62,440 nucleotides of DNA. Source: Pseudomonadota bacterium (GTDB lineage Bacteria; Pseudomonadota; Gammaproteobacteria; Steroidobacterales; SZUA-146). Where the stretch lies: NCBI GenBank assembly GCA_039028935.1, contig JBCCHD010000004.1, positions 113,043 to 175,482 on the forward strand, written 5' to 3'. The translations under genes and the position numbers were made by a program. Shown one piece after another: positions 1-62,440 of the stretch; position 1 is the first letter of the stretch, and each line of letters starts with the position of its first letter. A model generated the notes under the pieces. It searched no databases and was not told where the DNA came from. It saw nothing but the letters and a program-made list of their open reading frames with translations.

Positions 1-111
1 GACACCGATCCACCAATCATCGGTGACAACCAGGAGCAGGCGAACACCTTCCCTGCTACCTACGACGTATTTGGCCGCACGTTCTTCCTGCGCGGTTCAG
101 CAACGTTCTAA
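1..111 (+). CDS. TonB-dependent receptor, C-terminal end only (partial)
   Basis: The window opens inside a reading frame that runs to a TAA at 109-111 and encodes the last 36 residues of a protein. The segment ends DVFGRTFFLRGSATF, an aromatic-rich final beta strand with a terminal Phe. That is how outer-membrane beta-barrels of the TonB-dependent receptor class end, because the BAM complex recognises the C-terminal aromatic residue. A strong terminator follows. SapC genes, such as the one at 1168, are often found near TonB receptors, which fits. Only the C-terminus is visible, so the substrate cannot be inferred, and another outer-membrane barrel class is possible. Confidence 0.7.
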   Translation, partial: DTDPPIIGDNQEQANTFPATYDVFGRTFFLRGSATF

Positions 112-136
112 ATCCTTCGGGATTGTGCAAGACAGA

Positions 137-167
137 AACGGCGGACTTCGGTCCGCCGTTTTTTTTT
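137..167 (+). terminator. Rho-independent terminator of the receptor gene
   Basis: A perfect 10-bp stem (137-146 with 151-160) closes on a TTCG tetraloop and runs straight into an unbroken T tract. It lies 25 bases after the receptor stop codon and just before the methyltransferase start. Confidence 0.95.
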
Positions 168-184
168 GGGTTACACTCTCGACT

Positions 185-1108
185 ATGATCGGAAGCGATA
201 CCAACAGCGAGAACCAGTGGGACAACTACTGGAATAATGACGGTGCTGAAGGCGAAGTATTTGTCAGCGCAAGTGGCGCGGCGCACCCCGAACTCGCTGA
301 CTGGTGGCGACAGCAGTTTGCTCCATTAAGCACTGGCGACATGGTCGACCTGGCCTGCGGTGCGGGATCGGTCTTTGCCCATTTGCCCGATCACCACGAC
401 CATCGACTCTTTGGCGCCGACATCTCCTCGGAGGCACTTAACCTGATGCGCAAACGCATTCCGGGGGTTACGACCACCGTCTGTTCGGCTCATGATTTGC
501 CGTATGAAGATCAGCAGTTTGATGTGGTGTGCAGCCAATTCGGCATCGAATATGCAGGGGCCCTGGCCTTTGAAGAGGCCGCGCGCGTAGTAAAACCCGG
601 CGGCCGTTTAATGGTCATTGCCCATTATGCTCACGGTCAAATCGATGCGCGCAACCGCGAACATCGAGAACACGCCCATACCATCGTGTCGTCCAACTTT
701 ATCGATAAGGCGATAAAGCTCACCGCGGCCTCATATGCTCAACACGAGCAACGATTCCGGCAAGCGACCGAGGAATTTGTGCCGGCGGAACGTCAACTTG
801 CCGCGGCGTGTGAAGCGCTACCGGAGGGCATTCACTTCCACCTTTACGGTGGCTTTCGACAGTTGTTCGAGCAACGACGTCAGTACGATGCTGACGACAT
901 CATTACCTGGCTTCAGCAGATGCGTGATGACGTGGCCGAAAACCTTCAGCGACTTGAGCATATGTGCCGGGCGGCCAGTGACCAGGACGAAATGAGTGCG
1001 ATCATCAATGAACTCGAAAAACGTAACTGTCGCGAAATCAACTGTGAAGCATTGACGCTTGAGCAGCATAAATTGCCGCTCGCTTGGGCATTGACTGCAC
1101 GCCGTTAA
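185..1108 (+). CDS. Class I SAM-dependent methyltransferase
   Basis: A 307-residue cytoplasmic protein with a Rossmann methyltransferase fold. Motif I is VDLACGAGS at about residues 54-62, the acidic end of strand 2 is GADIS near 78, and the later strand and loop are FDVVCSQFGIEY and VVKPGGRLMVIAH at about 112-147. This is the Methyltransf_11 or UbiE-like arrangement. The open frame extends back to 23, but that part overlaps the upstream coding end and the terminator, so the ATG at 185 is chosen. The substrate cannot be told. The gene sits between a receptor tail and sapC, and may share a transcript with sapC because only 59 bases separate them. Confidence 0.85.
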   Translation: MIGSDTNSENQWDNYWNNDGAEGEVFVSASGAAHPELADWWRQQFAPLSTGDMVDLACGAGSVFAHLPDHHDHRLFGADISSEALNLMRKRIPGVTTTVCSAHDLPYEDQQFDVVCSQFGIEYAGALAFEEAARVVKPGGRLMVIAHYAHGQIDARNREHREHAHTIVSSNFIDKAIKLTAASYAQHEQRFRQATEEFVPAERQLAAACEALPEGIHFHLYGGFRQLFEQRRQYDADDIITWLQQMRDDVAENLQRLEHMCRAASDQDEMSAIINELEKRNCREINCEALTLEQHKLPLAWALTARR

Positions 1109-1114
1109 CGTTCT

Positions 1115-1165
1115 CTTGATCCACCAAATATGCTAGCCTTTTAGCATTCAAATCTTAGGATCAAG
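1115..1165 (+). promoter_or_regulatory. Nested hairpin covering the sapC ribosome-binding site
   Basis: Outer arms CTTGATCC (1115-1122) and GGATCAAG (1158-1165) pair perfectly. Inside them ATGCTA (1130-1135) pairs with TAGCAT (1142-1147). The right outer arm contains the AGGA that would serve as Shine-Dalgarno for the ATG at 1168. No T tract follows, so it does not look like a terminator. Folding in the mRNA would hide the ribosome-binding site, suggesting translational control. The structure is read directly; the control role is inferred. Confidence 0.55.
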
Positions 1166-1167
1166 TC

Positions 1168-1920
1168 ATGAACGACATTCAACGCGGCATCGTCGAAGGC
1201 AAGCTTTTCCTCTACGAAAAACCCGAAATGCTGGCAATCGAAGACCACTTCGATCTCGGCGTTTCTCCCGTCGATGCCCCCTACGCGAATACGCGTAACG
1301 CCAGAGCGATTCCGCTGACGCAAACGGAATTTTCCATGGCCCAAAATGACTATCCGATCATTTTCACTGATCTTAAGAATCCCTCGCCTTTGGCGATTGT
1401 CGGTCTTATTGAAGACGACAACTTGTTTTTGAACGAGAAAGATCAATGGGAGCCCTACGCGTATCAGCCGGCTTATCTTCGCGCTTATCCGTTTGCCTTT
1501 GCTCGACATGGCGAGGACCAAATGGCCGTGGTGATCGATCGCGCCTCTTCCATGGTGAGCGATCAAGCGCAGTATCCGTTTTTTGACGACAAAGAGCTGT
1601 CGGAGCACTCGAAAAAGATGATCGATTTTGCCGCAAAGTTTGTCTCCGAGCGGCGTCGAACCGAGATGTTCTGCGAAAAGCTCGTCGAGCTCGATCTACT
1701 CACCGCCCAACACGTCTCTCATCAGACAGCTCCCGACGCGGAACCGACGGTCGTGGCCAATTATGTGAGCATCAATGCGGAGAAACTCACCGCGCTCGAC
1801 AAGGACACGGTCTATGAGTTGCACACCTCAGGCATGCTGGCCGCGATGTACGCGCAAATAAATTCCACGGATAATTGGAATTATCTGCTGCAACGTCGAG
1901 CCCGAAAACTCGCAGGATAA
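1168..1920 (+). CDS. sapC: SapC family protein
   Basis: The protein is 250 residues, the usual length of the SapC family (PF07277), named after an S-layer-associated protein of Campylobacter fetus and common near TonB-dependent receptors in Proteobacteria. Recognisable family features are the central YPIIFTDL segment followed by AIVGL and NLFLNE, then the W-PYAYQPAYLRAYPF run in the middle and a charged helical C-terminal half. There is no signal peptide or membrane segment. The start has an AGGA eight bases upstream, inside the right arm of a hairpin. The biochemical role of the family outside Campylobacter is not established. Its position after the receptor and methyltransferase suggests a job in nutrient uptake or surface modification. 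Confidence 0.85.
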   Translation: MNDIQRGIVEGKLFLYEKPEMLAIEDHFDLGVSPVDAPYANTRNARAIPLTQTEFSMAQNDYPIIFTDLKNPSPLAIVGLIEDDNLFLNEKDQWEPYAYQPAYLRAYPFAFARHGEDQMAVVIDRASSMVSDQAQYPFFDDKELSEHSKKMIDFAAKFVSERRRTEMFCEKLVELDLLTAQHVSHQTAPDAEPTVVANYVSINAEKLTALDKDTVYELHTSGMLAAMYAQINSTDNWNYLLQRRARKLAG

Positions 1921-2068
1921 CGCCCAGTCCTTGCGCAAATTCGCGTGATAGCGATCAATCTTATCGCTCACATCAGACCCAAAAAGGCGGGGTAGTGCCG
2001 ACGCACACCGTTAATCAGTTGAAAACGGGTGTGCTTCCGCTGTGCGGCGTTTATTCTTCAATCGACAA

Positions 2069-3232
2069 TCAGCGGGTGTTGGTCGATGTGGCTCTGGATT
2101 GGATGCCAAACACGGCGCGAACCGGTAGCCGTCTCAGTGCTTCATATCCCAGTATGCACCCCACAATCGTCGCCAATAGCACCAAGGCGAATTCGAACCA
2201 GACGCCCAATGACCACGGCGTCAACCAATAGCCCACAGCGATCGTGATGGTTTGATGCAGAATGTAATAGCAAAACACCGCGCCGGTGAGATAGCGAAGA
2301 ATCGGCCGGTCGAACGCGAGGTAACGCTGCGCCAGCCCAAGCAGAAGAGTGATGCTCGCCCAAGCGTAAACAATCTCCACCACCGTATAGACCTGACCGG
2401 CGACCGGCCTTAGCCACTCCGGCACCGGCTCGACAATCCACACCACCCAAAGCAACAGGAACACCAAGGCACTTGTTGGCAACAGCCGGTCGATGCCGCG
2501 CCAGAAATCGGTGTGTTTGGCAACGAAATACCCAATCATAAAAATAGTAAAGCGGTGCCCATGGTGGGCCCAATCGTCTACCAGCGCATGCGTGGTTGGG
2601 AAACGGGGAGACAAGGCGAACGCAACAGCGATAAACGGGATCGGCACAAGCAGCAGTAGGCGCCAGCGGGCCGCACTGAGCCACGAGACAAAGCGCATGA
2701 CCGGACCGTTTGCGAGCGCCTGAAGAATTGGCAGTAGCGCCAATACGATCAGAATGTAGACCAACAGATACACGACGTACCAAAGATGATTCCAGGTGGG
2801 CGTAATTATCGAAAATCCGCCGGACAAATACTGGGGATAAAAGCCGGCAAACCCCGGCTCAATCTCGCCCGCTTGAACCAGCTGAAAATACGCCTGTGGG
2901 ACCACGACAAAAAAGAGGCCCCCTAGTATCGGAAGGCCCAAACGCGACAGTCGGGTTAGCGCGAACTGCCTCCTCGAGGCGAGCGTGTCGGTCGCAAAAC
3001 GTATGGCAACACCTGAAATAAAGAAAAGTAGCGCCAGACGCCAAGGATTGAGCGTGAGCATTAACGGATGCGCCGCGGCGGAGCTGTATTGGCTCTTTAT
3101 ATGCCAGTCCCATTCCACGTAGAACATGCCCACGTGATAGAGAATAAGAAGCGAAAAAGCGATGACCCGCAGCCAGTCGAGGTCGTAGCGGCGAGTGGTG
3201 ACAGGGACATTCATCTGGTGATAGTACGTCAT
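2069..3232 (-). CDS. Membrane acyltransferase family 3 protein
   Basis: A 387-residue multi-pass inner-membrane protein with about ten hydrophobic segments. The N-terminal YDLDWLRVIAFSLLILYHVGMF is the acyltransferase-3 (PF01757) signature, in which an Asp-x-x-Arg pair and an early His are catalytic. The family transfers acyl or succinyl groups to surface sugars, as in OpgC glucan succinylation or O-antigen acetylation. A second ATG at 3214 is possible; the first is kept because of a weak CCAGG before it. It is divergent from the haem gene at 3328 and convergent with sapC. The acceptor is unknown. Confidence 0.85.
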   Translation of the reverse strand: MTYYHQMNVPVTTRRYDLDWLRVIAFSLLILYHVGMFYVEWDWHIKSQYSSAAAHPLMLTLNPWRLALLFFISGVAIRFATDTLASRRQFALTRLSRLGLPILGGLFFVVVPQAYFQLVQAGEIEPGFAGFYPQYLSGGFSIITPTWNHLWYVVYLLVYILIVLALLPILQALANGPVMRFVSWLSAARWRLLLLVPIPFIAVAFALSPRFPTTHALVDDWAHHGHRFTIFMIGYFVAKHTDFWRGIDRLLPTSALVFLLLWVVWIVEPVPEWLRPVAGQVYTVVEIVYAWASITLLLGLAQRYLAFDRPILRYLTGAVFCYYILHQTITIAVGYWLTPWSLGVWFEFALVLLATIVGCILGYEALRRLPVRAVFGIQSRATSTNTR

Positions 3233-3327
3233 ACCTGGGTTAGATGGTCAGCGCACTCGACTTTCTGCCTGGGTTTGCTCAGTATCCTACCTAGACATCC
3301 AACTGCCTCTACCGAATCACTATTGAG

Positions 3328-4917
3328 ATGTATCGCTTAATTTGCGCGCTTTTGCTGGCCACCGGATTACTCCAAGCCTGCTCACCGAACACGGAACACA
3401 GCGATTCTGCGGTCGCCGACATCCGCCCCTGGCTCGAAATGAAAACCACTAATTCGCGATACCGAGTGCGGATTGACGAGCACTATGCGCATATTCCGGC
3501 CGGTGAACTGCACGCCTGGATCGTGCAGGTAACCACCATAGATGAGGTACCACTGACCCCACAGCGTATGAAGCTCAGTGGCACCATGCCGGGCCACGGG
3601 CATGGCATGGCCACCTTTCCACAGGCGGTTGCCACCGAGCAAACCGGCCGCATGCGCGTCGATGGCATGAAATTTCACATGGGCGGGCTTTGGCGTATGC
3701 GCATCGACATCAATGACGCGGCGGGTCCGGACTATGCCTATTTCGAATTGGATGTGCAGCCAGCACACACACGCGCGCCCGCGAGCATCACGTTTAGCGA
3801 ACAGGAACTGGCGCAACTCAATGGCCTACGTCTCGCTTCGCTCGCCGAGCTCCAAGCCGATCCGTCCAATCGATTCAGCCTTAACTCAGCCGCCGCCGCG
3901 CTCGGCGAGAAATGGTTTTTTGATCCAGGGTTCAGTCAATCCGGAACCGTTTCTTGCGCCACCTGCCATGATCCCGAGCTGGGATTCGGCGACGGCAAAG
4001 CCCTGAGTGTCGGCACCGCCATCACTCCACGTCACGCCCCGACACTCCCGGCAATCGCTCATGCGACTTGGTTCTACTGGGACGGGCGACGAGATAGCCT
4101 TTGGGCGCAAGCCCTTTCGCCTCTTGAGACCCGCGGCGAAATGGATAACCACCGTGGCGACGTGCTGCGCTATATTCTCACACACCCCGAATACGGCCCG
4201 GCATTTGAGCAGCTGACGGGGGTCGGAGCCGATCTACTCAATGATCTTGATCGCCCCGGGCTCAGTCCGTCCACGGAGTCTTGGCGAACGCTGAGACCAC
4301 CCCAACAGGAGCGAATTAATACGGCTTTCGCTCTGGTCGGCAAGGTAATTGCGGCCTACGAAGAGACGCTGCAATACGCGCCCACGAAATTTGATCGATT
4401 CGTCGATGCGCTGCTTGAGGACGGTGAACGCGCAGCGAGCGATCTGTATACCGAGTCTGAGATGCGCGGAGCCAAATTATTCGTCAATGAGGAACAAACA
4501 CCGTGCCTGCGCTGCCACAATGGACCGCTATTCACTAATCAAGAATTTCACAACATCGACACCGGCACCAATGCCGCCGGTGGTTTTGATAGCGGTCGCT
4601 TGGCTGGCGTTATTGCCGTAAAGGCCGACCCGTTTAATTGTCTGGGCGTGTACAGTGATGCGCAACCCGAGCAATGTTCCACACTTAATTTTGCGCGCGG
4701 CAACCACTTGGAATCCGGCGCGTTCAAAACGCCTTCGTTACGCAACATTAAAAACACCGCGCCGTATTTTCATGATGGACGTATGCCGTCGCTTCAGAGC
4801 GTCTTAGCGCACTATCTGGCGTCGCAGGGCGATGAAGACGATGTGCACGAAATGCCGATGTTTGAATTAACCCGTCAAGAAAGCGACGACTTGCTCGCGT
4901 TTCTAAACACGCTGTAG
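3328..4917 (+). CDS. Lipoprotein: YtkA/FixH-like domain fused to di-haem cytochrome c peroxidase
   Basis: 529 residues. The N-terminus is a lipoprotein signal with lipobox LLQAC (Cys18). Residues about 45-145 form an immunoglobulin-like YtkA/FixH-type domain (MPGHGHGMATFPQ, then GMKFHMGGLWRMRIDI), of a kind often linked to copper or haem-copper oxidase maturation. Residues about 165-529 are a MauG/CcpA type di-haem peroxidase (PF03150) with haem motifs CATCH (210-214) and CLRCH (393-397), a typical WDGRRDSLWAQALSP stretch between them and FHDGRMPSLQSVLAHY near the end. It is expected to be periplasmic and lipid-anchored, using electrons to reduce peroxide or to modify a protein as MauG does. 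Joining the two domains in one chain is the unusual feature. Confidence 0.85.
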   Translation: MYRLICALLLATGLLQACSPNTEHSDSAVADIRPWLEMKTTNSRYRVRIDEHYAHIPAGELHAWIVQVTTIDEVPLTPQRMKLSGTMPGHGHGMATFPQAVATEQTGRMRVDGMKFHMGGLWRMRIDINDAAGPDYAYFELDVQPAHTRAPASITFSEQELAQLNGLRLASLAELQADPSNRFSLNSAAAALGEKWFFDPGFSQSGTVSCATCHDPELGFGDGKALSVGTAITPRHAPTLPAIAHATWFYWDGRRDSLWAQALSPLETRGEMDNHRGDVLRYILTHPEYGPAFEQLTGVGADLLNDLDRPGLSPSTESWRTLRPPQQERINTAFALVGKVIAAYEETLQYAPTKFDRFVDALLEDGERAASDLYTESEMRGAKLFVNEEQTPCLRCHNGPLFTNQEFHNIDTGTNAAGGFDSGRLAGVIAVKADPFNCLGVYSDAQPEQCSTLNFARGNHLESGAFKTPSLRNIKNTAPYFHDGRMPSLQSVLAHYLASQGDEDDVHEMPMFELTRQESDDLLAFLNTL

Positions 4918-5017
4918 CGTCGAGGCGGGTCGGCAAAGAAGATGAAACGCTCGTCCCTGAGCGTGACGGTCATCCGTGTCTTGGGTGTCACGTTAATTGT
5001 AAAACGCTTTTTAAAAT

Positions 5018-5743
5018 TTATCCAATCTGTACGCGCTTGGCGTACAGAAAATCGTAAAGCGGTTTTGCCTTTTCGTAGACCGCACGCAAGTGTGGGGCAA
5101 GCGTAATCGGTGCTGTGCGCGGAGCCTCAAACTCCGTCGATAACCACACTCGGTTGTACCAATGCGCGGCCCAGATTCCGTCACTGTCACGTTTTCCAGC
5201 AGGCCACGAAAGCATTCGTGTTGAAAACGGTACATCAATATATGCGCAGAGTTGCTCAAGATACGCACGCGGCTGTTGCAGAAAGTCTGCACTATCGATA
5301 ACCATCGGCGCCACAGTCGCTTGCGAACATATTCGCTTATACAGATTAACTTGCTGCTCTAAACCAATGTCGTTAAGCGTCGGGCGCTCACGCTTTTTTT
5401 CGTACGACATCAACACGCGCGCGGGATCGCGCAGCAAAAAACAGTGGCGCAACTGCGGCAGCCAATCCAGCTCGTAGTGGTCGAGCATGTGGTGGCTCAT
5501 GTGCTTTTGATAGCTCAACGTCACGCCGTCTGACAGTGGCGACGTACACAGCGCAACAACCTTCTCCCAGTGATTTTCCTGATCCGCCAAAATGGCCTCG
5601 CGCATGGGGTGATCTAGACCGGTATCGCGCAAGTAAGCGGCATAGAACGGCTCATCCATCACCACCGTGTCAGGGCGGTTCTCAAACGCGCGCATCATTG
5701 CGGTCGAAATATTGCGCGGTCCCGACCACATCGCCAACCTCAC
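5018..5743 (-). CDS. Sulfotransferase-like P-loop protein
   Basis: 241 residues. The N-terminal RLAMWSGPRNISTAMMRAF is the sulfotransferase 5-prime phosphosulfate loop of the family in which WSxPRNxST replaces the classic motif. RHCFLLRDPARVLMSY is the matching 3-prime phosphate motif. The start is a GTG with a GGAGG nine bases upstream; an ATG four codons later would remove half of strand 1. It lies 103 bases downstream of the class IV aminotransferase and is probably cotranscribed. From memory, plants carry the same two activities fused in branched-chain-aminotransferase-like proteins, which suggests a shared pathway. The sulfate acceptor is unknown, and it may not be a true sulfotransferase. 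Confidence 0.75.
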   Translation of the reverse strand: MRLAMWSGPRNISTAMMRAFENRPDTVVMDEPFYAAYLRDTGLDHPMREAILADQENHWEKVVALCTSPLSDGVTLSYQKHMSHHMLDHYELDWLPQLRHCFLLRDPARVLMSYEKKRERPTLNDIGLEQQVNLYKRICSQATVAPMVIDSADFLQQPRAYLEQLCAYIDVPFSTRMLSWPAGKRDSDGIWAAHWYNRVWLSTEFEAPRTAPITLAPHLRAVYEKAKPLYDFLYAKRVQIG

Positions 5744-5846
5744 CGCACCGCGCCTCCATTGCCAGGCGCAGCGACGCCTCTGTGCCCTGTCACATCACAG
5801 CGACGACCGTAAACTGGCGCATAGACAAACCGTTTTGTGCGCATTT

Positions 5847-6752
5847 TCAGCTGCCCGCAAGTAGCTCTAAATAAAGAGTTTGCAGTCGCGCAACCATTGG
5901 TCCTCGCTCGCCATCGCCAATCGTTCGCCCATCGATGCGCGTCACCGGTGCCACTCCGGCGAAGGTGCCAGTAACAAAGGCTTCATCCGCATCGTAAACG
6001 TCAGTCAGCGAAAAATTGCGCTCGCGGTGAGGAATGTCGTGATCGGCGCATAGCCTGAGTACGTTCTCACGGGTAATTCCGCCTAGACAGTAGTCGCCTG
6101 TCGACGTCCATACTTCACCGCGCCGCACAATGAAAAAGTGGGTCGAATTGCACGTCGCCACAAAGCCATGCGGATCGAGCATGAGCGCCTCGTCGGCACC
6201 CGCTTTGGTGGCCTGAATGCAGGCGGTGATGCAGTTGAGCTTACTATGACTATTGAGTTTGGGATCCTGCACATCCGGATAGCCGCGTCGTACATGCACC
6301 GTAAACAGGGAAATGCCTCGTGTCAGCGTTTCGGGCAGCGCTTCTTTGTGCTCAGGAATGATGACAATCGTGGGTGGACCGATGGTTACACGCGGATCTT
6401 GGTAGGGCGTAGCCTTTACGCCGCGACTGACCATGAGGCGTATGTGCACGCCCTCTGTCATCTCGTTGGCTTGGAGTACTGCATCGATCTGTTGCGCTAA
6501 CTGCGCTCGGGTGAGACCGATGTCCAGATCGATGGCCTTGGCGCCTTGCTCCAAGCGTTCAAGATGCCGATCGAGAAACGCCACGCGGCCGTTGTGTACG
6601 CGCAACCCCTCCCAAACACCGTCACCGAGAATAAAACCGCTGTCAAACACAGACACAACGGCTTTCGCACGCGGCACCAAATCGCCATTGATGGAAATCA
6701 GAATGTCGCGATTGCGCGCATCCTCGGAGTAGTCATGTGTGCCTTTAGCCAT
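5847..6752 (-). CDS. Class IV (branched-chain-like) PLP aminotransferase
   Basis: 301 residues, the usual length of the BCAT/D-amino-acid aminotransferase fold type IV family. Features in order: SVFDSGFILGDGVWEGLRVHNG, which is the fold IV N-terminal signature, then VHIRLMVSRG, KLNSHSKLNCI with the PLP lysine, EALMLDPHGFVATCNSTHFFIV, and GGITRENVLRLC as the phosphate-binding turn. Substrate could be a branched-chain or D-amino acid, or another amino donor. It follows the FAD dehydrogenase by 36 bases and precedes the sulfotransferase-like gene, so the three look like one operon. The precise substrate is not readable from the sequence. Confidence 0.85.
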   Translation of the reverse strand: MAKGTHDYSEDARNRDILISINGDLVPRAKAVVSVFDSGFILGDGVWEGLRVHNGRVAFLDRHLERLEQGAKAIDLDIGLTRAQLAQQIDAVLQANEMTEGVHIRLMVSRGVKATPYQDPRVTIGPPTIVIIPEHKEALPETLTRGISLFTVHVRRGYPDVQDPKLNSHSKLNCITACIQATKAGADEALMLDPHGFVATCNSTHFFIVRRGEVWTSTGDYCLGGITRENVLRLCADHDIPHRERNFSLTDVYDADEAFVTGTFAGVAPVTRIDGRTIGDGERGPMVARLQTLYLELLAGS

Positions 6753-6788
6753 AAGCGAAAATGTAGCAGGTTTTGCGCGGGCAAGCTG

Positions 6789-8438
6789 CTATTCCTTGAT
6801 GGCGGTTGGAGGCGACGCCAGAAACTCCGCGATCTTCTGCTCAGCGTCATCCCCAAACAGCACGGCGGCAATGCTGTCTAGTCGAGTCCGTTCGCGCAGC
6901 ACGTCTTGCGGCACCACCAACGCGATGCTGGAGCGTCGACGGAACAAATCGTGCAGCGTTTCGATCATCTCGTTTGCAGCTGCGTACTCAAGCTCCGCCC
7001 AAGTAAAGCTACTGTCGGGAAAAAGCGTGCGCGCGGTGTCTGGCTTATCAGCGATGCGCTCGGCGATGGACTTTGCGGCATTGCCATAGCGGCGCCATAG
7101 ACGGGCTGACAGCGTGCCCCGGGTCGCATCGGCGGTATGGGTATCGAGATTTTGCTGCCGCACGTATTCCATAAATTCTTCTTTAAGCTTAAGCCCGGGC
7201 TCACCCAGCCCCCCTCTTGGCGCATGCGCCACGTTTAAACCACACTGCGCCACCAGGCTAGTCACCTCGTCACCCACGTTTAAGCAGTCGGTGAGCTTGC
7301 CGCCAAAAATGCTGATATAGCGTTCGGCTTCGTTGCAGTGAATCTCGTGTTTGCGCGACAGTTGCAACCAATCGGCGCTTCCTTCCTGCCCGGCACTGCC
7401 GGCGATGACCAGAGGTCGAACGCCACAACGCTCAGCAATAATGTCCGCTTTGGTCAGCGGCACCTCTAAGTCAAGCAGCGCATTAATGTTATTCAGAATA
7501 AAGTCGCGATCCTCGTCGGTCACGTCTACGTACGGTGACGGCACCTGGGTGTCGGTCGTACCGATACACGAGCGAGCACCCTTGGGAAAGACAAAAAACA
7601 TCCGTCCGTCACTCGCAAAAAAAGTCAGCACACGTTCTTCACTGGTCAGGCGCTTCACAATTAGGTGCACGCCTTTTGAAAACACATGGTGAAATCGTGT
7701 CTCCTGACCGATTTTCGCGTTAAGTGCGTCCACTTCGGGACCACACGCATTGACCACCAAACGGGTACGCATGACAAACGGCGTATCGGACTGTCGGTCG
7801 CGCACGCGAAGCTGCCATAGACCCTCTTGCCAATCAGCACGCTCTAATCCGAGATAATTGGCCGCAACGCCTCCGTGGCGCATGCATTGCACAACGAAAC
7901 GCCACACAAAGCGCGCGTCACCGTCCGGTAGATAACAGTCAGAGTACTCAAAACCGCCGGCCGCCTCGTCGGTATTGATGAGCGGCTCACGAGATTTTAT
8001 GCCGGACGGACGAAAGTAGGCCGGTCGACGCGTGGCAAAACGCCCAAACGCCCAGTACAACCATGTACCTAAATAAACAAACCAGGCGGGCATTCGAAAT
8101 CCGCGGCGAAGCGTGGTCAAAAAGCGGACTTCGCGCACGGTACTTGGAAATGCCGCCGTCAGTTCGTTACGACCCTTGCAGAGTTTATTAACAAGCCCAA
8201 ACTCATAATTCTCTAGATACTTAATCCCACCCCAAACCAAACTCGACGAGTTGGAGCTGGTGTTCCCGGCGAAATCCGCCTTATCGATTAGCGCCACGCG
8301 TGCGCCGCCGGCGGCGAGCGCGGCGGCGGAAGCCGCACCATTGATTCCAGCACCAACCACCACGACATCAAATTCCGTTTCACGCAATTTCTGCAAAATC
8401 CGTTCGCGGCGGCGGCGGGCCTGCTCGGCAAAGGTCAT
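6789..8438 (-). CDS. glpD: FAD-dependent glycerol-3-phosphate dehydrogenase family
   Basis: 549 residues. The N-terminal FDVVVVGAGINGAASAAAL is the FAD dinucleotide-binding motif, SSNSSSLVWGGIKYLENYE is the GlpD signature around the active site, and RSCIGTTDTQ plus the C-terminal helical domain match the DAO_C arrangement. It would oxidise sn-glycerol 3-phosphate to dihydroxyacetone phosphate at the inner membrane, passing electrons to quinone. The ATG at 8438 is chosen because AGAGG lies at the proper distance; an upstream start at 8459 has none. It is somewhat longer than E. coli GlpD and heads an apparent operon with an aminotransferase and sulfotransferase-like gene, so a related substrate is possible. 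Confidence 0.85.
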   Translation of the reverse strand: MTFAEQARRRRERILQKLRETEFDVVVVGAGINGAASAAALAAGGARVALIDKADFAGNTSSNSSSLVWGGIKYLENYEFGLVNKLCKGRNELTAAFPSTVREVRFLTTLRRGFRMPAWFVYLGTWLYWAFGRFATRRPAYFRPSGIKSREPLINTDEAAGGFEYSDCYLPDGDARFVWRFVVQCMRHGGVAANYLGLERADWQEGLWQLRVRDRQSDTPFVMRTRLVVNACGPEVDALNAKIGQETRFHHVFSKGVHLIVKRLTSEERVLTFFASDGRMFFVFPKGARSCIGTTDTQVPSPYVDVTDEDRDFILNNINALLDLEVPLTKADIIAERCGVRPLVIAGSAGQEGSADWLQLSRKHEIHCNEAERYISIFGGKLTDCLNVGDEVTSLVAQCGLNVAHAPRGGLGEPGLKLKEEFMEYVRQQNLDTHTADATRGTLSARLWRRYGNAAKSIAERIADKPDTARTLFPDSSFTWAELEYAAANEMIETLHDLFRRRSSIALVVPQDVLRERTRLDSIAAVLFGDDAEQKIAEFLASPPTAIKE

Positions 8439-8476
8439 GCACACCTCTCGAAGACACAAAGTAGAAACGCATTATC

Positions 8477-8526
8477 GTTAAATTAAGGCTCACGATTGAG
8501 CCGGACAATGCTCCCTGCAATTTAAC
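8477..8526. promoter_or_regulatory. Nested palindrome in divergent promoter region
   Basis: GTTAAATT (8477-8484) and AATTTAAC (8519-8526) are perfect inverted arms enclosing a second hairpin, GGCTCA-cgat-TGAGCC (8487-8502). It sits between the divergent genes starting at 8438 and 8594. It could be an operator for a dimeric regulator or a structured leader; which one is not decided by the sequence. Confidence 0.4.
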
Positions 8527-8593
8527 ATTTACGTGCTGGACTTGCTCACGTTCCGAGATCGTGGCACCGTTTTGGTCTGACCTCGGGGGAACG

Positions 8594-9265
8594 ATGATGT
8601 ATCAAGTAAGCCTATCCAGCGCGGCGAAGCGCTTAGCGGCAGGTTGTATCCTGCTATTTTGTTTTAGCGCGACCGCACAAGATACCGATGGCGACGGTGT
8701 GCCGGATCTTACCGACAATTGCTCGCAAGTGCCCAATCCCGCCCAGCTTGATGTGGATGCGGATTTGCTCGGCAATGCGTGTGACGCCGATTTTAATAAT
8801 GATGGCAGTGTCAACTTTCTGGATTTCGTGCAACTGACCGGCGCCTTTCAAACCGCGAACCCACTGTTTGATCTCAATGGGGATGGCATCGTTAACTTCC
8901 TCGATATCTCGCTGTTCGTGCCGAGTTTTAACGGCACACCTGGACCCGGCGCCATCGGTGCTTCGTTCGCCAGCGACGTGCAGCCCATTTTCATGAGCAA
9001 ATGTGCACCGTGCCACACCATTCTTGGTCTTGGCGGTCACAATCTGGCCACGTCCTACGCCGACAACTTGGCGACGGGCAGTCAGTTCACCTGTGGTGGC
9101 ACAACAATCGGCGAATGTGCGCTGGTGCGCGTACGATCCGGTCAGATGCCGCCGGGCGCGGGCTGCACAGGCAATCCCGTCACGGACGCGGGCAATGTAA
9201 GCTGCCTGAACTACACCGAGCAATCGCTGGTGTTTTCTTGGATAAACGGCGGGCTCGCACCGTAG
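8594..9265 (+). CDS. Secreted TSP3/dockerin-like protein with one c-type haem motif
   Basis: 223 residues with a signal peptide ending near FSATAQ (about residue 29). Residues 30-65 are thrombospondin type-3 calcium repeats ([14 protein letters not shown], then [11 protein letters not shown]). Residues 65-115 hold two dockerin-like calcium loops, [12 protein letters not shown] and [12 protein letters not shown]. The C-terminal part begins [17 protein letters not shown], a single CxxCH haem motif (137-141) of the kind seen in small planctomycete-type cytochrome domains; GQMPPGAG near 185 could supply the distal Met. ATG 8594 follows a GGGGG. The same TSP3-dockerin module occurs in the proteins at 38606 and 50148. 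Likely a periplasmic or extracellular electron carrier; partner unknown. Confidence 0.75.
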
Positions 9266-9273
9266 CTGTTGTC

Positions 9274-10578
9274 TCAGCCGGTTCGTTGGCTCGATTCGAG
9301 AACCCGTGATGCATCGGGAGTCTCATCCAGCTGCACGGCGAGCCATAAGGCGGCGCCGGTCAGTGCGAACACGGTGCCACTGCCCAGGGCGACGGGCCAT
9401 CCAAACGTACCGGCCAACCACGGAACGAGCAGTGCATTGAGCACACCCACCAGATTGCCACCTGTATTCATCACGCCGCAGGCCGCACCGGCCTGCGGTC
9501 CTCCCGCACGTATAGCCGCCGCCCAATACGCGCCCTCAGTGCCCTGATGGCAAAAGAACGCGAAAGATAAGACGAGCGCCATCACCCACGGCGTCTGGGC
9601 CATCGCACCAAACAGAATCAGGACGCCGCTGAGCACAAGGCCGGCAACCGCGGGTGCTCGACAGCCAAACTGCATCCCTCGACGACGCGACAATCGGTCG
9701 CACCAAATCGCCCCCAACGTGGCACCGATCGCCGCCGCGATCCACTGTAGCGCATTGAGATAACTCGCCGTTTGCGCCTCGATCTGACGGATTTCAACCA
9801 GGTAATAGAACATCCAGTTGAACAACTGATAAAACACGAAGTTCATGCAAAAGTAACTGAGCGTGAGCAGCAGCACATTGCGATTTCTGAGCACGTCTCG
9901 CCAACGCGACGGCGACCTCTTGTCGTCACGTCGGGCTCGCTCACCCGTGATGAGCGATGCTTCCTGTTCGTTGACGCGCGGATGCGCGCCGGGCGTATCC
10001 CGTATAAACAACCACCATAATGCGGCGGCGACAAAGGCCATGGTGGAGAGCACTACAAACGCGCTGCGCCAACCCATCACGTTAATCAACACAATGAGCA
10101 ACGGCGCGGTGGCGGCTGAACCGAGCGTGAGGCCCGCACTCGACAAGCCATTTGGCAATGCCCACTGTCCGGGCGGAAACCAACGCTGAGTCGTCGCCCC
10201 TGTGACGGGGTAGAGCGGCGCATGCGCCACACCGACCAAGCACCGTACGACGATGAGCAGACCGACCACCCAACCGACCGATGCATCGGCAGGTATCCAT
10301 GCGGTCGCCAAGGTGAGCACGCCCCAGAACAGCATCGCAATCGTCATCGCGCGCCGGGCACCAAACCGATCCGCGATCAGCCCCGCGGGAAACTGGCACA
10401 CCACGTAGCCCACCGAGAAAGCCGCAAACACCCAGCTCAGATGCTCAGCTGTGAGCCCAAACTCCTGAGTAAGCGACGGCGCGGCGGCAGACAGTAGGTA
10501 GCGCAGCACGTACGATACGCAGCTAGCGAGAACCAACAGCGCCAGCACGCCGTAGCGAATTCGGGTTGGGTGCGCCAT
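9274..10578 (-). CDS. MFS transporter, anion:cation symporter-like
   Basis: 434 residues and twelve hydrophobic segments. GLIADRFGARRAMTI between helices 2 and 3 is the MFS signature, and a central charged loop (GERARRDDKRSPSRW) separates the two six-helix halves. The layout is like the ACS (organic anion symporter) family. An upstream start at 10641 would overlap the GcvT-like gene by over 50 bases, so the ATG at 10578, ten bases after that gene, is chosen although its Shine-Dalgarno is weak. As last gene of the flavoprotein/GcvT operon it probably imports the pathway substrate. It converges with the haem protein gene, eight bases apart. Confidence 0.8.
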   Translation of the reverse strand: MAHPTRIRYGVLALLVLASCVSYVLRYLLSAAAPSLTQEFGLTAEHLSWVFAAFSVGYVVCQFPAGLIADRFGARRAMTIAMLFWGVLTLATAWIPADASVGWVVGLLIVVRCLVGVAHAPLYPVTGATTQRWFPPGQWALPNGLSSAGLTLGSAATAPLLIVLINVMGWRSAFVVLSTMAFVAAALWWLFIRDTPGAHPRVNEQEASLITGERARRDDKRSPSRWRDVLRNRNVLLLTLSYFCMNFVFYQLFNWMFYYLVEIRQIEAQTASYLNALQWIAAAIGATLGAIWCDRLSRRRGMQFGCRAPAVAGLVLSGVLILFGAMAQTPWVMALVLSFAFFCHQGTEGAYWAAAIRAGGPQAGAACGVMNTGGNLVGVLNALLVPWLAGTFGWPVALGSGTVFALTGAALWLAVQLDETPDASRVLESSQRTG

Positions 10579-10588
10579 GGATGTACGG

Positions 10589-11758
10589 CTAAAAATTGCC
10601 CGCAGGAGTGGCGCGGCGACGCGCAGGATGCCAGAACGCACCTTCGACTATTTTGCAGGGCGCCAGGACACGCGACCAGTGCAACTCTCGCTGATAGTAG
10701 ATATCGGCATGCAGATCATCGTTGGGTTCGCCAAACGGTTGTTCGACCGAGGCGATAGCCAAATTTGCCTTGCATACCGGCGACCAGACGGCGGAGGTCA
10801 CAAAGCCGATCTGCCGCGACTGTCCCGCATAGAGATAAGCGTGATGGGCCGGTTTGTTGCCCGCGACGTCCAGCTTCAGAAGGCGCCATTTGGACCCTCG
10901 CTTTTTTTCGTCAAGCAGAGCACGACGCCCGGTAAAATGGGGCTTGTCGAAGTCCACAAGGGCGGCCAATCCCAGTTCGAACGGCGAACGGGCGCGGCCA
11001 GGGCGAACAACCTGATCCGCACCGATAAAGTCGACGCCTGCTTGCAAGAAGCCAGCCTCGATTCGCGCCATCTCATAGGCATTCGTGCCGACCGGGCGAA
11101 CGCCCAGGTGTTTACCGGCTTCCATAAGCCCATCCCAAAGCTCGACCGCACAGGATGGGTGTAGCCACAACTCGTAGCCTAAGTCACCGGTAAACCCCGT
11201 GCGCGAACACATCACCGGAACCCCGTTCAGTTCGTACCAATTCAAACGAAACGGCGGAAGTAATTCGACCCCATTAAAACCCAATGCTTTGAGCACCGCA
11301 CACGACGTCGGACCCTGAACGGCCAGTGCGGCCAGGGACGTTTCGTCTTCAATCGTCACATCGAAACCGATCGCGGAGGCCATAAGCCAGGCATAGTGCC
11401 GCTCATAGGCACACAATCGATACACTCCGTCATCCACATGAAACAGCGTGCCGTCATCGAGTACCTTGCCAGCGTCATCACACCAAACAACGTACGTAAC
11501 GCGACCGGCTTCAAGCGTACTCACCTCTCGTGTCACGAGCCGATTGAGAAAATCTCGGGCATCGGGTCCCGAAATGCGATATTTGTTGAGTGGTGACAGA
11601 TCAAACAGGCCCGTGGAGTTGCGCAAGGCGAAATACTCCAGCTCCTCATCGTCATACGCGTCGCTGACCGTCACACCCTTCCACTGGTGCCAGAGATTCA
11701 GACGATTGGCGGCAGCCGTGCGCAAATGAAAGGGGCTTACAGCGGTCGACAGATTCAT
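10589..11758 (-). CDS. GcvT-like aminomethyltransferase family protein
   Basis: 389 residues, like glycine-cleavage T-protein. Features in order: the N-terminal FHLRTAAANRLNLWHQWKGV, STGLFDLSPLNKYRISGPDA, VLDDGTLFHVDDG with Asp pair 101-102 at the position of the catalytic Asp of T-proteins, LAALAVQGPTS, SRTGFTGDLGYELW, and ARIEAGF, all folate-binding GcvT hallmarks. Enzymes of this family move a one-carbon unit onto or off tetrahydrofolate (glycine cleavage, dimethylglycine and sarcosine oxidation, DMSP demethylation). No gcvH or gcvP is nearby, so it is a paralogue with another substrate. The start overlaps the previous stop as ATGA (11755-11758), showing translational coupling to the flavoprotein gene. 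Confidence 0.85.
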   Translation of the reverse strand: MNLSTAVSPFHLRTAAANRLNLWHQWKGVTVSDAYDDEELEYFALRNSTGLFDLSPLNKYRISGPDARDFLNRLVTREVSTLEAGRVTYVVWCDDAGKVLDDGTLFHVDDGVYRLCAYERHYAWLMASAIGFDVTIEDETSLAALAVQGPTSCAVLKALGFNGVELLPPFRLNWYELNGVPVMCSRTGFTGDLGYELWLHPSCAVELWDGLMEAGKHLGVRPVGTNAYEMARIEAGFLQAGVDFIGADQVVRPGRARSPFELGLAALVDFDKPHFTGRRALLDEKKRGSKWRLLKLDVAGNKPAHHAYLYAGQSRQIGFVTSAVWSPVCKANLAIASVEQPFGEPNDDLHADIYYQRELHWSRVLAPCKIVEGAFWHPARRRATPAGNF

Positions 11759-13290
11759 CGTGCATTGACCTCTCGAAGTATTTCTCGGGCGCAGTTGCGA
11801 CCTGCCGCGCCGCTGACGCCGCCACCGGGATGGGTACTCGCGCCGCAAAGATACAAACCGTCTACTGGGAGCGCATACCGCTCGGCACCATAGGTTGGCC
11901 GCACAAATAAAAATTGATCGAGGGACAGCTCGCCGTGGTGCCAGTGACCACCGGACACGCCATAGGCATACTCCAGGTCGAGCGGCGTTTGCAGCCGCGA
12001 CGACACAACTTGTTGTCGCAGCCCCGGCAGATAACGCTCGAGTTGGTCGAGAAGTTGCTCTGTGAGTCGCGTCTTGGCCGCATCAGTCCAGCCTTCTTTG
12101 AGCTCATAAGGCACATATTGCACCGACGCGCTCAGGACATGCTGCCCAGACGGAGCGAGCGACGGATCGATGAGGGTGGGCAGGCCAAACTCCATCACGC
12201 ATTCGTCCGACCACTGTCCATACTTGGCCGGATTAAACGCGTTTTCGACGTGATCCATTGTTGGCGCAATCACCAACCGTTGAGCGAGGTCATTTTCATT
12301 TAGATTGTTAACCGATGGCATCCCCGCCAGAGCCAAATCCAGTCGCGCGACATTACCGCTGCAACGAATATGATGCACCCGACGTATAAATCCGGCATCG
12401 AAGTGGCGCGCACCGACCAGTGACAACACGGTAGCGCGAACATCCAAATTGGATACCACCCGATCCGCCGAGATTATTTCGCCGGATTCCAATACGATGC
12501 CGCTGGCGCGACCACGCTTGACCACGACCTGAGCCACAGGGGCTTCGGTGCGAATCTTGACGCCACGCTGTTCGGCGACCTCTCGCAACGCGTCGATCAA
12601 ATTCTCGCCGCCGGCGGCGTGGACCAACGGCGGTGCCCCACTCAGACGATGCATGAAATTCAGGACCGTGTTGCCCGAACGTGGCCCGAGATGACTACCC
12701 AGTGTCCCGTCTAACGCTAGCGCCCCTTTGAGGGCATCCGTGGTCAGCCACTCGTTAAACACATCGTAGACATTGCCGGCGCCCACCCGCAACAGCGCCC
12801 GCAAATCGTCGCGACCGAGCCGTCTTAGATCCAAACCCAATCGTGCGAGTGCAAATCGCTCGCGGTGCGTATCGGGTTTGAGTTTGGGTGGGCGCCGAGC
12901 ATAGAGGGTTTCGAGCAGCCCACCAAAGCGCCGCATTTGTTCCATTAGGCCGCGATAGGCCTGTACATCGTGTTCGGGCAGTCCGCGAAGCACCGCGGTA
13001 CGGTTGAAGACGATCGGCGCCGCGCCGTCCGAGAGCACAACCGTGTCGAGCGAGGCGCGCTTCGCCAACGTTGATTGCAACGTCAATTCGTGAAGCACAG
13101 CGGGCGCGAGCTGGTAGAAAAAGAGCGCTGGCCCAGGCGCACGAAAACCGGGAGCGAACTCACTCACTGCCGCCATACCACCCAGCGCTGACCGCGCCTC
13201 ATAGACCGTGGTATCAACGCCACCTTCTGCGAGCAATGCCGCGGTCACGAGGCCATTATGTCCGCCACCGATGATGGCTGCACTAGTCAT
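11755..13290 (-). CDS. Phytoene-dehydrogenase-like FAD oxidoreductase (second of pair)
   Basis: 511 residues. AAIIGGGHNGLVTAALLAEGG is the FAD-binding betaalphabeta unit, followed by VYEARSALGGMA. The C-terminal LYLCGASTHPGGGVSGAAGRNCA is the second FAD contact typical of phytoene desaturase/CrtI-like and PYROXD2-like flavoproteins. There are no carotenoid genes in the window, so a carotenoid substrate is unlikely. ATG 13290 follows GGAGA and overlaps the upstream flavoprotein gene by eight bases. It is roughly one-third identical by eye to its neighbour at 13283, suggesting a duplicated pair that may form a heteromer. Its stop overlaps the GcvT-like start. Confidence 0.85.
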   Translation of the reverse strand: MTSAAIIGGGHNGLVTAALLAEGGVDTTVYEARSALGGMAAVSEFAPGFRAPGPALFFYQLAPAVLHELTLQSTLAKRASLDTVVLSDGAAPIVFNRTAVLRGLPEHDVQAYRGLMEQMRRFGGLLETLYARRPPKLKPDTHRERFALARLGLDLRRLGRDDLRALLRVGAGNVYDVFNEWLTTDALKGALALDGTLGSHLGPRSGNTVLNFMHRLSGAPPLVHAAGGENLIDALREVAEQRGVKIRTEAPVAQVVVKRGRASGIVLESGEIISADRVVSNLDVRATVLSLVGARHFDAGFIRRVHHIRCSGNVARLDLALAGMPSVNNLNENDLAQRLVIAPTMDHVENAFNPAKYGQWSDECVMEFGLPTLIDPSLAPSGQHVLSASVQYVPYELKEGWTDAAKTRLTEQLLDQLERYLPGLRQQVVSSRLQTPLDLEYAYGVSGGHWHHGELSLDQFLFVRPTYGAERYALPVDGLYLCGASTHPGGGVSGAAGRNCAREILREVNAR

Positions 13291-14899
13291 CGCCAAAGTT
13301 CTCCGGCACCGTGTTGGGCTGCTTCAGATCGCGCAGAATTTCGCGCGCTGCATTGGCGCCCGGTGCCGCCATTACGCCACCTCCGGGGTGAGTACTCGAA
13401 CCGCACATATACACCCCTTTAACGGGCGCTCGATACTGCGCATACCCCGGCAACGGTCGGTTGAACAACAGCTGGTCAAGCGTCAGTTCGCCCTGAAAAA
13501 TATTCCCCGAGGTCAGACCCACCTCGGCTTCAAGCTCTCGCGGTGTGCGCACTTCCATATGTAGAATCAGATCCTTGAAATCGGGGCTGAAGCGACCGAT
13601 CTGATCGATCACGGTTTGTCCAAACGCATCGCGATCGGCATCTGTCCATTCACCGGTCGCGAGCCTAGGTGGGCAGTACTGTACGAACACACTCATAAAA
13701 TGCTTACCCGGCGGTGCCATGGTCGGATCGCACGTTGTGGGCATGAGCATGTCGAGGTACGGATCTTGGGACCACCTTCCTGCTTTCCAATCGTCGTACC
13801 CGCGTTCGAGGCGCTTGACGCTATCGACAAAATGCATATCACCGCCGTAGAGCGGACTGCCCTTGGGCAAGGCGCTAAAGGTGGGTAACCCGTCTAACGC
13901 GATGTTGACCTTGCCCGACGAACCGCGAATGCGAAAGTGCTCAACGCCCTTCACAAAATCGGCGGGCAGTTTAGTCTCGCTCATACACGTTAAGAACGTG
14001 CGCTTGACGTCGAGATTGGACACGACGATCGAGCTCGTCAACTCCTCTCCAGAGGCCAGCGCAACGCCGGTTGCGCGCCCATCTTTCACCAATATTTGCT
14101 CGACCGGTGCGTTGGTGCGCACCTCGCCCCCGCGCTCACGAACCGCGCCGTACAGTGCCTGCGAGACCGCACCCATGCCGCCACGCGCCAGCCCCCAGGT
14201 GCCCACATTGCCATCCACATCCCCCATATAATGATGAAGCATGACGTAGGCGGTACCCGGAGAATAAGGCCCGAGTGCCGTGCCGATAATGCCGCTGCCG
14301 GCCAGATTGGCTTTGACGATGTCGGTCTCAAAAAACTCGTCAAGATAGTCTGCGACGCTCATGCTCCAGAAACGGAAGGTGTCATACATGACCGCTTCAT
14401 CGAGTTCGCCAAACGCCTGGCCGATCGTCATGAGTTCACGCAAATCACGGGGCCGAAACGAGGTCGGATCCGGTGGTGTGGACAGCATAAAGTCGCGAAT
14501 GAAACGACACTGGCGCGCGGTCTCGGTTTTGAAGCGGCGCCACGTCTCAGCATCGTGCAGCGAATGACGCGCATACTCCCGATAGGCCAGTTCTCTATCC
14601 CGATAAGCCGCGAAATAGTCGCCGTTTTCCATATACGTGACACCACCACCGTAGGGCGTCACCTGCAAACCATGGCGAGCGAGATTCAGCGCGCGGTATA
14701 TTTCGGGCCGCAGCAGACTGCACACATACGAGCAGTTGGAGTACTTCCAATCGGAGTACAGCTCTCGACTCACGGTTGCGCCACCAATGTAGTCGTTCTT
14801 TTCAACCACCAGCACACTCAGGCCAGCCTCAGCCAGAAAGGCAGCATTGGTTAAGCCGTTGTGGCCGGCGCCGATGACAATCGCGTCGTACTGTTTCAA
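13283..14899 (-). CDS. Phytoene-dehydrogenase-like FAD oxidoreductase (first of pair)
   Basis: 538 residues. YDAIVIGAGHNGLTNAAFLA is the FAD-binding motif and VYMCGSSTHPGGGVMAAPGANA the C-terminal FAD motif. The body includes GTWGLARGGMGAVSQALYGAV, which family members use to build the substrate cavity. The frame has no ATG before the FAD motif, so a TTG at 14899 is the probable start; no good Shine-Dalgarno is visible. It is the first gene of a four-gene operon, and its stop lies inside the next gene's start region. Likely substrates are amines or hydrophobic organic acids; not determinable here. Confidence 0.8.
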   Translation of the reverse strand: MKQYDAIVIGAGHNGLTNAAFLAEAGLSVLVVEKNDYIGGATVSRELYSDWKYSNCSYVCSLLRPEIYRALNLARHGLQVTPYGGGVTYMENGDYFAAYRDRELAYREYARHSLHDAETWRRFKTETARQCRFIRDFMLSTPPDPTSFRPRDLRELMTIGQAFGELDEAVMYDTFRFWSMSVADYLDEFFETDIVKANLAGSGIIGTALGPYSPGTAYVMLHHYMGDVDGNVGTWGLARGGMGAVSQALYGAVRERGGEVRTNAPVEQILVKDGRATGVALASGEELTSSIVVSNLDVKRTFLTCMSETKLPADFVKGVEHFRIRGSSGKVNIALDGLPTFSALPKGSPLYGGDMHFVDSVKRLERGYDDWKAGRWSQDPYLDMLMPTTCDPTMAPPGKHFMSVFVQYCPPRLATGEWTDADRDAFGQTVIDQIGRFSPDFKDLILHMEVRTPRELEAEVGLTSGNIFQGELTLDQLLFNRPLPGYAQYRAPVKGVYMCGSSTHPGGGVMAAPGANAAREILRDLKQPNTVPENFGDD

Positions 14900-15341
14900 G
14901 CGGATATCAGCCTGGTCCGTAGGGGTGGAATAGAAAATGTGGGTGTTGAGCGGTGTCTGAGCAAATCGATTTCAGGAATTTCCCTGATTTTGCATCGAAA
15001 AAGGTCAAATTCGAGGAAAACACTGAGTGCATGCATCGATCAAGTCTGCGTATGTTACATCACTAGGGTACCCGCGAGTCTATCGTGTCTACCTAGCCGG
15101 GATCACGAACGACGATCGTCATCCAACCCGCTCGCGTCCTACCCGGGTTCTCGATGAGTAACCAACCGCGTCAGCGTGTGTGTAGCCGAACTGCATGGTT
15201 CGACTACACACACGGCGGCGCATTGTGTGGTGCTCAATACCGACGCCGACGCGCACTTTCTCCGAGCGTGCTTCCTGACTGGTGTGAAGGGCAGGCTACA
15301 TCTATTCCCGACGCACCCTCCGACGACGCCCGCCACAACCG
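14900..15341. other. Intergenic region with promoter for the flavoprotein operon
   Basis: About 440 bases with no convincing coding frame. It must hold the minus-strand promoter for the flavoprotein/GcvT operon and the 3-prime end of the Atu transcript. The only clear structure is the hairpin at 15176-15213, listed separately. Confidence 0.6.
15176..15213. repeat. 16-bp inverted repeat, one mismatch
   Basis: Arms 15176-15191 and 15198-15213 pair at 15 of 16 positions around a six-base TGCATG loop, with a GT/CA alternating outer part. No T tract follows on the plus strand; on the minus strand it lies 129 bases beyond the acyl-CoA dehydrogenase stop. It could be the terminator of the Atu operon without a U run, or a protein-binding site. 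Confidence 0.6.
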
Positions 15342-16502
15342 TCAGCGGCGCGTTGTCGGCGCCACGCCCATCGTTTTCGCGATAATGCTCAGCATTACCT
15401 CATCGGCGCCACCACCGATCGATGCCAGACGCATGTCGCGAAATCGACGCGAAATGAGCATGTCATTCATAAACCCCATTCCGCCATAGTATTGCAGGCA
15501 ACCGTCCACCACCTCACGATAGAGTCGTCCGGTTTTGAGCTTCAACATGGACACCTGCTGCAGCACATCTTGACCCGACCGATAGCGGAGGATCGTCTGT
15601 TCTAACAGCGCTCGAAATAGGGTCACTTCTGTCTTGAGCTCAGCCAGTCGAAAATGCACCGCTTGATGGTCCAACACACTCTGTCCAAAAATACGTCGTT
15701 CACGCGTGTAAGCGATTGTGTCGTCGATGGTCATCTCAAGCACTCGAACCGCAGCGGCGGCCACCCACAATCGCTCTTCCTGAAACTGCGTCATTTGATA
15801 AGTAAAACCCTGACCCGGTTCGCCCACACAATACCGTTTGGGCACGCGCACATTGTCAAAGTGAATAAGCCCTGTGTCCGACGAGTGCATGCCCATTTTG
15901 TCGAGCTTGCGGGCTCGCTCCACACCCGGCGTATCCATCGGAATCACAATGAGGCTTTTGTTGTGATGCGCATCGCCGTCACCGGTATTGACCAGCGCCG
16001 TCATAAAATCCGCCTGTATCGCGTTGGTGATCCACATCTTCTGGCCGTTGATCACGTAGTCTCCGCCATCCTCGCGAGCCCAGGTTTTGATGGCTGACAC
16101 ATCACTGCCCGCTTCCGGTTCCGACACACCTAAACACGCGACCTTGTCGCCACGAATCGCCGGCTGCAAAAACTCGTCGCGCAATTCCTGAGACCCGTGA
16201 TTAGCCAGACACGGCGTGGCCATGTCCGTTTGCACGCCGATCGCCATTGGTATGGCGAGGCAATCCGTCTCACCGAGCGCCTCCACACAGGCGACGTTGT
16301 AGCTGTAATCTAGCCCCAGGCCGCCATCCGCTTCGGGTTTTTGGATGCCGAGCAGGCCCAGATCGCCCATTTTTTTAAACAGCTCATGAGCGGGAAACAT
16401 CTTTGCCTTTTCCCATTCATCGACAAACGGATTGATCTCTTGCTCGACAAAGCGTCGCGTCGTGCGCTGAATTTCATGATGTTCGTGTGTGTAAAAATCC
16501 AT
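15342..16502 (-). CDS. atuD: Acyl-CoA dehydrogenase, citronellyl-CoA dehydrogenase-like
   Basis: 386 residues, normal for the family. Family signatures are CLGVSEPEAGSDVSAIKTWA, with the first PROSITE-type motif, MWITNAIQADFMTALV, and QYYGGMGFMNDMLISRRFRD near the end, with a catalytic Glu/Asp region typical of medium and branched-chain enzymes. It would use FAD and electron transfer flavoprotein to introduce a 2,3-double bond. As last gene of an AtuA-C-E-F-D series it is best read as citronellyl-CoA dehydrogenase of acyclic terpene degradation; isovaleryl-type activity is the alternative. Start ATG has a GGGAG upstream. Confidence 0.75.
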   Translation of the reverse strand: MDFYTHEHHEIQRTTRRFVEQEINPFVDEWEKAKMFPAHELFKKMGDLGLLGIQKPEADGGLGLDYSYNVACVEALGETDCLAIPMAIGVQTDMATPCLANHGSQELRDEFLQPAIRGDKVACLGVSEPEAGSDVSAIKTWAREDGGDYVINGQKMWITNAIQADFMTALVNTGDGDAHHNKSLIVIPMDTPGVERARKLDKMGMHSSDTGLIHFDNVRVPKRYCVGEPGQGFTYQMTQFQEERLWVAAAAVRVLEMTIDDTIAYTRERRIFGQSVLDHQAVHFRLAELKTEVTLFRALLEQTILRYRSGQDVLQQVSMLKLKTGRLYREVVDGCLQYYGGMGFMNDMLISRRFRDMRLASIGGGADEVMLSIIAKTMGVAPTTRR

Positions 16503-16557
16503 GCGGACTCCCGTGATCGCGCTCAGCGTGGAGGCAAGCCCAAACCGCGCGCGTCAT

Positions 16558-18558
16558 TTACTCGGTATCGGTAGGCTCAATGCGAATAAGTAGCTCGTCC
16601 GCCGCGATCTGCTCACCTTTGCGGGCAGCCACTTCGGCGATTTTGCCCGCCGTAGGAGCGACAATTTCATGCTGCATTTTCATGGCTTCCAAAACCGCGA
16701 GCTTATCGCCCTGTGCCACTTGGTCTTCCGGCGACACAAACACGTCGATCACCACGCCATGCATCGGGCAGAGCACGGTACCCTCGCCCGCCGCAGACTC
16801 CCCGCCAAAGGACGCCAGAAGATCCGTGAAGCGCAGCGTCACCCCGTCAAACATGACAAACAGGCGACCATCGGCAAGCACCTGGTATTGCACATCGAAC
16901 CGCTCGCCACCGACACGAATGCGCGCCGATTCGTCATCGAAATGGTCGCCGATCACCGCAAACGTCGCGCCACCGATCTCGATGCGCAGTGTCGATTCAT
17001 CGAGCGATGACACGACCGCTTCATGCTCGGTGGATGAACGTCCATCCTGCAGTTGATAGGTCGATCGCAAACCCTGATTATTCGACCAGCCAAGCATGGC
17101 ATGACTGCCGCCGAGTGAACGACGCCGGGCGAGTCGTCGATCATGGAAATAGCGCAAGGTCGTGGCCAATGCAACGTGTTCACCGAGGACCGGCCGGCCA
17201 GCGAAGCCAGCGTCGCCAAACGCGTCACCGATAAACGCGGTTGTCGCGCGGCCACTGGCAAAATCAGCCGCATTCACACAGGCGAGCAGAAACTCAATAT
17301 TGCTTTCCGGTCCGAACAGCACACTGTCACGCAATGCGGTAGCAAGATGATGCAATGCCTCATCACGGGTTTGACCAAAACCGATTACTTTGGCCAGCAT
17401 CGAATCGTAAAACGGTGAGATCAATTGTCCGCTCGTGACCCCGTCATCGACCCGCACACCGATACCCTGTGGTGCACGCCAGCGCGCGATGAGACCGGTG
17501 GAGGGTGCAAAATCGTTCGCCGGATTTTCCGCATACACGCGCGCCTCAATCGCGTGCCCCCGAAGTTCAACATCCGATTGACGGATGCTCAAAGGCTCAT
17601 TTCTTGCCACCTGAATCTGCATAGCCACCAGATCGCAGCCCGTCACAAGCTCGGTCACGGGATGCTCGACTTGCAAACGCGTGTTCATTTCCAAAAAGTA
17701 GAAGTCGTTGTTTTTATCGAGTAAGAATTCCACCGTACCCGCGCCGCGATAGTCAATGCGTCGCGCTGCCGCGACCGCTGCCTCACCCATACGCGCACGA
17801 AGATCTGGTGTCATAATCGGACACGGCGACTCCTCCAACACCTTTTGATGTCGTCGCTGTACCGAACAGTCGCGCTCCCCTAAGTGAATAACATGACCGT
17901 GATTGTCGGCCATAACTTGAACCTCAACGTGCCGTGGTTCAATCACCGCTTTTTCGAGGATAAGCTCGCCGGAGCCAAAGGCATTTTGTGACTCAGAGCG
18001 GGCTAAACTGATCGCGCTGTCGAGCTCGCTGTCGTGCTGAACCAGACGCATGCCGCGACCGCCACCACCCGCGGCAGCTTTGACCATTAGCGGAAAACCA
18101 ATCGTGCGGCCTTCTTTTGCGAGCACGGCGGGGTCTTGATCTTCACCCTCGTAGCCGGGAATACAGGGCACATTCGCGTCAATCATCATGCGTTTGGCTG
18201 CGGCCTTGTTGCCCATTGCCGCGATCGCCTCAGGCGAGGGTCCTATGAAAATAATGCCGGCATCGGCGCAGGCACGCGCAAAATCGGCATTCTCTGATAG
18301 AAAGCCATAACCGGGGTGAACCGCCTGCGCACCAGTCGCCATCATCACTTCGAGCAACTTATCCGCATTGAGATAGGATTCGGTCGCTGGGCCTGCGCCA
18401 ATGCACACCGCCTCATCGGCTAACGCGCGGTGTGGCGCATCGTGATCCGCGTCGGAATATACCGCAATCGTGTGAATCCCCATTGCGCGCGCCGAGCGAA
18501 TTACCCGACAGGCTATCTCGCCCCGGTTTGCGATGAGAATTCGTTCTATAGTCGCCAT
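16558..18558 (-). CDS. atuF: Acyl-CoA carboxylase alpha subunit (biotin carboxylase + BCCP), geranyl-CoA type
   Basis: 666 residues. ILIANRGEIACRVIRSA starts the biotin carboxylase domain; GGGGRGMRLV is the ATP-grasp loop, RDCSVQRRHQKV and FLEMNTRLQVEHPVTE are catalytic-site motifs. The C-terminal biotinyl domain carries VLEAMKMQH, with the biotinylated lysine near residue 626. The arrangement is that of the methylcrotonyl-/geranyl-CoA carboxylase alpha subunits. The neighbouring AtuA-like gene and lack of HMG-CoA lyase favour geranyl-CoA carboxylase. The ATG has AGGAC upstream and lies 66 bases after the hydratase gene stop. Confidence 0.8.
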   Translation of the reverse strand: MATIERILIANRGEIACRVIRSARAMGIHTIAVYSDADHDAPHRALADEAVCIGAGPATESYLNADKLLEVMMATGAQAVHPGYGFLSENADFARACADAGIIFIGPSPEAIAAMGNKAAAKRMMIDANVPCIPGYEGEDQDPAVLAKEGRTIGFPLMVKAAAGGGGRGMRLVQHDSELDSAISLARSESQNAFGSGELILEKAVIEPRHVEVQVMADNHGHVIHLGERDCSVQRRHQKVLEESPCPIMTPDLRARMGEAAVAAARRIDYRGAGTVEFLLDKNNDFYFLEMNTRLQVEHPVTELVTGCDLVAMQIQVARNEPLSIRQSDVELRGHAIEARVYAENPANDFAPSTGLIARWRAPQGIGVRVDDGVTSGQLISPFYDSMLAKVIGFGQTRDEALHHLATALRDSVLFGPESNIEFLLACVNAADFASGRATTAFIGDAFGDAGFAGRPVLGEHVALATTLRYFHDRRLARRRSLGGSHAMLGWSNNQGLRSTYQLQDGRSSTEHEAVVSSLDESTLRIEIGGATFAVIGDHFDDESARIRVGGERFDVQYQVLADGRLFVMFDGVTLRFTDLLASFGGESAAGEGTVLCPMHGVVIDVFVSPEDQVAQGDKLAVLEAMKMQHEIVAPTAGKIAEVAARKGEQIAADELLIRIEPTDTE

Positions 18559-18624
18559 GTCTATGTCCTGGTGTCTAACTGCTTTATTTTGCCCGCTTGA
18601 CTATCGGCGGCGTGCTGTCGGCCA

Positions 18625-19443
18625 TCACGTGCTGGAAGATTGCCAAGCGGGTGCCCGACGATCAAAAAAAGCCCGGGTGCCCTCGCGCCCTTCTTCGCTC
18701 GTCACGCACTCGGCGAAACGTTCTGCCGCCCACGTCTTGAAGGCGTCGTGATCGGAGTGCACAAGGTGGCTCAACACGCGTTTGGTCACACCCACCGCAC
18801 CGGGTGCGCATTGCCCAACTTTTTCTTTGAGCGCACGCTCCAGTAGGTCGAGCTCAGTGCGATCATCGGCCAACGCGTCGATCAGGCCAAATTCATGCGC
18901 CTGAGTCCCATCGAAACGCTCCCCCAATAGTAATAGCCGTCGCGCGACACTCGGTCCGGTGCGCTGCATTACATAGGGCGCTATCTGCGCTGGCGCCAAT
19001 CCTATTCGCGTCTCGGTAAACGCAAATTGTGCATCGCGAGTCGCCAACACGAAATCCGCCGCACAGGCCATACCGAGCCCTCCGGCCATTGCCGCACCCT
19101 CGATCAGCGCGACCACCACCTGCGGCGCGCGATGAACATGTTCAAACAGCTCCGCGCCGCCAAGGCTGGTTTGGCGCGATTGATCGTAGGCCTTTGTATC
19201 CGACAGCTCGCTCAATGCCCGAAAGGCTTTGAGATCACCGCCGGCACAAAACACGCCACCCTCGCCTCGCACGCTGATGCCACGCACTGTGCGGTCATTA
19301 CGCACGGCTAGAAACACCGCATTCAATTCGGCGCTCAAACGGTCGGTGAGCGCATTGCGAGTAGACGGCTCGTTCAGCGTCACGCTCAACCAACCTGCAT
19401 TGAGCGAGAGTTTCAGCGAGTGTGTATCGGGCAGTGACGTCAT
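18625..19443 (-). CDS. atuE: Enoyl-CoA hydratase, isohexenylglutaconyl-CoA hydratase-like
   Basis: 272 residues of the crotonase fold. The oxyanion-hole strand GVFCAGGDLKAF and the second signature ALIEGAAMAGGLGMACAADFVLA are both present, and FAFTETRIGLAPAQIAPYV contains the usual catalytic-side helix. By position between the carboxylase beta and alpha genes it should hydrate the carboxylated glutaconyl-CoA product (isohexenylglutaconyl-CoA in the Atu pathway, methylglutaconyl-CoA in leucine degradation). Only nine bases separate it from the beta subunit gene. Confidence 0.75.
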   Translation of the reverse strand: MTSLPDTHSLKLSLNAGWLSVTLNEPSTRNALTDRLSAELNAVFLAVRNDRTVRGISVRGEGGVFCAGGDLKAFRALSELSDTKAYDQSRQTSLGGAELFEHVHRAPQVVVALIEGAAMAGGLGMACAADFVLATRDAQFAFTETRIGLAPAQIAPYVMQRTGPSVARRLLLLGERFDGTQAHEFGLIDALADDRTELDLLERALKEKVGQCAPGAVGVTKRVLSHLVHSDHDAFKTWAAERFAECVTSEEGREGTRAFFDRRAPAWQSSST

Positions 19444-19452
19444 CGATAGCGC

Positions 19453-21075
19453 TCAGAAACGGGACACGCCAAAACTGTTCGCCTGTGTCGTTCGCGCGCG
19501 CGCTTCCCAAATGGTCTCGAGCGCAAAACCCAGCACTCGGCGCGTGTCGCGAGGATCGATAATGCCCTGGTCAAGGACGCGGCCGGACGTGTAAAACGCA
19601 CTCGACTGTTTATCGAAATGGGCAGTAATGCGCGTTTCCTGTTCGCTCATGGCGGCCTCATCAATCGGCTGGCCACGACGCTTGGCCGAAATTCGCATTA
19701 CCTGCGACATGGTTTGGGCCGCTTGTTCACCGCCCATAACGCCGGTCGTGGCGTTCGGCCAAGCAAACAGGAAATCGGGTTCATACGACTGGCCACTCAT
19801 ACCGTAGTTGCCGGCACCAAAACTGGCGCCGATGTAAAGTGTGATGCGAGGAACACGCGTATTCGCCACGGCCTGGATCATTTTGGATCCATGTTTAATC
19901 ATGCCGGCCTGCTCGTATTCAGTACCCACCATGTAGCCGGTTGTGTTGTTAAGAAACAAAATGGGCCGCTGCGCTTGATCGCACAGCTGAATGAAGTGCC
20001 CAGCCTTCGTCGCGCCCTGTGGGTCGATCGGTCCGTTGTTCGCAATAATGGCGATGCTGTGGCCGTAAATTCGCGCGGTCACGCAAAGCGTCGCTGCACC
20101 ATACCGAGATTTAAACTCCTCAAAATCGGACCCATCGACCACACGCGCGATCACCTCACGCGCGTCATACGCTTTCTTATGGTCGATCGGCACCACGCCC
20201 GCGATGTCGTCCACACTATATTTAGGCTCATCAAAGTCCTGCGTCGGAATCGGCGGACACTGTTGATTCCAGCCGAGGTCGTCGACAATACGTCGCGCCA
20301 CATTGATGCCGTGGTTGTCATTCTCGGCGAGATATTCGACCACGCCTGTAACCTCAGAGTGCATTTTCGCGCCACCGAGTTGTTGCTCATCGGCGACCTC
20401 ACCGGTGGCCGCGCGCACCAAGGCCGCGCCCGCCAGCGCCGCCATACCGTTGTCTTTCACGCCGACTACGTAATCACTCATGCCGGGCATGTACGCTCCA
20501 CCGGCGGTCGATGGTCCATGCAGAACGGCGATACACGGAACGCCCGCTGCACTGAGTTTGGCCAACCGATAAAACACCGCGCCAAACTGCACCCAGCCCT
20601 CTACCGCGTAATCCATCAGATTGGCCCCGGCGCTTTCCACACAGTGAATCACAGGCAGTCGAAAGCGCTGCGCCACCGCCAACGCACCGAGTGCTTTGGG
20701 CAGTGAGCCCTTCGTAACGGCACCGGCCCGTATACCGCTGTCGTCGACCCAAACAAGACACCGAACGCCGCTCACGAAGCCAATGCCAACAATCATGCTG
20801 GCACCTGGAATACTGGTATCTGGATCACTGTCCTCCATCAGGTAGTTGGCCATGTTGTACAGCTCAAGAAACGGCATGCCTGGATCGAGCAGGCGGTTTA
20901 GCCTCTCTCGCGGCAGCAACTGACCTCGCTCCTCAAAGCGCGCCGCGCGCTTGCTTGAGCGCTCTACCGCGCGCGCCTCGAGTGCGCGCATATGATCGAC
21001 CAACGCCAGCATATCCTGGCGATTGCGCAAAAATTCATCGTCGTTGGTATCAACTTTGGAGACAAACACTGTCAT
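19453..21075 (-). CDS. atuC: Acyl-CoA carboxylase beta subunit, geranyl-CoA type
   Basis: 540 residues of the biotin-dependent carboxyltransferase family: RERLNRLLDPG at the N-terminus, STAGGAYMPGMSDYVVGVK, GGAKMHSEVTG, and FLNNTTGYMVG then SFGAGNYGMSGQ in the C-terminal half. The acyl-CoA pocket region reads ESAGANLMDYAVEG and lacks the DVFPD-HFGR stretch I recall from methylcrotonyl-CoA carboxylases, which argues for a larger substrate such as geranyl-CoA. The ATG directly abuts the AtuA-like stop codon (TAA then ATG), so translation is coupled. Confidence 0.8.
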   Translation of the reverse strand: MTVFVSKVDTNDDEFLRNRQDMLALVDHMRALEARAVERSSKRAARFEERGQLLPRERLNRLLDPGMPFLELYNMANYLMEDSDPDTSIPGASMIVGIGFVSGVRCLVWVDDSGIRAGAVTKGSLPKALGALAVAQRFRLPVIHCVESAGANLMDYAVEGWVQFGAVFYRLAKLSAAGVPCIAVLHGPSTAGGAYMPGMSDYVVGVKDNGMAALAGAALVRAATGEVADEQQLGGAKMHSEVTGVVEYLAENDNHGINVARRIVDDLGWNQQCPPIPTQDFDEPKYSVDDIAGVVPIDHKKAYDAREVIARVVDGSDFEEFKSRYGAATLCVTARIYGHSIAIIANNGPIDPQGATKAGHFIQLCDQAQRPILFLNNTTGYMVGTEYEQAGMIKHGSKMIQAVANTRVPRITLYIGASFGAGNYGMSGQSYEPDFLFAWPNATTGVMGGEQAAQTMSQVMRISAKRRGQPIDEAAMSEQETRITAHFDKQSSAFYTSGRVLDQGIIDPRDTRRVLGFALETIWEARARTTQANSFGVSRF

Positions 21076-22998
21076 TTATAGAGACTCCGCAAGGTCTTTC
21101 GGTACCGCGATGGGCAAATGAAGCAAAACTTGTGCATACGCCTTGCCTTGCGCATCACCGCGCAGGCTGGCCATGCCACCACCGCCCAGCACATCGTGCA
21201 GAACCAGGTTGACGGCGTGGATTCCGGGCAACAAGAAACGGTCTACGCGCGATGGCGTAAAAGGCGCAAACACGTGTTCAACGCGCGCGGGTTCAAGCCC
21301 TTGCCAGATCCACGGCAGATACGCCCGGTCGCGAGCAATGATACCAATATTTGCGCGATCGCCCTTATCGCCACTTCGCCCCCATGCAAGCTGAATGAGC
21401 GGCACCGACACAGCCACCTCGCCGATGGCCTGGGGCTCGGCCGGTCGTTCGATGGTCGTCGAGACATCCGATGCGTCGCGCGCTGCATGATCCACTGGAT
21501 AGGCCGTTGAATCGATTACAACTTGTGCATCAATTGCGTCACGCGCCAGCGTGCATGAGAAGAGGCGCACGACCGGCGAGGGTTTGGGGCGGCCCGTTTG
21601 AAAAATGGCGAGTCCAGGGGGCGTGGCCAGCCCAAGCCCGGTTACCGCCTGCACAAAGATCGCCGCGCCGGCCATTTCATTATGTTTAACCGCCAGATTA
21701 AGCTGCACCTCGCGCCGATCATGGCGTGACACGGAGACACCGCGCCTCAATGGCGAGGCCAACATCGCGTTGTCGGTGGCCGTAAGGCGGGTCGTCTCCG
21801 CACCGCCGTTAGAATCCGTCGCTGATGGGACACGCCCATCACCACCAAATTGACTGTCGGCTCCGACGATCTCAATGTTGCTCTCAGACAGGCCGTTTAA
21901 CCCCCTCTCACGCAAGTTGGCCTCGGTGCGCGACAGCGCCGCCGCGGCAAAGGCTTCGGCCTTGGCCACCGCTTCGAAACCGTAAAACCCGAGCGACATC
22001 GAAGTCTTGTGGCCATCTGTGTAGGTCACGCTGACCTTGTAATCAGTGGGCGGCGAACCGCCTAACGCACCCACTACTCGCACCGTGTGCGCATCCGTTT
22101 GTTCCAGCGTCACCCGACTGAAATCGCACACCACATCGGGCAGCAGATACCGCTGTGGATCTTCGATCTCGTACACAAGCTGCTCAGAAACGGTGCCGAC
22201 GCTTACCTTGCCACCGGTACCCGGTGGCTTGGTCAAGTCGATGCGCGCGTCACAATCGATTATGGCGATCGGATAGCCGATATCGACCATCGTGCCGTCG
22301 ATGTCTCGCCAGTCGGTAAAGTTGCCACCCGTCGCCTGAACACCACACTCAATAAGATGCCCCGCGAGGCTGGCCTGCGCCAGTCGATCTAACTCGTGCA
22401 TTCCCCATTCAAACTCGGCCAAACAGACGCCGAGCGTCAGCGCGCTATCGACGCAGCGACCCGCAATCACGATATCCGCGCCCGCGCGAAGTGCCTGCGC
22501 GATAGGCTGTGCGCCGAGGTACGCATTGGCGCTGACGACACGCTCTACGTCCGGAAAAGGGGCACCACTGTACAGCTCGTGCTGCTCTTGCAGCAACGCC
22601 ATCTGGTCAACCACATCATCCCCGGTGATCACCGCGACCTTCAAATCCAGTGCCAATTCATCGACCGCCGCGCATACCGCCGCACCGCACGCCAGCGGAT
22701 TCATTCCACCTGCGTTGCTCACCACTTTTACGCCACGGTCGGCAATTTGTTTGAGATTGGGTGCCAGAGCCGCCGTAACAAAGTCGCGGGCAAAGCCCAG
22801 TGCGGCATCGCTTTGCCGTGCGCGCGCCATAATCGATAAGGTGACTTCGGCCAGATAGTCGTAAACAAGGTAGTTGAGCGGCTCATAGGTCAGCAGCTGG
22901 CGCGTGGCATGGGCCGCGTCGCCCCAGTAGCCGCAGGCCCCTCCAATAGCGACGCGCGTCGGATTCTCGGTCCTGGACACTGGCGCGGTAACTGACAC
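21076..22998 (-). CDS. atuA: AtuA family protein (DUF1446), acyclic terpene utilisation
   Basis: 640 residues. Family features: VAIGGACGYWGDAAHA at the N-terminus, VVSNAGGMNPLACG, GADIVIAGRCVDSALTLG, HLIECGVQATGGNFTDW and GYPIAII, then a smaller C-terminal domain beginning near VPLIQLAWGRSGDKGDRANIGI. It resembles AtuA of Pseudomonas, whose exact reaction is not settled. The GTG at 22998 is preferred over an upstream TTG (23013) because GGAGAG sits seven bases before it. It is the first gene of the five-gene Atu-like operon and its presence is the main reason to read the cluster as terpene rather than leucine degradation. Confidence 0.8.
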   Translation of the reverse strand: MSVTAPVSRTENPTRVAIGGACGYWGDAAHATRQLLTYEPLNYLVYDYLAEVTLSIMARARQSDAALGFARDFVTAALAPNLKQIADRGVKVVSNAGGMNPLACGAAVCAAVDELALDLKVAVITGDDVVDQMALLQEQHELYSGAPFPDVERVVSANAYLGAQPIAQALRAGADIVIAGRCVDSALTLGVCLAEFEWGMHELDRLAQASLAGHLIECGVQATGGNFTDWRDIDGTMVDIGYPIAIIDCDARIDLTKPPGTGGKVSVGTVSEQLVYEIEDPQRYLLPDVVCDFSRVTLEQTDAHTVRVVGALGGSPPTDYKVSVTYTDGHKTSMSLGFYGFEAVAKAEAFAAAALSRTEANLRERGLNGLSESNIEIVGADSQFGGDGRVPSATDSNGGAETTRLTATDNAMLASPLRRGVSVSRHDRREVQLNLAVKHNEMAGAAIFVQAVTGLGLATPPGLAIFQTGRPKPSPVVRLFSCTLARDAIDAQVVIDSTAYPVDHAARDASDVSTTIERPAEPQAIGEVAVSVPLIQLAWGRSGDKGDRANIGIIARDRAYLPWIWQGLEPARVEHVFAPFTPSRVDRFLLPGIHAVNLVLHDVLGGGGMASLRGDAQGKAYAQVLLHLPIAVPKDLAESL

Positions 22999-23063
22999 GA
23001 TAGGGCTCTCCAAGCAGGCAGCGGGTGTTCGCTGACAGCGTTCGATTGTACATGCAAACGCAA

Positions 23064-23095
23064 CGAGGCCGGATCGGTATTCCGATCCGGCCTCG
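23064..23095 (-). terminator. Perfect 14-bp hairpin after peroxiredoxin gene
   Basis: Arms 23064-23077 and 23082-23095 are perfect complements with a four-base loop. The hairpin lies 43 bases beyond the peroxiredoxin stop and before the AtuA start. The U run on the minus strand is poor (TTGCGTTTG), so termination strength is uncertain. Confidence 0.65.
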
Positions 23096-23137
23096 CGGTC
23101 TAATCAGGCGCGTTGCGTACGCGCCAAAGGGAATGGA

Positions 23138-23722
23138 TTACTGATTCACAAGGCGACGATCCGCCTCGGCTAATACGTCCTCAACAGGTGGTCGTTTGCG
23201 ATAGCCTTCCTCGGCGAATTTCGCCACGAGCGTACCGCTTGGACTAAACAGCATGATGCCGGGATGCGGGATACCATAGCCTGACGTGCCTTTTTCGTGC
23301 TTTTCATTACGAATGCCAAATGCATTGATCACACGCGAACCCTCGTCAGACACCAAGGTATAACCAATGTTTTGTTCATCGGCGAACGCATTGAGAATCG
23401 CTACCGAGTCGTAGCTCAACACGACAAGATTGACGCCGCGTTTCGCAAACTCGTCACGCGACTGGTTGAGTTCGACAATTTGGCGCTTGCAAAACGGGCA
23501 CCAGTCGGCCGAACGCACAAACGCAATGGCCAGCCCATTACCTGTGGCCAGATCCGACAACGTCACCGTGTCGCCCTCGTGCGTGGTAACCGTAATATCC
23601 GTCGGTAGCGTGCTGCCGATCGATGGCCCCCAATGCTCTTTGTGGTTTGGATGGGCAAGCGCCGTCACAGCAAACACGGTGCTCAACACAGAAACAAGAG
23701 AAGTTCGAAAAATCGTGCGCAT
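23138..23722 (-). CDS. Exported peroxiredoxin-like AhpC/TSA protein
   Basis: 194 residues with a signal peptide ending at about ALA-HP (23). The mature part is an AhpC/TSA thioredoxin fold: SIGSTLPTDITVTT, AIAFVRSADWCPFCKRQ with Cys75 and Cys78, and VVLSYDSVAILNAFADEQ. The CxxC in place of a single peroxidatic Cys resembles periplasmic thiol-oxidoreductase relatives of PrxQ. It would reduce peroxides or disulfides in the periplasm. The ATG at 23722 follows AAGGAAA; a longer frame back to 23794 adds no conserved sequence. It stands alone, with terminator-like hairpin downstream. Confidence 0.8.
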   Translation of the reverse strand: MRTIFRTSLVSVLSTVFAVTALAHPNHKEHWGPSIGSTLPTDITVTTHEGDTVTLSDLATGNGLAIAFVRSADWCPFCKRQIVELNQSRDEFAKRGVNLVVLSYDSVAILNAFADEQNIGYTLVSDEGSRVINAFGIRNEKHEKGTSGYGIPHPGIMLFSPSGTLVAKFAEEGYRKRPPVEDVLAEADRRLVNQ

Positions 23723-23942
23723 GAAGATTTCCTTTTGATCGAAGAGACAGACACGCAGTGTCGACGGCTTTCCTGTGCGCCGTGCACTCGGCATCCGTTG
23801 TAACGAGGATCAGGCCAGTCCGGCCTGAATAGCTACCCGAATAGACCATCCTAACGCTTAGGTTATTTCATCGCGTGACAATTTGTGATGAAACCGTCGA
23901 GCGCGAAGAAAACAACGGCATTTAATTATTTAGTCTTCAATA

Positions 23943-24935
23943 TCAGGCATTTACATCGACAATCACGCGTCCACGCACCTGCCCCTTTAGAATGTCTTGC
24001 CCGAGTTGGGGTAAATCGCTAAGCGTGGCCGGCATGGCCATCGCCGTCAGCGCTTCGGTGCTCAGGTCGGTTGCCAGGCGATGCCAGGCATCGACGCGAT
24101 TTTCATACGGCTGCATCACGCTATCAATCCCGAGCAGGTTCACACCGCGTAGAATAAAGGGTATGACCGTCGCTGGCAGTCCCGCGCCCCCGGCGAGCCC
24201 AACAGCCGCCACCGAGCTGCCGTATTTCATCTGGCCCAAAACCCGTGCCAACATTGGCCCACCAACGGCATCGATACAGCCCGCCCAGGTTTCCGACTCG
24301 AGCGGTCGTTTCGTGGTTTCATTGATCTCTTCACGCGCCACAATCTGGGTGGCGCCCAATGCGGTCAAGTAATCGGCGGCCTCGGGGCGCCCCGTCACGG
24401 CCGCAACGTCGTACCCCAGTTTGGACAAGATCGATACGGCCACCGAGCCCACACCACCTGCAGCACCGGTAATCAACACGGGACCTTGGCCGGCGGTCAA
24501 ACCCTGACGCTCTAGCGCCATGACCGACAGCATCGCGGTAATGCCGGCGGTCCCGATGGTCATCGCATCGCGTGTGCTGATGGAATCCGGTAACGGCACA
24601 AGCCAGTCGGCTTTAACACTCGCTTTTTGTGCGTAGCCGCCCCACCAAACTTCACCCACTCGCCAACCGGTCAGCACCACCCGGTCACCCGGCGCATAAC
24701 GATCATCGCTTGACGAAGCCACCGTGCCAGCAAAGTCAATTCCCGGAACATGCGGATAGGTTCGTACCAGCCCTCCGCCCGAACCCAAACACAAACCGTC
24801 TTTGTAATTCACGGTGGAGTATTCGACATCGATCGTGACGTCACCCTCCGGCAAACGCGACTCGTCAAGCTGCTGGACGGACGCGCTGGTTTTGCCGTCC
24901 TCGTCTTTTTCTACTACAAGCGCTGCAAAGCTCAT
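23943..24935 (-). CDS. acuI: MDR oxidoreductase, acrylyl-CoA reductase (AcuI/YhdH) family
   Basis: 330 residues. Motifs: STVNYKDGLCLGSGGGLVR, PHVPGIDFAGTV, GDRVVLTGWRVGEVWWGGYA, and the NADP-binding VLITGAAGGVGSVAVSIL. This set matches the zinc-free YhdH/AcuI subfamily, which reduces acryloyl-CoA to propionyl-CoA and removes toxic acrylate in DMSP users. It follows the acyl-CoA ligase by 47 bases and has AAGGAA before the ATG. General medium-chain quinone-type reduction is the alternative. In this context it may process unsaturated CoA esters made by the adjacent ligase. Confidence 0.75.
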   Translation of the reverse strand: MSFAALVVEKDEDGKTSASVQQLDESRLPEGDVTIDVEYSTVNYKDGLCLGSGGGLVRTYPHVPGIDFAGTVASSSDDRYAPGDRVVLTGWRVGEVWWGGYAQKASVKADWLVPLPDSISTRDAMTIGTAGITAMLSVMALERQGLTAGQGPVLITGAAGGVGSVAVSILSKLGYDVAAVTGRPEAADYLTALGATQIVAREEINETTKRPLESETWAGCIDAVGGPMLARVLGQMKYGSSVAAVGLAGGAGLPATVIPFILRGVNLLGIDSVMQPYENRVDAWHRLATDLSTEALTAMAMPATLSDLPQLGQDILKGQVRGRVIVDVNA

Positions 24936-24982
24936 GGGTAAATTCCTTGATTATTCAATGCGAGAGAAATACTGGCGAGGCG

Positions 24983-26596
24983 TTACTTTACATGCTCGCG
25001 CAATACGAATTTCTGAATTTTTCCTGTGGCGGTTTTTGGCAAGTCGCCGAAGACCACTTTCTTGGGCGTCTTAAACCCCGCGAGGTGCTCACGGCAAAAT
25101 TCGATAATCTGGCCTTCTGTTGGGTTTGCGCCGGGCTGCAATTCAACAAACGCGCACGGCACTTCACCCCACTTTTCATGGGGCATGGCCACCACGGCCG
25201 CCGCGGCCACATCTTGGTGGCGGTAAAGCACGCCCTCCACCTCAACCGACGAGATATTCTCTCCGCCAGAGATGATGACGTCTTTGAGTCGATCGCGAAT
25301 CTGCATGTAGCCGTGTTCGCGCCACACCGCCGCGTCTCCACTTCGAAACCAACCGTCACGAAAGGCCTCGGCCGTGGCAGCAGGGTCTTTATAATAGCCT
25401 TTCATAATAGTATTGCCGCGAAGCACGATCTCTCCTTCGCTATGACCATCTCGCGGCACCAGCGCATCGTGCTCTAGGTCCACGATGCCGACGCACTCGG
25501 TCATCGGAAACGCTACCCCTTGCCAGCTTTTGATTTCAGCCTGCCGCGCATCGGATTCGGTGTCCCATTCCTCACGCCACAAACACTGCGTGACATGGCC
25601 AAAGGTCTCGGTCAGTCCATACACCTGCATAACGTTAAAGCCGAGTGCGCGGGTTTTTTCGAGAACGACCGCAGGCGGTGGTGCACCCGCTGTCATCAAT
25701 TGCACGGAATGAGTAAATTCGCGCCGCTCGCTGAGGGGCGCATCGACTAACATCGATAATACGATGGGTGCGCCGCCGAAGTGGGTGACCTGGTGATCGG
25801 CCACCGCATTGAAAATATTGGCTGCCGTGACGTCCCGGATTAACACCACCGTGCCGGCCAACAGCGCCATCGTCCAGGCGTGCCCCCAGCCATTGCAATG
25901 AAACATAGGCACCGAGTACAGATAACGCGGATGCTGAGCTAATCCCCATGCCGTGACGGTACCCATCGACATGAGATACGCGCCGCGATGATGATAGACC
26001 ACACCTTTGGGACGTCCCGATGTGCCTGACGTGTAGTTGAGCGCCAGTGCCTGCCATTCATCGCCAGGTAATGCGCCCTCAAAGGCCTCATCACCCTCGG
26101 CGAGCAACGCCTCGTAGGTCAATTCACCCAGACATTCGCCGCCGGGCCCCTGAGCGTCCTCAATGTCGATAACGAGTATGTCATGATCAATGAGGTCCAG
26201 TGCGCGCCGTACGTCCGCGGCGAACGCGGTATCGGTCAGCAGAACACGTGCGTCGCCGTGTTCAAGAATGTACGCGATGGTGGTCGGCTCGAGTCGAAAA
26301 TTAATAGTATTAAGGACCGCACCGGCCAGTGGCACACCGAAATGTGCGTCGAACATAGCGGGGGTATTGGGCGACAGAACCGCGACTGTGTCGCCCAGCT
26401 TCACCCCACGACCGAGCAGCGCCGAGGCGAGGCGTCGGGCGCGTGCCTGCACGTCGCGCCAGGTGTAGCGCTCACGGCCATACACCACGGCTTCGCGATC
26501 TGGAAACACATCCGCCGTTCGATTTAGAAACGACAGCGGCGACAGTGGCACATAGTTGGCGGCGTTGGGCGGCAGGCTTTGGTAATGCTCGTGCAT
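24983..26596 (-). CDS. Acyl-CoA synthetase (AMP-binding)
   Basis: 537 residues of the ANL superfamily. The AMP/phosphate motif is NYTSGTSGRPKGVVYHHRG (near 190), then PMFHCNGWGHAW, MQVYGLTETFGHV, FRSGDAAVWREHGYMQIRDR and GENISSVEVE, with the C-terminal lysine region PKTATGKIQKF. FHCNGW is shared with the medium-chain/methylmercaptopropionate ligase (DmdB) and plant acyl-activating groups. It would activate a carboxylic acid to a CoA ester; an AtuH-like citronellate ligase or DmdB-like role both fit the context. It lies eight bases after the DUF1326 gene. Confidence 0.8.
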   Translation of the reverse strand: MHEHYQSLPPNAANYVPLSPLSFLNRTADVFPDREAVVYGRERYTWRDVQARARRLASALLGRGVKLGDTVAVLSPNTPAMFDAHFGVPLAGAVLNTINFRLEPTTIAYILEHGDARVLLTDTAFAADVRRALDLIDHDILVIDIEDAQGPGGECLGELTYEALLAEGDEAFEGALPGDEWQALALNYTSGTSGRPKGVVYHHRGAYLMSMGTVTAWGLAQHPRYLYSVPMFHCNGWGHAWTMALLAGTVVLIRDVTAANIFNAVADHQVTHFGGAPIVLSMLVDAPLSERREFTHSVQLMTAGAPPPAVVLEKTRALGFNVMQVYGLTETFGHVTQCLWREEWDTESDARQAEIKSWQGVAFPMTECVGIVDLEHDALVPRDGHSEGEIVLRGNTIMKGYYKDPAATAEAFRDGWFRSGDAAVWREHGYMQIRDRLKDVIISGGENISSVEVEGVLYRHQDVAAAAVVAMPHEKWGEVPCAFVELQPGANPTEGQIIEFCREHLAGFKTPKKVVFGDLPKTATGKIQKFVLREHVK

Positions 26597-26604
26597 AGCG
26601 AGCG

Positions 26605-27210
26605 TTACCCTGCCCAGTCGATCTGACAGATCTCAGCGCTGCGTCCATCAAAGTCCCACACCCGTCCATACGCGCGAACCCGACCTTGCGTTGCGGTCGC
26701 TACCGTGACATCCGCACCCATCCAATAGCCGGTATTCGTTACCATGACTTCTTTGTCCGGGTCCGGCCCTTCAATCGGCTCTACCGCACCTTTGATTTTC
26801 TTGCCGACAACGAGACGCCGTGTTTTGCCTTCTGTTTCATAGCTGATCGGCGCGCGTTCGGCGCCCAAAAACTCCGACACCAGTATTCGAAACAGCCCCG
26901 TGGTGCCACGTAGCTCGCCGGAAAAAATCTTAACCAACTTGTCGTACGCCTCATCGGATGCCCGCTCGTCGATGAACGCCGCACATTTCCAGTTACCCCG
27001 CGACATACGTCCAGGAATATCCAGCAACAAACCGACGTTTAGGCCGGACAGGTCTTCCTCACCGGCGTGACCTGTATCGATGCGCACACCCGCCCAGGCC
27101 TGGCAGTTACCCTCGGTAGGAGGATGTGCACCGAGTGACACCACGCACGGACAAAACACCGTGCAGTTGCAGTTGAGTATAAGCTCGCCCTTTATCGACC
27201 AGGTATCCAT
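26605..27210 (-). CDS. DUF1326 domain protein, probable metal binding
   Basis: 201 residues with no signal peptide. The N-terminal ELILNCNCTVFCPCVVS has four closely spaced cysteines (14, 16, 20, 22) and VDELASG-like beta structure follows, as in DUF1326 (PF07040). These proteins are repeatedly paired with DUF2182 membrane proteins. The Cys cluster suggests metal (copper or iron-sulfur) binding, which is not proven for the family. SD GGGAG precedes the ATG. It is 38 bases downstream of the DUF2182 gene and eight bases upstream of the ligase. Confidence 0.75.
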   Translation of the reverse strand: MDTWSIKGELILNCNCTVFCPCVVSLGAHPPTEGNCQAWAGVRIDTGHAGEEDLSGLNVGLLLDIPGRMSRGNWKCAAFIDERASDEAYDKLVKIFSGELRGTTGLFRILVSEFLGAERAPISYETEGKTRRLVVGKKIKGAVEPIEGPDPDKEVMVTNTGYWMGADVTVATATQGRVRAYGRVWDFDGRSAEICQIDWAG

Positions 27211-27248
27211 TACATTCTCCCGTTTGCGCGTCGCCTCTGGCTACGCAT

Positions 27249-28025
27249 CTATTGTCCAAGCATACGATACAAAAACCAAACGCCCGCCGCGACAAACATC
27301 GCACCTAACGGCCGCGTTATATATTGACCGAGTTGAGGTAGCTTCTCGACGGTCATCAGCACCGTTGCGGCGCCCATCCACAGTAAACTCATCACGCCAC
27401 CGGCAAATCCCACCAGCATGAGCGCCCAGCAACACGCCACACAAATGACGCCTAAACGAAAACCAAGCGCCACCGCCCCAAAAGTACCCGGTTGCCATTG
27501 CTCCATAAAAAAAGTGAGCGGCATTCGGCACTGTGTCAAACAGGCGTCTTTCAGGGGTGAAAATTGATACAAACCCGCACCAATCAGCAGGACGGCATTG
27601 AGACCCAACGACAGGCTCTTACCCTGCTCATCGATCAACACTTGATCGGCCAAAAAGAGTTGCAGCGCGGTCGCCAATGCCGCATACATCAGCCAAGCCA
27701 CCAGGTAACCGCCAATCAGCGCATAGAAATCGCGTCTCGGCCCGGCCCCGGCATCGAGAATATCGTCAAACGCAGCCAGTGCCGGCACAAACGACGGCAG
27801 CATCATGGCTAAGGCCATGAGCGCCCACATCACAAACAACGCGAACACCGGCGCATCCGATGCACCATGGTGGGCGTGATGCCCATCGCCGCCGGACACG
27901 CTCATGGCGTACATGAAGTACCACGCCACACCGATCGCCACGAACACAACAAGCCAGTGTCCGTAGGATTGCGGGCGGTGCAAAAGGCGGGTGCTCACGA
28001 CAGTATCCAGGGCCTGTAAGTGCAA
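27249..28025 (-). CDS. DUF2182 membrane protein, probable metal binding
   Basis: 258 residues with about six transmembrane helices. HHAHH at 49-53 lies in a loop after helix 1, and the conserved CLTQCRMP (Cys162, Cys166) and VICVACCWALM (195-199) match DUF2182 (PF09948), annotated as a predicted metal-binding integral membrane protein. Start is uncertain: a TTG at 28025 opens the frame and a GTG at 27998 also fits; neither has a strong Shine-Dalgarno. It heads the unit with DUF1326, ligase and AcuI-like genes. Confidence 0.75.
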   Translation of the reverse strand: MHLQALDTVVSTRLLHRPQSYGHWLVVFVAIGVAWYFMYAMSVSGGDGHHAHHGASDAPVFALFVMWALMALAMMLPSFVPALAAFDDILDAGAGPRRDFYALIGGYLVAWLMYAALATALQLFLADQVLIDEQGKSLSLGLNAVLLIGAGLYQFSPLKDACLTQCRMPLTFFMEQWQPGTFGAVALGFRLGVICVACCWALMLVGFAGGVMSLLWMGAATVLMTVEKLPQLGQYITRPLGAMFVAAGVWFLYRMLGQ

Positions 28026-28203
28026 ACGATTAGTCAGTCGATCAGTGTAGCCCGACGCTTCATCACCGATCTAGACGCATCGGTCAGAAAGTGTCACGCA
28101 CACGACCCGGAAAACGCGTTACTGGATGTTCCGGTACGCCGATTGATCGATTCTTGCGGCTGTGTTGAACTGAGGTCTTCCGATGGGTGAACGGGGGAAC
28201 AGC

Positions 28204-29040
28204 ATGTTTCGGCAAGTCAGTGAATTCGCCGATGAGTGCGCGGCGTTTGCCGATCTAATTGATCGCGCATTGACCGCCGCGGGACCACGAGTCTTTGACT
28301 GCCCCACGCTGTTCAAACAGTGGACGCTCAACGACATATTAAGCCACCTGCATGTGTGGAATTGGGCGGCAGACACGGCCCTTCATGACCCAGCGCGCTT
28401 TGAAGCGTTTTTTGGCCAGGCCGCCGCCGCCATGCAGCGCAATAAGATGAAAGAATTTGAACAGCAGTGGCTCAAGGATTTGCGCCACGAGGCGCTCTTC
28501 GATAGCTGGCGCGCATTTGTGTCACCCATGTGTGAACGGTTTGGCAACGCCGATCCGCAGCAACGCGTCAAATGGGCGGGCCCGGACATGAGCGTGCGGT
28601 CAAGCATCTCGGCTCGACTCATGGAAACTTGGTCACATGCACAAGCCTTCTACGACCTCGCGGGCGAAGCGCGACAGGATCAGGCGCGCTTGCTGAACGT
28701 GGTCGTGCTGGGCGTCAATACGTATAAGTGGACGTTTCGCAACCGGGGATTGGCGCTGCCCGCAGACCCGCCTAAAGTTCTGCTTCGTTCGCCAATCGGT
28801 GAACCCTGGCAGTTCAACACCGATTCGGAAACGGGATCAGTGCAGGGCACCGCAACCGAGTTTTGCCAGGTGGTCACGCAAGTTCGGAACATTCGTGATA
28901 CGCAGCTGGAAGTCGAAGGCAACGCCGCCGCGAACTGGATGAACATCGCTCAGTGCTTCGCCGGTCCGCCAGTGGACCCGCCACCCGCAGGCACTCGATC
29001 AATTGCAGAGCAACACATGGCCTTCCGCCACCAGACGTAG
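28204..29040 (+). CDS. TIGR03084 family protein (maleylpyruvate isomerase-like fold)
   Basis: 278 residues. The N-terminal half is a DinB/mycothiol maleylpyruvate isomerase-like helical bundle: WTLNDILSHLHVWNWAADTAL with a metal-type His, then SSISARLMETWSHAQAFYDL. The rest matches the TIGR03084 group, which has an SCP2-like C-terminal part (GSVQGTATEFCQVVTQVRN). Function is unknown; a zinc-dependent thiol transferase or hydrolase is inferred. The ATG at 28204 follows GGGGGAAC and is preferred over the one at 28183. Confidence 0.75.
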   Translation: MFRQVSEFADECAAFADLIDRALTAAGPRVFDCPTLFKQWTLNDILSHLHVWNWAADTALHDPARFEAFFGQAAAAMQRNKMKEFEQQWLKDLRHEALFDSWRAFVSPMCERFGNADPQQRVKWAGPDMSVRSSISARLMETWSHAQAFYDLAGEARQDQARLLNVVVLGVNTYKWTFRNRGLALPADPPKVLLRSPIGEPWQFNTDSETGSVQGTATEFCQVVTQVRNIRDTQLEVEGNAAANWMNIAQCFAGPPVDPPPAGTRSIAEQHMAFRHQT

Positions 29041-29757
29041 TCGGCACACACCGCGGTCGTAACCACGAACGGGCGATTGATCAAAACGATTTGAAAAGTG
29101 ACTCACGCCGGGGAGTGGGTTCGCTTCGGTGCAGAAGCTGGACTCGCTAGCCGGTGGACAACCGAAAACTGGTCAAACAAGTCCAACGTCTGCACCGCGG
29201 CGCCTGACGTGTACACGTTGCTAAGGCGGCAACGCGACGTAAGCATGCCATTGTAGAGAGTCAACGCGCAATACTTGTGACAAGCGTCTCAGTTTTGTTG
29301 TTTTCAAAACGTACCCTGAATCATCTGGGCGATCACTTCGCGCATAGCCGTCTTCGCCATGTCGATCCTACGCACGAGTGAACGTCTCCACTCACTGTCA
29401 TACGCGTATCAAACCCACTCCGCGAAAGCCGAATCGCATACTTGTCGTATTAAACCCCTTTTTTTAGGCTGCCAAGTCGCCGCTTACCAAATAGAATCCG
29501 CGACTTCATACCGTATTTTTTCGACTGACGGTCATGTCGCACTGATAACGTCGCGAGTGCGATGCGATCGTTTTTTTTGTTCGCGCATAGGTTTGCTCCG
29601 CAATACACGTGTGCGCTCAATGCAAAACCCATCGTCACGCTCACGTTTCACATTGATTAGAAAAGCGCAGCCACTTGCGCAATTTGCGCAAAATACGGCG
29701 ACCGACGGTCACACGTTGTTCGACACGCCGGTGACCACAATCGTTTATAGTGTGCGC
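29041..29757. other. Long intergenic region without recognisable gene
   Basis: About 700 bases. A reading frame joined to the downstream flavoprotein spans most of it, but its translation has no conserved features and contains an AT-rich, T-tract-bearing stretch near 29450-29580. Promoter activity for the flavoprotein gene is expected at its end. No RNA structure was recognised. Confidence 0.5.
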
Positions 29758-30957
29758 GTGAATAGAGACGTCATTGTCATTGGTGGTGGAGCAGCCGGAC
29801 TCATGTGCGCGATGACTGCGGGTCAACGCGGTCTCAACGTTGTGGTGCTCGAAGGCGCAAACAAAATCGGTAAGAAAATACTGATGTCGGGCGGCGGCCG
29901 CTGCAACTTTACTAACCTGCACTGCGAGCCCTCGCGCTTTCTGTCCAATAACCCGAATTTTTGCATCTCTGCGCTCAAGCGTTACACGCAGTGGGATTTC
30001 ATTAAGCTTGTTAACGAACATGGCATTGCCTATCACGAGAAGACCCTGGGCCAGTTGTTTTGCGATCATTCGTCCAAAGCCATTGTGGCCATGCTGCGAC
30101 ACGAGTGCGAGCAAGTGGACGTCTCGATTCTGCTGTCCAGCGGAGTCACCCACGTCCGGGCGGAGCGGCACAAAACAGGGGGCCCACTCTTTCAAGTAGA
30201 CAGCGCGCACGGCACGTTTACCGCACCGCGACTGGTGCTGGCCACAGGTGGACTGTCGATTCCGAAAATGGGCGCTACCGACTTTGGCTATCGACTCGCT
30301 CGACAATTTGGCCATCGTGTACTGCCAACCCGTGCCGGTCTCGTGCCATTTACGTTATCGGGCAAACTCAAGGCGCTGAGCACGTCCCTCGCCGGAGTGA
30401 GCGTACCCTCTCGAATGCGTGCCAACGATCAGAGTTTTGAAGAAGGTCTGCTCTTCACTCATCGTGGTCTTAGCGGACCCGCGGCGCTGCAAGTCTCAAG
30501 CTATTGGGATCTTGGGCAGCCCCTTCATGTTGACCTTTTACCGAATTTGCAGGCCACAGACCTGCTGCTCGATGCCAAACACAGACAGCCTAGAACGACC
30601 ATCGAGAAAGCCCTCGCGAAGCATTTGCCCAACGCACTCGCAAACGCGTTTATGGCTTATCATTGGCCTCATATCGGGGCATCGCGCCTGGCGGAATTAT
30701 CGGATAGCGTGCTGCGCAACATCGCTCAATCGCTCAATGATTGGCACCTGACGCCTTCGGGCACAGAAGGCTATCGCACCGCCGAGGTCACGCTGGGTGG
30801 CATCGATACACGTGAACTCTCTTCGCAAAGCATGGAAAGCACCCGTCAGCCCGGTTTGTACTGCATCGGTGAAGTGGTGGACGTAACCGGCCATCTCGGC
30901 GGTTTCAATTTTCAGTGGGCTTGGTCGTCGGCAGTGGCGGCAGCGCGCGCGATGTAG
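29758..30957 (+). CDS. YhiN/HI0933 family FAD-dependent oxidoreductase
   Basis: 399 residues, the length of YhiN proteins. DVIVIGGGAAGLMCAMTAG is the FAD motif, KIGKKILMSGGGRCNFTN the family signature, LFTHRGLSGPAALQVSSYW the central motif, and GEVVDVTGHLGGFNFQWAW the C-terminal FAD contact. The open frame starts at 29359, but family length and motif position favour a GTG at 29758 (or 29752). These flavoproteins are widespread and poorly characterised; BaiN, a bile-acid enzyme, was assigned to this group. Cytoplasmic, stand-alone gene. Confidence 0.85.
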   Translation: MNRDVIVIGGGAAGLMCAMTAGQRGLNVVVLEGANKIGKKILMSGGGRCNFTNLHCEPSRFLSNNPNFCISALKRYTQWDFIKLVNEHGIAYHEKTLGQLFCDHSSKAIVAMLRHECEQVDVSILLSSGVTHVRAERHKTGGPLFQVDSAHGTFTAPRLVLATGGLSIPKMGATDFGYRLARQFGHRVLPTRAGLVPFTLSGKLKALSTSLAGVSVPSRMRANDQSFEEGLLFTHRGLSGPAALQVSSYWDLGQPLHVDLLPNLQATDLLLDAKHRQPRTTIEKALAKHLPNALANAFMAYHWPHIGASRLAELSDSVLRNIAQSLNDWHLTPSGTEGYRTAEVTLGGIDTRELSSQSMESTRQPGLYCIGEVVDVTGHLGGFNFQWAWSSAVAAARAM

Positions 30958-31008
30958 TAAGCCGCGCGTCGTCGCGGTGCATTCTGGGGAAACGCGGGAG
31001 TTGACTGG

Positions 31009-32235
31009 TTAGTGCTTGCGACCGCTGAATACGATGCCGCTATCCTGCAGCAGCGTCGGAATGTGTTTCTTGAAATTGAAAAAGCCCTTGGTCGCGTAAG
31101 GCCAAGCCAAACGGTCCCAGGGTCGGATAACCGTTGTCATTGTGATGCCATAGGTGGCCAAAATTTGCTTGGTCTGTTGCAGCGCATCCGTGCTCGGACC
31201 CACCGGCACGTGTAGACTCACAAGCTGTTCGATACCGGCCGTTTCACACCACTGACCCAGCTCGCCGGCCCATTCTTCGCCCTCGGCCGCAACACGATGC
31301 ATCGGCATGACAAGACGGTCAGCAAGATCATCAACCGCGCCGTCGACAAAACGCTGAACCTCTGGCGAGGCGGTTTGCTCACACCGCCAGGCGGTGGTGT
31401 CAACATATACGGCGTTGGCGAGTTGTGGGAGCGCAAAGAGGTCTCGCGAAACGGCCAAATCGTCATCGGTGATCAGCAAGGCGGTGTGCTTGGCCGTATC
31501 GGGCGGCACGGACTCGGCAAGGGGCATCGGCGGCATCGGATCGCGACCCAGAATAGGTTGTGCCGAAGGCGACAAACCGGGTGTGTCCACAAACCGTTGG
31601 TTCGTATATTTTGCGATGTTTTCGGCACGCGCCAGATAGTTTTTGCCGACCGTTTGCAGTCCCGCCACCCAACGCCAAGACAAGGTGTTGGACGCCGCAT
31701 CGCCATCGAGTAGATGGCGCATAAAAAAATCGGCGCCAAGCTGCCAAGGCAAGCGAAGTGTAAAGATCCAGATGCTCGCAAACCACATACGAGTGTGATT
31801 GTGCAAGTAGCCGGAACTGGTGAGTTCTCGCGACCAAGCATTGAGACATTCGATGTCCGTTTCGCCTCGCATCGCCGCGGCGAGTCGGTCACGGTCATCC
31901 GCACTGAGGGTATCGTGTGCAGGTGCAATCGCGTCGCGATAGTCACGCCAGACCGACGGTCTCATTTCCAGCCAGCCTTTCCAGTAGGTTCGCCAGCACA
32001 CTTCCTGCACAAACTTCTCGGCCGCGGCCAAACCATGCTGAGACAATACCGCGGTCAGCACTTCGTCTTCAGTAATGAGTCGATGACGAATCCAGGGTGA
32101 AAGTTGCGATACGTTGCCCCGATTCTCTTGGCCAAAGTCGAAGTTGCGGGTTCGCGCATAATGCACACCCGCTCGCGGCAAAAATGCCTCGAGTCGGCGC
32201 TTGGCCTCAGATCGCGTGGGTATGCACGCCGTCAA
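31009..32235 (-). CDS. Photolyase/cryptochrome-like protein with reversed domain order
   Basis: 408 residues from a TTG at 32235, which is preceded by AGGGGA; the frame upstream is not conserved. Residues about 1-245 match the FAD-binding helical domain of photolyases: [59 protein letters not shown]. Residues about 250-408 look like a Rossmann-type domain with [15 protein letters not shown] at the start and [14 protein letters not shown] at the end, resembling the antenna-binding domain that is N-terminal in ordinary photolyases. Light-driven DNA repair or light sensing is inferred. Divergent from htpX. Confidence 0.75.
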
Positions 32236-32455
32236 CAAACTTCCCCTACCAAAAATCGAATCATGTCGCACACCAGATAAAGGCGGCGTGAGCAGCGCTA
32301 ACGCTCCGCTGAGAAATCGCGCTATGACACTTAGTATTCCCGCGCTCAGCGGGTCAGGTTCGAGCAAGGGGCATCAATGCTGCAGCGCACACCTTGAAAC
32401 TTTCGCGTTCACCCCCATGTCTAGAGATGTTTGGGCGAAGCGGGAAACTGATCTG

Positions 32456-33343
32456 ATGACGCGAATTCTTTTGTTCGTCGCGACTAACGTGGCGATAATT
32501 GCTCTTATATCTATAATTTTCAGTGTGTTAGGCATTGGCGGCGTGTTGCAAAGCAACGGTGTCAATCTCGATCTGAGTGCACTATTAGTGATGTCGGCGG
32601 TGATTGGCTTTGCCGGCTCATTCATCTCTTTGGCGATGTCCAAATGGATGGCGAAGCGTACGACCGGTGCGCAGGTGATAGAACAACCCTCGAATGAAAT
32701 GGAACGTTGGCTGCTGCAGACCGTGACACGTCAAGCCTCGGCCGTCGGCATCACGACGCCGGAGGTTGCCATTTACAACTCGCCGGATGTGAATGCCTTC
32801 GCGACGGGCGCACGGCGGAACAGCTCACTTGTTGCGGTGAGTACCGGACTGTTGAAAAACATGACGCGCGACGAGGCCGAGGCCGTCTTGGCCCACGAAG
32901 TGAGTCATGTGGCCAATGGCGACATGGTGACGCTGACACTCGTGCAAGGTGTGGTAAACACGTTTGTGGTGTTTTTCTCGCGCATTGTTGGACACTTAGT
33001 TGACCGCGTCGTATTTAAAGTCGAGCGCGGCCATGGTCCAGGCTATTACATTGGCTCTATTGTGGCGCAGATCTTATTCAGCCTGTTGGCGAGCATCATC
33101 GTTATGTGGTTCTCTCGACAGCGCGAGTTTCGCGCCGATGCCGGCGCCGCCGAACTGTCGGGTCGTAACAAGATGATCAGTGCACTGCGACGGCTGCAGA
33201 GCGGCAAGACCGAGCCACTACCCGGCGAGCTGTCGGCCTTCGGCATCGGCGGAGGCGCGTCCAAATTTGGCAAGCTTTTTATGTCCCACCCACCGCTTGA
33301 AGAACGCATTGCCGCACTCGAGTCTCAGTCCAATTTTCGTTAA
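32456..33343 (+). CDS. htpX: Protease HtpX
   Basis: 295 residues, close to E. coli Htp[21 protein letters not shown] forms the first membrane helix; HEVSH (147-151) is the zinc-metalloprotease HExxH; a second pair of helices follows and [16 protein letters not shown] supplies the third zinc ligand region. It is an inner-membrane heat-shock protease for quality control of membrane proteins. The frame starts earlier at 32201, but ATG 32456 gives the standard N-terminus. A strong terminator follows. Confidence 0.95.
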
Positions 33344-33375
33344 CCAACGGGAACGGACACCTCTCTCATCAACGA

Positions 33376-33404
33376 CCCCGATGTGCCGCATCGGGGTTTT
33401 TTTT
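33376..33404 (+). terminator. Rho-independent terminator after htpX
   Basis: CCCCGATG (33376-33383) pairs with CATCGGGG (33389-33396) around a five-base loop, followed by eight T residues. It sits 32 bases after the htpX stop. Confidence 0.95.
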
Positions 33405-33537
33405 ACCTCGAAAATAGCTGTCTCGCTCCACGTCGCTTCATTTACGTAGGTCGATCCACTCCGTTTCGGGGCGCATCAGACTTAAATCCAACCAAGCGAA
33501 ACGGTATGCTGCTGATACCCTACTGATCAGGAACCCC

Positions 33538-34560
33538 ATGGACGCGCAATCACTGAACACACTCATCGAGCAGTTGCCCAAAGCCGAATTACACCTTCAT
33601 ATAGAAGGCACACTCGAACCTGAGCTGATGATGACGCTCGCCAAACGCAACGGTGTCGCGCTGCCTTATGAGTCGGTAGAAGCCATTCGCGCCGCGTATC
33701 AATTCACCGATCTGCAGTCGTTTCTCGATCTTTACCACATTGGCACGGAGGTCGTGATCACCGAGCAAGACTTCTACGACATGACTATGGCCTATCTGGA
33801 GCGAGTCGCGTTAGACAATGTCAAGCACGTCGAACTTTTCTGCGACACGCAGACTTACACGGCTCGTGGAATCCCGGTGGAAACCGTTCTCAACGGTATC
33901 GATCGTGCGTTGCAAGACGGTCGGCAGCACGGCATTAGTAGCGCACTTATTTTGTGCTTCCTTCGCCACCTGAGTGAGGAGGACGCCGAACGGACGCTCG
34001 ATGCCGTCTTGCCTTTCAAGCACCTACTCGCCGGTGTGGGGTTGGCGTCCTCAGAGCTGGGGCATCCACCCTCTAAATTTCGCAAGGTGTTCGCGCGAGC
34101 GCGCGCTGAGGGATTAAAGGCAGTGGCGCACGCCGGCGAAGAAGGTCCTCCGGCGTATATCTTCGAAGCCCTGGACGACTTGCAGGTTGTGCGTATCGAT
34201 CACGGCGTGCGCTGTCTGGAAGATCCATCGCTCGTGGCGCGGTTACGCGCCGAGCAAATACCGCTTACGGTTTGCCCTTTATCCAATGTCGCACTGTGTG
34301 TCGTCGAGTCGATCGAACAACACAACTTCAAAGATCTGCTGGAAGCGGGACTGTGCGTAACCATCAACTCCGATGACCCTGCGTATTTCGGCGGCTACAT
34401 GAACGAAAACTATCGACAAACCGCGCACGCACTGGGGCTGAATGCGGGCGATCTTATCCGCGTTGCGCGTAATGCCTTCAATGCGGCGTTTATGAGTGAC
34501 GCCGAGCGCCAATCGCATCTTGATCAGCTTGACCGACTCGAGAAGGAATACACCCAATGA
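33538..34560 (+). CDS. Adenine/adenosine deaminase family protein
   Basis: 340 residues. [17 protein letters not shown] carries the two N-terminal metal His (19, 21), AHAGEEGPP has the third His (198) with the catalytic Glu, and DHGVRC and [10 protein letters not shown] supply the remaining active-site His and Asp pair. HAGEEGP, rather than the shorter adenosine deaminase version, is typical of the adenine deaminase branch (Aah1-like), so adenine to hypoxanthine is the more likely reaction. SD TCAGGA precedes the ATG. Its stop overlaps the start of the serine hydrolase gene (ATGA). Confidence 0.85.
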
Positions 34561-35978
34561 AACACGCATTGCTTAGCCTCCTTGCCATTGCGCTTTATGC
34601 CTCACCCGAGGCTCGAAGCGAAGACTATGACTACTTCAGTGCCAATCGCACGCTGATTCGTAATGGCGTGCAAGCCGTTTTGACCTGCAACGGATTGTTT
34701 ACCTCAAACCGCACGCTAGAACAGGTGTTTGACCAAGAACTCCAATATCTGAGCGATCGGGTTGGCACCGTTGACGGCGGCAATTACCGCGTCGATAACG
34801 CTGATCGTTGGGTGGCCGTCGGCAGCCCCCCCTATCGGGTACGTGCGGTATTTCGACGCGGCATTGGTTGCGTGGTGATGGCGCCGAACCAGACTGTAGA
34901 CGACATACCCTCCCTACCGGCACAGACATTGCCCACCGAGAAAAGCGCTCTGCACGAAGTACCTTGGCCGGATGGGGATCAATTGACTGCGCATCCGAGG
35001 CTCGATCGCGTGAATCTCAAGGCGCTCAATGCCGCCTCTGATTGGGCGTTTGATCGCGACACACCCGAACAGGACACGCTCAGTCTGCTGGTCATTCACG
35101 ATGGTCACATCGTACATGAGCGTTATGCTCCGGGTGTCGATGTCACCACTCGTACGCGAACCTGGTCGACCGCAAAGAGCATTGCCGTCACATTGATTGG
35201 TCTGCGCGCCGCGCAAAGCACCCTTGAACTGGATGAACCACTGAACTTGGACTGGCTGCCGCATATTGAGCCAAATGACGATCCACGCAATGCGATCACG
35301 CTGCGCCATACCCTCAACATGTCGAGCGGTTTGTATCCGGTGGATAGTTACCGCATGGAATACGCCACCGGCTCGGGCCTTGCCTATTGGGCGGGAATGA
35401 GTTCGGTATTGGGGGCACGTAATCGCGGCCTAGTCGCGACGCCCGGCACGGAATGGGAGTATGAAAACTACGACACGCTTCTCGCGATTTATGCGATGAA
35501 ACGCACGTTCAAGAGCGCCAAGGACTATCTGGAGTTTCCGCGCAAAGCGTTACTGGATCGAATCGGTATGCACAACACATTGCTGAGCACCGATCGCTTT
35601 GGTGACTTCATATTAAGCAGTCAGGTCTACACCAATGCCCGCGACTTAGGGCGCTTTGGCCTTCTGTACCTAAACAACGGCCGCTGGCACGACGAACAAT
35701 TACTCGATCCTGAGTGGATCGACTTTGTGCGTCGTCCCGCCCCCGCGTCACATCGACGCCACTTTGACTACGGCGGACATTTCTGGCTCGTACCCGATAA
35801 CCGTACGGATGTGCCGGCCGATGCCTTTGCCACCGCCGGCAACCGTGGCCAATACGTTATTATTGTGCCAACCCATAACTTGGTCATTGTTCGACGGGGC
35901 CTGGACTACGGCCGCCAAGGGTTTAATCGCTGGGACCTAACGCGTGAAGTACTCAAAGCCTTCGCGCCAGAAAACTAA
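34557..35978 (+). CDS. Exported serine hydrolase, beta-lactamase class C-like
   Basis: 473 residues with a signal peptide (about 1-21). The catalytic STAKS (Ser204, Lys207) and YEN (302-304) are the SxxK and YxN motifs of penicillin-binding/class C beta-lactamase-like hydrolases; SGLYPVDSY and the C-terminal [19 protein letters not shown] region fit too. An extra N-terminal domain of about 150 residues precedes it. Natural substrate could be a peptide, ester or amide. It overlaps the deaminase stop by four bases, showing coupling, although no functional link is obvious. Confidence 0.8.
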
Positions 35979-36002
35979 TGCATCGCCCACAGGGACGTAG
36001 CC

Positions 36003-36443
36003 ATGAAAGTGTTTATCAAACTAATGCTTCTTTTACTGATCGCAGCGATGGCGGGGCCTTTTTTCATTCGCGGCCCCGATGGCCAGCCGCTCATGAAATG
36101 GCGTGACATCACGTCGAAATTTGGTAACTGGTCGAGCTCCGCGTCCGGCGGTGACAGCGTTGAAGTTCATCGCTGGCAGGACGAAAACGGTCAATGGCAC
36201 TATTCGGACGAACCCCCTGAGCAGGGCGGCGAGGTGATCACACTCGACCCTAACACCAACGTCATACAATCAGTGCCCGTGAACGCGCCTCCGGCCGTTG
36301 AGCCGAGCGCGCCTGTACAATCGGAACCGACCGCGGGCGACGAAATGCCATCCATGTTCAATGCCGTAGACGAAACCAAAAAAGTGCGCGACGCGCTTGA
36401 GGAGCGAAACGACACGCTTCGCAAACGGCTCGATGACAACTGA
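36003..36443 (+). CDS. DUF4124 domain envelope protein
   Basis: 146 residues. The N-terminal hydrophobic segment (5-20) is an uncleaved anchor or signal peptide. EVHRWQDENGQWHYSDEPP is the DUF4124 signature, common in gammaproteobacterial periplasmic proteins of unknown function. The middle is a Pro/Val-rich spacer and the C-terminus a charged helix. It follows the serine hydrolase by 24 bases and precedes the Dabb lipoprotein by 16, so these three may be cotranscribed. Confidence 0.75.
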   Translation: MKVFIKLMLLLLIAAMAGPFFIRGPDGQPLMKWRDITSKFGNWSSSASGGDSVEVHRWQDENGQWHYSDEPPEQGGEVITLDPNTNVIQSVPVNAPPAVEPSAPVQSEPTAGDEMPSMFNAVDETKKVRDALEERNDTLRKRLDDN

Positions 36444-36459
36444 CTTCGGAGTCCAATTC

Positions 36460-36852
36460 ATGACAAAGCGCTTACTTGCCTCATTCTTGATGCCGTTCTT
36501 GCTCTGCGCATGCACAGTCAATCTGACGATCGATAACGATGAGCCGCTGGCTCACGTCGTATTGGTATGGATGAATGAACCCGGCAATCCCGCCCACCGC
36601 GCTCAGTTGATTGCCGCCAGTGAACGCCTTCGCGATATTGACGGCGTGGTGCGCGTCAAAACTGGCCAGAGTATCGCCAGTGACCGGGATGTGGTGGACG
36701 ACAGTTTCGATGTCGGTATTTACGTTGAACTGGAGTCACTCGACGCCTTAAAAGCCTATGCAACGGATCCGTTACACCTTGCCATTCTAAACAATGACAT
36801 CGCTCCGGTGACCGCACGCTATATCGTCTATGACTTTGAAATAGACCGTTAG
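36460..36852 (+). CDS. Dabb-domain lipoprotein
   Basis: 130 residues. MTKRLLASFLMPFLLCAC ends in a lipobox Cys, so it is probably lipidated. The remainder, LAHVVLVWMNEPGNPAHRA then VGIYVELESLDALKAYATD, is the stress-responsive alpha/beta-barrel (Dabb) dimer domain (PF07876). Dabb proteins are small ferredoxin-like dimers of mixed function; membrane-anchored versions are less common. ATG 36460 follows CGGAG. Confidence 0.75.
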   Translation: MTKRLLASFLMPFLLCACTVNLTIDNDEPLAHVVLVWMNEPGNPAHRAQLIAASERLRDIDGVVRVKTGQSIASDRDVVDDSFDVGIYVELESLDALKAYATDPLHLAILNNDIAPVTARYIVYDFEIDR

Positions 36853-36957
36853 TCGAGTTTTCGGAATCGACGCAAAACCCCAAGGCGTAAACCCCAAGCG
36901 TGCGTCATCGCTACAACCGCGATGTGGTGCCGCTCGCGTTACGGGTAACTTGATCGA

Positions 36958-38415
36958 CTAGCGCTTCAGACGCACCAGAAAGTCCATGACCCAATCAGCG
37001 AATCGACCATAGGGCGGCGCGAGAAACCGCAGCGCCGAAAAGCGCGCCTGATAAAACACCGGCCGCAATTTGGAACAGGCCAAAAAACCCTCATACCCGT
37101 GATAGTGACCCATGCCACTTGGCCCGACGCCACCAAAGGGTAAGTCATGTTGTGCTACATGCAACAACACATCGTTCACCGTTACACCACCTGACATGAT
37201 GCGATCGATGTAGCGAGCCACCAGCTTTTTGTTGTGCGAGAACGGATAAAACGCCAGCGGCCGGTCGTGCGCGTTAACGTAATCAATAACGTCAGACGGA
37301 TCGGTATAGGTGAGTACCATCATGAATGGCCCAAAGGTCTCGCGATGACGAATGCGCATGGCATCAGTGGTGTCCAGCACCAAGTGCATCGCGACTTTAC
37401 GAGTCGATGCATTGGGTTCATGCAAGGGCGAGAGGTTGACGATGGTTGCGCCTTCGTTGCGCGCATCGTCCAGTGTTGCCATCAGTCGGTTATAGGCCCG
37501 TTCATCGATGATCGACGTGTAATCGGAATGCTCGGGATCCGGGCAGTGCTCGGCTACGTACGCCTTGGCTTTTTCAACGAACGCGTCTTTCTGACTCTCG
37601 TGAACAAACACGTAATCAACGTTGGTGCAGATCTGACCGGCGTTAAATTGTTTGGCAAAGAAAATGCGCTCTACCGCGCGATCGAGCGGATACTTCGGAT
37701 CAATCACCGCCGGACATTTTCCGCCCAGCTCCAAGATAACCGGAGTGAGATTTTTCGCGGCCGAGGCCATTACCGCGCGGCCGGTCTGACCTGATCCGGT
37801 AAAGATCATTAGGTCAAACGGTAGCTGGGAAAACTGAATGCCGACGCTGCCGGTTTCCTCATAGAAACACAGCTTGTCTTCCGGCAGGTACTGAGGGGAC
37901 AACGTTTTGAGCAGGCGCGTTAGTTGCACCGAGTTTTCTGACATTTTGACCATGGCGCGATTGCCCGCTGCAAACGCGGCAGCTAGCTGCGAAAAACTCA
38001 AAAAAAGCGGAAAGTTCCAAGGCACGATGAGTCCCACCACGCCCAAGGGCTGAGGAATCACACGGTTTTTGGAGCCCGGGAACAAGAACTGGTCAGACTC
38101 ACGATGCTGCGGCTTCATCCACTGTCGCAACTTTTTGATGTTGTCGTTGATGCCGTCGGTCGTCGCAAATACTTCAGCAAACAGCGTCTCGTGTCGGGAG
38201 CGATTACCGTAGTCGCTGCTAATCGCCTCAACAATGGCATCAACGTTATCGGTCACCAATCGTTTTAGGGCTCGCAAGTCGTCCCGTCGCGCACGAAGCG
38301 AGGGGGTCGGTTCGCGAAAATACGCCGCCCGCTGGATTTCCAGCCCAGACGTTAGCGCCTCATCCAGTGCGTTGGTTTCGGGTGATGCGTCCTGAAGGTT
38401 GTAGACCGAGCTCAT
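36958..38415 (-). CDS. Aldehyde dehydrogenase, coniferyl-aldehyde type
   Basis: 485 residues. The catalytic Cys is at 263 in FNAGQICTNVDYVF and the Glu at 229 in LELGGK; TGSGQTGR is the NAD loop. The lack of the usual N-terminal stretch and the closing KLRPVFYQARFS match the class 3-like/CalB (coniferyl aldehyde) group, which can have a membrane-associated C-terminus. It oxidises aldehydes to acids with NAD(P); citronellal in terpene breakdown is a possible but unproven substrate. Confidence 0.85.
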   Translation of the reverse strand: MSSVYNLQDASPETNALDEALTSGLEIQRAAYFREPTPSLRARRDDLRALKRLVTDNVDAIVEAISSDYGNRSRHETLFAEVFATTDGINDNIKKLRQWMKPQHRESDQFLFPGSKNRVIPQPLGVVGLIVPWNFPLFLSFSQLAAAFAAGNRAMVKMSENSVQLTRLLKTLSPQYLPEDKLCFYEETGSVGIQFSQLPFDLMIFTGSGQTGRAVMASAAKNLTPVILELGGKCPAVIDPKYPLDRAVERIFFAKQFNAGQICTNVDYVFVHESQKDAFVEKAKAYVAEHCPDPEHSDYTSIIDERAYNRLMATLDDARNEGATIVNLSPLHEPNASTRKVAMHLVLDTTDAMRIRHRETFGPFMMVLTYTDPSDVIDYVNAHDRPLAFYPFSHNKKLVARYIDRIMSGGVTVNDVLLHVAQHDLPFGGVGPSGMGHYHGYEGFLACSKLRPVFYQARFSALRFLAPPYGRFADWVMDFLVRLKR

Positions 38416-38538
38416 AGCTACCTCACTGTTGGGGGCATGTCGTTTGACCGTAGTATCGCAAAATTACGGCGCTGCAACAAAGCGGTCACAGTCACGCCAC
38501 AAGCCTCTGATTTACGGTTATCCCGCTCGATCGCTCCG

Positions 38539-38572
38539 CGGGTCACGGCAACTGAGCAGTCGCCGTGACCCG
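38539..38572 (-). terminator. Hairpin after the triplicated secreted protein
   Basis: CGGGTCACGGC (38539-38549) pairs with GCCGTGACCCG (38562-38572), and ACT/AGT extends the stem inward to a GAGC loop. It lies 34 bases beyond the stop of the gene above. No U run follows, so it may be a weak terminator or a 3-prime stability element. Confidence 0.6.
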
Positions 38573-38605
38573 GGTTCTAAAGCGGTTGACGCCGGGTTTG
38601 GGGCG

Positions 38606-40489
38606 TCAGGGGGCGACCCCACTCGGCCCGGGCGGACCGAAGAAGTAGTCCGGCACAATCGCGTAATCGATAAAGTTCACCACGCCATCGCCGTTAAAGT
38701 CGGCAATCTGCGAGCCGGTGCTGCCAAACGCCGCCGAGAACACGCCGATATCCAAAAAGTTCACGACGCCATCGTTGTTGAGGTCAGGGTCGCACGCATT
38801 GCCATAACCGTCACCGTCGACATCGAGCTGGCTGGCGTTACTCACTACCGTGCAGTTGTCCGCATCATCGCTGACGCCGTCGCCGTCGCTGTCCACTACG
38901 GTGCCGGTTATCACGCGCACATAGTCGCCGGGTGAATTAGCGCTGAACGCCACTGAGAAGACATTGCCGGCGAAGCTCACCGAATCGTCCACCTCGAGTC
39001 CGCGTAATGATGGATTCAGATAGTTGGCGGTCGGATTACCCAGAAAGTCACTGTCATTGAGCGTCTCAAGCGATGTCGCGACACCCAGAATGGGCGCGCT
39101 AAACGTCACATCCCCTTGAATCGATCGGCTGCTGGCTGGATCAAACGAGACGTAGTAGCTGTTCACAGTCGAACCGGCCGGTACCACAGTGTTTTCATCG
39201 AGCGTCAGATCATCGGTCAACACAACGCCCTGCAGTTCTTCATAGGCAAACAGATCATTCGATTGAAAGTTGTTATTACCAACCGGACCAATCGGATCGC
39301 ACAGCTGTGCGAACACACCGCCGTTATTCGCCGCCGTACCGCCCAACACTACGCCTGTGATGGTCACGTCTTCGGGCGGACAGACAGTGAAGAACAGACT
39401 CGGTGAAGCGCTGCCCAACAGCACGCGCACCGAGTCGCCCGGTGAACTTGCGCGAAAACTAACAAAGAGCTCATTACCGTTGATGGTGAAGTTGTCGCTA
39501 CCTTCCAATCCGAGCAAGTCAGGCTCAAGATAAGTGGCCGACGCATTACCCAAAAATTCGCTATCCTGTAGCTGCGTTCGATCCTTGATCACAGCAATGA
39601 TGTCGTCCGGGAACGTGATCGTACCTTGGTTTCTGGTGTCAACGACCGGGTCGAAAACAACATAAAAGCTCGACACGATTTCACCGGCGTCGATACTGAA
39701 ATTTTCATCGACGGCCAATGGCGCAGTGAGCTCAACCGCCTGCTGTTCTTCGAACGCAAACAGATCGAACGAATTGAAATTGTCGGCCCCTACCGGTCCG
39801 ATGGGATCACAAATCTGGCGGAATACGCCCCCCGCCTCCGCGGCAGAACCGCCCGTTACGACACCAGCAAGCGTCGCCGTACCCCCCACACACACCGTCG
39901 TGCCCGGCTCTGGATCGACACCTGTTATCACACGAATCGCGTCACCCGGCGAGACGGTGCGCAAAAAGAACGACACCGTGTCGCCCGAGATCGTTACGGT
40001 ATCCGGACTCTCCAGTTCCTGACTGCCAATGTCATAAGCGGTACCCGGATTACCAAGAACAGGATCCGTGATATTGAATCCTTCGTTATAAATCATGACA
40101 CCGAGAATCGGTTCGTCGAAGGTCACGCTCGCTTCGACTTCTTCTGTCGCACTCGGGTCATAGATAATGTAGTGACTCGACACGACGCTGCCCGGGCCCA
40201 AAATGCTGCTGTCCAAACCGCTTGCGGCCACATGTAAACTGATATTCGATGTGAGCGTCACGTCTTGTTGCTCGTTAAAGGCCCTCACGTTGTCGTCGTT
40301 GTAGGCATTGTTTGGCAAGACCACTGGCGCGGGTATTTCGATAAACAATCCGCCATTCACAAATGACGATCCTCCCGTTACCACGCCCGACGTTATCTCC
40401 GCGTGGGTTTCAATCGCCAGGGTACATATAGCCAAAACGGCCATGGTTTTTATGGTGCGCGCGCGTACGCGCGGAGCTTGATCACTCAT
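38606..40489 (-). CDS. Large secreted protein: three ~150-residue repeats, then TSP3/dockerin module
   Basis: 627 residues with a signal peptide to about residue 30. Three homologous blocks follow at 33-190, 207-359 and 377-529, each starting G-V-V-x-G-G and ending SPGD-x-(I/V)-RV-(I/L)-(T/L)-G. Blocks 2 and 3 share CDPIGPVG and FLGN. Then [14 protein letters not shown] and [12 protein letters not shown] are TSP3 calcium repeats, and [11 protein letters not shown] with [13 protein letters not shown] are dockerin-like loops ending PGPSG. ATG 40489 has a strong AGGAGGGAA, so the longer frame is rejected. No catalytic motif was recognised; it looks like a surface or matrix protein. Confidence 0.75.
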
Positions 40490-40930
40490 CGTCGGTTCCC
40501 TCCTGTTATTTGTGTTGTCCGACTTGTCGTGTTGTCGACTATCTTGGCACGCTGACACCACGGCCCACTACCGCTCGATCCCCCGGATGCCCTCGCTCCA
40601 AACTTCTTGTTTTCGTTGATTATATTGAGCGGTCTTGCCAAGCCTGTCCAGTCATCGCCGCACTGTCCAAGAGCAATCGTTGGACGGACGACGGCACATT
40701 CGACCCTAACAATATGAAATTTCAAATGATAAACCGCGTTCTGATCCGTTTCCGGCAAACGTTCATTACGATGATTGCGACCCGATGGAGGGACGCAATG
40801 GTCAGTCTTCGCGACCGAGCATTTGACATATTTCCTAAATGCGGTTGCCTCCACAGGCTCGATCCCAACGCGCCGGATCGCATCACGGTTGCCCGGGCGA
40901 GATCGTCGGCGCGAAGAACGCCGAGAGCGG
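40490..40930. other. Intergenic region upstream of the secreted protein
   Basis: About 440 bases with no credible gene on either strand. The part next to the start contains repeats of GTTGTC (about 40510-40540). It must hold the promoter of the secreted protein gene; no clear -35/-10 pair was identified. Confidence 0.45.
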
Positions 40931-41284
40931 CTAGTAAATAGGATCCGTAATGGCCTGGCCGAGCAATACCGCGCGAAGCGCCTCTTCATCCAACGACTCG
41001 CCCGAGTTGATTAACCAGCAGCTCAAGCGCGTCATGCGTGTGCCTAAACGCGGGACATAGTCACAGCCAATCTGCTCGTCTTCTTCGCGAGTTTCGTTGT
41101 AACGCCTCACCGATTCAGCAAGGTGTTGGCGGTTCCAGTTAGCGTCTTGCTGTGTTGGTGAGCCATGCCGGCGATAGGTGAGTGGCGTGTTGGACTGTTC
41201 CGCGTAATCGGGCGATACGCGATCGGCCGAATGAGGGGTGCACGCGCTCAAAAGAGCGATGCCACTCAAGAGTATCGTGCGCAT
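40931..41284 (-). CDS. Small lipoprotein of unknown function
   Basis: 117 residues from the ATG at 41284. MRTILLSGIALLSAC ends in a lipobox Cys; the mature part is charged and contains two Cys (DEQIGCDYV and RLSCWL) that could form a disulfide. No domain was recognised. An alternative TTG start at 41305 lies next to a GGCGGAG but too close to it. It stands apart from neighbours. Confidence 0.55.
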   Translation of the reverse strand: MRTILLSGIALLSACTPHSADRVSPDYAEQSNTPLTYRRHGSPTQQDANWNRQHLAESVRRYNETREEDEQIGCDYVPRLGTRMTRLSCWLINSGESLDEEALRAVLLGQAITDPIY

Positions 41285-41429
41285 TATGGTGCGAACAGGC
41301 GTCAATCTCCGCCCCCCGTGCGGTGCGCCTCAAATCGAGACGGCGCTTTTCAGTAGCCTGCAATCGTGGGGCGAACCGACATCGTCCGTCAAGAGCTCAG
41401 CTGGCGCACAACACCGGAATAGGTGTCAA

Positions 41430-42878
41430 TCAGTGGCCCCACCCACTCACCGCTTTGACCTCGAGGAATTCCTCCAGGCCCCAGATTCCCCCTTCGCGGC
41501 CGTTGCCCGACGCTTTGACACCACCAAACGGCGCGCCGGCACCCCTTGGCTTGCCATTCATCTCCACCATGCCCGCTCGCATACGACGCGCCACTCGGCG
41601 GCGGCGCTCTGGGTCCTCCGACTGGATATAGTTGGCCAGTCCATACGGCGTATCGTTGGCGATGCGGATCGCGTCCTCTTCGGTATCAAATGGGATAATC
41701 GACAGCACGGGGCCAAAAATCTCCTCGCGTGCGATGGTCATGTCATTATTGACGTCGGCAAACACCGTGGGTTTGACGAAGTAACCGGTGTCAAAACCAT
41801 CGGGCTTGCCCGGCCCGCCGGCAACCAGTCGCGCACCTTCATCGATACCCTGTTCGATGAGCGACTGAATTTTATCAAACTGGATCTTGCTAACGACCGG
41901 TCCCATGTGTCGACCTGAATCGCTCGCGAACGCGACTTTGCATTTCGCAGCCGCCGCAATCGCCTCTTCCACGGCTTGATCGTAACGTTCGCGTTGAACC
42001 AGCATACGCGTCGGGGCGTTGCAAGACTGCCCCGTATTATTGAAACAGTGCATGGCGCCGCGTTTGACCGCCGCTTCATAGGCGTCATTGAAAATGATGT
42101 TCGCCCCTTTTCCGCCGAGTTCCAAGTGCACACGCTTTTGCGTATCAGCCGCTGCTTTGGAAACTAGCGTGCCCGCACGGGTAGAGCCGGTGAATGAAAT
42201 CATGTCGACATCTGGATGCGCACAAAGCTGCGTGCCCACACCGGCACCATCCCCGTTGACCAGATTGAATACGCCAGCAGGCACACCCGCTTCGTGAATC
42301 ATCTCCGCCAGCAACAGCGCCGATAGCGGTGCAATTTCTGACGGTTTCAATACCATCGAACAACCCGCGGCCAGAGCCGGCATCACTTTGAGCGTGACTT
42401 GATTGATCGGCCAATTCCAAGGCGTGATCAATCCAACCACCCCAATTGGGTCGTACAACAAACGGTCGTCGGGCGCGTGATCACCAAGCGGACGCTCGAA
42501 CTCGAACGCATTGGCGGCACGGATGGTTCCCTTAATATTCCCGATGCCGGTCATTGCCTGCTGCGATCGCGCCATGTCAATCGGCGCACCCATCTCCTGA
42601 CTGATGGCCTGCGCCATGTCGTCGATGCGCGCCGTATAAATGTCAAGAATGCGTTCGAGGTAACCGATACGTTCAGCCTTGGGATGAGAGGACCACTCAT
42701 CAAACGCTCCGTTGGCCGCAGCCACCGCGTCGTTTGTGTCCGCTTCACTGCCCAGTGAAATCAACGCGAACGGTTGTTCCGTTGACGGATTAATCACCTC
42801 AAGCTCGGTCGCAACTCCCGCGTCCGAATTGGGATTGACCCATTCACCATTGATGTAGAACTGTCGTCGATCGAGCAT
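41430..42878 (-). CDS. NAD(P)-dependent aldehyde dehydrogenase
   Basis: 482 residues, standard ALDH length. Catalytic Cys286 lies in NNTGQSCNAPTR, the general base Glu253 in LELGGKGAN, and the NAD loop is SFTGSTRAGT. EIFGPVLSI and the C-terminal GREGGIWGLEEFLEVKAV complete the family. The SxGQ-C-N-A context resembles the broad-substrate bacterial group also annotated as betaine or hydroxybutyraldehyde-type enzymes; substrate uncertain. ATG 42878 has CAGGAG. Confidence 0.85.
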   Translation of the reverse strand: MLDRRQFYINGEWVNPNSDAGVATELEVINPSTEQPFALISLGSEADTNDAVAAANGAFDEWSSHPKAERIGYLERILDIYTARIDDMAQAISQEMGAPIDMARSQQAMTGIGNIKGTIRAANAFEFERPLGDHAPDDRLLYDPIGVVGLITPWNWPINQVTLKVMPALAAGCSMVLKPSEIAPLSALLLAEMIHEAGVPAGVFNLVNGDGAGVGTQLCAHPDVDMISFTGSTRAGTLVSKAAADTQKRVHLELGGKGANIIFNDAYEAAVKRGAMHCFNNTGQSCNAPTRMLVQRERYDQAVEEAIAAAAKCKVAFASDSGRHMGPVVSKIQFDKIQSLIEQGIDEGARLVAGGPGKPDGFDTGYFVKPTVFADVNNDMTIAREEIFGPVLSIIPFDTEEDAIRIANDTPYGLANYIQSEDPERRRRVARRMRAGMVEMNGKPRGAGAPFGGVKASGNGREGGIWGLEEFLEVKAVSGWGH

Positions 42879-43090
42879 GTCGCGGCTCCTGCAAAAAAAT
42901 TGGATGTGCCGTATTGCGGCTCGCATAAGCAAGCGGGAACGCGAATGTACACCGCGTTCCATACGCGTACAACCACCAAGCAGGCGCTAGGCCAACGCCA
43001 GTCCACAGCGCGATCGCTGGACAGAGCAGGACGAGCCCACGCTACGCTCGTCGCTACGTGAAACGCACTGTCAGACACCCGCGCAATGGC

Positions 43091-43121
43091 TTGCCCGTTG
43101 TGGCGGCTATCCCCTTATAAT
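43091..43121 (+). promoter_or_regulatory. Sigma-70 promoter candidate for the symporter gene
   Basis: A perfect -10 TATAAT (43116-43121) lies 19 bases after TTGCCC (43091-43096). The transcript would begin near 43128, only about ten bases before the GTG and about 24 before the ATC discussed for the symporter start. Confidence 0.5.
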
Positions 43122-43136
43122 GCTCACCACCAACGC

Positions 43137-44618
43137 GTGAGGACACGAGCCATCAGCCAAACCACCGTCATTCTCCTTTCCCTTGTCCTGTACAAGCTGC
43201 TGCTGATAGGCATCGGCCTATGGGCGTCTCGTCGGGTGCAAACAGCCGACGACTTCCTGCTCGGTGGACGCAATCTTGGCCCCTGGGTTGCGGGCTTGTC
43301 TTATGCGGCGAGCACGTCGTCAGCCTGGGTCCTGTTAGGCTTCAGTGGGTTTGCCTTTGCCTATGGCGTCTCGGCGCTGTGGATGCTGCCTGGCATCTGG
43401 GGCGGCTACGTCGTGATGTGGTTGTGGTTTGGCCCGCGACTGCGAGGAGAGGCCGAAGCGAAACGCTACGTGACGCCCACCGAATTTATTAGCGCCAATG
43501 TGCCGCCCAAGGCACAAACCCTAATTGCTGCACTAGCCGCGTTGCTCATCACGTTTTGTTTTATTTTTTATATTGCCGCTCAGTTTGATGCCGCCGCGAA
43601 CGCCTTTATGGCCAACTTCGCCATGAGCAGCACCGCCAGTTTGCTACTCGGCGCCACCATCATCCTCTTCTATTGTTTGCTGGGCGGCTTCTGGGCGGCC
43701 AGCATCACCGACACGCTGCAAGGTATTGTCATGATGCTGGCAGCAATACTCGTCCCCACTATCGCCGTGATCCATGCCGGCGGTTACGGCCAGATGATAA
43801 CGACCGTGAGTGCCAGCAATCCGGCCCTCCTCGACATGTCGGGTGGTCACGCCGGATTCGTGTTTGTCGGATTTGTGCTTGGCCTGGCGGGTATCGGTCT
43901 TGGCACACTCGGGCAGCCGCACCTACTGGCTCGCCTAATGGCGGTACGCGGTGAGCGCGAACGCAAGCAAGGGTTTGCCATCGCCATGACCTGGGCGGTC
44001 TTGGTTTATCTGGGCATGGCTTCGCTGGCGCTCGCCGCACGCAGCTTGGCGCTGGAGCCTGGCAATGGCGAACAGATTTTTTATCTGATGGCGGAAGCGC
44101 TGCTCCCACCGCTTCTCGCCGGCATTGTCATCGCAGCCATTCTGTCGGCGGTCATGTCCACCGTCGACTCGCTACTGCTGGCCGCCGCCGCCGCGATTGC
44201 GCACGATCTTGGACTAGCCAGGCGCCTACGCATCGGCGAGCTGACGCTGTCGCGTGTGGTCATGGCCGGGCTTGTTTTGGCGGCGGTCACCTTGGCGCTG
44301 ACGCTGCCCGACACAATATTTAATCGAGTCTTGTTCGCCTGGAACGCGCTAGGCGCCGCGTTTGGCCCTGTCATCATCGCGCGGTTACTGGGTCGGGAGC
44401 CAGCGGCCGCTGCTCGGGTGGCCAGCATCCTGACCGGATTCAGCCTCACTGTTCTCTTTTATACGTACGGCGCCATCGACGTGGCCGACACCAGTCATGC
44501 ACTGTCACGAACACTGGCCGATTTGGCTCATCTGCCCGGCGACCCGTTTGAGCGCGTCGTGCCGTTCATCCCGCCGCTACTGATTGTCATGCTCGCACCC
44601 CGCCATCGCCGGACGTAA
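43137..44618 (+). CDS. Sodium:solute symporter (SSS family)
   Basis: 493 residues from GTG 43137, with about thirteen hydrophobic segments. ADDFLLGGRNLGPWVAGLSYAAS is the SSS N-terminal signature; GIGLGTLGQPHLLARLMAV and AILSAVMSTVDSLLLAAAAA are the Na-binding and proline-permease-like helices. It is closest in style to PutP (sodium/proline). The start is doubtful: GTG lacks a Shine-Dalgarno, whereas the in-frame ATC at 43152 has GAGGA eight bases upstream and would give a natural N-terminus. Substrate is a small organic solute, probably an amino acid. Confidence 0.85.
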   Translation: MRTRAISQTTVILLSLVLYKLLLIGIGLWASRRVQTADDFLLGGRNLGPWVAGLSYAASTSSAWVLLGFSGFAFAYGVSALWMLPGIWGGYVVMWLWFGPRLRGEAEAKRYVTPTEFISANVPPKAQTLIAALAALLITFCFIFYIAAQFDAAANAFMANFAMSSTASLLLGATIILFYCLLGGFWAASITDTLQGIVMMLAAILVPTIAVIHAGGYGQMITTVSASNPALLDMSGGHAGFVFVGFVLGLAGIGLGTLGQPHLLARLMAVRGERERKQGFAIAMTWAVLVYLGMASLALAARSLALEPGNGEQIFYLMAEALLPPLLAGIVIAAILSAVMSTVDSLLLAAAAAIAHDLGLARRLRIGELTLSRVVMAGLVLAAVTLALTLPDTIFNRVLFAWNALGAAFGPVIIARLLGREPAAAARVASILTGFSLTVLFYTYGAIDVADTSHALSRTLADLAHLPGDPFERVVPFIPPLLIVMLAPRHRRT

Positions 44619-44816
44619 CGGATTGCGATCCAAACGACCCCACCGGCGCGCCGTCAGGGTGGGTGCGGTATCAGGGTTTTCCCGCAAAGCGACAACGCGC
44701 GATGGATGGAATCGAGCCGATTTCAGCATCCACGCTAAAGCTTGCGACTCTGCCGCCGCTATTATGTCCATCATCGACAGATTTTGTTTACGCCCTTTGG
44801 GGAAAGCGAGCACAAC

Positions 44817-45941
44817 ATGGACCTCATTTCGACGATTAACGCAGCCTTTACCAACGTTCAGCGCTTTGAGAGCTTTAGCCTCAATAGCAATGGCAGCCAA
44901 CAGCAAGTCGGCTATCAGGAACGCGAAACCATGAGTCGGTCGGCAGGACAAATCGATGCCGGTCGCTTACTGCCTGCGGGTAGCGGCAACTCGTCTGTCG
45001 GCGTGCGGGAGGCGGTACAAAGCGCGATCGCCTACGACCGCTCCGAAAGCGGCACGTTGCAGCTGCGTACGCAGGAAGGTGACATCGTGCGTATGAAGTT
45101 TCTCAACAGCGAGAGTTACAACGCGCAGAATCAACAGTTTGAGGAAGGCGGTACCGTCATCTCTGATTTTTCGATGCTCGGCAGCAATTCGTCGCAGTTT
45201 AAAGTGGTCGTTGAAGGCGATTTGAACGGCGAGGAACTCGCCGCAATTCGAGATGTGCTGATTCAGGCGCGTGAGATGGCCACCAATTTCTACGATGGCG
45301 ATGTGAAGAACGCTTTCTCAATGGCCAGTCAGCTGAATTTCGACAGCGAGCAGCTAGCCAACGTCAACATGCAGTTTAATCTACGGGAAACGGTTACGTA
45401 TGCCGACATATTGGCACAGGCTGCTCCGGCACCAACTGACCCGGCCACTCAACCCGTGGCACCAGAGGTGCAAGTAGCGCCGGTTTACGATCCCGAACCC
45501 AGTGCGCCGACCGTCGCAGCGTCAACCGCTAATCCGGTCAATGTCGCGGCAGCGGCACCCTCAACCGCCGCGGTGAATGAGCCTGCTGTCGTCCAAGAAT
45601 CCCCCGATGCTGTGGCGCCTGCGCCGGCAGTGGCGCCAGTGCCATCGGCCAATGCGACACCGGCGGCACTGAGTGAGCCTCTGTCTAACGCACTCTCAAC
45701 GATCAACAACTTCTTGAATCAAGTCTCCGACTCGATCAACGCCTTCAGTGATCGCTTTCAGACCGGTGGCGTGCGACCGAATTTCGCGTTCAGCGGTAGC
45801 TTTCAACTGCAGGTGTTCAGCGCGTTGGTGAGTCAACTCGACAGCGCAGAGCCCGAGCAGGCCCAGGGGAATGGGCTTGCCGCCGACACGCTCAGCGAAA
45901 TGGCCATGCGCATGGAGGCTCGTTTCGACGCGTTGATCTAA
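44817..45941 (+). CDS. Unrecognised protein with Pro/Ala-rich linker
   Basis: 374 residues, no signal peptide or membrane segment. Residues about 75-195 form a folded region with the characteristic string EGDLNGEELAAIRDVLIQAR and FYDGDVKNAFSMASQLNF, seen in uncharacterised proteobacterial proteins. Residues about 201-285 are a low-complexity Pro/Ala/Val linker, and 286-374 a helical C-terminal region. ATG 44817 follows GGGGAAAGCGAG. I do not recognise a function. Single gene, ending before a MITE-like palindrome. Confidence 0.65.
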   Translation: MDLISTINAAFTNVQRFESFSLNSNGSQQQVGYQERETMSRSAGQIDAGRLLPAGSGNSSVGVREAVQSAIAYDRSESGTLQLRTQEGDIVRMKFLNSESYNAQNQQFEEGGTVISDFSMLGSNSSQFKVVVEGDLNGEELAAIRDVLIQAREMATNFYDGDVKNAFSMASQLNFDSEQLANVNMQFNLRETVTYADILAQAAPAPTDPATQPVAPEVQVAPVYDPEPSAPTVAASTANPVNVAAAAPSTAAVNEPAVVQESPDAVAPAPAVAPVPSANATPAALSEPLSNALSTINNFLNQVSDSINAFSDRFQTGGVRPNFAFSGSFQLQVFSALVSQLDSAEPEQAQGNGLAADTLSEMAMRMEARFDALI

Positions 45942-45963
45942 ACCCCGTCCACGTTGTTCGACT

Positions 45964-46078
45964 ATGAGGCCGGACCCGCACGTTTTGTACTAAATCCTTT
46001 TTGCTAGACAGGCGCGGTAGAGCAAAAAGGGTGGTGGCATTGACTTAGTAGCATACAAAACTGAGGGTCTGGCCTCAT
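45964..46078. repeat. Imperfect 115-bp palindrome, MITE- or REP-like
   Basis: The ends ATGAGGCC and GGCCTCAT are perfect inverted repeats. Pairing continues imperfectly through GGACCC/GGGTCT and GTTTTGTA/TACAAAAC to a perfect inner stem CCTTTTTGCT (45996-46005) with AGCAAAAAGG (46021-46030) and a 15-base loop. It lies between two genes and has no coding capacity. The shape is that of a small nonautonomous element or a REP pair mobilised by a RAYT-type transposase. Confidence 0.6.
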
Positions 46079-46244
46079 TCTATTGAGCGCCCTCCCAGCA
46101 ATCGGCACGCGGATGACACGCCTTGCAGCGCCGAACCTCGGCAACGGCTTTGGCCGACCTGCCTGTAGCAAGCGCTCAGCCGCTGCTTAGAATCCGGTCA
46201 ACTCGACAATCTCAGAACGCCGCGTCGTTGCGTCCCGAGCGCCG

Positions 46245-46823
46245 CTACTCGGCTTTACGCACACCGTGAATTCGGTGTACTTCGAGCCACTGCTTTTGAT
46301 CCTTGGACCACTCCATCTTCCACTCAAAACTGTTGTCTTGAATATCAAAAAACGTGATGCGCGAATGAAAGCCATTGGCCCCCGGTTTGTCGCTGAGCAT
46401 AACGATCGTCTCAGCGTCCGACACCGCGGTAAATCCTGAGGGTGGCGTGGCAGCGGTGGTGAGCCATGTCATGACCCATTTCTTTTCAGCCGGGTTGTAG
46501 ACACGCAGATTCACGCCGCGGGTACGTGTCGACTCGTCGTCGACCTTTTGTTCAACGGGTGGTGATACGTATAAATCTCGAATTCCGTGACCGTTGTATT
46601 CCCAATGAAAATCCCAATCGGCAGATGTTGACGGCTGCCAGCCCGACCCGTCCGGCTTAAGCGACTCCTCAGTGGTAGACCAGCGGCCGACCAACTTACC
46701 CATGTGCGCGACCTCAGGCGGAGCGTTCGGATTCATGCCGTTGAGCGCGTTGCCAGCGACCGATGACGTCACGGTCAGAACGATACCGGCGGCCAGTACC
46801 GGAATAATTCGAATCAAATTCAT
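46245..46823 (-). CDS. Exported DUF1579-like protein
   Basis: 192 residues with a signal peptide (about 1-24). The mature domain, HMGKLVGRWSTTEESLKPDG through WDFHWEYNGHGIRDLYVSP to SRITFFDIQDNSFEWKMEWS, is a lipocalin-like beta-barrel of the DUF1579 kind. Function unknown; ligand binding in the periplasm is inferred. It diverges from the thioesterase gene, 93 bases apart. Confidence 0.65.
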   Translation of the reverse strand: MNLIRIIPVLAAGIVLTVTSSVAGNALNGMNPNAPPEVAHMGKLVGRWSTTEESLKPDGSGWQPSTSADWDFHWEYNGHGIRDLYVSPPVEQKVDDESTRTRGVNLRVYNPAEKKWVMTWLTTAATPPSGFTAVSDAETIVMLSDKPGANGFHSRITFFDIQDNSFEWKMEWSKDQKQWLEVHRIHGVRKAE

Positions 46824-46916
46824 GGTAACCCCCCTTGTGTAGATGCTTTAATAAGACTCGCGCACGCTCGCAAAGTTCGGCGTGACGTTTAAGCGGACCA
46901 CGTTCGAGGGGCATAA

Positions 46917-47315
46917 ATGGCGGATGAATTTGAAACGGCGAACCAGTGTTTTGCGTGTGGACCGGATAACCCAATCGGATTGAAGATCGTCTTCACCGTA
47001 GCGGGCGATCGCTGCACTGGCGAATTTACGCCTAATGCACACCATGTGGGTTACGAAAATACCGTGCACGGCGGCATCATTTTTTCCTGTCTCGATGACG
47101 TCATGGCGAACGTGCTTTATCAGCAGCAGCGCAAGGCGCATACGGCCAAATGCGATGTGCGCTATCGGCAAGCACTTGAAGTAGGTCAAACGGTCAAGCT
47201 GATCGGCTGGATCGACAGCGAGCGTGGGCGACTCATTCAAATGAAAGGCGAAATGCGGCTCGCCGACGACGACTCGATGATTGCCAGCTGCAGCGCTCGC
47301 TTCATGCTGGCCTAA
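46917..47315 (+). CDS. PaaI-type hotdog thioesterase
   Basis: 132 residues. CFACGPDNPIGLKI and VGYENTVHGGIIFSCLDDVMA are the PaaI hotdog signatures; the His-Gly-Gly and Asp are the usual catalytic-face residues. It would hydrolyse acyl-CoA esters, perhaps small aromatic or branched ones. Single gene. Confidence 0.8.
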   Translation: MADEFETANQCFACGPDNPIGLKIVFTVAGDRCTGEFTPNAHHVGYENTVHGGIIFSCLDDVMANVLYQQQRKAHTAKCDVRYRQALEVGQTVKLIGWIDSERGRLIQMKGEMRLADDDSMIASCSARFMLA

Positions 47316-47588
47316 TGGCGGCCGATTCGCCGACAGGCTGACCCGCTCATCGGTTGACCCTGGCCGGTCAACGAGAATCCAAGGGCTCGCACGCATTAGT
47401 GGGCCGATGCGACTGAATGATCCTTAGTCACGGCTGACTCTAGCTCCTCCTCTGCGCATGGATTATGTTGCGCCCAGACGAAAACGGTCGACACCCCTTG
47501 CGCTGTCGTTATATGTTTAACCTATCGACCACGCAAGCGCCGCCGGCGCCCGCGGTCGCAATAATAAACGCCTCAATCTGGAGCCAGC

Positions 47589-48245
47589 ATGCGCCACATG
47601 CTTACCGAAACTGAAGCCCGCGTGATCGGGTGCCTGATGGAAAAGTCGGTGACAACACCCGACCAATACCCACTCACACTCAATGCTCTGACCAACGCGT
47701 GCAACCAAAAATCGAGTCGCCATCCTGTGATGAATCTCGAACAAGGATCCGTGCAGCATGCGGTGCGTGAACTTGAAAAGAAAAAGCTCGTCACGCTCGA
47801 CGAGAATTTTCGACGCGGCGTAGAAAAATATTCCCATCGATTTTACACGACCCAGTATGAAGGCTATCAATTCGACAGCGCCCAGCATGCGGTGGTGTGC
47901 CTGCTGTTACTGCGCGGCCCGCAAACACCTGGCGAACTTCGCACTCGCTCCACTCGCCTGCATGCGTTTGATGACAACAGTGCCGTGGTCGCTACGCTTC
48001 ACACACTGATGGCCAGCGACAGCGACGCGCTGGTGACTCAGCTACCGCGTACGCCCGGCCGCAAAGACAGCGAATACATGCATCTTTTTTGTGGCGATAT
48101 CGATGTCGATGCCTATGCCGCCGCAACGCCTACGCCCGCGCCGCGCGCGTCATCCGCCAGCGCCCTCCACGCGCTGACTGAGCGTGTTGAGGCATTGGAA
48201 ACACAAGTGACTGAACTTACCCGACGACTCAATGAACAACACTAA
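47589..48245 (+). CDS. yceH: YceH/DUF480 family winged-helix protein
   Basis: 218 residues. LTETEARVIGCLMEKSVTTPDQYPLTLNALTNACNQ is the DUF480 first winged helix, LLLRGPQTPGELRTRSTRLH the second, and the C-terminus is a coiled coil (LHALTERVEALETQVTELTRRL). E. coli YceH has the same two winged-helix domains; a DNA-binding role is inferred. ATG 47589 follows GGAG. The next gene overlaps by 14 bases. Confidence 0.85.
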   Translation: MRHMLTETEARVIGCLMEKSVTTPDQYPLTLNALTNACNQKSSRHPVMNLEQGSVQHAVRELEKKKLVTLDENFRRGVEKYSHRFYTTQYEGYQFDSAQHAVVCLLLLRGPQTPGELRTRSTRLHAFDDNSAVVATLHTLMASDSDALVTQLPRTPGRKDSEYMHLFCGDIDVDAYAAATPTPAPRASSASALHALTERVEALETQVTELTRRLNEQH

Positions 48246-50046
48246 TCAACATTCACCAAGAACGTCGATGACGTCCGTATCGTTATCCTGTCTGGCGTAC
48301 GCCGCAGCGCTTTTCTCAAGCGCTTTGTTTGTCGCCAACACAGTGAATGCTGACTCAGCAAAACAGTCGGGAGACCAAACTGTCCACTCGTCTCGATTGC
48401 CAGCCAGCAAAGGGGCTCTACCGCCCACTCAGGTCGCCAAGCCATCAGTGGGTTCGCCGGTGAATCCAGCACTCAATCCACCGAGTGAGATACGGTTCAC
48501 TGATGTCACCGAAGACGCCGGTCTGAGTTTTGTTCACGACAATGCGATCGACCATCAGTCCGGGCCGATGACGGGCGGCGGCGCGGTGGGCGATTTCAAT
48601 GACGACGGCTTCGCAGACCTTTACGTGATCGGTGGTGGTGACCGCCGCGACGCGCTGTATATCAACAATGGCGACGGCACGTTTTCGGATCAAGCGGACT
48701 CATGGAATCTTGCCGAACCACACCGAGGAACCGGCGCCACAGCCAGCGACTACGATAATGACGGCGACGTCGATCTGTTTGTCACCAGCTTCGGCGCCAT
48801 GAGCGAAAATGCCGATCTCGGCAAACATCGTTTGTATCGCAACGACGGTGACCGCTTTACGAACGTGGCGGTTGAGGCCGGCGTATCGACAACCAGCACC
48901 ACGCACCCTGACGGCTACGGTGCCGCGTTTGGCGATTATGATCGCGATGGCGATCTCGATTTGTTTGTCGGCGCCTGGCATAACGCGCCGGTGCTCGGCG
49001 CTCGACTTTTTGATAATCAAGGCGACGGTACCTTTGTCGACGCGACTGCCAGCGCGGGGATCATCACGCGCAGCACGCGCGCCTTCGGCGCCATCTTTGC
49101 GGATATGGACAACGACTTTTTTCCTGAGCTGCTGGTTGCCGGCGACTTTGGCACAAATCGCTACTACCGCAACAACCAGGACGGTACCTTTACCGAACTC
49201 GACCCGGGCAGTGGCTTAGCCAATGCGAACGACGAGGTGAGTTGGAGCATCGGTAATGCGCACAACGCGATGGGCACAACCGTCGGCGACTTCAATCGCG
49301 ATGGTCGTCTCGACTGGTTTGTAACGGCGATCTGGCCCACCGCCGCATTCGAGAGCGACTTCTGGGGAAACGGCCTTTATCTTAATCAGGGCATGCACAC
49401 GTTTGCAGAAGAGGCCGAACGCTATCGAGTGCACGATGGCGGCTGGGGGTGGGGCACCGAAGCGGCGGATTTCGATAACGACGGCTGGACGGATCTAGTC
49501 ATGACAAACGGGTGGCCGTTCCAAGACTCAGTGACGGGCGCGAGTTTTGACAACGAAGCGTCGTATCTTTGGCGTAACAATGGCGACGGCACGTTTGCCG
49601 CGCCCGATGCGCAAACCGGCTTTGATCACACCGGCCAGGGCCGCGCACTTTTAACGCTTGATTACGATCGCGACGGCGACATCGATATCGTCATTTTGTC
49701 GAATCAGGAACCCATGCGCTTGTTTAGAAATGAGCAAAACAATTCATATACGTCGCTCACTGCCCGCTGGTTGCAGGTTGAAATTGACGCAAGCCTCCAC
49801 CCACGGCGCGCGCCACACGGCATCGGCGCTCGTCTGACGCTCGAAGCCGGCGGCGTCGCGCAAACCCAGTATATAAAGGCTGGCGGCACCTATCTTGGGC
49901 AGAGTGAGGCGGTCGCTCATTTTGGTCTTGGCGACGTCAAACGTATCGACAAACTCACCATTGATTGGGGCGACGGGGAACCGATTGTGCTGCAGCGCGT
50001 TCGCTTGGATCGACGACTCAAAGTGAAAACCTACGTCAAACGCTAA
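48232..50046 (+). CDS. Exported FG-GAP/VCBS repeat protein with ASPIC/UnbV C-terminus
   Basis: 604 residues with a signal peptide (about 13-40). Many calcium-binding FG-GAP blades follow, with DFNDDGFADLYV, DYDNDGDVDLFV, DYDRDGDLDLFV, DFNRDGRLDWFV, DFDNDGWTDLVM and DYDRDGDIDIVI, i.e. an integrin-like seven-bladed propeller. The C-terminal HGIGARLTLEAGGVAQTQYI then LGQSEAVAHFGLGD is the ASPIC/UnbV module. Surface or extracellular protein; binding target unknown. Start is at 48232 or, with a shorter N-terminus, 48268; neither has a clear SD. Confidence 0.8.
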   Translation: MNNTNQHSPRTSMTSVSLSCLAYAAALFSSALFVANTVNADSAKQSGDQTVHSSRLPASKGALPPTQVAKPSVGSPVNPALNPPSEIRFTDVTEDAGLSFVHDNAIDHQSGPMTGGGAVGDFNDDGFADLYVIGGGDRRDALYINNGDGTFSDQADSWNLAEPHRGTGATASDYDNDGDVDLFVTSFGAMSENADLGKHRLYRNDGDRFTNVAVEAGVSTTSTTHPDGYGAAFGDYDRDGDLDLFVGAWHNAPVLGARLFDNQGDGTFVDATASAGIITRSTRAFGAIFADMDNDFFPELLVAGDFGTNRYYRNNQDGTFTELDPGSGLANANDEVSWSIGNAHNAMGTTVGDFNRDGRLDWFVTAIWPTAAFESDFWGNGLYLNQGMHTFAEEAERYRVHDGGWGWGTEAADFDNDGWTDLVMTNGWPFQDSVTGASFDNEASYLWRNNGDGTFAAPDAQTGFDHTGQGRALLTLDYDRDGDIDIVILSNQEPMRLFRNEQNNSYTSLTARWLQVEIDASLHPRRAPHGIGARLTLEAGGVAQTQYIKAGGTYLGQSEAVAHFGLGDVKRIDKLTIDWGDGEPIVLQRVRLDRRLKVKTYVKR

Positions 50047-50147
50047 CCGGTTGATTCGCGGTGCGGCACAAAAAGTCGATTGCATGAATCTTCGAGGCGG
50101 ACTAAGGTTGACGTTCTAAATTGGGGAACAACAAGGGGATACCTCCC

Positions 50148-51296
50148 ATGAAATTCAAATCAACACAATGGCTGTGCATGAGTCTTATGGTGGCCTGGTC
50201 TGGTTTTGCACTTGCGCAAGACATATGGGACACGGACGGCGACGGTTTCGACGATAATAATGATAACTGCACGCTGGTTCACAACGAACTCCAGCGCGAT
50301 ACCGATGGCGATTCATTTGGCAACATGTGCGACGCCGACTTCAACGGCGACGGTCAAATTAACTTTCTCGATCTGAGCTACCTCAGTCAGCGCTTTCTGA
50401 CCACCGATCCCGATGCCGATATCAATGGCGATGGCTCAGTGAACTTTGTCGATATCGCGTTGTTTGGTGAGTTGTTCATGACGGTTCCGGGCCCAACCGG
50501 CACCGATCCAGAACAACCGCCGTGCACCTGCTACTTCAGCGGCGACTGCCCAAGCGGTACGTTCTGCAACTATGGTCCTGGCAGTTTTGCGACGGAAGAC
50601 ATTTGCGTATGGCGTGACATCAAACCCTTCGGTGTAATCGGCGCAGGTTGCTCAATCGAATCCAACCTCACGACAGGCGACTGGATTCCGGATATTTGTG
50701 ACGGCGTGTGTACGTCATCAACACAAGGCTCTGCGATTGGTCTTGAGAATACCGACATGGTGGCTGAAGCAATGATGACCTGGGGTCAGGCGATGATCGA
50801 CCCGTCGGCCGCAGGTGGTGGCCCGGTTGATCCGGTGTTGGCAGAACGCGCTAACGCCTTGCCGTTCAGCCTGCCCACGATTCCCATTCAGCTCGGTCGC
50901 TACGCGGCGGACGCACTGGCGATGGCTGCAGGTGAGCCCTTCCACGATTACTTCTGCCACTACGAAGGACATCCGGAAGATCCGAACCAGCCTGTCGTCA
51001 ACCTCGCCAACGATCCGTGTCGAGTAACCTCGGGCCAGCTCACCATTCAAGCACTCGCGTCGGAGCTAAAAACGCCCGGCACCGCGCGCGCGATTATGGA
51101 GCAGATTCCCGAAGCCTGTCCGAAGAACTGGCAGTCGCTGTTTATCACCGAATGTGATGCCGGCCCAGGTGCGTTGAATTGCGCGATTCAGTACATTGAA
51201 TCGCAAGCACAATTCCTTCGCACGCCGTCGGTAGGCGGTGCGTCACCCGCCGAGCAGAATCTGCTCGATCAACTCATGGGTGCAGCCGGCCGCTAA
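50148..51296 (+). CDS. Secreted TSP3/dockerin-like protein with Cys-rich region
   Basis: 382 residues with a signal peptide ending ALAQ (about 24). Residues 25-60 are TSP3 repeats (DTDGDGFDDNNDNC, DTDGDSFGNMCDADFNGDG) and 63-110 two dockerin-like loops (DFNGDGQINFLD, DINGDGSVNFVD), ending PGPTG. The following region has many cysteines (CTCYFSGDCPSGTFCNYG) and then an alpha-rich part without recognised domain. ATG 50148 follows AAGGGG. The N-terminal module is the same type as in 8594 and 38606. A strong terminator follows. Confidence 0.75.
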   Translation: MKFKSTQWLCMSLMVAWSGFALAQDIWDTDGDGFDDNNDNCTLVHNELQRDTDGDSFGNMCDADFNGDGQINFLDLSYLSQRFLTTDPDADINGDGSVNFVDIALFGELFMTVPGPTGTDPEQPPCTCYFSGDCPSGTFCNYGPGSFATEDICVWRDIKPFGVIGAGCSIESNLTTGDWIPDICDGVCTSSTQGSAIGLENTDMVAEAMMTWGQAMIDPSAAGGGPVDPVLAERANALPFSLPTIPIQLGRYAADALAMAAGEPFHDYFCHYEGHPEDPNQPVVNLANDPCRVTSGQLTIQALASELKTPGTARAIMEQIPEACPKNWQSLFITECDAGPGALNCAIQYIESQAQFLRTPSVGGASPAEQNLLDQLMGAAGR

Positions 51297-51321
51297 ACTC
51301 GGTGCGGTGGTAAGACTAGAA

Positions 51322-51348
51322 AAGGCCGGCTTTGCCGGCCTTTTTTTT
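51322..51348 (+). terminator. Rho-independent terminator
   Basis: AAGGCCGGC (51322-51330) pairs perfectly with GCCGGCCTT (51334-51342) around TTT, and an eight-T tract follows. It ends the transcript of the dockerin-like gene at 51296. Confidence 0.95.
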
Positions 51349-51535
51349 GGAACTCCCGGCAACAGAACCACTCCCCACTCTGACCGACATGACGGTTCCG
51401 TTCTACGCCTAACCGGAAAAACGAACCGTCTGAAAGCGGCTTTTCCTTTCGCGACGTGATGTCGCCCCTGTGGTGGAGTTCCCAGGGCACTATCGTCTAT
51501 GATCATTCGCAATCACTTGGCGCTCGGGGAAAACC

Positions 51536-54500
51536 ATGTACAACACTATCATGCTGGTCGTGGGTCTGTTTGTCGTCGGGCTATTCACATCCACCGCGTC
51601 GCGCGCTGACAACGAGTCGGGAGGCTGGTCGGTAGAAGCCATCGGCGGCGAAGCGCGTGACATCGCGATTAACACGACGCGAGGCACTTGGATGAGTCTC
51701 GACGTGAGTCCGGACGGCCGCACGCTCGCGTTTGACCTACTCGGCGACATCTACACGATGCCCATTACCGGCGGCCAAGCGACCGCCATTCACAGCGGGT
51801 TATCTTGGTCGATTCAACCTCGATTTAGCCCGGACGGCACCGAAATTGCTTTTACCAGCGATGCCGGTGGTGGCGACAACATTTGGATTATGGACGCTGA
51901 CGGCGATCACCCACGTCCGCTAACGAAGGAGCGCTTTCGTCTCCTCAACAATCCCTACTGGTCGCCAGAGGGCGATTATCTCGTCGCCCGAAAGCATTTC
52001 ACGACCACGCGTTCGCTGGGTACCGGAGAGATCTGGATGTACCACCGCAACGGAGGGGGTGGGATTGTTGTGGTCGAACGACCATCACCGCAACATCAAA
52101 AGGAAATAGGCGAACCGGCCATCTCACCAGATGGTCGCTACATTTATTTCAGCATGGACACCACACCGGGTGCCCGCTTTCAGTACGCGCAGGACTCAAA
52201 CGGCGAGATTTTTCAGATCCGTCGTCACGACCTGCACACCGGCATCACCGAGCCGTACGTCACAGGCCCTGGCGGCGCCGTGCGTCCAACGCCATCACCC
52301 GATGGTCGCTACTTGGCCTTCGTACGCCGAATTCGTACGCAAAGCGCGTTGTTCCTCAAAGATCTAACCAACGGCGAGGAATATGCCATTTACGAACAGC
52401 TCGATCGCGATATGCAAGAAGTGTGGGGAGTCCAGGGTGTGTACCCGAATTTTGACTGGACCCCCGACTCCAACAGCATTGTCTTTTGGAGTGAAGGGGC
52501 CATCAAGCGCATCGATATACACAGCAAGCGTGTCACACCCATACCGTTTGAAGTCAACGATACACGCACGGTGTATGCGCCCCCTCGCCCGAAGTTCGAT
52601 GTAGCGCCCGACGAATTCGATACGCAAATGGTGCGCAACGCTGAGGTGTCACCCGCTGGCGATCGCGTGGTGTTTGAATCGATGGGCAAGCTCTACATTA
52701 AGCGCCTGCCCGATGGCGAAGCAAAACGCCTAACCCGCGGCGACACAATCGAGTACGACCCAACCTGGTCGCGGGATGGGCGTCATATTGCCTTCGTGAG
52801 CTGGACCGATGATGGGCTTGGCCATATTGCTCAGGTTCGGTCGCGCGGCGGAAAAAGTAAAACACTCACCGCCACATCTGGCCACTTTCACGCTCCGCGG
52901 TATGCGCCGGACGGCGAGTCTATTGCGTTCGTCTCTGCACGCCTGGGCAACCTCACGTCTCCGGCTCGCACGATGCAAAACGGGGTGTTCATGGTCAGCT
53001 CGCGAGGCGGCGAGGCGCGCTTCATCACACCCGCCAGCAGCAATCCGCATTTTGGCCGTCGCAATGATCGTCTCTATGTCACTCGCGACGTCGAAGGTGG
53101 CCAAATGCTCGTGAGCATTGACCTCAATGGCGACAATCCACGCGTGCATGCGCGCGGCGAATTTCTGCGACGATTTGAAGTGGCCCCCGACGATCGCCAC
53201 GTCGCCTTTCGAGAAAATTACCATATCTATGTACTACCGCTTCCACCGGGCGGCCACCCCCTTATGGTGACTACCCATGTCGGCAGTCTTAATATGACGC
53301 GCGCCAGTGGCGACGGTGGTAATTTTCCGCACTGGAGCGCCGACGGTCGCGCACTGCACTGGTCGCTTGGACCAACGCTGTACAGCACACCCACCGATGC
53401 ACTGTTTGCATTGCCAAATGAAGAAGAAGCAGCCTATCGGCCGCCCGAAGTCGGCGTATCGATGTCGAGGAGAGTCGCGGCGGATGTCCCTGACAGTACG
53501 ATCGCGTTTACGGGCGGCCGCCTAATCACCATGCGCGATGCCGACGGCGGTGTCATTGAGCACGGCACGGTGGTTGTGCGCGGCAATCGCATCGTGGCGG
53601 TTGGCGAAAAGGATGCGGTCGAGATTCCTACGGATGCCAATGTCGTCGATGTGACGGGCAAGACACTGATTCCCGGCCTGATCGACGCACATGCGCATGG
53701 CCAGCAAAGCGCGGGCATGATGGTCGAACAGAACTGGCGCCACTACGGCACGCTCGCGCTTGGCGTCACGACAACCTTCGACCCCTCCAATGAAGCCACC
53801 TCAATTTTTGCAGCAGCAGAAATGCAGCGTGCCGGACTGATTCTGGCACCACGTATCTACTCGACAGGCAACATCATTTATGGCGCCCGATCGGGCAGCT
53901 TTGCCAAAATCGACTCACTGGAGGAGGCGCGTGAACACGTTCGCCGACTTAAGGCCCAAGGCGCCATCAGTGTGAAGAACTACAATCAACCCAGGCGTGA
54001 TCAGCGCCAACAGGTTGCCGTTGCGGCTCGTGAAGAGAACATGCTCACCGTGGGCGAAGGCGGCGCGCTCTACCATATGGACCTATCGATGGTGGCTGAC
54101 GGCAATAGCGCCATAGAGCACAACTTGCCTCAAGAAACCCTCTACGATGACGTGGTGCAGTTTTGGCAACAGACCAACGTCGCCTACACGCCGACGCTAG
54201 TCGTGACCTACGGTGGCCTGACCGCCGAGCACTATTGGTACAAAGAACGCAATGTATGGGAACACCCGATCTTAAGTCGTTTCGTACCGCCGCGCGTGTT
54301 GCAACCCCGCTCTGTGCGACGCATTACCGCGCCGGATGAGGATTTTTATCATATCAACGCGGCAGCGGCCTCCAAAGTACTCGCTGACGCAGGCGTTAAT
54401 GTGAGTATTGGCGCACATGGCCAGCGCGAGGGCCTGGCCAGTCACTGGGAAATTTGGGGGTTCGCCCAAGGGGGAATGTCTCCCGTTGAGGCGCTGCGTA

Positions 54501-54733
54501 CCGCGACCATCGCCGCCGCCGAGAAACTCGGATTCGAGCGTGATCTTGGCACACTCGAAACCGGCAAGCTCGCTGATGTTGTGGTTCTTGATAGTAATCC
54601 GCTCGACGACATCTACACCACCGACCAAGTGAATCGCGTGATGCTGAATGGGCGACTTTATGATGCTCAAACGCTAAATGAGCAAATCTCTGGCACCCGG
54701 GTTTCCCGGCCTTTTTATTGGCAGCTCGACTAA
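51536..54733 (+). CDS. Exported PD40 beta-propeller fused to amidohydrolase
   Basis: 1065 residues with a signal peptide (about 1-23). Residues about 40-650 contain TolB-like PD40 repeats (SLDVSPDGRTLAFD, QPRFSPDGTEIAFTSD, PTPSPDGRYLAFVRR, PRYAPDGESIAFVSA). From about 655 an imidazolonepropionase-type amidohydrolase follows: TLIPGLIDAHAHGQQ gives the HxH (near 718-720), ISVKNYNQPRRDQ a lysine that could be carboxylated, and AIEHNLP a His. The third His is replaced in VGEGGA, and GAHGQREG stands where an Asp is usual. Probably a periplasmic peptidase-like or lactamase-like enzyme; substrate unknown. SD GGGGA. Confidence 0.8.
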   Translation: MYNTIMLVVGLFVVGLFTSTASRADNESGGWSVEAIGGEARDIAINTTRGTWMSLDVSPDGRTLAFDLLGDIYTMPITGGQATAIHSGLSWSIQPRFSPDGTEIAFTSDAGGGDNIWIMDADGDHPRPLTKERFRLLNNPYWSPEGDYLVARKHFTTTRSLGTGEIWMYHRNGGGGIVVVERPSPQHQKEIGEPAISPDGRYIYFSMDTTPGARFQYAQDSNGEIFQIRRHDLHTGITEPYVTGPGGAVRPTPSPDGRYLAFVRRIRTQSALFLKDLTNGEEYAIYEQLDRDMQEVWGVQGVYPNFDWTPDSNSIVFWSEGAIKRIDIHSKRVTPIPFEVNDTRTVYAPPRPKFDVAPDEFDTQMVRNAEVSPAGDRVVFESMGKLYIKRLPDGEAKRLTRGDTIEYDPTWSRDGRHIAFVSWTDDGLGHIAQVRSRGGKSKTLTATSGHFHAPRYAPDGESIAFVSARLGNLTSPARTMQNGVFMVSSRGGEARFITPASSNPHFGRRNDRLYVTRDVEGGQMLVSIDLNGDNPRVHARGEFLRRFEVAPDDRHVAFRENYHIYVLPLPPGGHPLMVTTHVGSLNMTRASGDGGNFPHWSADGRALHWSLGPTLYSTPTDALFALPNEEEAAYRPPEVGVSMSRRVAADVPDSTIAFTGGRLITMRDADGGVIEHGTVVVRGNRIVAVGEKDAVEIPTDANVVDVTGKTLIPGLIDAHAHGQQSAGMMVEQNWRHYGTLALGVTTTFDPSNEATSIFAAAEMQRAGLILAPRIYSTGNIIYGARSGSFAKIDSLEEAREHVRRLKAQGAISVKNYNQPRRDQRQQVAVAAREENMLTVGEGGALYHMDLSMVADGNSAIEHNLPQETLYDDVVQFWQQTNVAYTPTLVVTYGGLTAEHYWYKERNVWEHPILSRFVPPRVLQPRSVRRITAPDEDFYHINAAAASKVLADAGVNVSIGAHGQREGLASHWEIWGFAQGGMSPVEALRTATIAAAEKLGFERDLGTLETGKLADVVVLDSNPLDDIYTTDQVNRVMLNGRLYDAQTLNEQISGTRVSRPFYWQLD

Positions 54734-54776
54734 ACAGGCCAGAGTCGCGTGATCACACATCGCAAAGGAATCCAAC

Positions 54777-56096
54777 ATGAGAACTAAACGCGTCCATACG
54801 AGCGGTTTGATCGCCATATTGTCTCTTGTCGTGTTGTGCGGATGCAGCAGCGGCGGGGATGCACCGGTATCCGCCGGCGTGGGCACCGATCCGACACTCC
54901 CGGATCCAGACACATCATTGATACCCGTGGTCAATATTGCGCCCGCTCGGGGCTGGGAAAATGGCGCGATGCCCGTTGCGAGGGATGGCTTGCAGGTCAA
55001 CGCCTTCGCATCGGGTCTTGATCACCCGCGTTGGATCTACATGCTGCCCAACGGCGACGTGTTGGTAGCCGAATCAAACGCGCCGCGTAAACTAGGCGGC
55101 GTTAGCGGTATAAAAGGCTGGGTCGCTCGACGCGTCATGAAAAAAGCTGGCGCGGCAACGGCAAGCGCCAATCGCATCACCTTGTTGCGCGATGCAGATG
55201 GTGACGGCGTCGCTGAGTTGCAAACTCCCTTTCTCGAGAACTTATACTCACCGTTTGGCATGGTGCTAATCGACGACTATCTGTACGTGGCGAATACCGA
55301 TGCAATCGTGCGTTTTCCCTATCAAAGCGGCCAAACCTCGCTAACCGCCGCGGCCGTCGAGATCGCCGAACTCCCCGCGGGCGAGATCAATCAGCATTGG
55401 ACCAAGAGCTTGGTCGCCAGCGAAGACGGACAGACGCTATATGTGGGCGTGGGTTCTAATAGCAACATTGCTGAAAACGGCATGGACAACGAAGTGGATC
55501 GCGCCGCCGTGTTGAAAATCGACATCGCATCAGGCCAACGCGAAGTCTTTACCAGCGGCCTGCGCAATCCGGTCGGCCTGGCATGGCACCCTATTACAGG
55601 CGCGCTCTGGACGGTGGTCAATGAACGCGACGAATTGGGCAACAACTTGGTGCCTGATTACCTGACAGAAGTAAAACAAGGCGCTTTTTACGGCTGGCCT
55701 TACAGCTACTTCGGACAAAACATCGACACGCGCGTTAAGCCTCAAAAACCGAGCCTCGTTGCTCAAGCCATCGCCCCCGACTACGCTCTCGGCGCGCACG
55801 TCGCAGCACTCGGTCTCGAGTTTTATCAACACCCATTGATGCCTGACTTTCAAAACGGTGCCTTTATTGGCTTACACGGCTCATGGAATCGCAAACCGCA
55901 TAGTGGCTATAAAGTGATATTCGTCCCATTTGAAAACGGTCGTCCGATCGGTCAACCGCTCGACATTTTGACCGGCTTTCTCGACTCGGACAACAACGCT
56001 CAGGGGCGCCCAGTCGGCGTGGTAACGGCGCGCGACGGCGCGGTACTGGTCGCCGATGACGTGGGCAATATCATCTGGCGCGTGGCGCCTAACTAA
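54777..56096 (+). CDS. Sorbosone dehydrogenase-like PQQ propeller lipoprotein
   Basis: 439 residues. LVVLCGCSSGG contains a lipobox Cys. The body is a six-bladed propeller of the L-sorbosone/soluble-glucose dehydrogenase family: FASGLDHPRWIYMLPNGDVLVAES, SGLRNPVGLAWHP, GWPYSYFGQN, and FIGLHGSWNRKPHSGYKV with the usual His-Gly-Ser-Trp near the C-terminus. It would oxidise a sugar or aldehyde with PQQ in the periplasm; PQQ binding is not shown. SD AAAGGA before the ATG; it lies 43 bases after the amidohydrolase gene. Confidence 0.8.
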   Translation: MRTKRVHTSGLIAILSLVVLCGCSSGGDAPVSAGVGTDPTLPDPDTSLIPVVNIAPARGWENGAMPVARDGLQVNAFASGLDHPRWIYMLPNGDVLVAESNAPRKLGGVSGIKGWVARRVMKKAGAATASANRITLLRDADGDGVAELQTPFLENLYSPFGMVLIDDYLYVANTDAIVRFPYQSGQTSLTAAAVEIAELPAGEINQHWTKSLVASEDGQTLYVGVGSNSNIAENGMDNEVDRAAVLKIDIASGQREVFTSGLRNPVGLAWHPITGALWTVVNERDELGNNLVPDYLTEVKQGAFYGWPYSYFGQNIDTRVKPQKPSLVAQAIAPDYALGAHVAALGLEFYQHPLMPDFQNGAFIGLHGSWNRKPHSGYKVIFVPFENGRPIGQPLDILTGFLDSDNNAQGRPVGVVTARDGAVLVADDVGNIIWRVAPN

Positions 56097-56272
56097 CGGG
56101 CGGGGCCTGACGTTTGTCGCTTTTGCTCACAGGAGCGCGTCGTGACGAGTGCAACGGACGCTAAAACGATTACGGTCAGCGCGCGCTCGATCGGATCAAT
56201 GACCGCTTGCGACCATCGGATGCGCGGCGCGATAACGTCACACCTGACTCCACTCTTGGGGCACAATAAAAA

Positions 56273-57511
56273 ATGACCAGTGCCAAACGCCGTTTTCTTT
56301 ATCTGACTGGGCTCATCATTGCCGGCGAAGCTATTTTCGCCTTGCCGTTTCACGTGACGCGTTTTTTCCGACCCACAGTATTGGAGGTGTTTGGTCTTAC
56401 CGCCACTGAGCTTGGAGCAGCGCAAGGGCTCTACGGTATAACCGCTATGGTTGCCTATTTTCTAGGTGGCCCACTTGCCGATCGTTTTCCTGCGCATACC
56501 TTGCTTGCCTCATCGCTGTGGGCGACCGCTCTGGGTGGCGTGTATATGGCGACCTTTCCAACCTACTCGGGCGCGTTAGCGCTATGGGGATTTTTCGGAT
56601 TCTCGACCATCTTGCTTTTTTGGGCGGCAATGATCAAAGCCACCCGGCAGTGGGGTGGCGAACACGAACAGGGTAAAGCGTACGGATTTCTCGACGGCGG
56701 TCGTGGGCTATTGGCCGCTGCGCTGGCCAGCGTAGGCGTCGCGCTGCTCGCGTTCGCGTTACCCGACGGCGGCAGCGCTGCTACCATTGAGGAAAAACGC
56801 GCGGTGCTGCGCACGATTATCTACGGCTATACCGCCGTCACATTGCTTGCCGGCGTGTTGGTCTGGTTTATCGTCCGACCAACCTCCGGTGAGGCAGCGT
56901 TCTCCCACACGCCACCCCTGGCTGGAATCTCTGCCGCTCTTGCATTACCCACCGTGTGGTTACAGGCGATTATCGTTTTGTGTGCGTATGTGGGCTACAA
57001 AGGATTTGATAACTATTCGCTGTTTGCTGTGCAAGTCTACGGCTTAACAGACACCGAAGCGGCAGGATTAGTCACACTCGGCTCCTGGGTGCGCATCGTC
57101 GCAGCGATTGGCGCCGGCCTTATCGGCGACCGTATTGGGGCATCGAAAACACTGATTGTGTTATTTGCCCTACTGCTTCTGGCTGACCTCTATTTCGCCC
57201 TCACAGTACCCGGTGCCGAATGGGTATTAATCGGTAATGTGTTACTCACGTGCATCGCGATTTTCGGTTTCCGCGGTCTGTATTTCGCATTATTTCAAGA
57301 GGCACGGGTTCCGCTTCCGATTACCGGCACAGCGATTGGTATCGTCTCGGTTGTGGGCTACACACCCGATATATTCGTCACGTTTGTCGCCGGTGTGCTC
57401 ATTGATCGCTCGCCTGGACTCGCCGGCCATCAACACTTTTTCGTGTTCCTCGCGGCCTTCGCGCTGGTTGGTCTCATTGCGAGCACACTGTTCCATCGAA
57501 AAGTACGATAG
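56273..57511 (+). CDS. MFS transporter
   Basis: 412 residues with twelve hydrophobic helices. LGGPLADRFPAHTLL is the loop 2-3 signature and GLIGDRIGASKT the matching one in the second half. No family-specific motif shows the substrate. It is convergent with the kinase gene, four bases apart. Confidence 0.8.
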   Translation: MTSAKRRFLYLTGLIIAGEAIFALPFHVTRFFRPTVLEVFGLTATELGAAQGLYGITAMVAYFLGGPLADRFPAHTLLASSLWATALGGVYMATFPTYSGALALWGFFGFSTILLFWAAMIKATRQWGGEHEQGKAYGFLDGGRGLLAAALASVGVALLAFALPDGGSAATIEEKRAVLRTIIYGYTAVTLLAGVLVWFIVRPTSGEAAFSHTPPLAGISAALALPTVWLQAIIVLCAYVGYKGFDNYSLFAVQVYGLTDTEAAGLVTLGSWVRIVAAIGAGLIGDRIGASKTLIVLFALLLLADLYFALTVPGAEWVLIGNVLLTCIAIFGFRGLYFALFQEARVPLPITGTAIGIVSVVGYTPDIFVTFVAGVLIDRSPGLAGHQHFFVFLAAFALVGLIASTLFHRKVR

Positions 57512-57515
57512 TCGC

Positions 57516-59936
57516 TCAGTCTCTGGCTTGAAAAGCGGCCAGGGCCTCGCGCGCGCGCATAACAAACCGATGATCATCATCGAGGTGCGTAGTTAATATC
57601 GCCACCCCCTCCAACAGGAGTGATTCGGCCTCGGCATCTTCTTGAAACTCAGCGAGGCACGCGCCGAGACGCCACTTGGCCTGCCCAACCACAAAATGAT
57701 CAGGCAGTTTATCGGAAAGTATTTCGACCGCTTCACGAAGCGTCGGAATGGCCGACTCGCAGCGATCCTGCAGCTGATTGATGCGCCCTAGATTCAGGTG
57801 CACGCGACCGACGTTTGGGCTGTCGGGCGTATGCAGCATAATCAGCCGTCGTGCTTCTTCTTGCATGCGCAAAGCTTCGCCATAATCCCCTCTAATTTCC
57901 GCGACACTACTCATGCCATTCGCGATATAGAGGTTGTAGGTGTAATCAGGACCATAAAGCCGAATGTTCTGATCCATCGTTTTTTGATAGATCGCCATTG
58001 CCTCATCGTATCGCTTCAAGTTGGTCAGCGATCGAGCCATACCCAGGTGCAGATCGGTTTCAACAATTTCCTTGTTCTTTTTAACCCGTTTATGCGTAGC
58101 CTCGATGTCTAGGAAAATGTCATAGGCCTCTTGGTGCGAACCGGTATGGTCTAACAGTGTCGCCAGATTTAGCTTGGCTGCCGCGGTACGCATGTCGTCA
58201 TCACCCAGCGATTGTTGGAGCAGTCGCAGCGCTTCTCGATATTGCAGATCGGCACCTTCGTAGTCTCCTTGGAGATGCATCATACGACCGAGCCGGCCAT
58301 GGGCCTCACCTTGACTGGCCAGATCGCCAAGCACTTTACTGATATCGATAAGCTCATAGGCCAGTGCTTCGGCTTGCGCATAGTTCCCCACCATGTCCTC
58401 GGACTCCGCCAGGTGCATGAGGATGTCGAAATATTCACGACTGTTTTGACCATCCAGTTCCGCCACCAGCGTTTTGCGCTCGTACATGAGCTCTTGAGTT
58501 TCGTTGTTCAACCCCATCGCCATATACACGCCGGCAATGGTTTCCATCATATCGGCCCGAAGACGTGGTTCATCGGTAAACTCTTGTTGGACGCGCTCGC
58601 GCCCCGATTCAAGAATTTCGCGTGCGGTGACCGTGCGGCCCTCTGCCTTAGGTCCAGCGGCCTCGAATATGCTGACCAAAAAGTCCTGGGTGGCCTGCAG
58701 TCGATTACGTTCGGCCAAAACCGCCAGTCGCTGCTGCTCGCTGCGAGCGGCTGAAAGACTGGCAAATAGGGCAAAACCGGCGAGGCTTACAATCGCCACG
58801 GTGCTTAACGCCACAGCGGTGACATTACGCCCCACAAATTTTCGCGCGCGATAAAACCATGACGGCGACTTCGCACTGACCGGCATGCCCTCACGCCAAT
58901 GGCGAAGATCCGATGCGAGACTCTCCATCGACGCATAACGATCGGCCGGATCTTTGGCCAGCGCGCGGGACAGAATCGCGTCCAAATCGGTATCAATAAG
59001 ATCATTGCAATGACGAGCGGGCTTGGGGGATTGGCGACTCACCTTGGCGTGCAGTTCGGCCAAACTCAAACCCTCGACGTCAATCGGCAGAACGCCAGTG
59101 AGCAGTTGATACAACACAACGCCGATGGAATACACATCGGTTGTCACGTCTACCGCCTCACCGCGCAACATTTCTGGACTCGCATAGGCAGGCGTCACGG
59201 GGCGCTGTGCGATTTGCGTGAGTGCAACGTCCTGGTCCGACTCAAGCACTTTGGCAATGCCAAAATCGAGAAGGCGCGGGTAACCGAAATGGTCAACCAG
59301 AATATTCGTGGGCTTCAGATCGCGATGAATCACCAAATTACGATGGGCATACTGCACGCCATTGCTCACCTCAAGGACGAGATCCACTGCCTGTCGTACG
59401 CTGCATTGATGGCGACGGCAGTATTCGTCAATACGCACGCCATCCACATAGTCCATGACAAAGTACGGCGTGCCGTCATCACTCACGCCGCCATCCAGTA
59501 GCCGCGCGATATTGTCGTGGACAAGTCGAGCGAGAATTTGCCGCTCGTTGATAAAGCGCTCTTTGGCAACGTGGCTATCGAGTCCAATCGACAGTGTTTT
59601 TACCGCCACCCGCTTCTCGAATTCGCCATCGGCTCGTTCGGCAAGATAGACGGCCCCCATTCCACCGCGGCCCAACAACGACACAAGACGCCATTGGCCC
59701 AAACGCTTTTCTATAAATGTGCTCGAGTCGTCTTCAGCCAATGCGGAAAGACCCACTTTATTCGACAATCCATCAAAGAAAGCTTCGCTTTCGTTTGCCG
59801 CCGTGAGTAGCGAACTAACTTCGTCATACAGTGCCTGATCGTCACCACAGGCTTGCTTCAGGAAGCGATCGCGATCATCGGGCGACAGGGTGATCGCTTC
59901 GTTAAACAGTTCTTCAATCCGCGGCGAAATCGGCAT
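57516..59936 (-). CDS. Transmembrane Ser/Thr protein kinase with TPR domain
   Basis: 806 residues. An N-terminal helical domain (1-60) is followed by a kinase domain: glycine loop GRGGMGAVYLAE (89-100), VAIK-equivalent Lys113, catalytic loop HRDLKPTN (204-211), DFG (224-226) and SPE (253-255). One transmembrane helix (about 372-394) leads to an extracytoplasmic helical region with TPR repeats (about 500-800). All Hanks-kinase catalytic residues are present. The ATG at 59936 lies one base after the sigma-factor stop, so the two genes are coupled. The TPR part probably senses a protein or wall signal; the likely target is the adjacent sigma factor. Confidence 0.85.
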   Translation of the reverse strand: MPISPRIEELFNEAITLSPDDRDRFLKQACGDDQALYDEVSSLLTAANESEAFFDGLSNKVGLSALAEDDSSTFIEKRLGQWRLVSLLGRGGMGAVYLAERADGEFEKRVAVKTLSIGLDSHVAKERFINERQILARLVHDNIARLLDGGVSDDGTPYFVMDYVDGVRIDEYCRRHQCSVRQAVDLVLEVSNGVQYAHRNLVIHRDLKPTNILVDHFGYPRLLDFGIAKVLESDQDVALTQIAQRPVTPAYASPEMLRGEAVDVTTDVYSIGVVLYQLLTGVLPIDVEGLSLAELHAKVSRQSPKPARHCNDLIDTDLDAILSRALAKDPADRYASMESLASDLRHWREGMPVSAKSPSWFYRARKFVGRNVTAVALSTVAIVSLAGFALFASLSAARSEQQRLAVLAERNRLQATQDFLVSIFEAAGPKAEGRTVTAREILESGRERVQQEFTDEPRLRADMMETIAGVYMAMGLNNETQELMYERKTLVAELDGQNSREYFDILMHLAESEDMVGNYAQAEALAYELIDISKVLGDLASQGEAHGRLGRMMHLQGDYEGADLQYREALRLLQQSLGDDDMRTAAAKLNLATLLDHTGSHQEAYDIFLDIEATHKRVKKNKEIVETDLHLGMARSLTNLKRYDEAMAIYQKTMDQNIRLYGPDYTYNLYIANGMSSVAEIRGDYGEALRMQEEARRLIMLHTPDSPNVGRVHLNLGRINQLQDRCESAIPTLREAVEILSDKLPDHFVVGQAKWRLGACLAEFQEDAEAESLLLEGVAILTTHLDDDHRFVMRAREALAAFQARD

Positions 59937-59937
59937 G

Positions 59938-60516
59938 TCAGCTTTCGTCCTTCCCCTCTCGCTGCATTTCGCGATATACCCATGCGCTGAGCAACGCCCA
60001 GTCGCGTTTGACTGTTGCGGGCGATACGCCAATGACATTGGCGGTCTCCGCAATCGTCATGCCGCCGAATACGCGGCAATCGAATAATTCTCCATGTCGC
60101 GGATTTTCCTTCTCAAGTGATTTGATCACGGCGTCGAGCTGCACCACGTCATCCAGTGTTGTCTCATCATCGAGCGCCAAACCCGACAAAGTAACCTGAA
60201 CGGCATCACCGCCGCGCTTCGCCGTTGAGGCACGCTCTGCATAGCTCACAAGAATCTGCCGCATCGCGCGTGAGGCCGTTGCATAGAAGTGCGTGCGATT
60301 TTCATAACCCGATAAATCACTATTTGCTAACTTGAGGTACGCCTCACTGATCAGTGCCGTGGTGTTGAGCGTATGGTTGCCGCGCCAACGGCGTCGATGG
60401 GCAGCCGCGATTTTTCGAAGTTCGTCATAGACCTGCGCAAACAGCGCATCGCCCGCCTGCCGATCACCGTCCGCCGCCGCCTGAAGCAGCTTTGTTATGG
60501 CTTGTTTTTCGCTCAC
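59938..60516 (-). CDS. ECF-type sigma factor paired with kinase (ECF43-like/TIGR02999)
   Basis: 192 residues. GTG 60516 follows AAGGAAGGGGG; the earlier frame is not conserved. Sigma-2 reads TTALISEAYLKL then HFYATASRAMRQILV, and sigma-4 is NPRHGELFDCRVFGGMTIAETANVIGVSPATVKRDW. The acidic DAED-type residues that usually begin sigma 2.2 are replaced by NTT (51-53). ECF43 factors such as Vibrio EcfP also lack them and are activated by phosphorylation of a Thr in this place by the partner kinase. The genomic partner fits that scheme. Confidence 0.85.
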   Translation of the reverse strand: MSEKQAITKLLQAAADGDRQAGDALFAQVYDELRKIAAAHRRRWRGNHTLNTTALISEAYLKLANSDLSGYENRTHFYATASRAMRQILVSYAERASTAKRGGDAVQVTLSGLALDDETTLDDVVQLDAVIKSLEKENPRHGELFDCRVFGGMTIAETANVIGVSPATVKRDWALLSAWVYREMQREGKDES

Positions 60517-60640
60517 TTCGCCCCCTTCCTTGGGGCAGTATAGCGACTTTCTTAAAATCAGCGCCAGCAATCGAGGAAGAAGCGCCGCGCTACCTTCGTT
60601 GTGGCGGGGCCTGCCAAGAGTCGATCAAAGCACGACGCCT

Positions 60641-62440
60641 CTAGTTAAGCTGCAATTTCAGTTGCTCAAGTTCGGCCTGCTGTGCCTCCAACATGGCCTG
60701 CTGTGTCTTTAGTGCTTCGACCAGCACGGGTATCAATCCCATGTAAGCCACCGTCTTCAATCCGGTCGTTGGATCCTCCCGTACCAGCTGCGGTAGCACA
60801 TCGGCCACATCCTGGGCGATAAAGCCAAGCTGATGATCACTCGCAAACCGCTCTTGTCCGCTCAACGCTTGTGCACGCTGACCACGCGTATCAGGCACGA
60901 ACGCATACGAAACGCCTTCGAGCTGTTTGATCGTATCCACGGCGCTGCGAATCGGCTGGATGTTGGTTTTCAGTCGACGATCCGAATAGGAACTGTAATT
61001 GAGGGGACTGGCCGCGAAGTATTCTCGACTGTACATCGCCCGAAACGGAAACGTTCCCCGCCCAAGGTAGCCAGTTTCAAAACTGGTTGGCTCCAGCACG
61101 GTATAGGCGGTACCGTCGGTGGCCTGGGTGATGCGAAAGTTGCCGTTTGTACCGCCATCGAACACCACGCGCCCGCGAACTTCAAAGGCATCCTCATTCC
61201 GATTGCCGCCTGTATTAACGCGCACCTCTCCGCCCTCCGCATTGAGTGTTAGCGGCGCCGCATTTCCATTGTTGCGCGCCATAATCTCATTGTTGTCCAG
61301 CGCCACATTGATCGACGTGTCGCTTCCCAAAGTCATAAAACCGCCACCGCCGGGTGCCACATCACTTCCAGAGCCGATGTGCAGACGGGTGCTTGGTGAT
61401 ACGTTGGCGATACCGACGTTTTCATCGGCATCAATGACAAACGGGGCGCTCGACGACGAGGCGACGTTGGACACTACGAACTTGCCGCCCCCTGCCGCCC
61501 AACTGTCGGCGCTCGAACCCACAAACCATTCTGCTCCCCCTGCAAACGGATTACGCAGGCTGAACTGCCAATCGGGGTCCGAGGTCGTCAGTTTCGCGTT
61601 CGGTGCAAATGCACCGACACCGACGTCGCCCAATACATAGAGGCCGGCATTGGGACCAACGCCCGCTGTTCCAACCGATACACTGCGATTCTCATGGACC
61701 ATGAGCGCAGTCGTGCCACTTACACGCGCGCGCAAAGGCGTCCCACCCGACGCCGAATCGATAAATAGATCGGCGCTCGCGTTGGCTGTGCCAATTGCTA
61801 CCGCATGGCCCGCCGGAACGAAGTGAGTTGAAAGATTGGTTGACCACGGACCGCTGTTGTCGGTGGCACACTGCACATTACCCGTCGGGGTTACACCCAC
61901 CATAAAAGAGCCACTTTGGCAGGAACCACCAATCTGCTGCTGCAGAAGCGGAATGACGCTGTCGATCGTCGAAATTGCCGCGGCATTGTCCTGGATTAAA
62001 AAGACAGCCTGATCGATATCGCTCTCAGCAAGACTGAGCGCATTAGTGAGTGTAATAACATCGCTGTTGTTAGACGACACCTGCGATTCGATGGATTCGA
62101 TGTTGTTTTCGAGTGTATTGAGTATGGTTTGCAGGGTATCGGTCGTCGTCGAGAGCGACTGAATATCGCTGCTTTGATCGAGATCTTGCGCGGTATTACC
62201 ACCGAGCGTATTGGCATCGTTGGCTTTGAGAGCATAGGCTACGGAGGTCAACGCGCGCCTTGGCGTCATCTCATCATCGGTGCCCACCTTGACGCCCAGG
62301 AAAAGTGGCGTATCAAACATCCCCGCCGGGAATGGATTAGACTGATTGCCAAAGGTTGTTGAAAACAACCCTTGCGAAGGAAAGACGCTCTGAAACTCAG
62401 ACCATACCGGTGTACCGCCCGATTCGCTGGTGTAAATCGA
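60641..62440 (-). CDS. Tail-fibre-like surface protein with C-terminal S74 chaperone (partial)
   Basis: The frame remains open to the window end, so the N-terminus is missing; about 599 residues are visible. The visible part starts SESGGTPVWSEF and TPRRALTSVAYALKAND, has a coiled coil (about residues 80-140) and then many short beta segments. The C-terminal YSDRRLKTNIQPI, SDHQLGFIAQDV and coiled-coil MLEAQQAELEQLKLQL are the peptidase_S74/endosialidase chaperone, which cleaves itself off after trimerisation. Non-phage versions occur as surface proteins. It lies 124 bases from the sigma-factor gene, on the same strand, and could be its target. Confidence 0.8.
   Translation of the reverse strand, partial: SIYTSESGGTPVWSEFQSVFPSQGLFSTTFGNQSNPFPAGMFDTPLFLGVKVGTDDEMTPRRALTSVAYALKANDANTLGGNTAQDLDQSSDIQSLSTTTDTLQTILNTLENNIESIESQVSSNNSDVITLTNALSLAESDIDQAVFLIQDNAAAISTIDSVIPLLQQQIGGSCQSGSFMVGVTPTGNVQCATDNSGPWSTNLSTHFVPAGHAVAIGTANASADLFIDSASGGTPLRARVSGTTALMVHENRSVSVGTAGVGPNAGLYVLGDVGVGAFAPNAKLTTSDPDWQFSLRNPFAGGAEWFVGSSADSWAAGGGKFVVSNVASSSSAPFVIDADENVGIANVSPSTRLHIGSGSDVAPGGGGFMTLGSDTSINVALDNNEIMARNNGNAAPLTLNAEGGEVRVNTGGNRNEDAFEVRGRVVFDGGTNGNFRITQATDGTAYTVLEPTSFETGYLGRGTFPFRAMYSREYFAASPLNYSSYSDRRLKTNIQPIRSAVDTIKQLEGVSYAFVPDTRGQRAQALSGQERFASDHQLGFIAQDVADVLPQLVREDPTTGLKTVAYMGLIPVLVEALKTQQAMLEAQQAELEQLKLQLN

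Follow-up and report, generated by a model that had tools for sequence, protein, structure and literature searches.

Two flavoproteins (hereafter FADA and FADB) and a GcvT-like protein encoded in the 62,440-nucleotide stretch of DNA that was analyzed (the window) constitute a conserved three-gene module that is found in many marine and soil bacteria, both Alpha- and Gammaproteobacteria. The module is probably a split, folate-coupled oxidative N-demethylation system in which flavoproteins of the CrtI/amine-oxidase fold replace the DAO domain of DMGDH. A split C1-transfer module of this kind, proposed in an earlier note on this DNA, fits the three-gene unit, the retention of an aspartate and a glutamate in the predicted folate site, and an amine-related gene neighborhood in relatives that was found in 0 of 20 control stretches.

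In the window, the genes occupy positions 9274-14899 on the reverse strand: FADA (538 aa, 13283-14899 including the stop codon, 13286-14899 without it), FADB (511 aa, 11755-13290 and 11758-13290, respectively), the GcvT-like, predicted folate-binding protein of the aminomethyltransferase type (389 aa, 10589-11758 and 10592-11758), and an MFS carrier resembling anion:cation symporters (434 aa, 9274-10578). FADA starts with TTG at 14899, in agreement with the 'MKxYDAIV' start of the orthologues; FADB, GcvT and the carrier start with ATG at 13290, 11758 and 10578, and the stop positions of FADA, FADB and GcvT are 13283, 11755 and 10589. These coordinates bear out the coupling described earlier, namely an 8-base overlap between FADA and FADB (13283-13290), a 4-base ATGA overlap between FADB and GcvT (11755-11758), and a carrier gene whose ATG lies 10 bases past the GcvT stop. 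Immediately upstream of FADA, on the same strand, are genes for AtuA, carboxyl transferase, ECH, biotin carboxylase and ACAD, with 442 bases between ACAD and FADA.

The scan of relatives' contigs covered the best 80 of 581 relatives and gives no prevalence; gene calls were greedy and were checked with tblastn. GcvT is immediately preceded by FADB in 77 of the 80 named loci, the other three starting at a contig edge, and FADA is also present in 73 of the 80 according to the resolved table (the raw count is 77, because FADA also matches FADB). Every missing gene is at a contig edge (L064 and L067 lack GcvT, and L063 lacks FADA). Three gene orders were observed: FADA-FADB-GcvT, FADB-FADA-GcvT in L076 and L077, and GcvT-FADA-FADB in L078. 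Given that FADB and GcvT overlap by 4 bases in 53 of the 76 measurable named loci and are separated by no more than 20 bases in 74 of the 76, their arrangement exceeds chance, although the chance figures ignore kinship. Among 59 genomes of the taxonomic order, including that of the window, all 16 with GcvT are among the 18 with FADA at 59% or more; in the remaining two, the contigs end within FADB. Likewise, of 249 genomes from across the phylum, GcvT was found in 5 and FADA in 6, which include those 5 and of which 4 belong to one genus; the sixth genome possesses the whole set, with GcvT at 37% identity. Genome G066, considered as a counter-example with FADA but no GcvT at the threshold, was rejected as such, the whole cassette being present. 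On plasmids, the same 7 records contain GcvT and, roughly 1.6 kb away, FADA (at least 60%), and FADB lies between them in all 4 records that were read, which are annotated alphaproteobacterial regions.

Co-conservation of a four-gene order thus holds for the three enzyme genes and fails for the MFS gene, which does not occur in any of 100 other loci that carry cassette genes (the 80 named loci and 20 unnamed ones, with at least two contigs in both sets, L062/L082 and L068/L111, judging by their equal lengths). The carrier matches MFS_1 with 187.3 bits and TIGR00893 with 236.6 bits against a cut-off of 395. Its homologues in two closely related genomes are located between a Rieske gene and a gene of the histamine/trimethylamine-dehydrogenase family.

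The GcvT-like protein belongs to the GCV_T superfamily (PF01571, 180.5 bits, cut-off 25.6; PF08669, 32.3 bits, cut-off 25.9). D102, E196 and R232 are invariant across 19 aligned cassette GcvTs, and the counterparts of the window's D102 and E196 in the T. maritima T-protein are, by alignment, D96 and E195, the catalytic aspartate and the pterin-binding glutamate, respectively, whose roles presumably apply here. The equivalent of T. maritima R227 is absent, with Y228 in its place. With the Asp and the Glu kept, the folate site, loss of which would have told against the original proposal, is not visibly lost, and the protein appears to possess the folate-binding GcvT part seen in DMGDH and SARDH. 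The residues predicted to bind THF in SesA, as given in PMC5547118, include D95 and E189.

Assignment to a narrower family did not succeed: the scores were 136.6 bits against 235.85 for the glycine cleavage T-protein (TIGR00528), 135.3 against 410 for DmdA (NF009133), and 245 against 1100 for TMAO demethylase (NF053776), the last match covering only positions 385-728 of the 763 in the profile. Identity with DmdA or TMAO demethylase was accordingly rejected. The best PDB match is nevertheless TMAO demethylase (9q5a/9q59, 232.7 bits), the C-terminal GcvT-like domain of which is also the best NCBIfam match, and the PDB relatives include 4p9s and 1pj5. In a tree with long-branch warnings, the 19 cassette GcvTs cluster separately from the T-protein and the large-frame GcvT domains of the genome. 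Of the 12 GcvT-domain matches in this genome, seven lie in open frames of 811-1034 aa and one is a distinct T-protein-like gene (C11). A role in glycine cleavage was rejected given the T-protein score below the cut-off and the location of gcvP (586.7 bits) on contig C55, with the cassette on contig C4, so that there is no genetic link between cassette GcvT and gcvP. The absence of gcvH/P, which had been cited in support of the pathway, can hold only for the window and, for gcvP, is an artefact of the window.

For both flavoproteins, PF01593 (cut-off 19.8) is the best family, clearly for FADB (76.3 bits against 43.9 for PF01266) and marginally for FADA (51.8 against 50.2). The scores of FADB and FADA are 123 and 114 bits against a cut-off of 238.1 for CrtI (TIGR02734), and 216.8 and 274.7 bits against 1000 for CrtO (NF045689), the best-scoring NCBIfam model; on these scores, identification as carotenoid enzymes was rejected. 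Foldseek searches with both predicted models (mean pLDDT 84.4 for FADA and 84.8 for FADB) listed the carotenoid desaturase 4rep, which is the top match in both cases, NicA2, putrescine oxidase and MAO, placing the models in the CrtI/amine-oxidase fold group; such structure matches do not distinguish between substrates. FADA is the best-kept gene of the module, with 45-72% identity to 22 aligned orthologues, and is approximately 64-72% identical to orthologues from clusters with Pot or Rieske genes. FADB is divergent in the window lineage (36-48% identity to 23 aligned orthologues; end branch of 1.04 in the tree). In a quick tree search with midpoint rooting, FADA and FADB form separate old clades, with stand-alone paralogues on the FADA side; the L096 stand-alone paralogue (N-terminally cut) was dropped from this tree. 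The L141 FADA (stop in range) was also dropped, and alignment A1 does not include L028. The two proteins, described earlier as a duplicated pair, are indeed paralogues, but recent tandem duplication was rejected in view of their placement in separate groups.

The neighborhoods of the module in relatives are rich in amine-related genes. In the 34 long named loci (at least 19 kb), TetR regulators (24), class-III aminotransferases (24), Rieske oxygenases (23), PotF (16), CoA ligase (16) and ACAD (16) are present, compared to 0 of 20 control stretches for each. PotG is present in 18 of 34 against 5 of 20, so that the count for any Pot gene (19 of 34 against 5 of 20) is weak and PotF is the better count; three long loci (L084, L114 and L153) are without Pot, Rieske, TetR and aminotransferase genes. 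These counts are based on up to 8 representatives per family, drawn at random from the same loci, with thresholds of 30% identity and half the length, and are inflated by self-matches and lowered by short contigs; the controls were stretches of 19.5 kb from 12 genomes (8 with the cassette), picked away from known cassettes. The four annotated alphaproteobacterial plasmid regions carry the same neighbor set. The cassette-locus Rieske oxygenase, assigned to the betaine/carnitine demethylase group, is nearest in the PDB to 3vca/4qup (4qup being named a monoxygenase/demethylase) and to carnitine monooxygenase. The PotF-like protein keeps the W (23/23) and D (22/23) of 'NWADY', the W and D of 'WSGD' (both 23/23) and the D of 'LWVD' (23/23), positions that are presumably the diamine ligands in putrescine binders. 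Because these positions are kept, a di-cation is favored as the substrate, which would be a methylated diamine-like cation; trimethyllysine as the one substrate is possible but was set aside for the same reason.

In the reaction that we infer, the Rieske oxygenase would first remove one methyl from a trimethylammonium group, after which FADA and FADB would act on a methylated amine, small and probably cationic, and oxidize its N-methyl groups to the methylene-iminium, and the GcvT-like protein would hand the carbon to tetrahydrofolate, yielding 5,10-methylene-THF and a less methylated amine. The labor is likely divided so that each flavoprotein handles a single methylation state (first dimethyl, then monomethyl); alternatively, a heteromeric complex may be formed. 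The class-III aminotransferase present in many relatives would go on to transaminate the amine so released, and in the window the MFS protein would act as the carrier in place of a PotFGHI-type importer.

DMGDH, SARDH and dimethylglycine oxidase consist of a DAO-type FAD domain fused to GcvT. Like them, the cassette would couple oxidation by a flavin to a folate domain of the GcvT type, with THF as the presumed acceptor, but it comprises separate open reading frames rather than a one-chain DAO-GcvT fusion, and two flavoproteins of the CrtI/amine-oxidase fold group for which PF01593 is the best family. In the glycine betaine route, the Rieske monooxygenase GbcA is followed by DMGDH and SARDH. 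Many relatives similarly pair the module with a GbcA-like Rieske protein and a BetI-like regulator, which suggests stepwise removal of three methyl groups. However, six cassette-locus Rieske proteins score 125-272 bits against the GbcA cut-off of 670, and the two TetRs that were scanned score 96.7 and 107.6 bits against TIGR03384 (201.3) and 92.0 and 104.5 bits against NF001978 (118); the flavoproteins are different, and the PotF-type importer and aminotransferase beside the module point to another substrate. A precedent for the split layout is SAR11_1303/SAR11_1304, described in PMC3160333 as a stand-alone AMT of unknown function beside a monomeric sarcosine oxidase, with a betaine transporter gene; there, a single flavoprotein so annotated takes the place of the CrtI-like pair.

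Several alternatives to coupled N-demethylation have to be weighed. The flavoproteins could oxidize the amine backbone, in the manner of polyamine oxidase or PuuB, with the GcvT-like protein being a THF-dependent demethylase in its own right (like DmdA, LigM and SesA) that catalyzes a successive step. Polyamine-pathway genes do adjoin the cassette in several loci (PotFGHI, GS of the gamma-glutamylputrescine-synthetase group, a PuuC-like ALDH in L072, agmatinase and GATase), both flavoproteins have amine oxidases, putrescine oxidase being one of them, among their structural matches, and GcvT-family enzymes can handle methyl or methylene groups with no flavin partner, as described in PMC5547118. 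Nevertheless, this scenario appears unlikely: the polyamine genes are variable (GS in 12 and ALDH in 8 of the 34 long loci), whereas the three enzyme genes are not, and the overlap coupling of two flavoproteins to GcvT, kept in three gene orders, suggests a tight unit. Still less probable is action of the flavoproteins on isoprenoids or other lipids, with a secondary or unrelated role of GcvT and, in the window, membership of the upstream Atu-like (acyclic-terpene) cluster. The CrtO and 4rep matches and the same-strand position of that cluster in the window lineage fit such a role, but the CrtI and CrtO scores are far under the curated cut-offs, a 442-base gap separates ACAD from FADA, and the wider neighborhood is amine-related; moreover, AtuA, carboxyl transferase, ECH and biotin carboxylase are found in 0 of the 100 loci with cassette genes, and the homologues of the window's ACAD that occur in 32 of the 100 are all distant, reaching about 31% at most.

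A variant of the N-demethylation scenario has a better claim than either, without becoming the expected outcome: the module might have been repurposed in the window lineage and act on another substrate than the Pot/Rieske clusters do, such as a compound that is anionic and already dimethylated when the MFS symporter imports it. The long end branch of FADB and the TIGR00893-like carrier are consistent with such a change, and accessory genes appear to be missing or distant in the window's genome, where a search without a positive control gave no match to PotF, the CoA ligase has only a 30% match, aminotransferase matches do not exceed 35%, and Rieske genes are approximately 28-35% identical to c4 members among the matches listed. 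The identity of FADA to its orthologues in Pot/Rieske clusters, in contrast, suggests the same substrate class. For folate-coupled N-demethylation itself, the points that count against it are the fold of the flavoproteins, which also covers carotenoid desaturases, the adjoining Atu-like cluster, the divergence of FADB, the missing R227 equivalent, the missing or distant accessory genes in the window's genome, the three long loci that have none of the amine-related neighbors, and the inflation of the neighbor counts by representatives taken from the cassette loci. Homarine catabolism, considered as a lead, was dropped after nothing usable was found in the literature.

Tentatively, and with less confidence than in N-demethylation as such, FADA-FADB-GcvT might represent a previously undescribed class of folate-coupled N-demethylases in which, after the Rieske step, a CrtI/PYROXD2-type pair, with one flavoprotein for each methylation state, acts on diamines, polyamines or methyllysine-like compounds that are quaternised or dimethylated. 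Such a class would give Proteobacteria a way to use the carbon and nitrogen of methylated polyamine-type compounds, and it could serve as a model for the action of human PYROXD2 on methyllysines. No title or abstract start describing this cassette was found in the literature search, which covered freely accessible journal papers. Human PYROXD2 is, we assume, a member of the same CrtI-like flavoprotein family, and we know of no GcvT partner for it. Variants of PYROXD2 have been associated with N6-methyllysine and N6,N6-dimethyllysine (PMC8109053, PMC9730628) and with N6,N6,N6-trimethyllysine and N-methylpipecolate (PMC8109053), and a 2022 abstract states that little is known of its 'precise biological function' (PMC8777681). 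If the N-demethylation scenario is correct, folate-coupled N-demethylation was assembled again from another flavoprotein group and kept split across Alpha- and Gammaproteobacteria; methylated polyamine-like compounds would then probably be a food source of marine bacteria that has been overlooked. Direct tests of CrtI-like flavoprotein chemistry would also become possible, perhaps including that of human PYROXD2, variants of which follow methyllysines in blood. Cultured strains suitable for testing the module are Kiloniella laminariae DSM 19542, Shinella zoogloeoides, HTCC2148 and Parasedimentitalea marina.

The genes for two flavoproteins of the CrtI/amine-oxidase fold, FADA (13286-14899) and FADB (11758-13290), a GcvT-like protein (10592-11758) and an MFS carrier (9277-10578) all lie on the minus strand of the window (stop codons are excluded from these coordinates). 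FADA and FADB overlap by 8 bases and FADB and GcvT by 4 bases, and the MFS gene follows GcvT after 10 bases; the cluster is real, with the coordinates, overlaps and spacing described in the earlier note. Pfam PF01593 ranks first for both flavoproteins, the GcvT-like protein matches PF01571 and PF08669, and the carrier matches MFS_1. The NCBIfam models scored below their cut-offs for the GcvT-like protein (GcvT, 136.6 vs 235.85; DmdA, 135.3 vs 410; TMAO demethylase, 245 vs 1100) and for FADB and FADA (CrtO, 216.8 and 274.7 vs 1000; CrtI family, 123 and 114 vs 238.1).

The three enzyme genes, hereinafter the cassette, form a conserved unit. Among the 59 genomes of the order, including that of the window, GcvT matches (at 1e-40) were found in 16 and FADA (at least 59% identity) in 18; all 16 fall within the 18, an overlap with a chance probability of 1.4e-12 when kinship is ignored, and in the remaining two the contigs end inside FADB. 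In tblastn searches of the 80 named loci (the best 80 of 581 relatives), FADB immediately precedes GcvT in 77 and FADA is present in 73; the loci without both flavoproteins (L091, L134 and L138) or without FADA (L123, L144, L145 and L157) are all at contig starts. The order is FADA-FADB-GcvT in most loci, FADB-FADA-GcvT in L076 and L077, and GcvT-FADA-FADB in L078. Among 76 named loci, FADB and GcvT overlap by 4 bases in 53 and lie within 20 bases of each other in 74. In an even draw of 249 genomes from the phylum, FADA was detected in six and GcvT in five, four of which represent one genus; the sixth FADA genome, G066, has all three genes, with GcvT at 37%. Seven plasmid records contain GcvT, and all seven also encode, at a distance of about 1.6 kb, a FADA with at least 60% identity; 12 more plasmid records encode FADA-like proteins at 37-39%, and none of these 12 gave a GcvT match at 1e-60. 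Close to their first cassette, loci L095 (19109-21135) and L105 (18517-21133) have an additional, paralogous GcvT-FADB pair encoded on the other strand.

Conservation of the four-gene order does not extend to the carrier: the MFS gene lies outside the conserved operon, being found at 0 of 100 loci with cassette genes (80 named and 20 unnamed). MFS homologues (36-44%) occur in seven of the 59 genomes of the order, including that of the window, all within the 18 cassette-bearing genomes; in G032, 19 kb lie between the homologue and the cassette. Two genomes of a single 1.4-Mb genus have the homologue flanked by a Rieske gene and a flavoprotein gene (L192:8125-12531 and L193:7549-11958); in the L192 copies, which were scanned, the Rieske protein is of the betaine/carnitine type and the closest matches of the flavoprotein are histamine and trimethylamine dehydrogenases. 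Given this presence of homologues among amine-type genes, the carrier plausibly transports methylated amines despite its position outside the conserved operon. The MFS-centred cluster of L192 and L193 is a candidate separate N-methyl amine operon.

The neighbors of the cassette in other genomes include a PotFGHI-type importer, a BetI-like TetR, a class-III aminotransferase (GntE/GSA-like beside FADA, of another type elsewhere), a Rieske oxygenase, an NDP-forming acyl-CoA ligase, acyl-CoA dehydrogenase (ACAD), enoyl-CoA hydratase (ECH), ALDH (PuuC-like in L072) and a GS of the gamma-glutamylputrescine-synthetase group, with DAO, GATase and agmatinase added in Porticoccaceae and OM182. In 34 named loci of at least 19 kb vs 20 control stretches of 19.5 kb, with counts inflated by self-matches, we found TetR and the aminotransferase in 24 vs 0 each, Rieske in 23 vs 0, PotF and PotH in 16 vs 0 each, PotI in 14 vs 0, PotG in 18 vs 5, CoA ligase and ACAD in 16 vs 0 each, GS in 12 vs 0 and ALDH in 8 vs 0 (one-sided Fisher test, 9e-8 for TetR and aminotransferase to 0.04 for PotG, kinship and self-matches being ignored). 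Pot, Rieske, TetR and aminotransferase genes are all missing from three of the 34 (L084, L114 and L153).

Four annotated plasmid regions, from Rhizobium sp. SL42, Fuscovulum ytuae, Parasedimentitalea marina and Shinella zoogloeoides, have this set of genes as well: TetR, two "NAD(P)/FAD-dependent oxidoreductases", an "aminomethyltransferase family protein", an aminotransferase, an ABC importer and at least one ring-hydroxylating oxygenase. In Fuscovulum, the aminotransferase shares 63-64% identity with the copies of L124 and L156 (labelled Gammaproteobacteria) and 68% with that of L151 (labelled Proteobacteria); the Rhizobium and Shinella enzymes belong to the other type (47% to L109). An OYE-type flavoprotein was found in Parasedimentitalea, with histamine and trimethylamine dehydrogenases as its nearest PDB matches, and is present by annotation in Shinella. 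The GntE/GSA-like aminotransferase is probably a specific partner enzyme of the cassette. Copies at or near the cassette are also seen at L096:5459-6799, L177:7503-8864 and L180:1688-2995, the latter two 63-64% and 58-60% identical, respectively, to aminotransferases of two loci labelled Gammaproteobacteria.

The neighbors also bear on the substrate. For the L116 Rieske protein, which is truncated by the contig edge, the best PDB match is 3vca/4qup (4qup is named monoxygenase/demethylase), presumably stachydrine demethylase, with carnitine monooxygenase lower down; on the GbcA model (cut-off 670), six Rieske proteins from cassette loci reach 125-272 bits and are quaternary-ammonium N-demethylase-like rather than GbcA. 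Two TetRs score 107.6 and 96.7 on the BetI model TIGR03384 (cut-off 201.3) and 104.5 and 92.0 on NF001978 (cut-off 118). The L101 substrate-binding protein is closest to SpuE, SpuD and PotF (3ttl and 3ttm, listed in the PDB as polyamine transport protein, are, we assume, SpuE and SpuD), and 23 PotF-like members keep certain tryptophans and carboxylates that we take to be diamine ligands; the Rhizobium-locus protein is more distant (PotD, 88.6 bits). Combined, the Rieske, TetR and substrate-binding protein evidence suggests a compound that carries a methylated ammonium at one end and is cationic at the other end as well.

The invariant residues of the cassette GcvTs include D102, E196 and R232; the first two correspond in the alignment to D96 and E195 in the T-protein of T. 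maritima. Position 228, a Tyr in the window protein, is Arg in the T-protein and Leu in the consensus. In SesA, D95, E189 and Y221 are described as predicted THF-binding residues (PMC5547118). In a 58-protein tree, FADA falls in one group and FADB in another (SH-aLRT 93 and 99), and stand-alone paralogues side with FADA. In a separate GcvT tree, the 19 cassette GcvTs form one group (99) set apart from eight other GcvT domains of the window's genome, several of them long-branched. The AlphaFold models of FADB and FADA (mean pLDDT 84.8 and 84.4) both have a carotenoid desaturase as their top match, with amine oxidases such as nicotine and putrescine oxidase lower in the lists. A stand-alone FADA-like flavoprotein (37%) shares a neighborhood with a c4-type Rieske gene at L061:14330-18606 (G032).

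Human PYROXD2 is presumably a relative of these flavoproteins. Its variants are reported to be linked to N6-methyllysine (50% of variance), N6,N6-dimethyllysine, trimethyllysine and N-methylpipecolate (PMC8109053), and again to the first two (PMC9730628), making methylated lysine or polyamine chemistry natural to try across the entire family. A precedent for the split arrangement is SAR11_1303 (AMT), described as of unknown function, which adjoins SAR11_1304, a monomeric sarcosine oxidase (PMC3160333); the cassette differs in its flavoprotein group and in having a flavoprotein pair.

Split folate-coupled N-demethylation appears to be the best reading of the FADA-FADB-GcvT unit, one that we consider moderately probable. 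The Rieske enzyme would take the first methyl off R-N(CH3)3+, FADA and FADB would oxidize the next two N-methyl groups, with GcvT passing each methylene to THF, and the primary amine would go to the aminotransferase and then, where present, ALDH or CoA ligase; such stepwise demethylation would follow the logic of glycine betaine to dimethylglycine, sarcosine and glycine. The absence of gcvH/P, formerly cited in support, holds for the window at most, given that gcvP is found elsewhere in this 4.1-Mb, 91-contig assembly, which has 12 GcvT-domain matches. The Rieske and downstream genes do not lie near the cassette in the window, and their best matches in this genome are distant; the window's enzymes may therefore act on a compound that comes in dimethylated, or these distant homologues may serve as their partners.

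Directly upstream of the cassette (15345-23013, minus strand), the genes for AtuA, carboxyl transferase, ECH, biotin carboxylase and ACAD are an Atu-like acyclic-terpene or acyl-CoA cluster; the first four were found at 0 of 100 other loci with cassette genes. In one same-genus MAG, FADA lies between an incomplete ACAD gene on its upstream side and the FADB start on its downstream side, and in another FADA adjoins the FADB start. On the downstream side, the plus strand encodes a MauG-type di-haem cytochrome peroxidase (3328-4914) and a small thrombospondin type 3 repeat protein (8591-9262). Elsewhere in the genome, on contigs C42, C48, C34 and C1 (loci L002-L008), open frames 811-1034 aa long encode a rich set of seven GcvT domains; on C34, a Rieske gene and a class-III aminotransferase also lie within about 8 kb.
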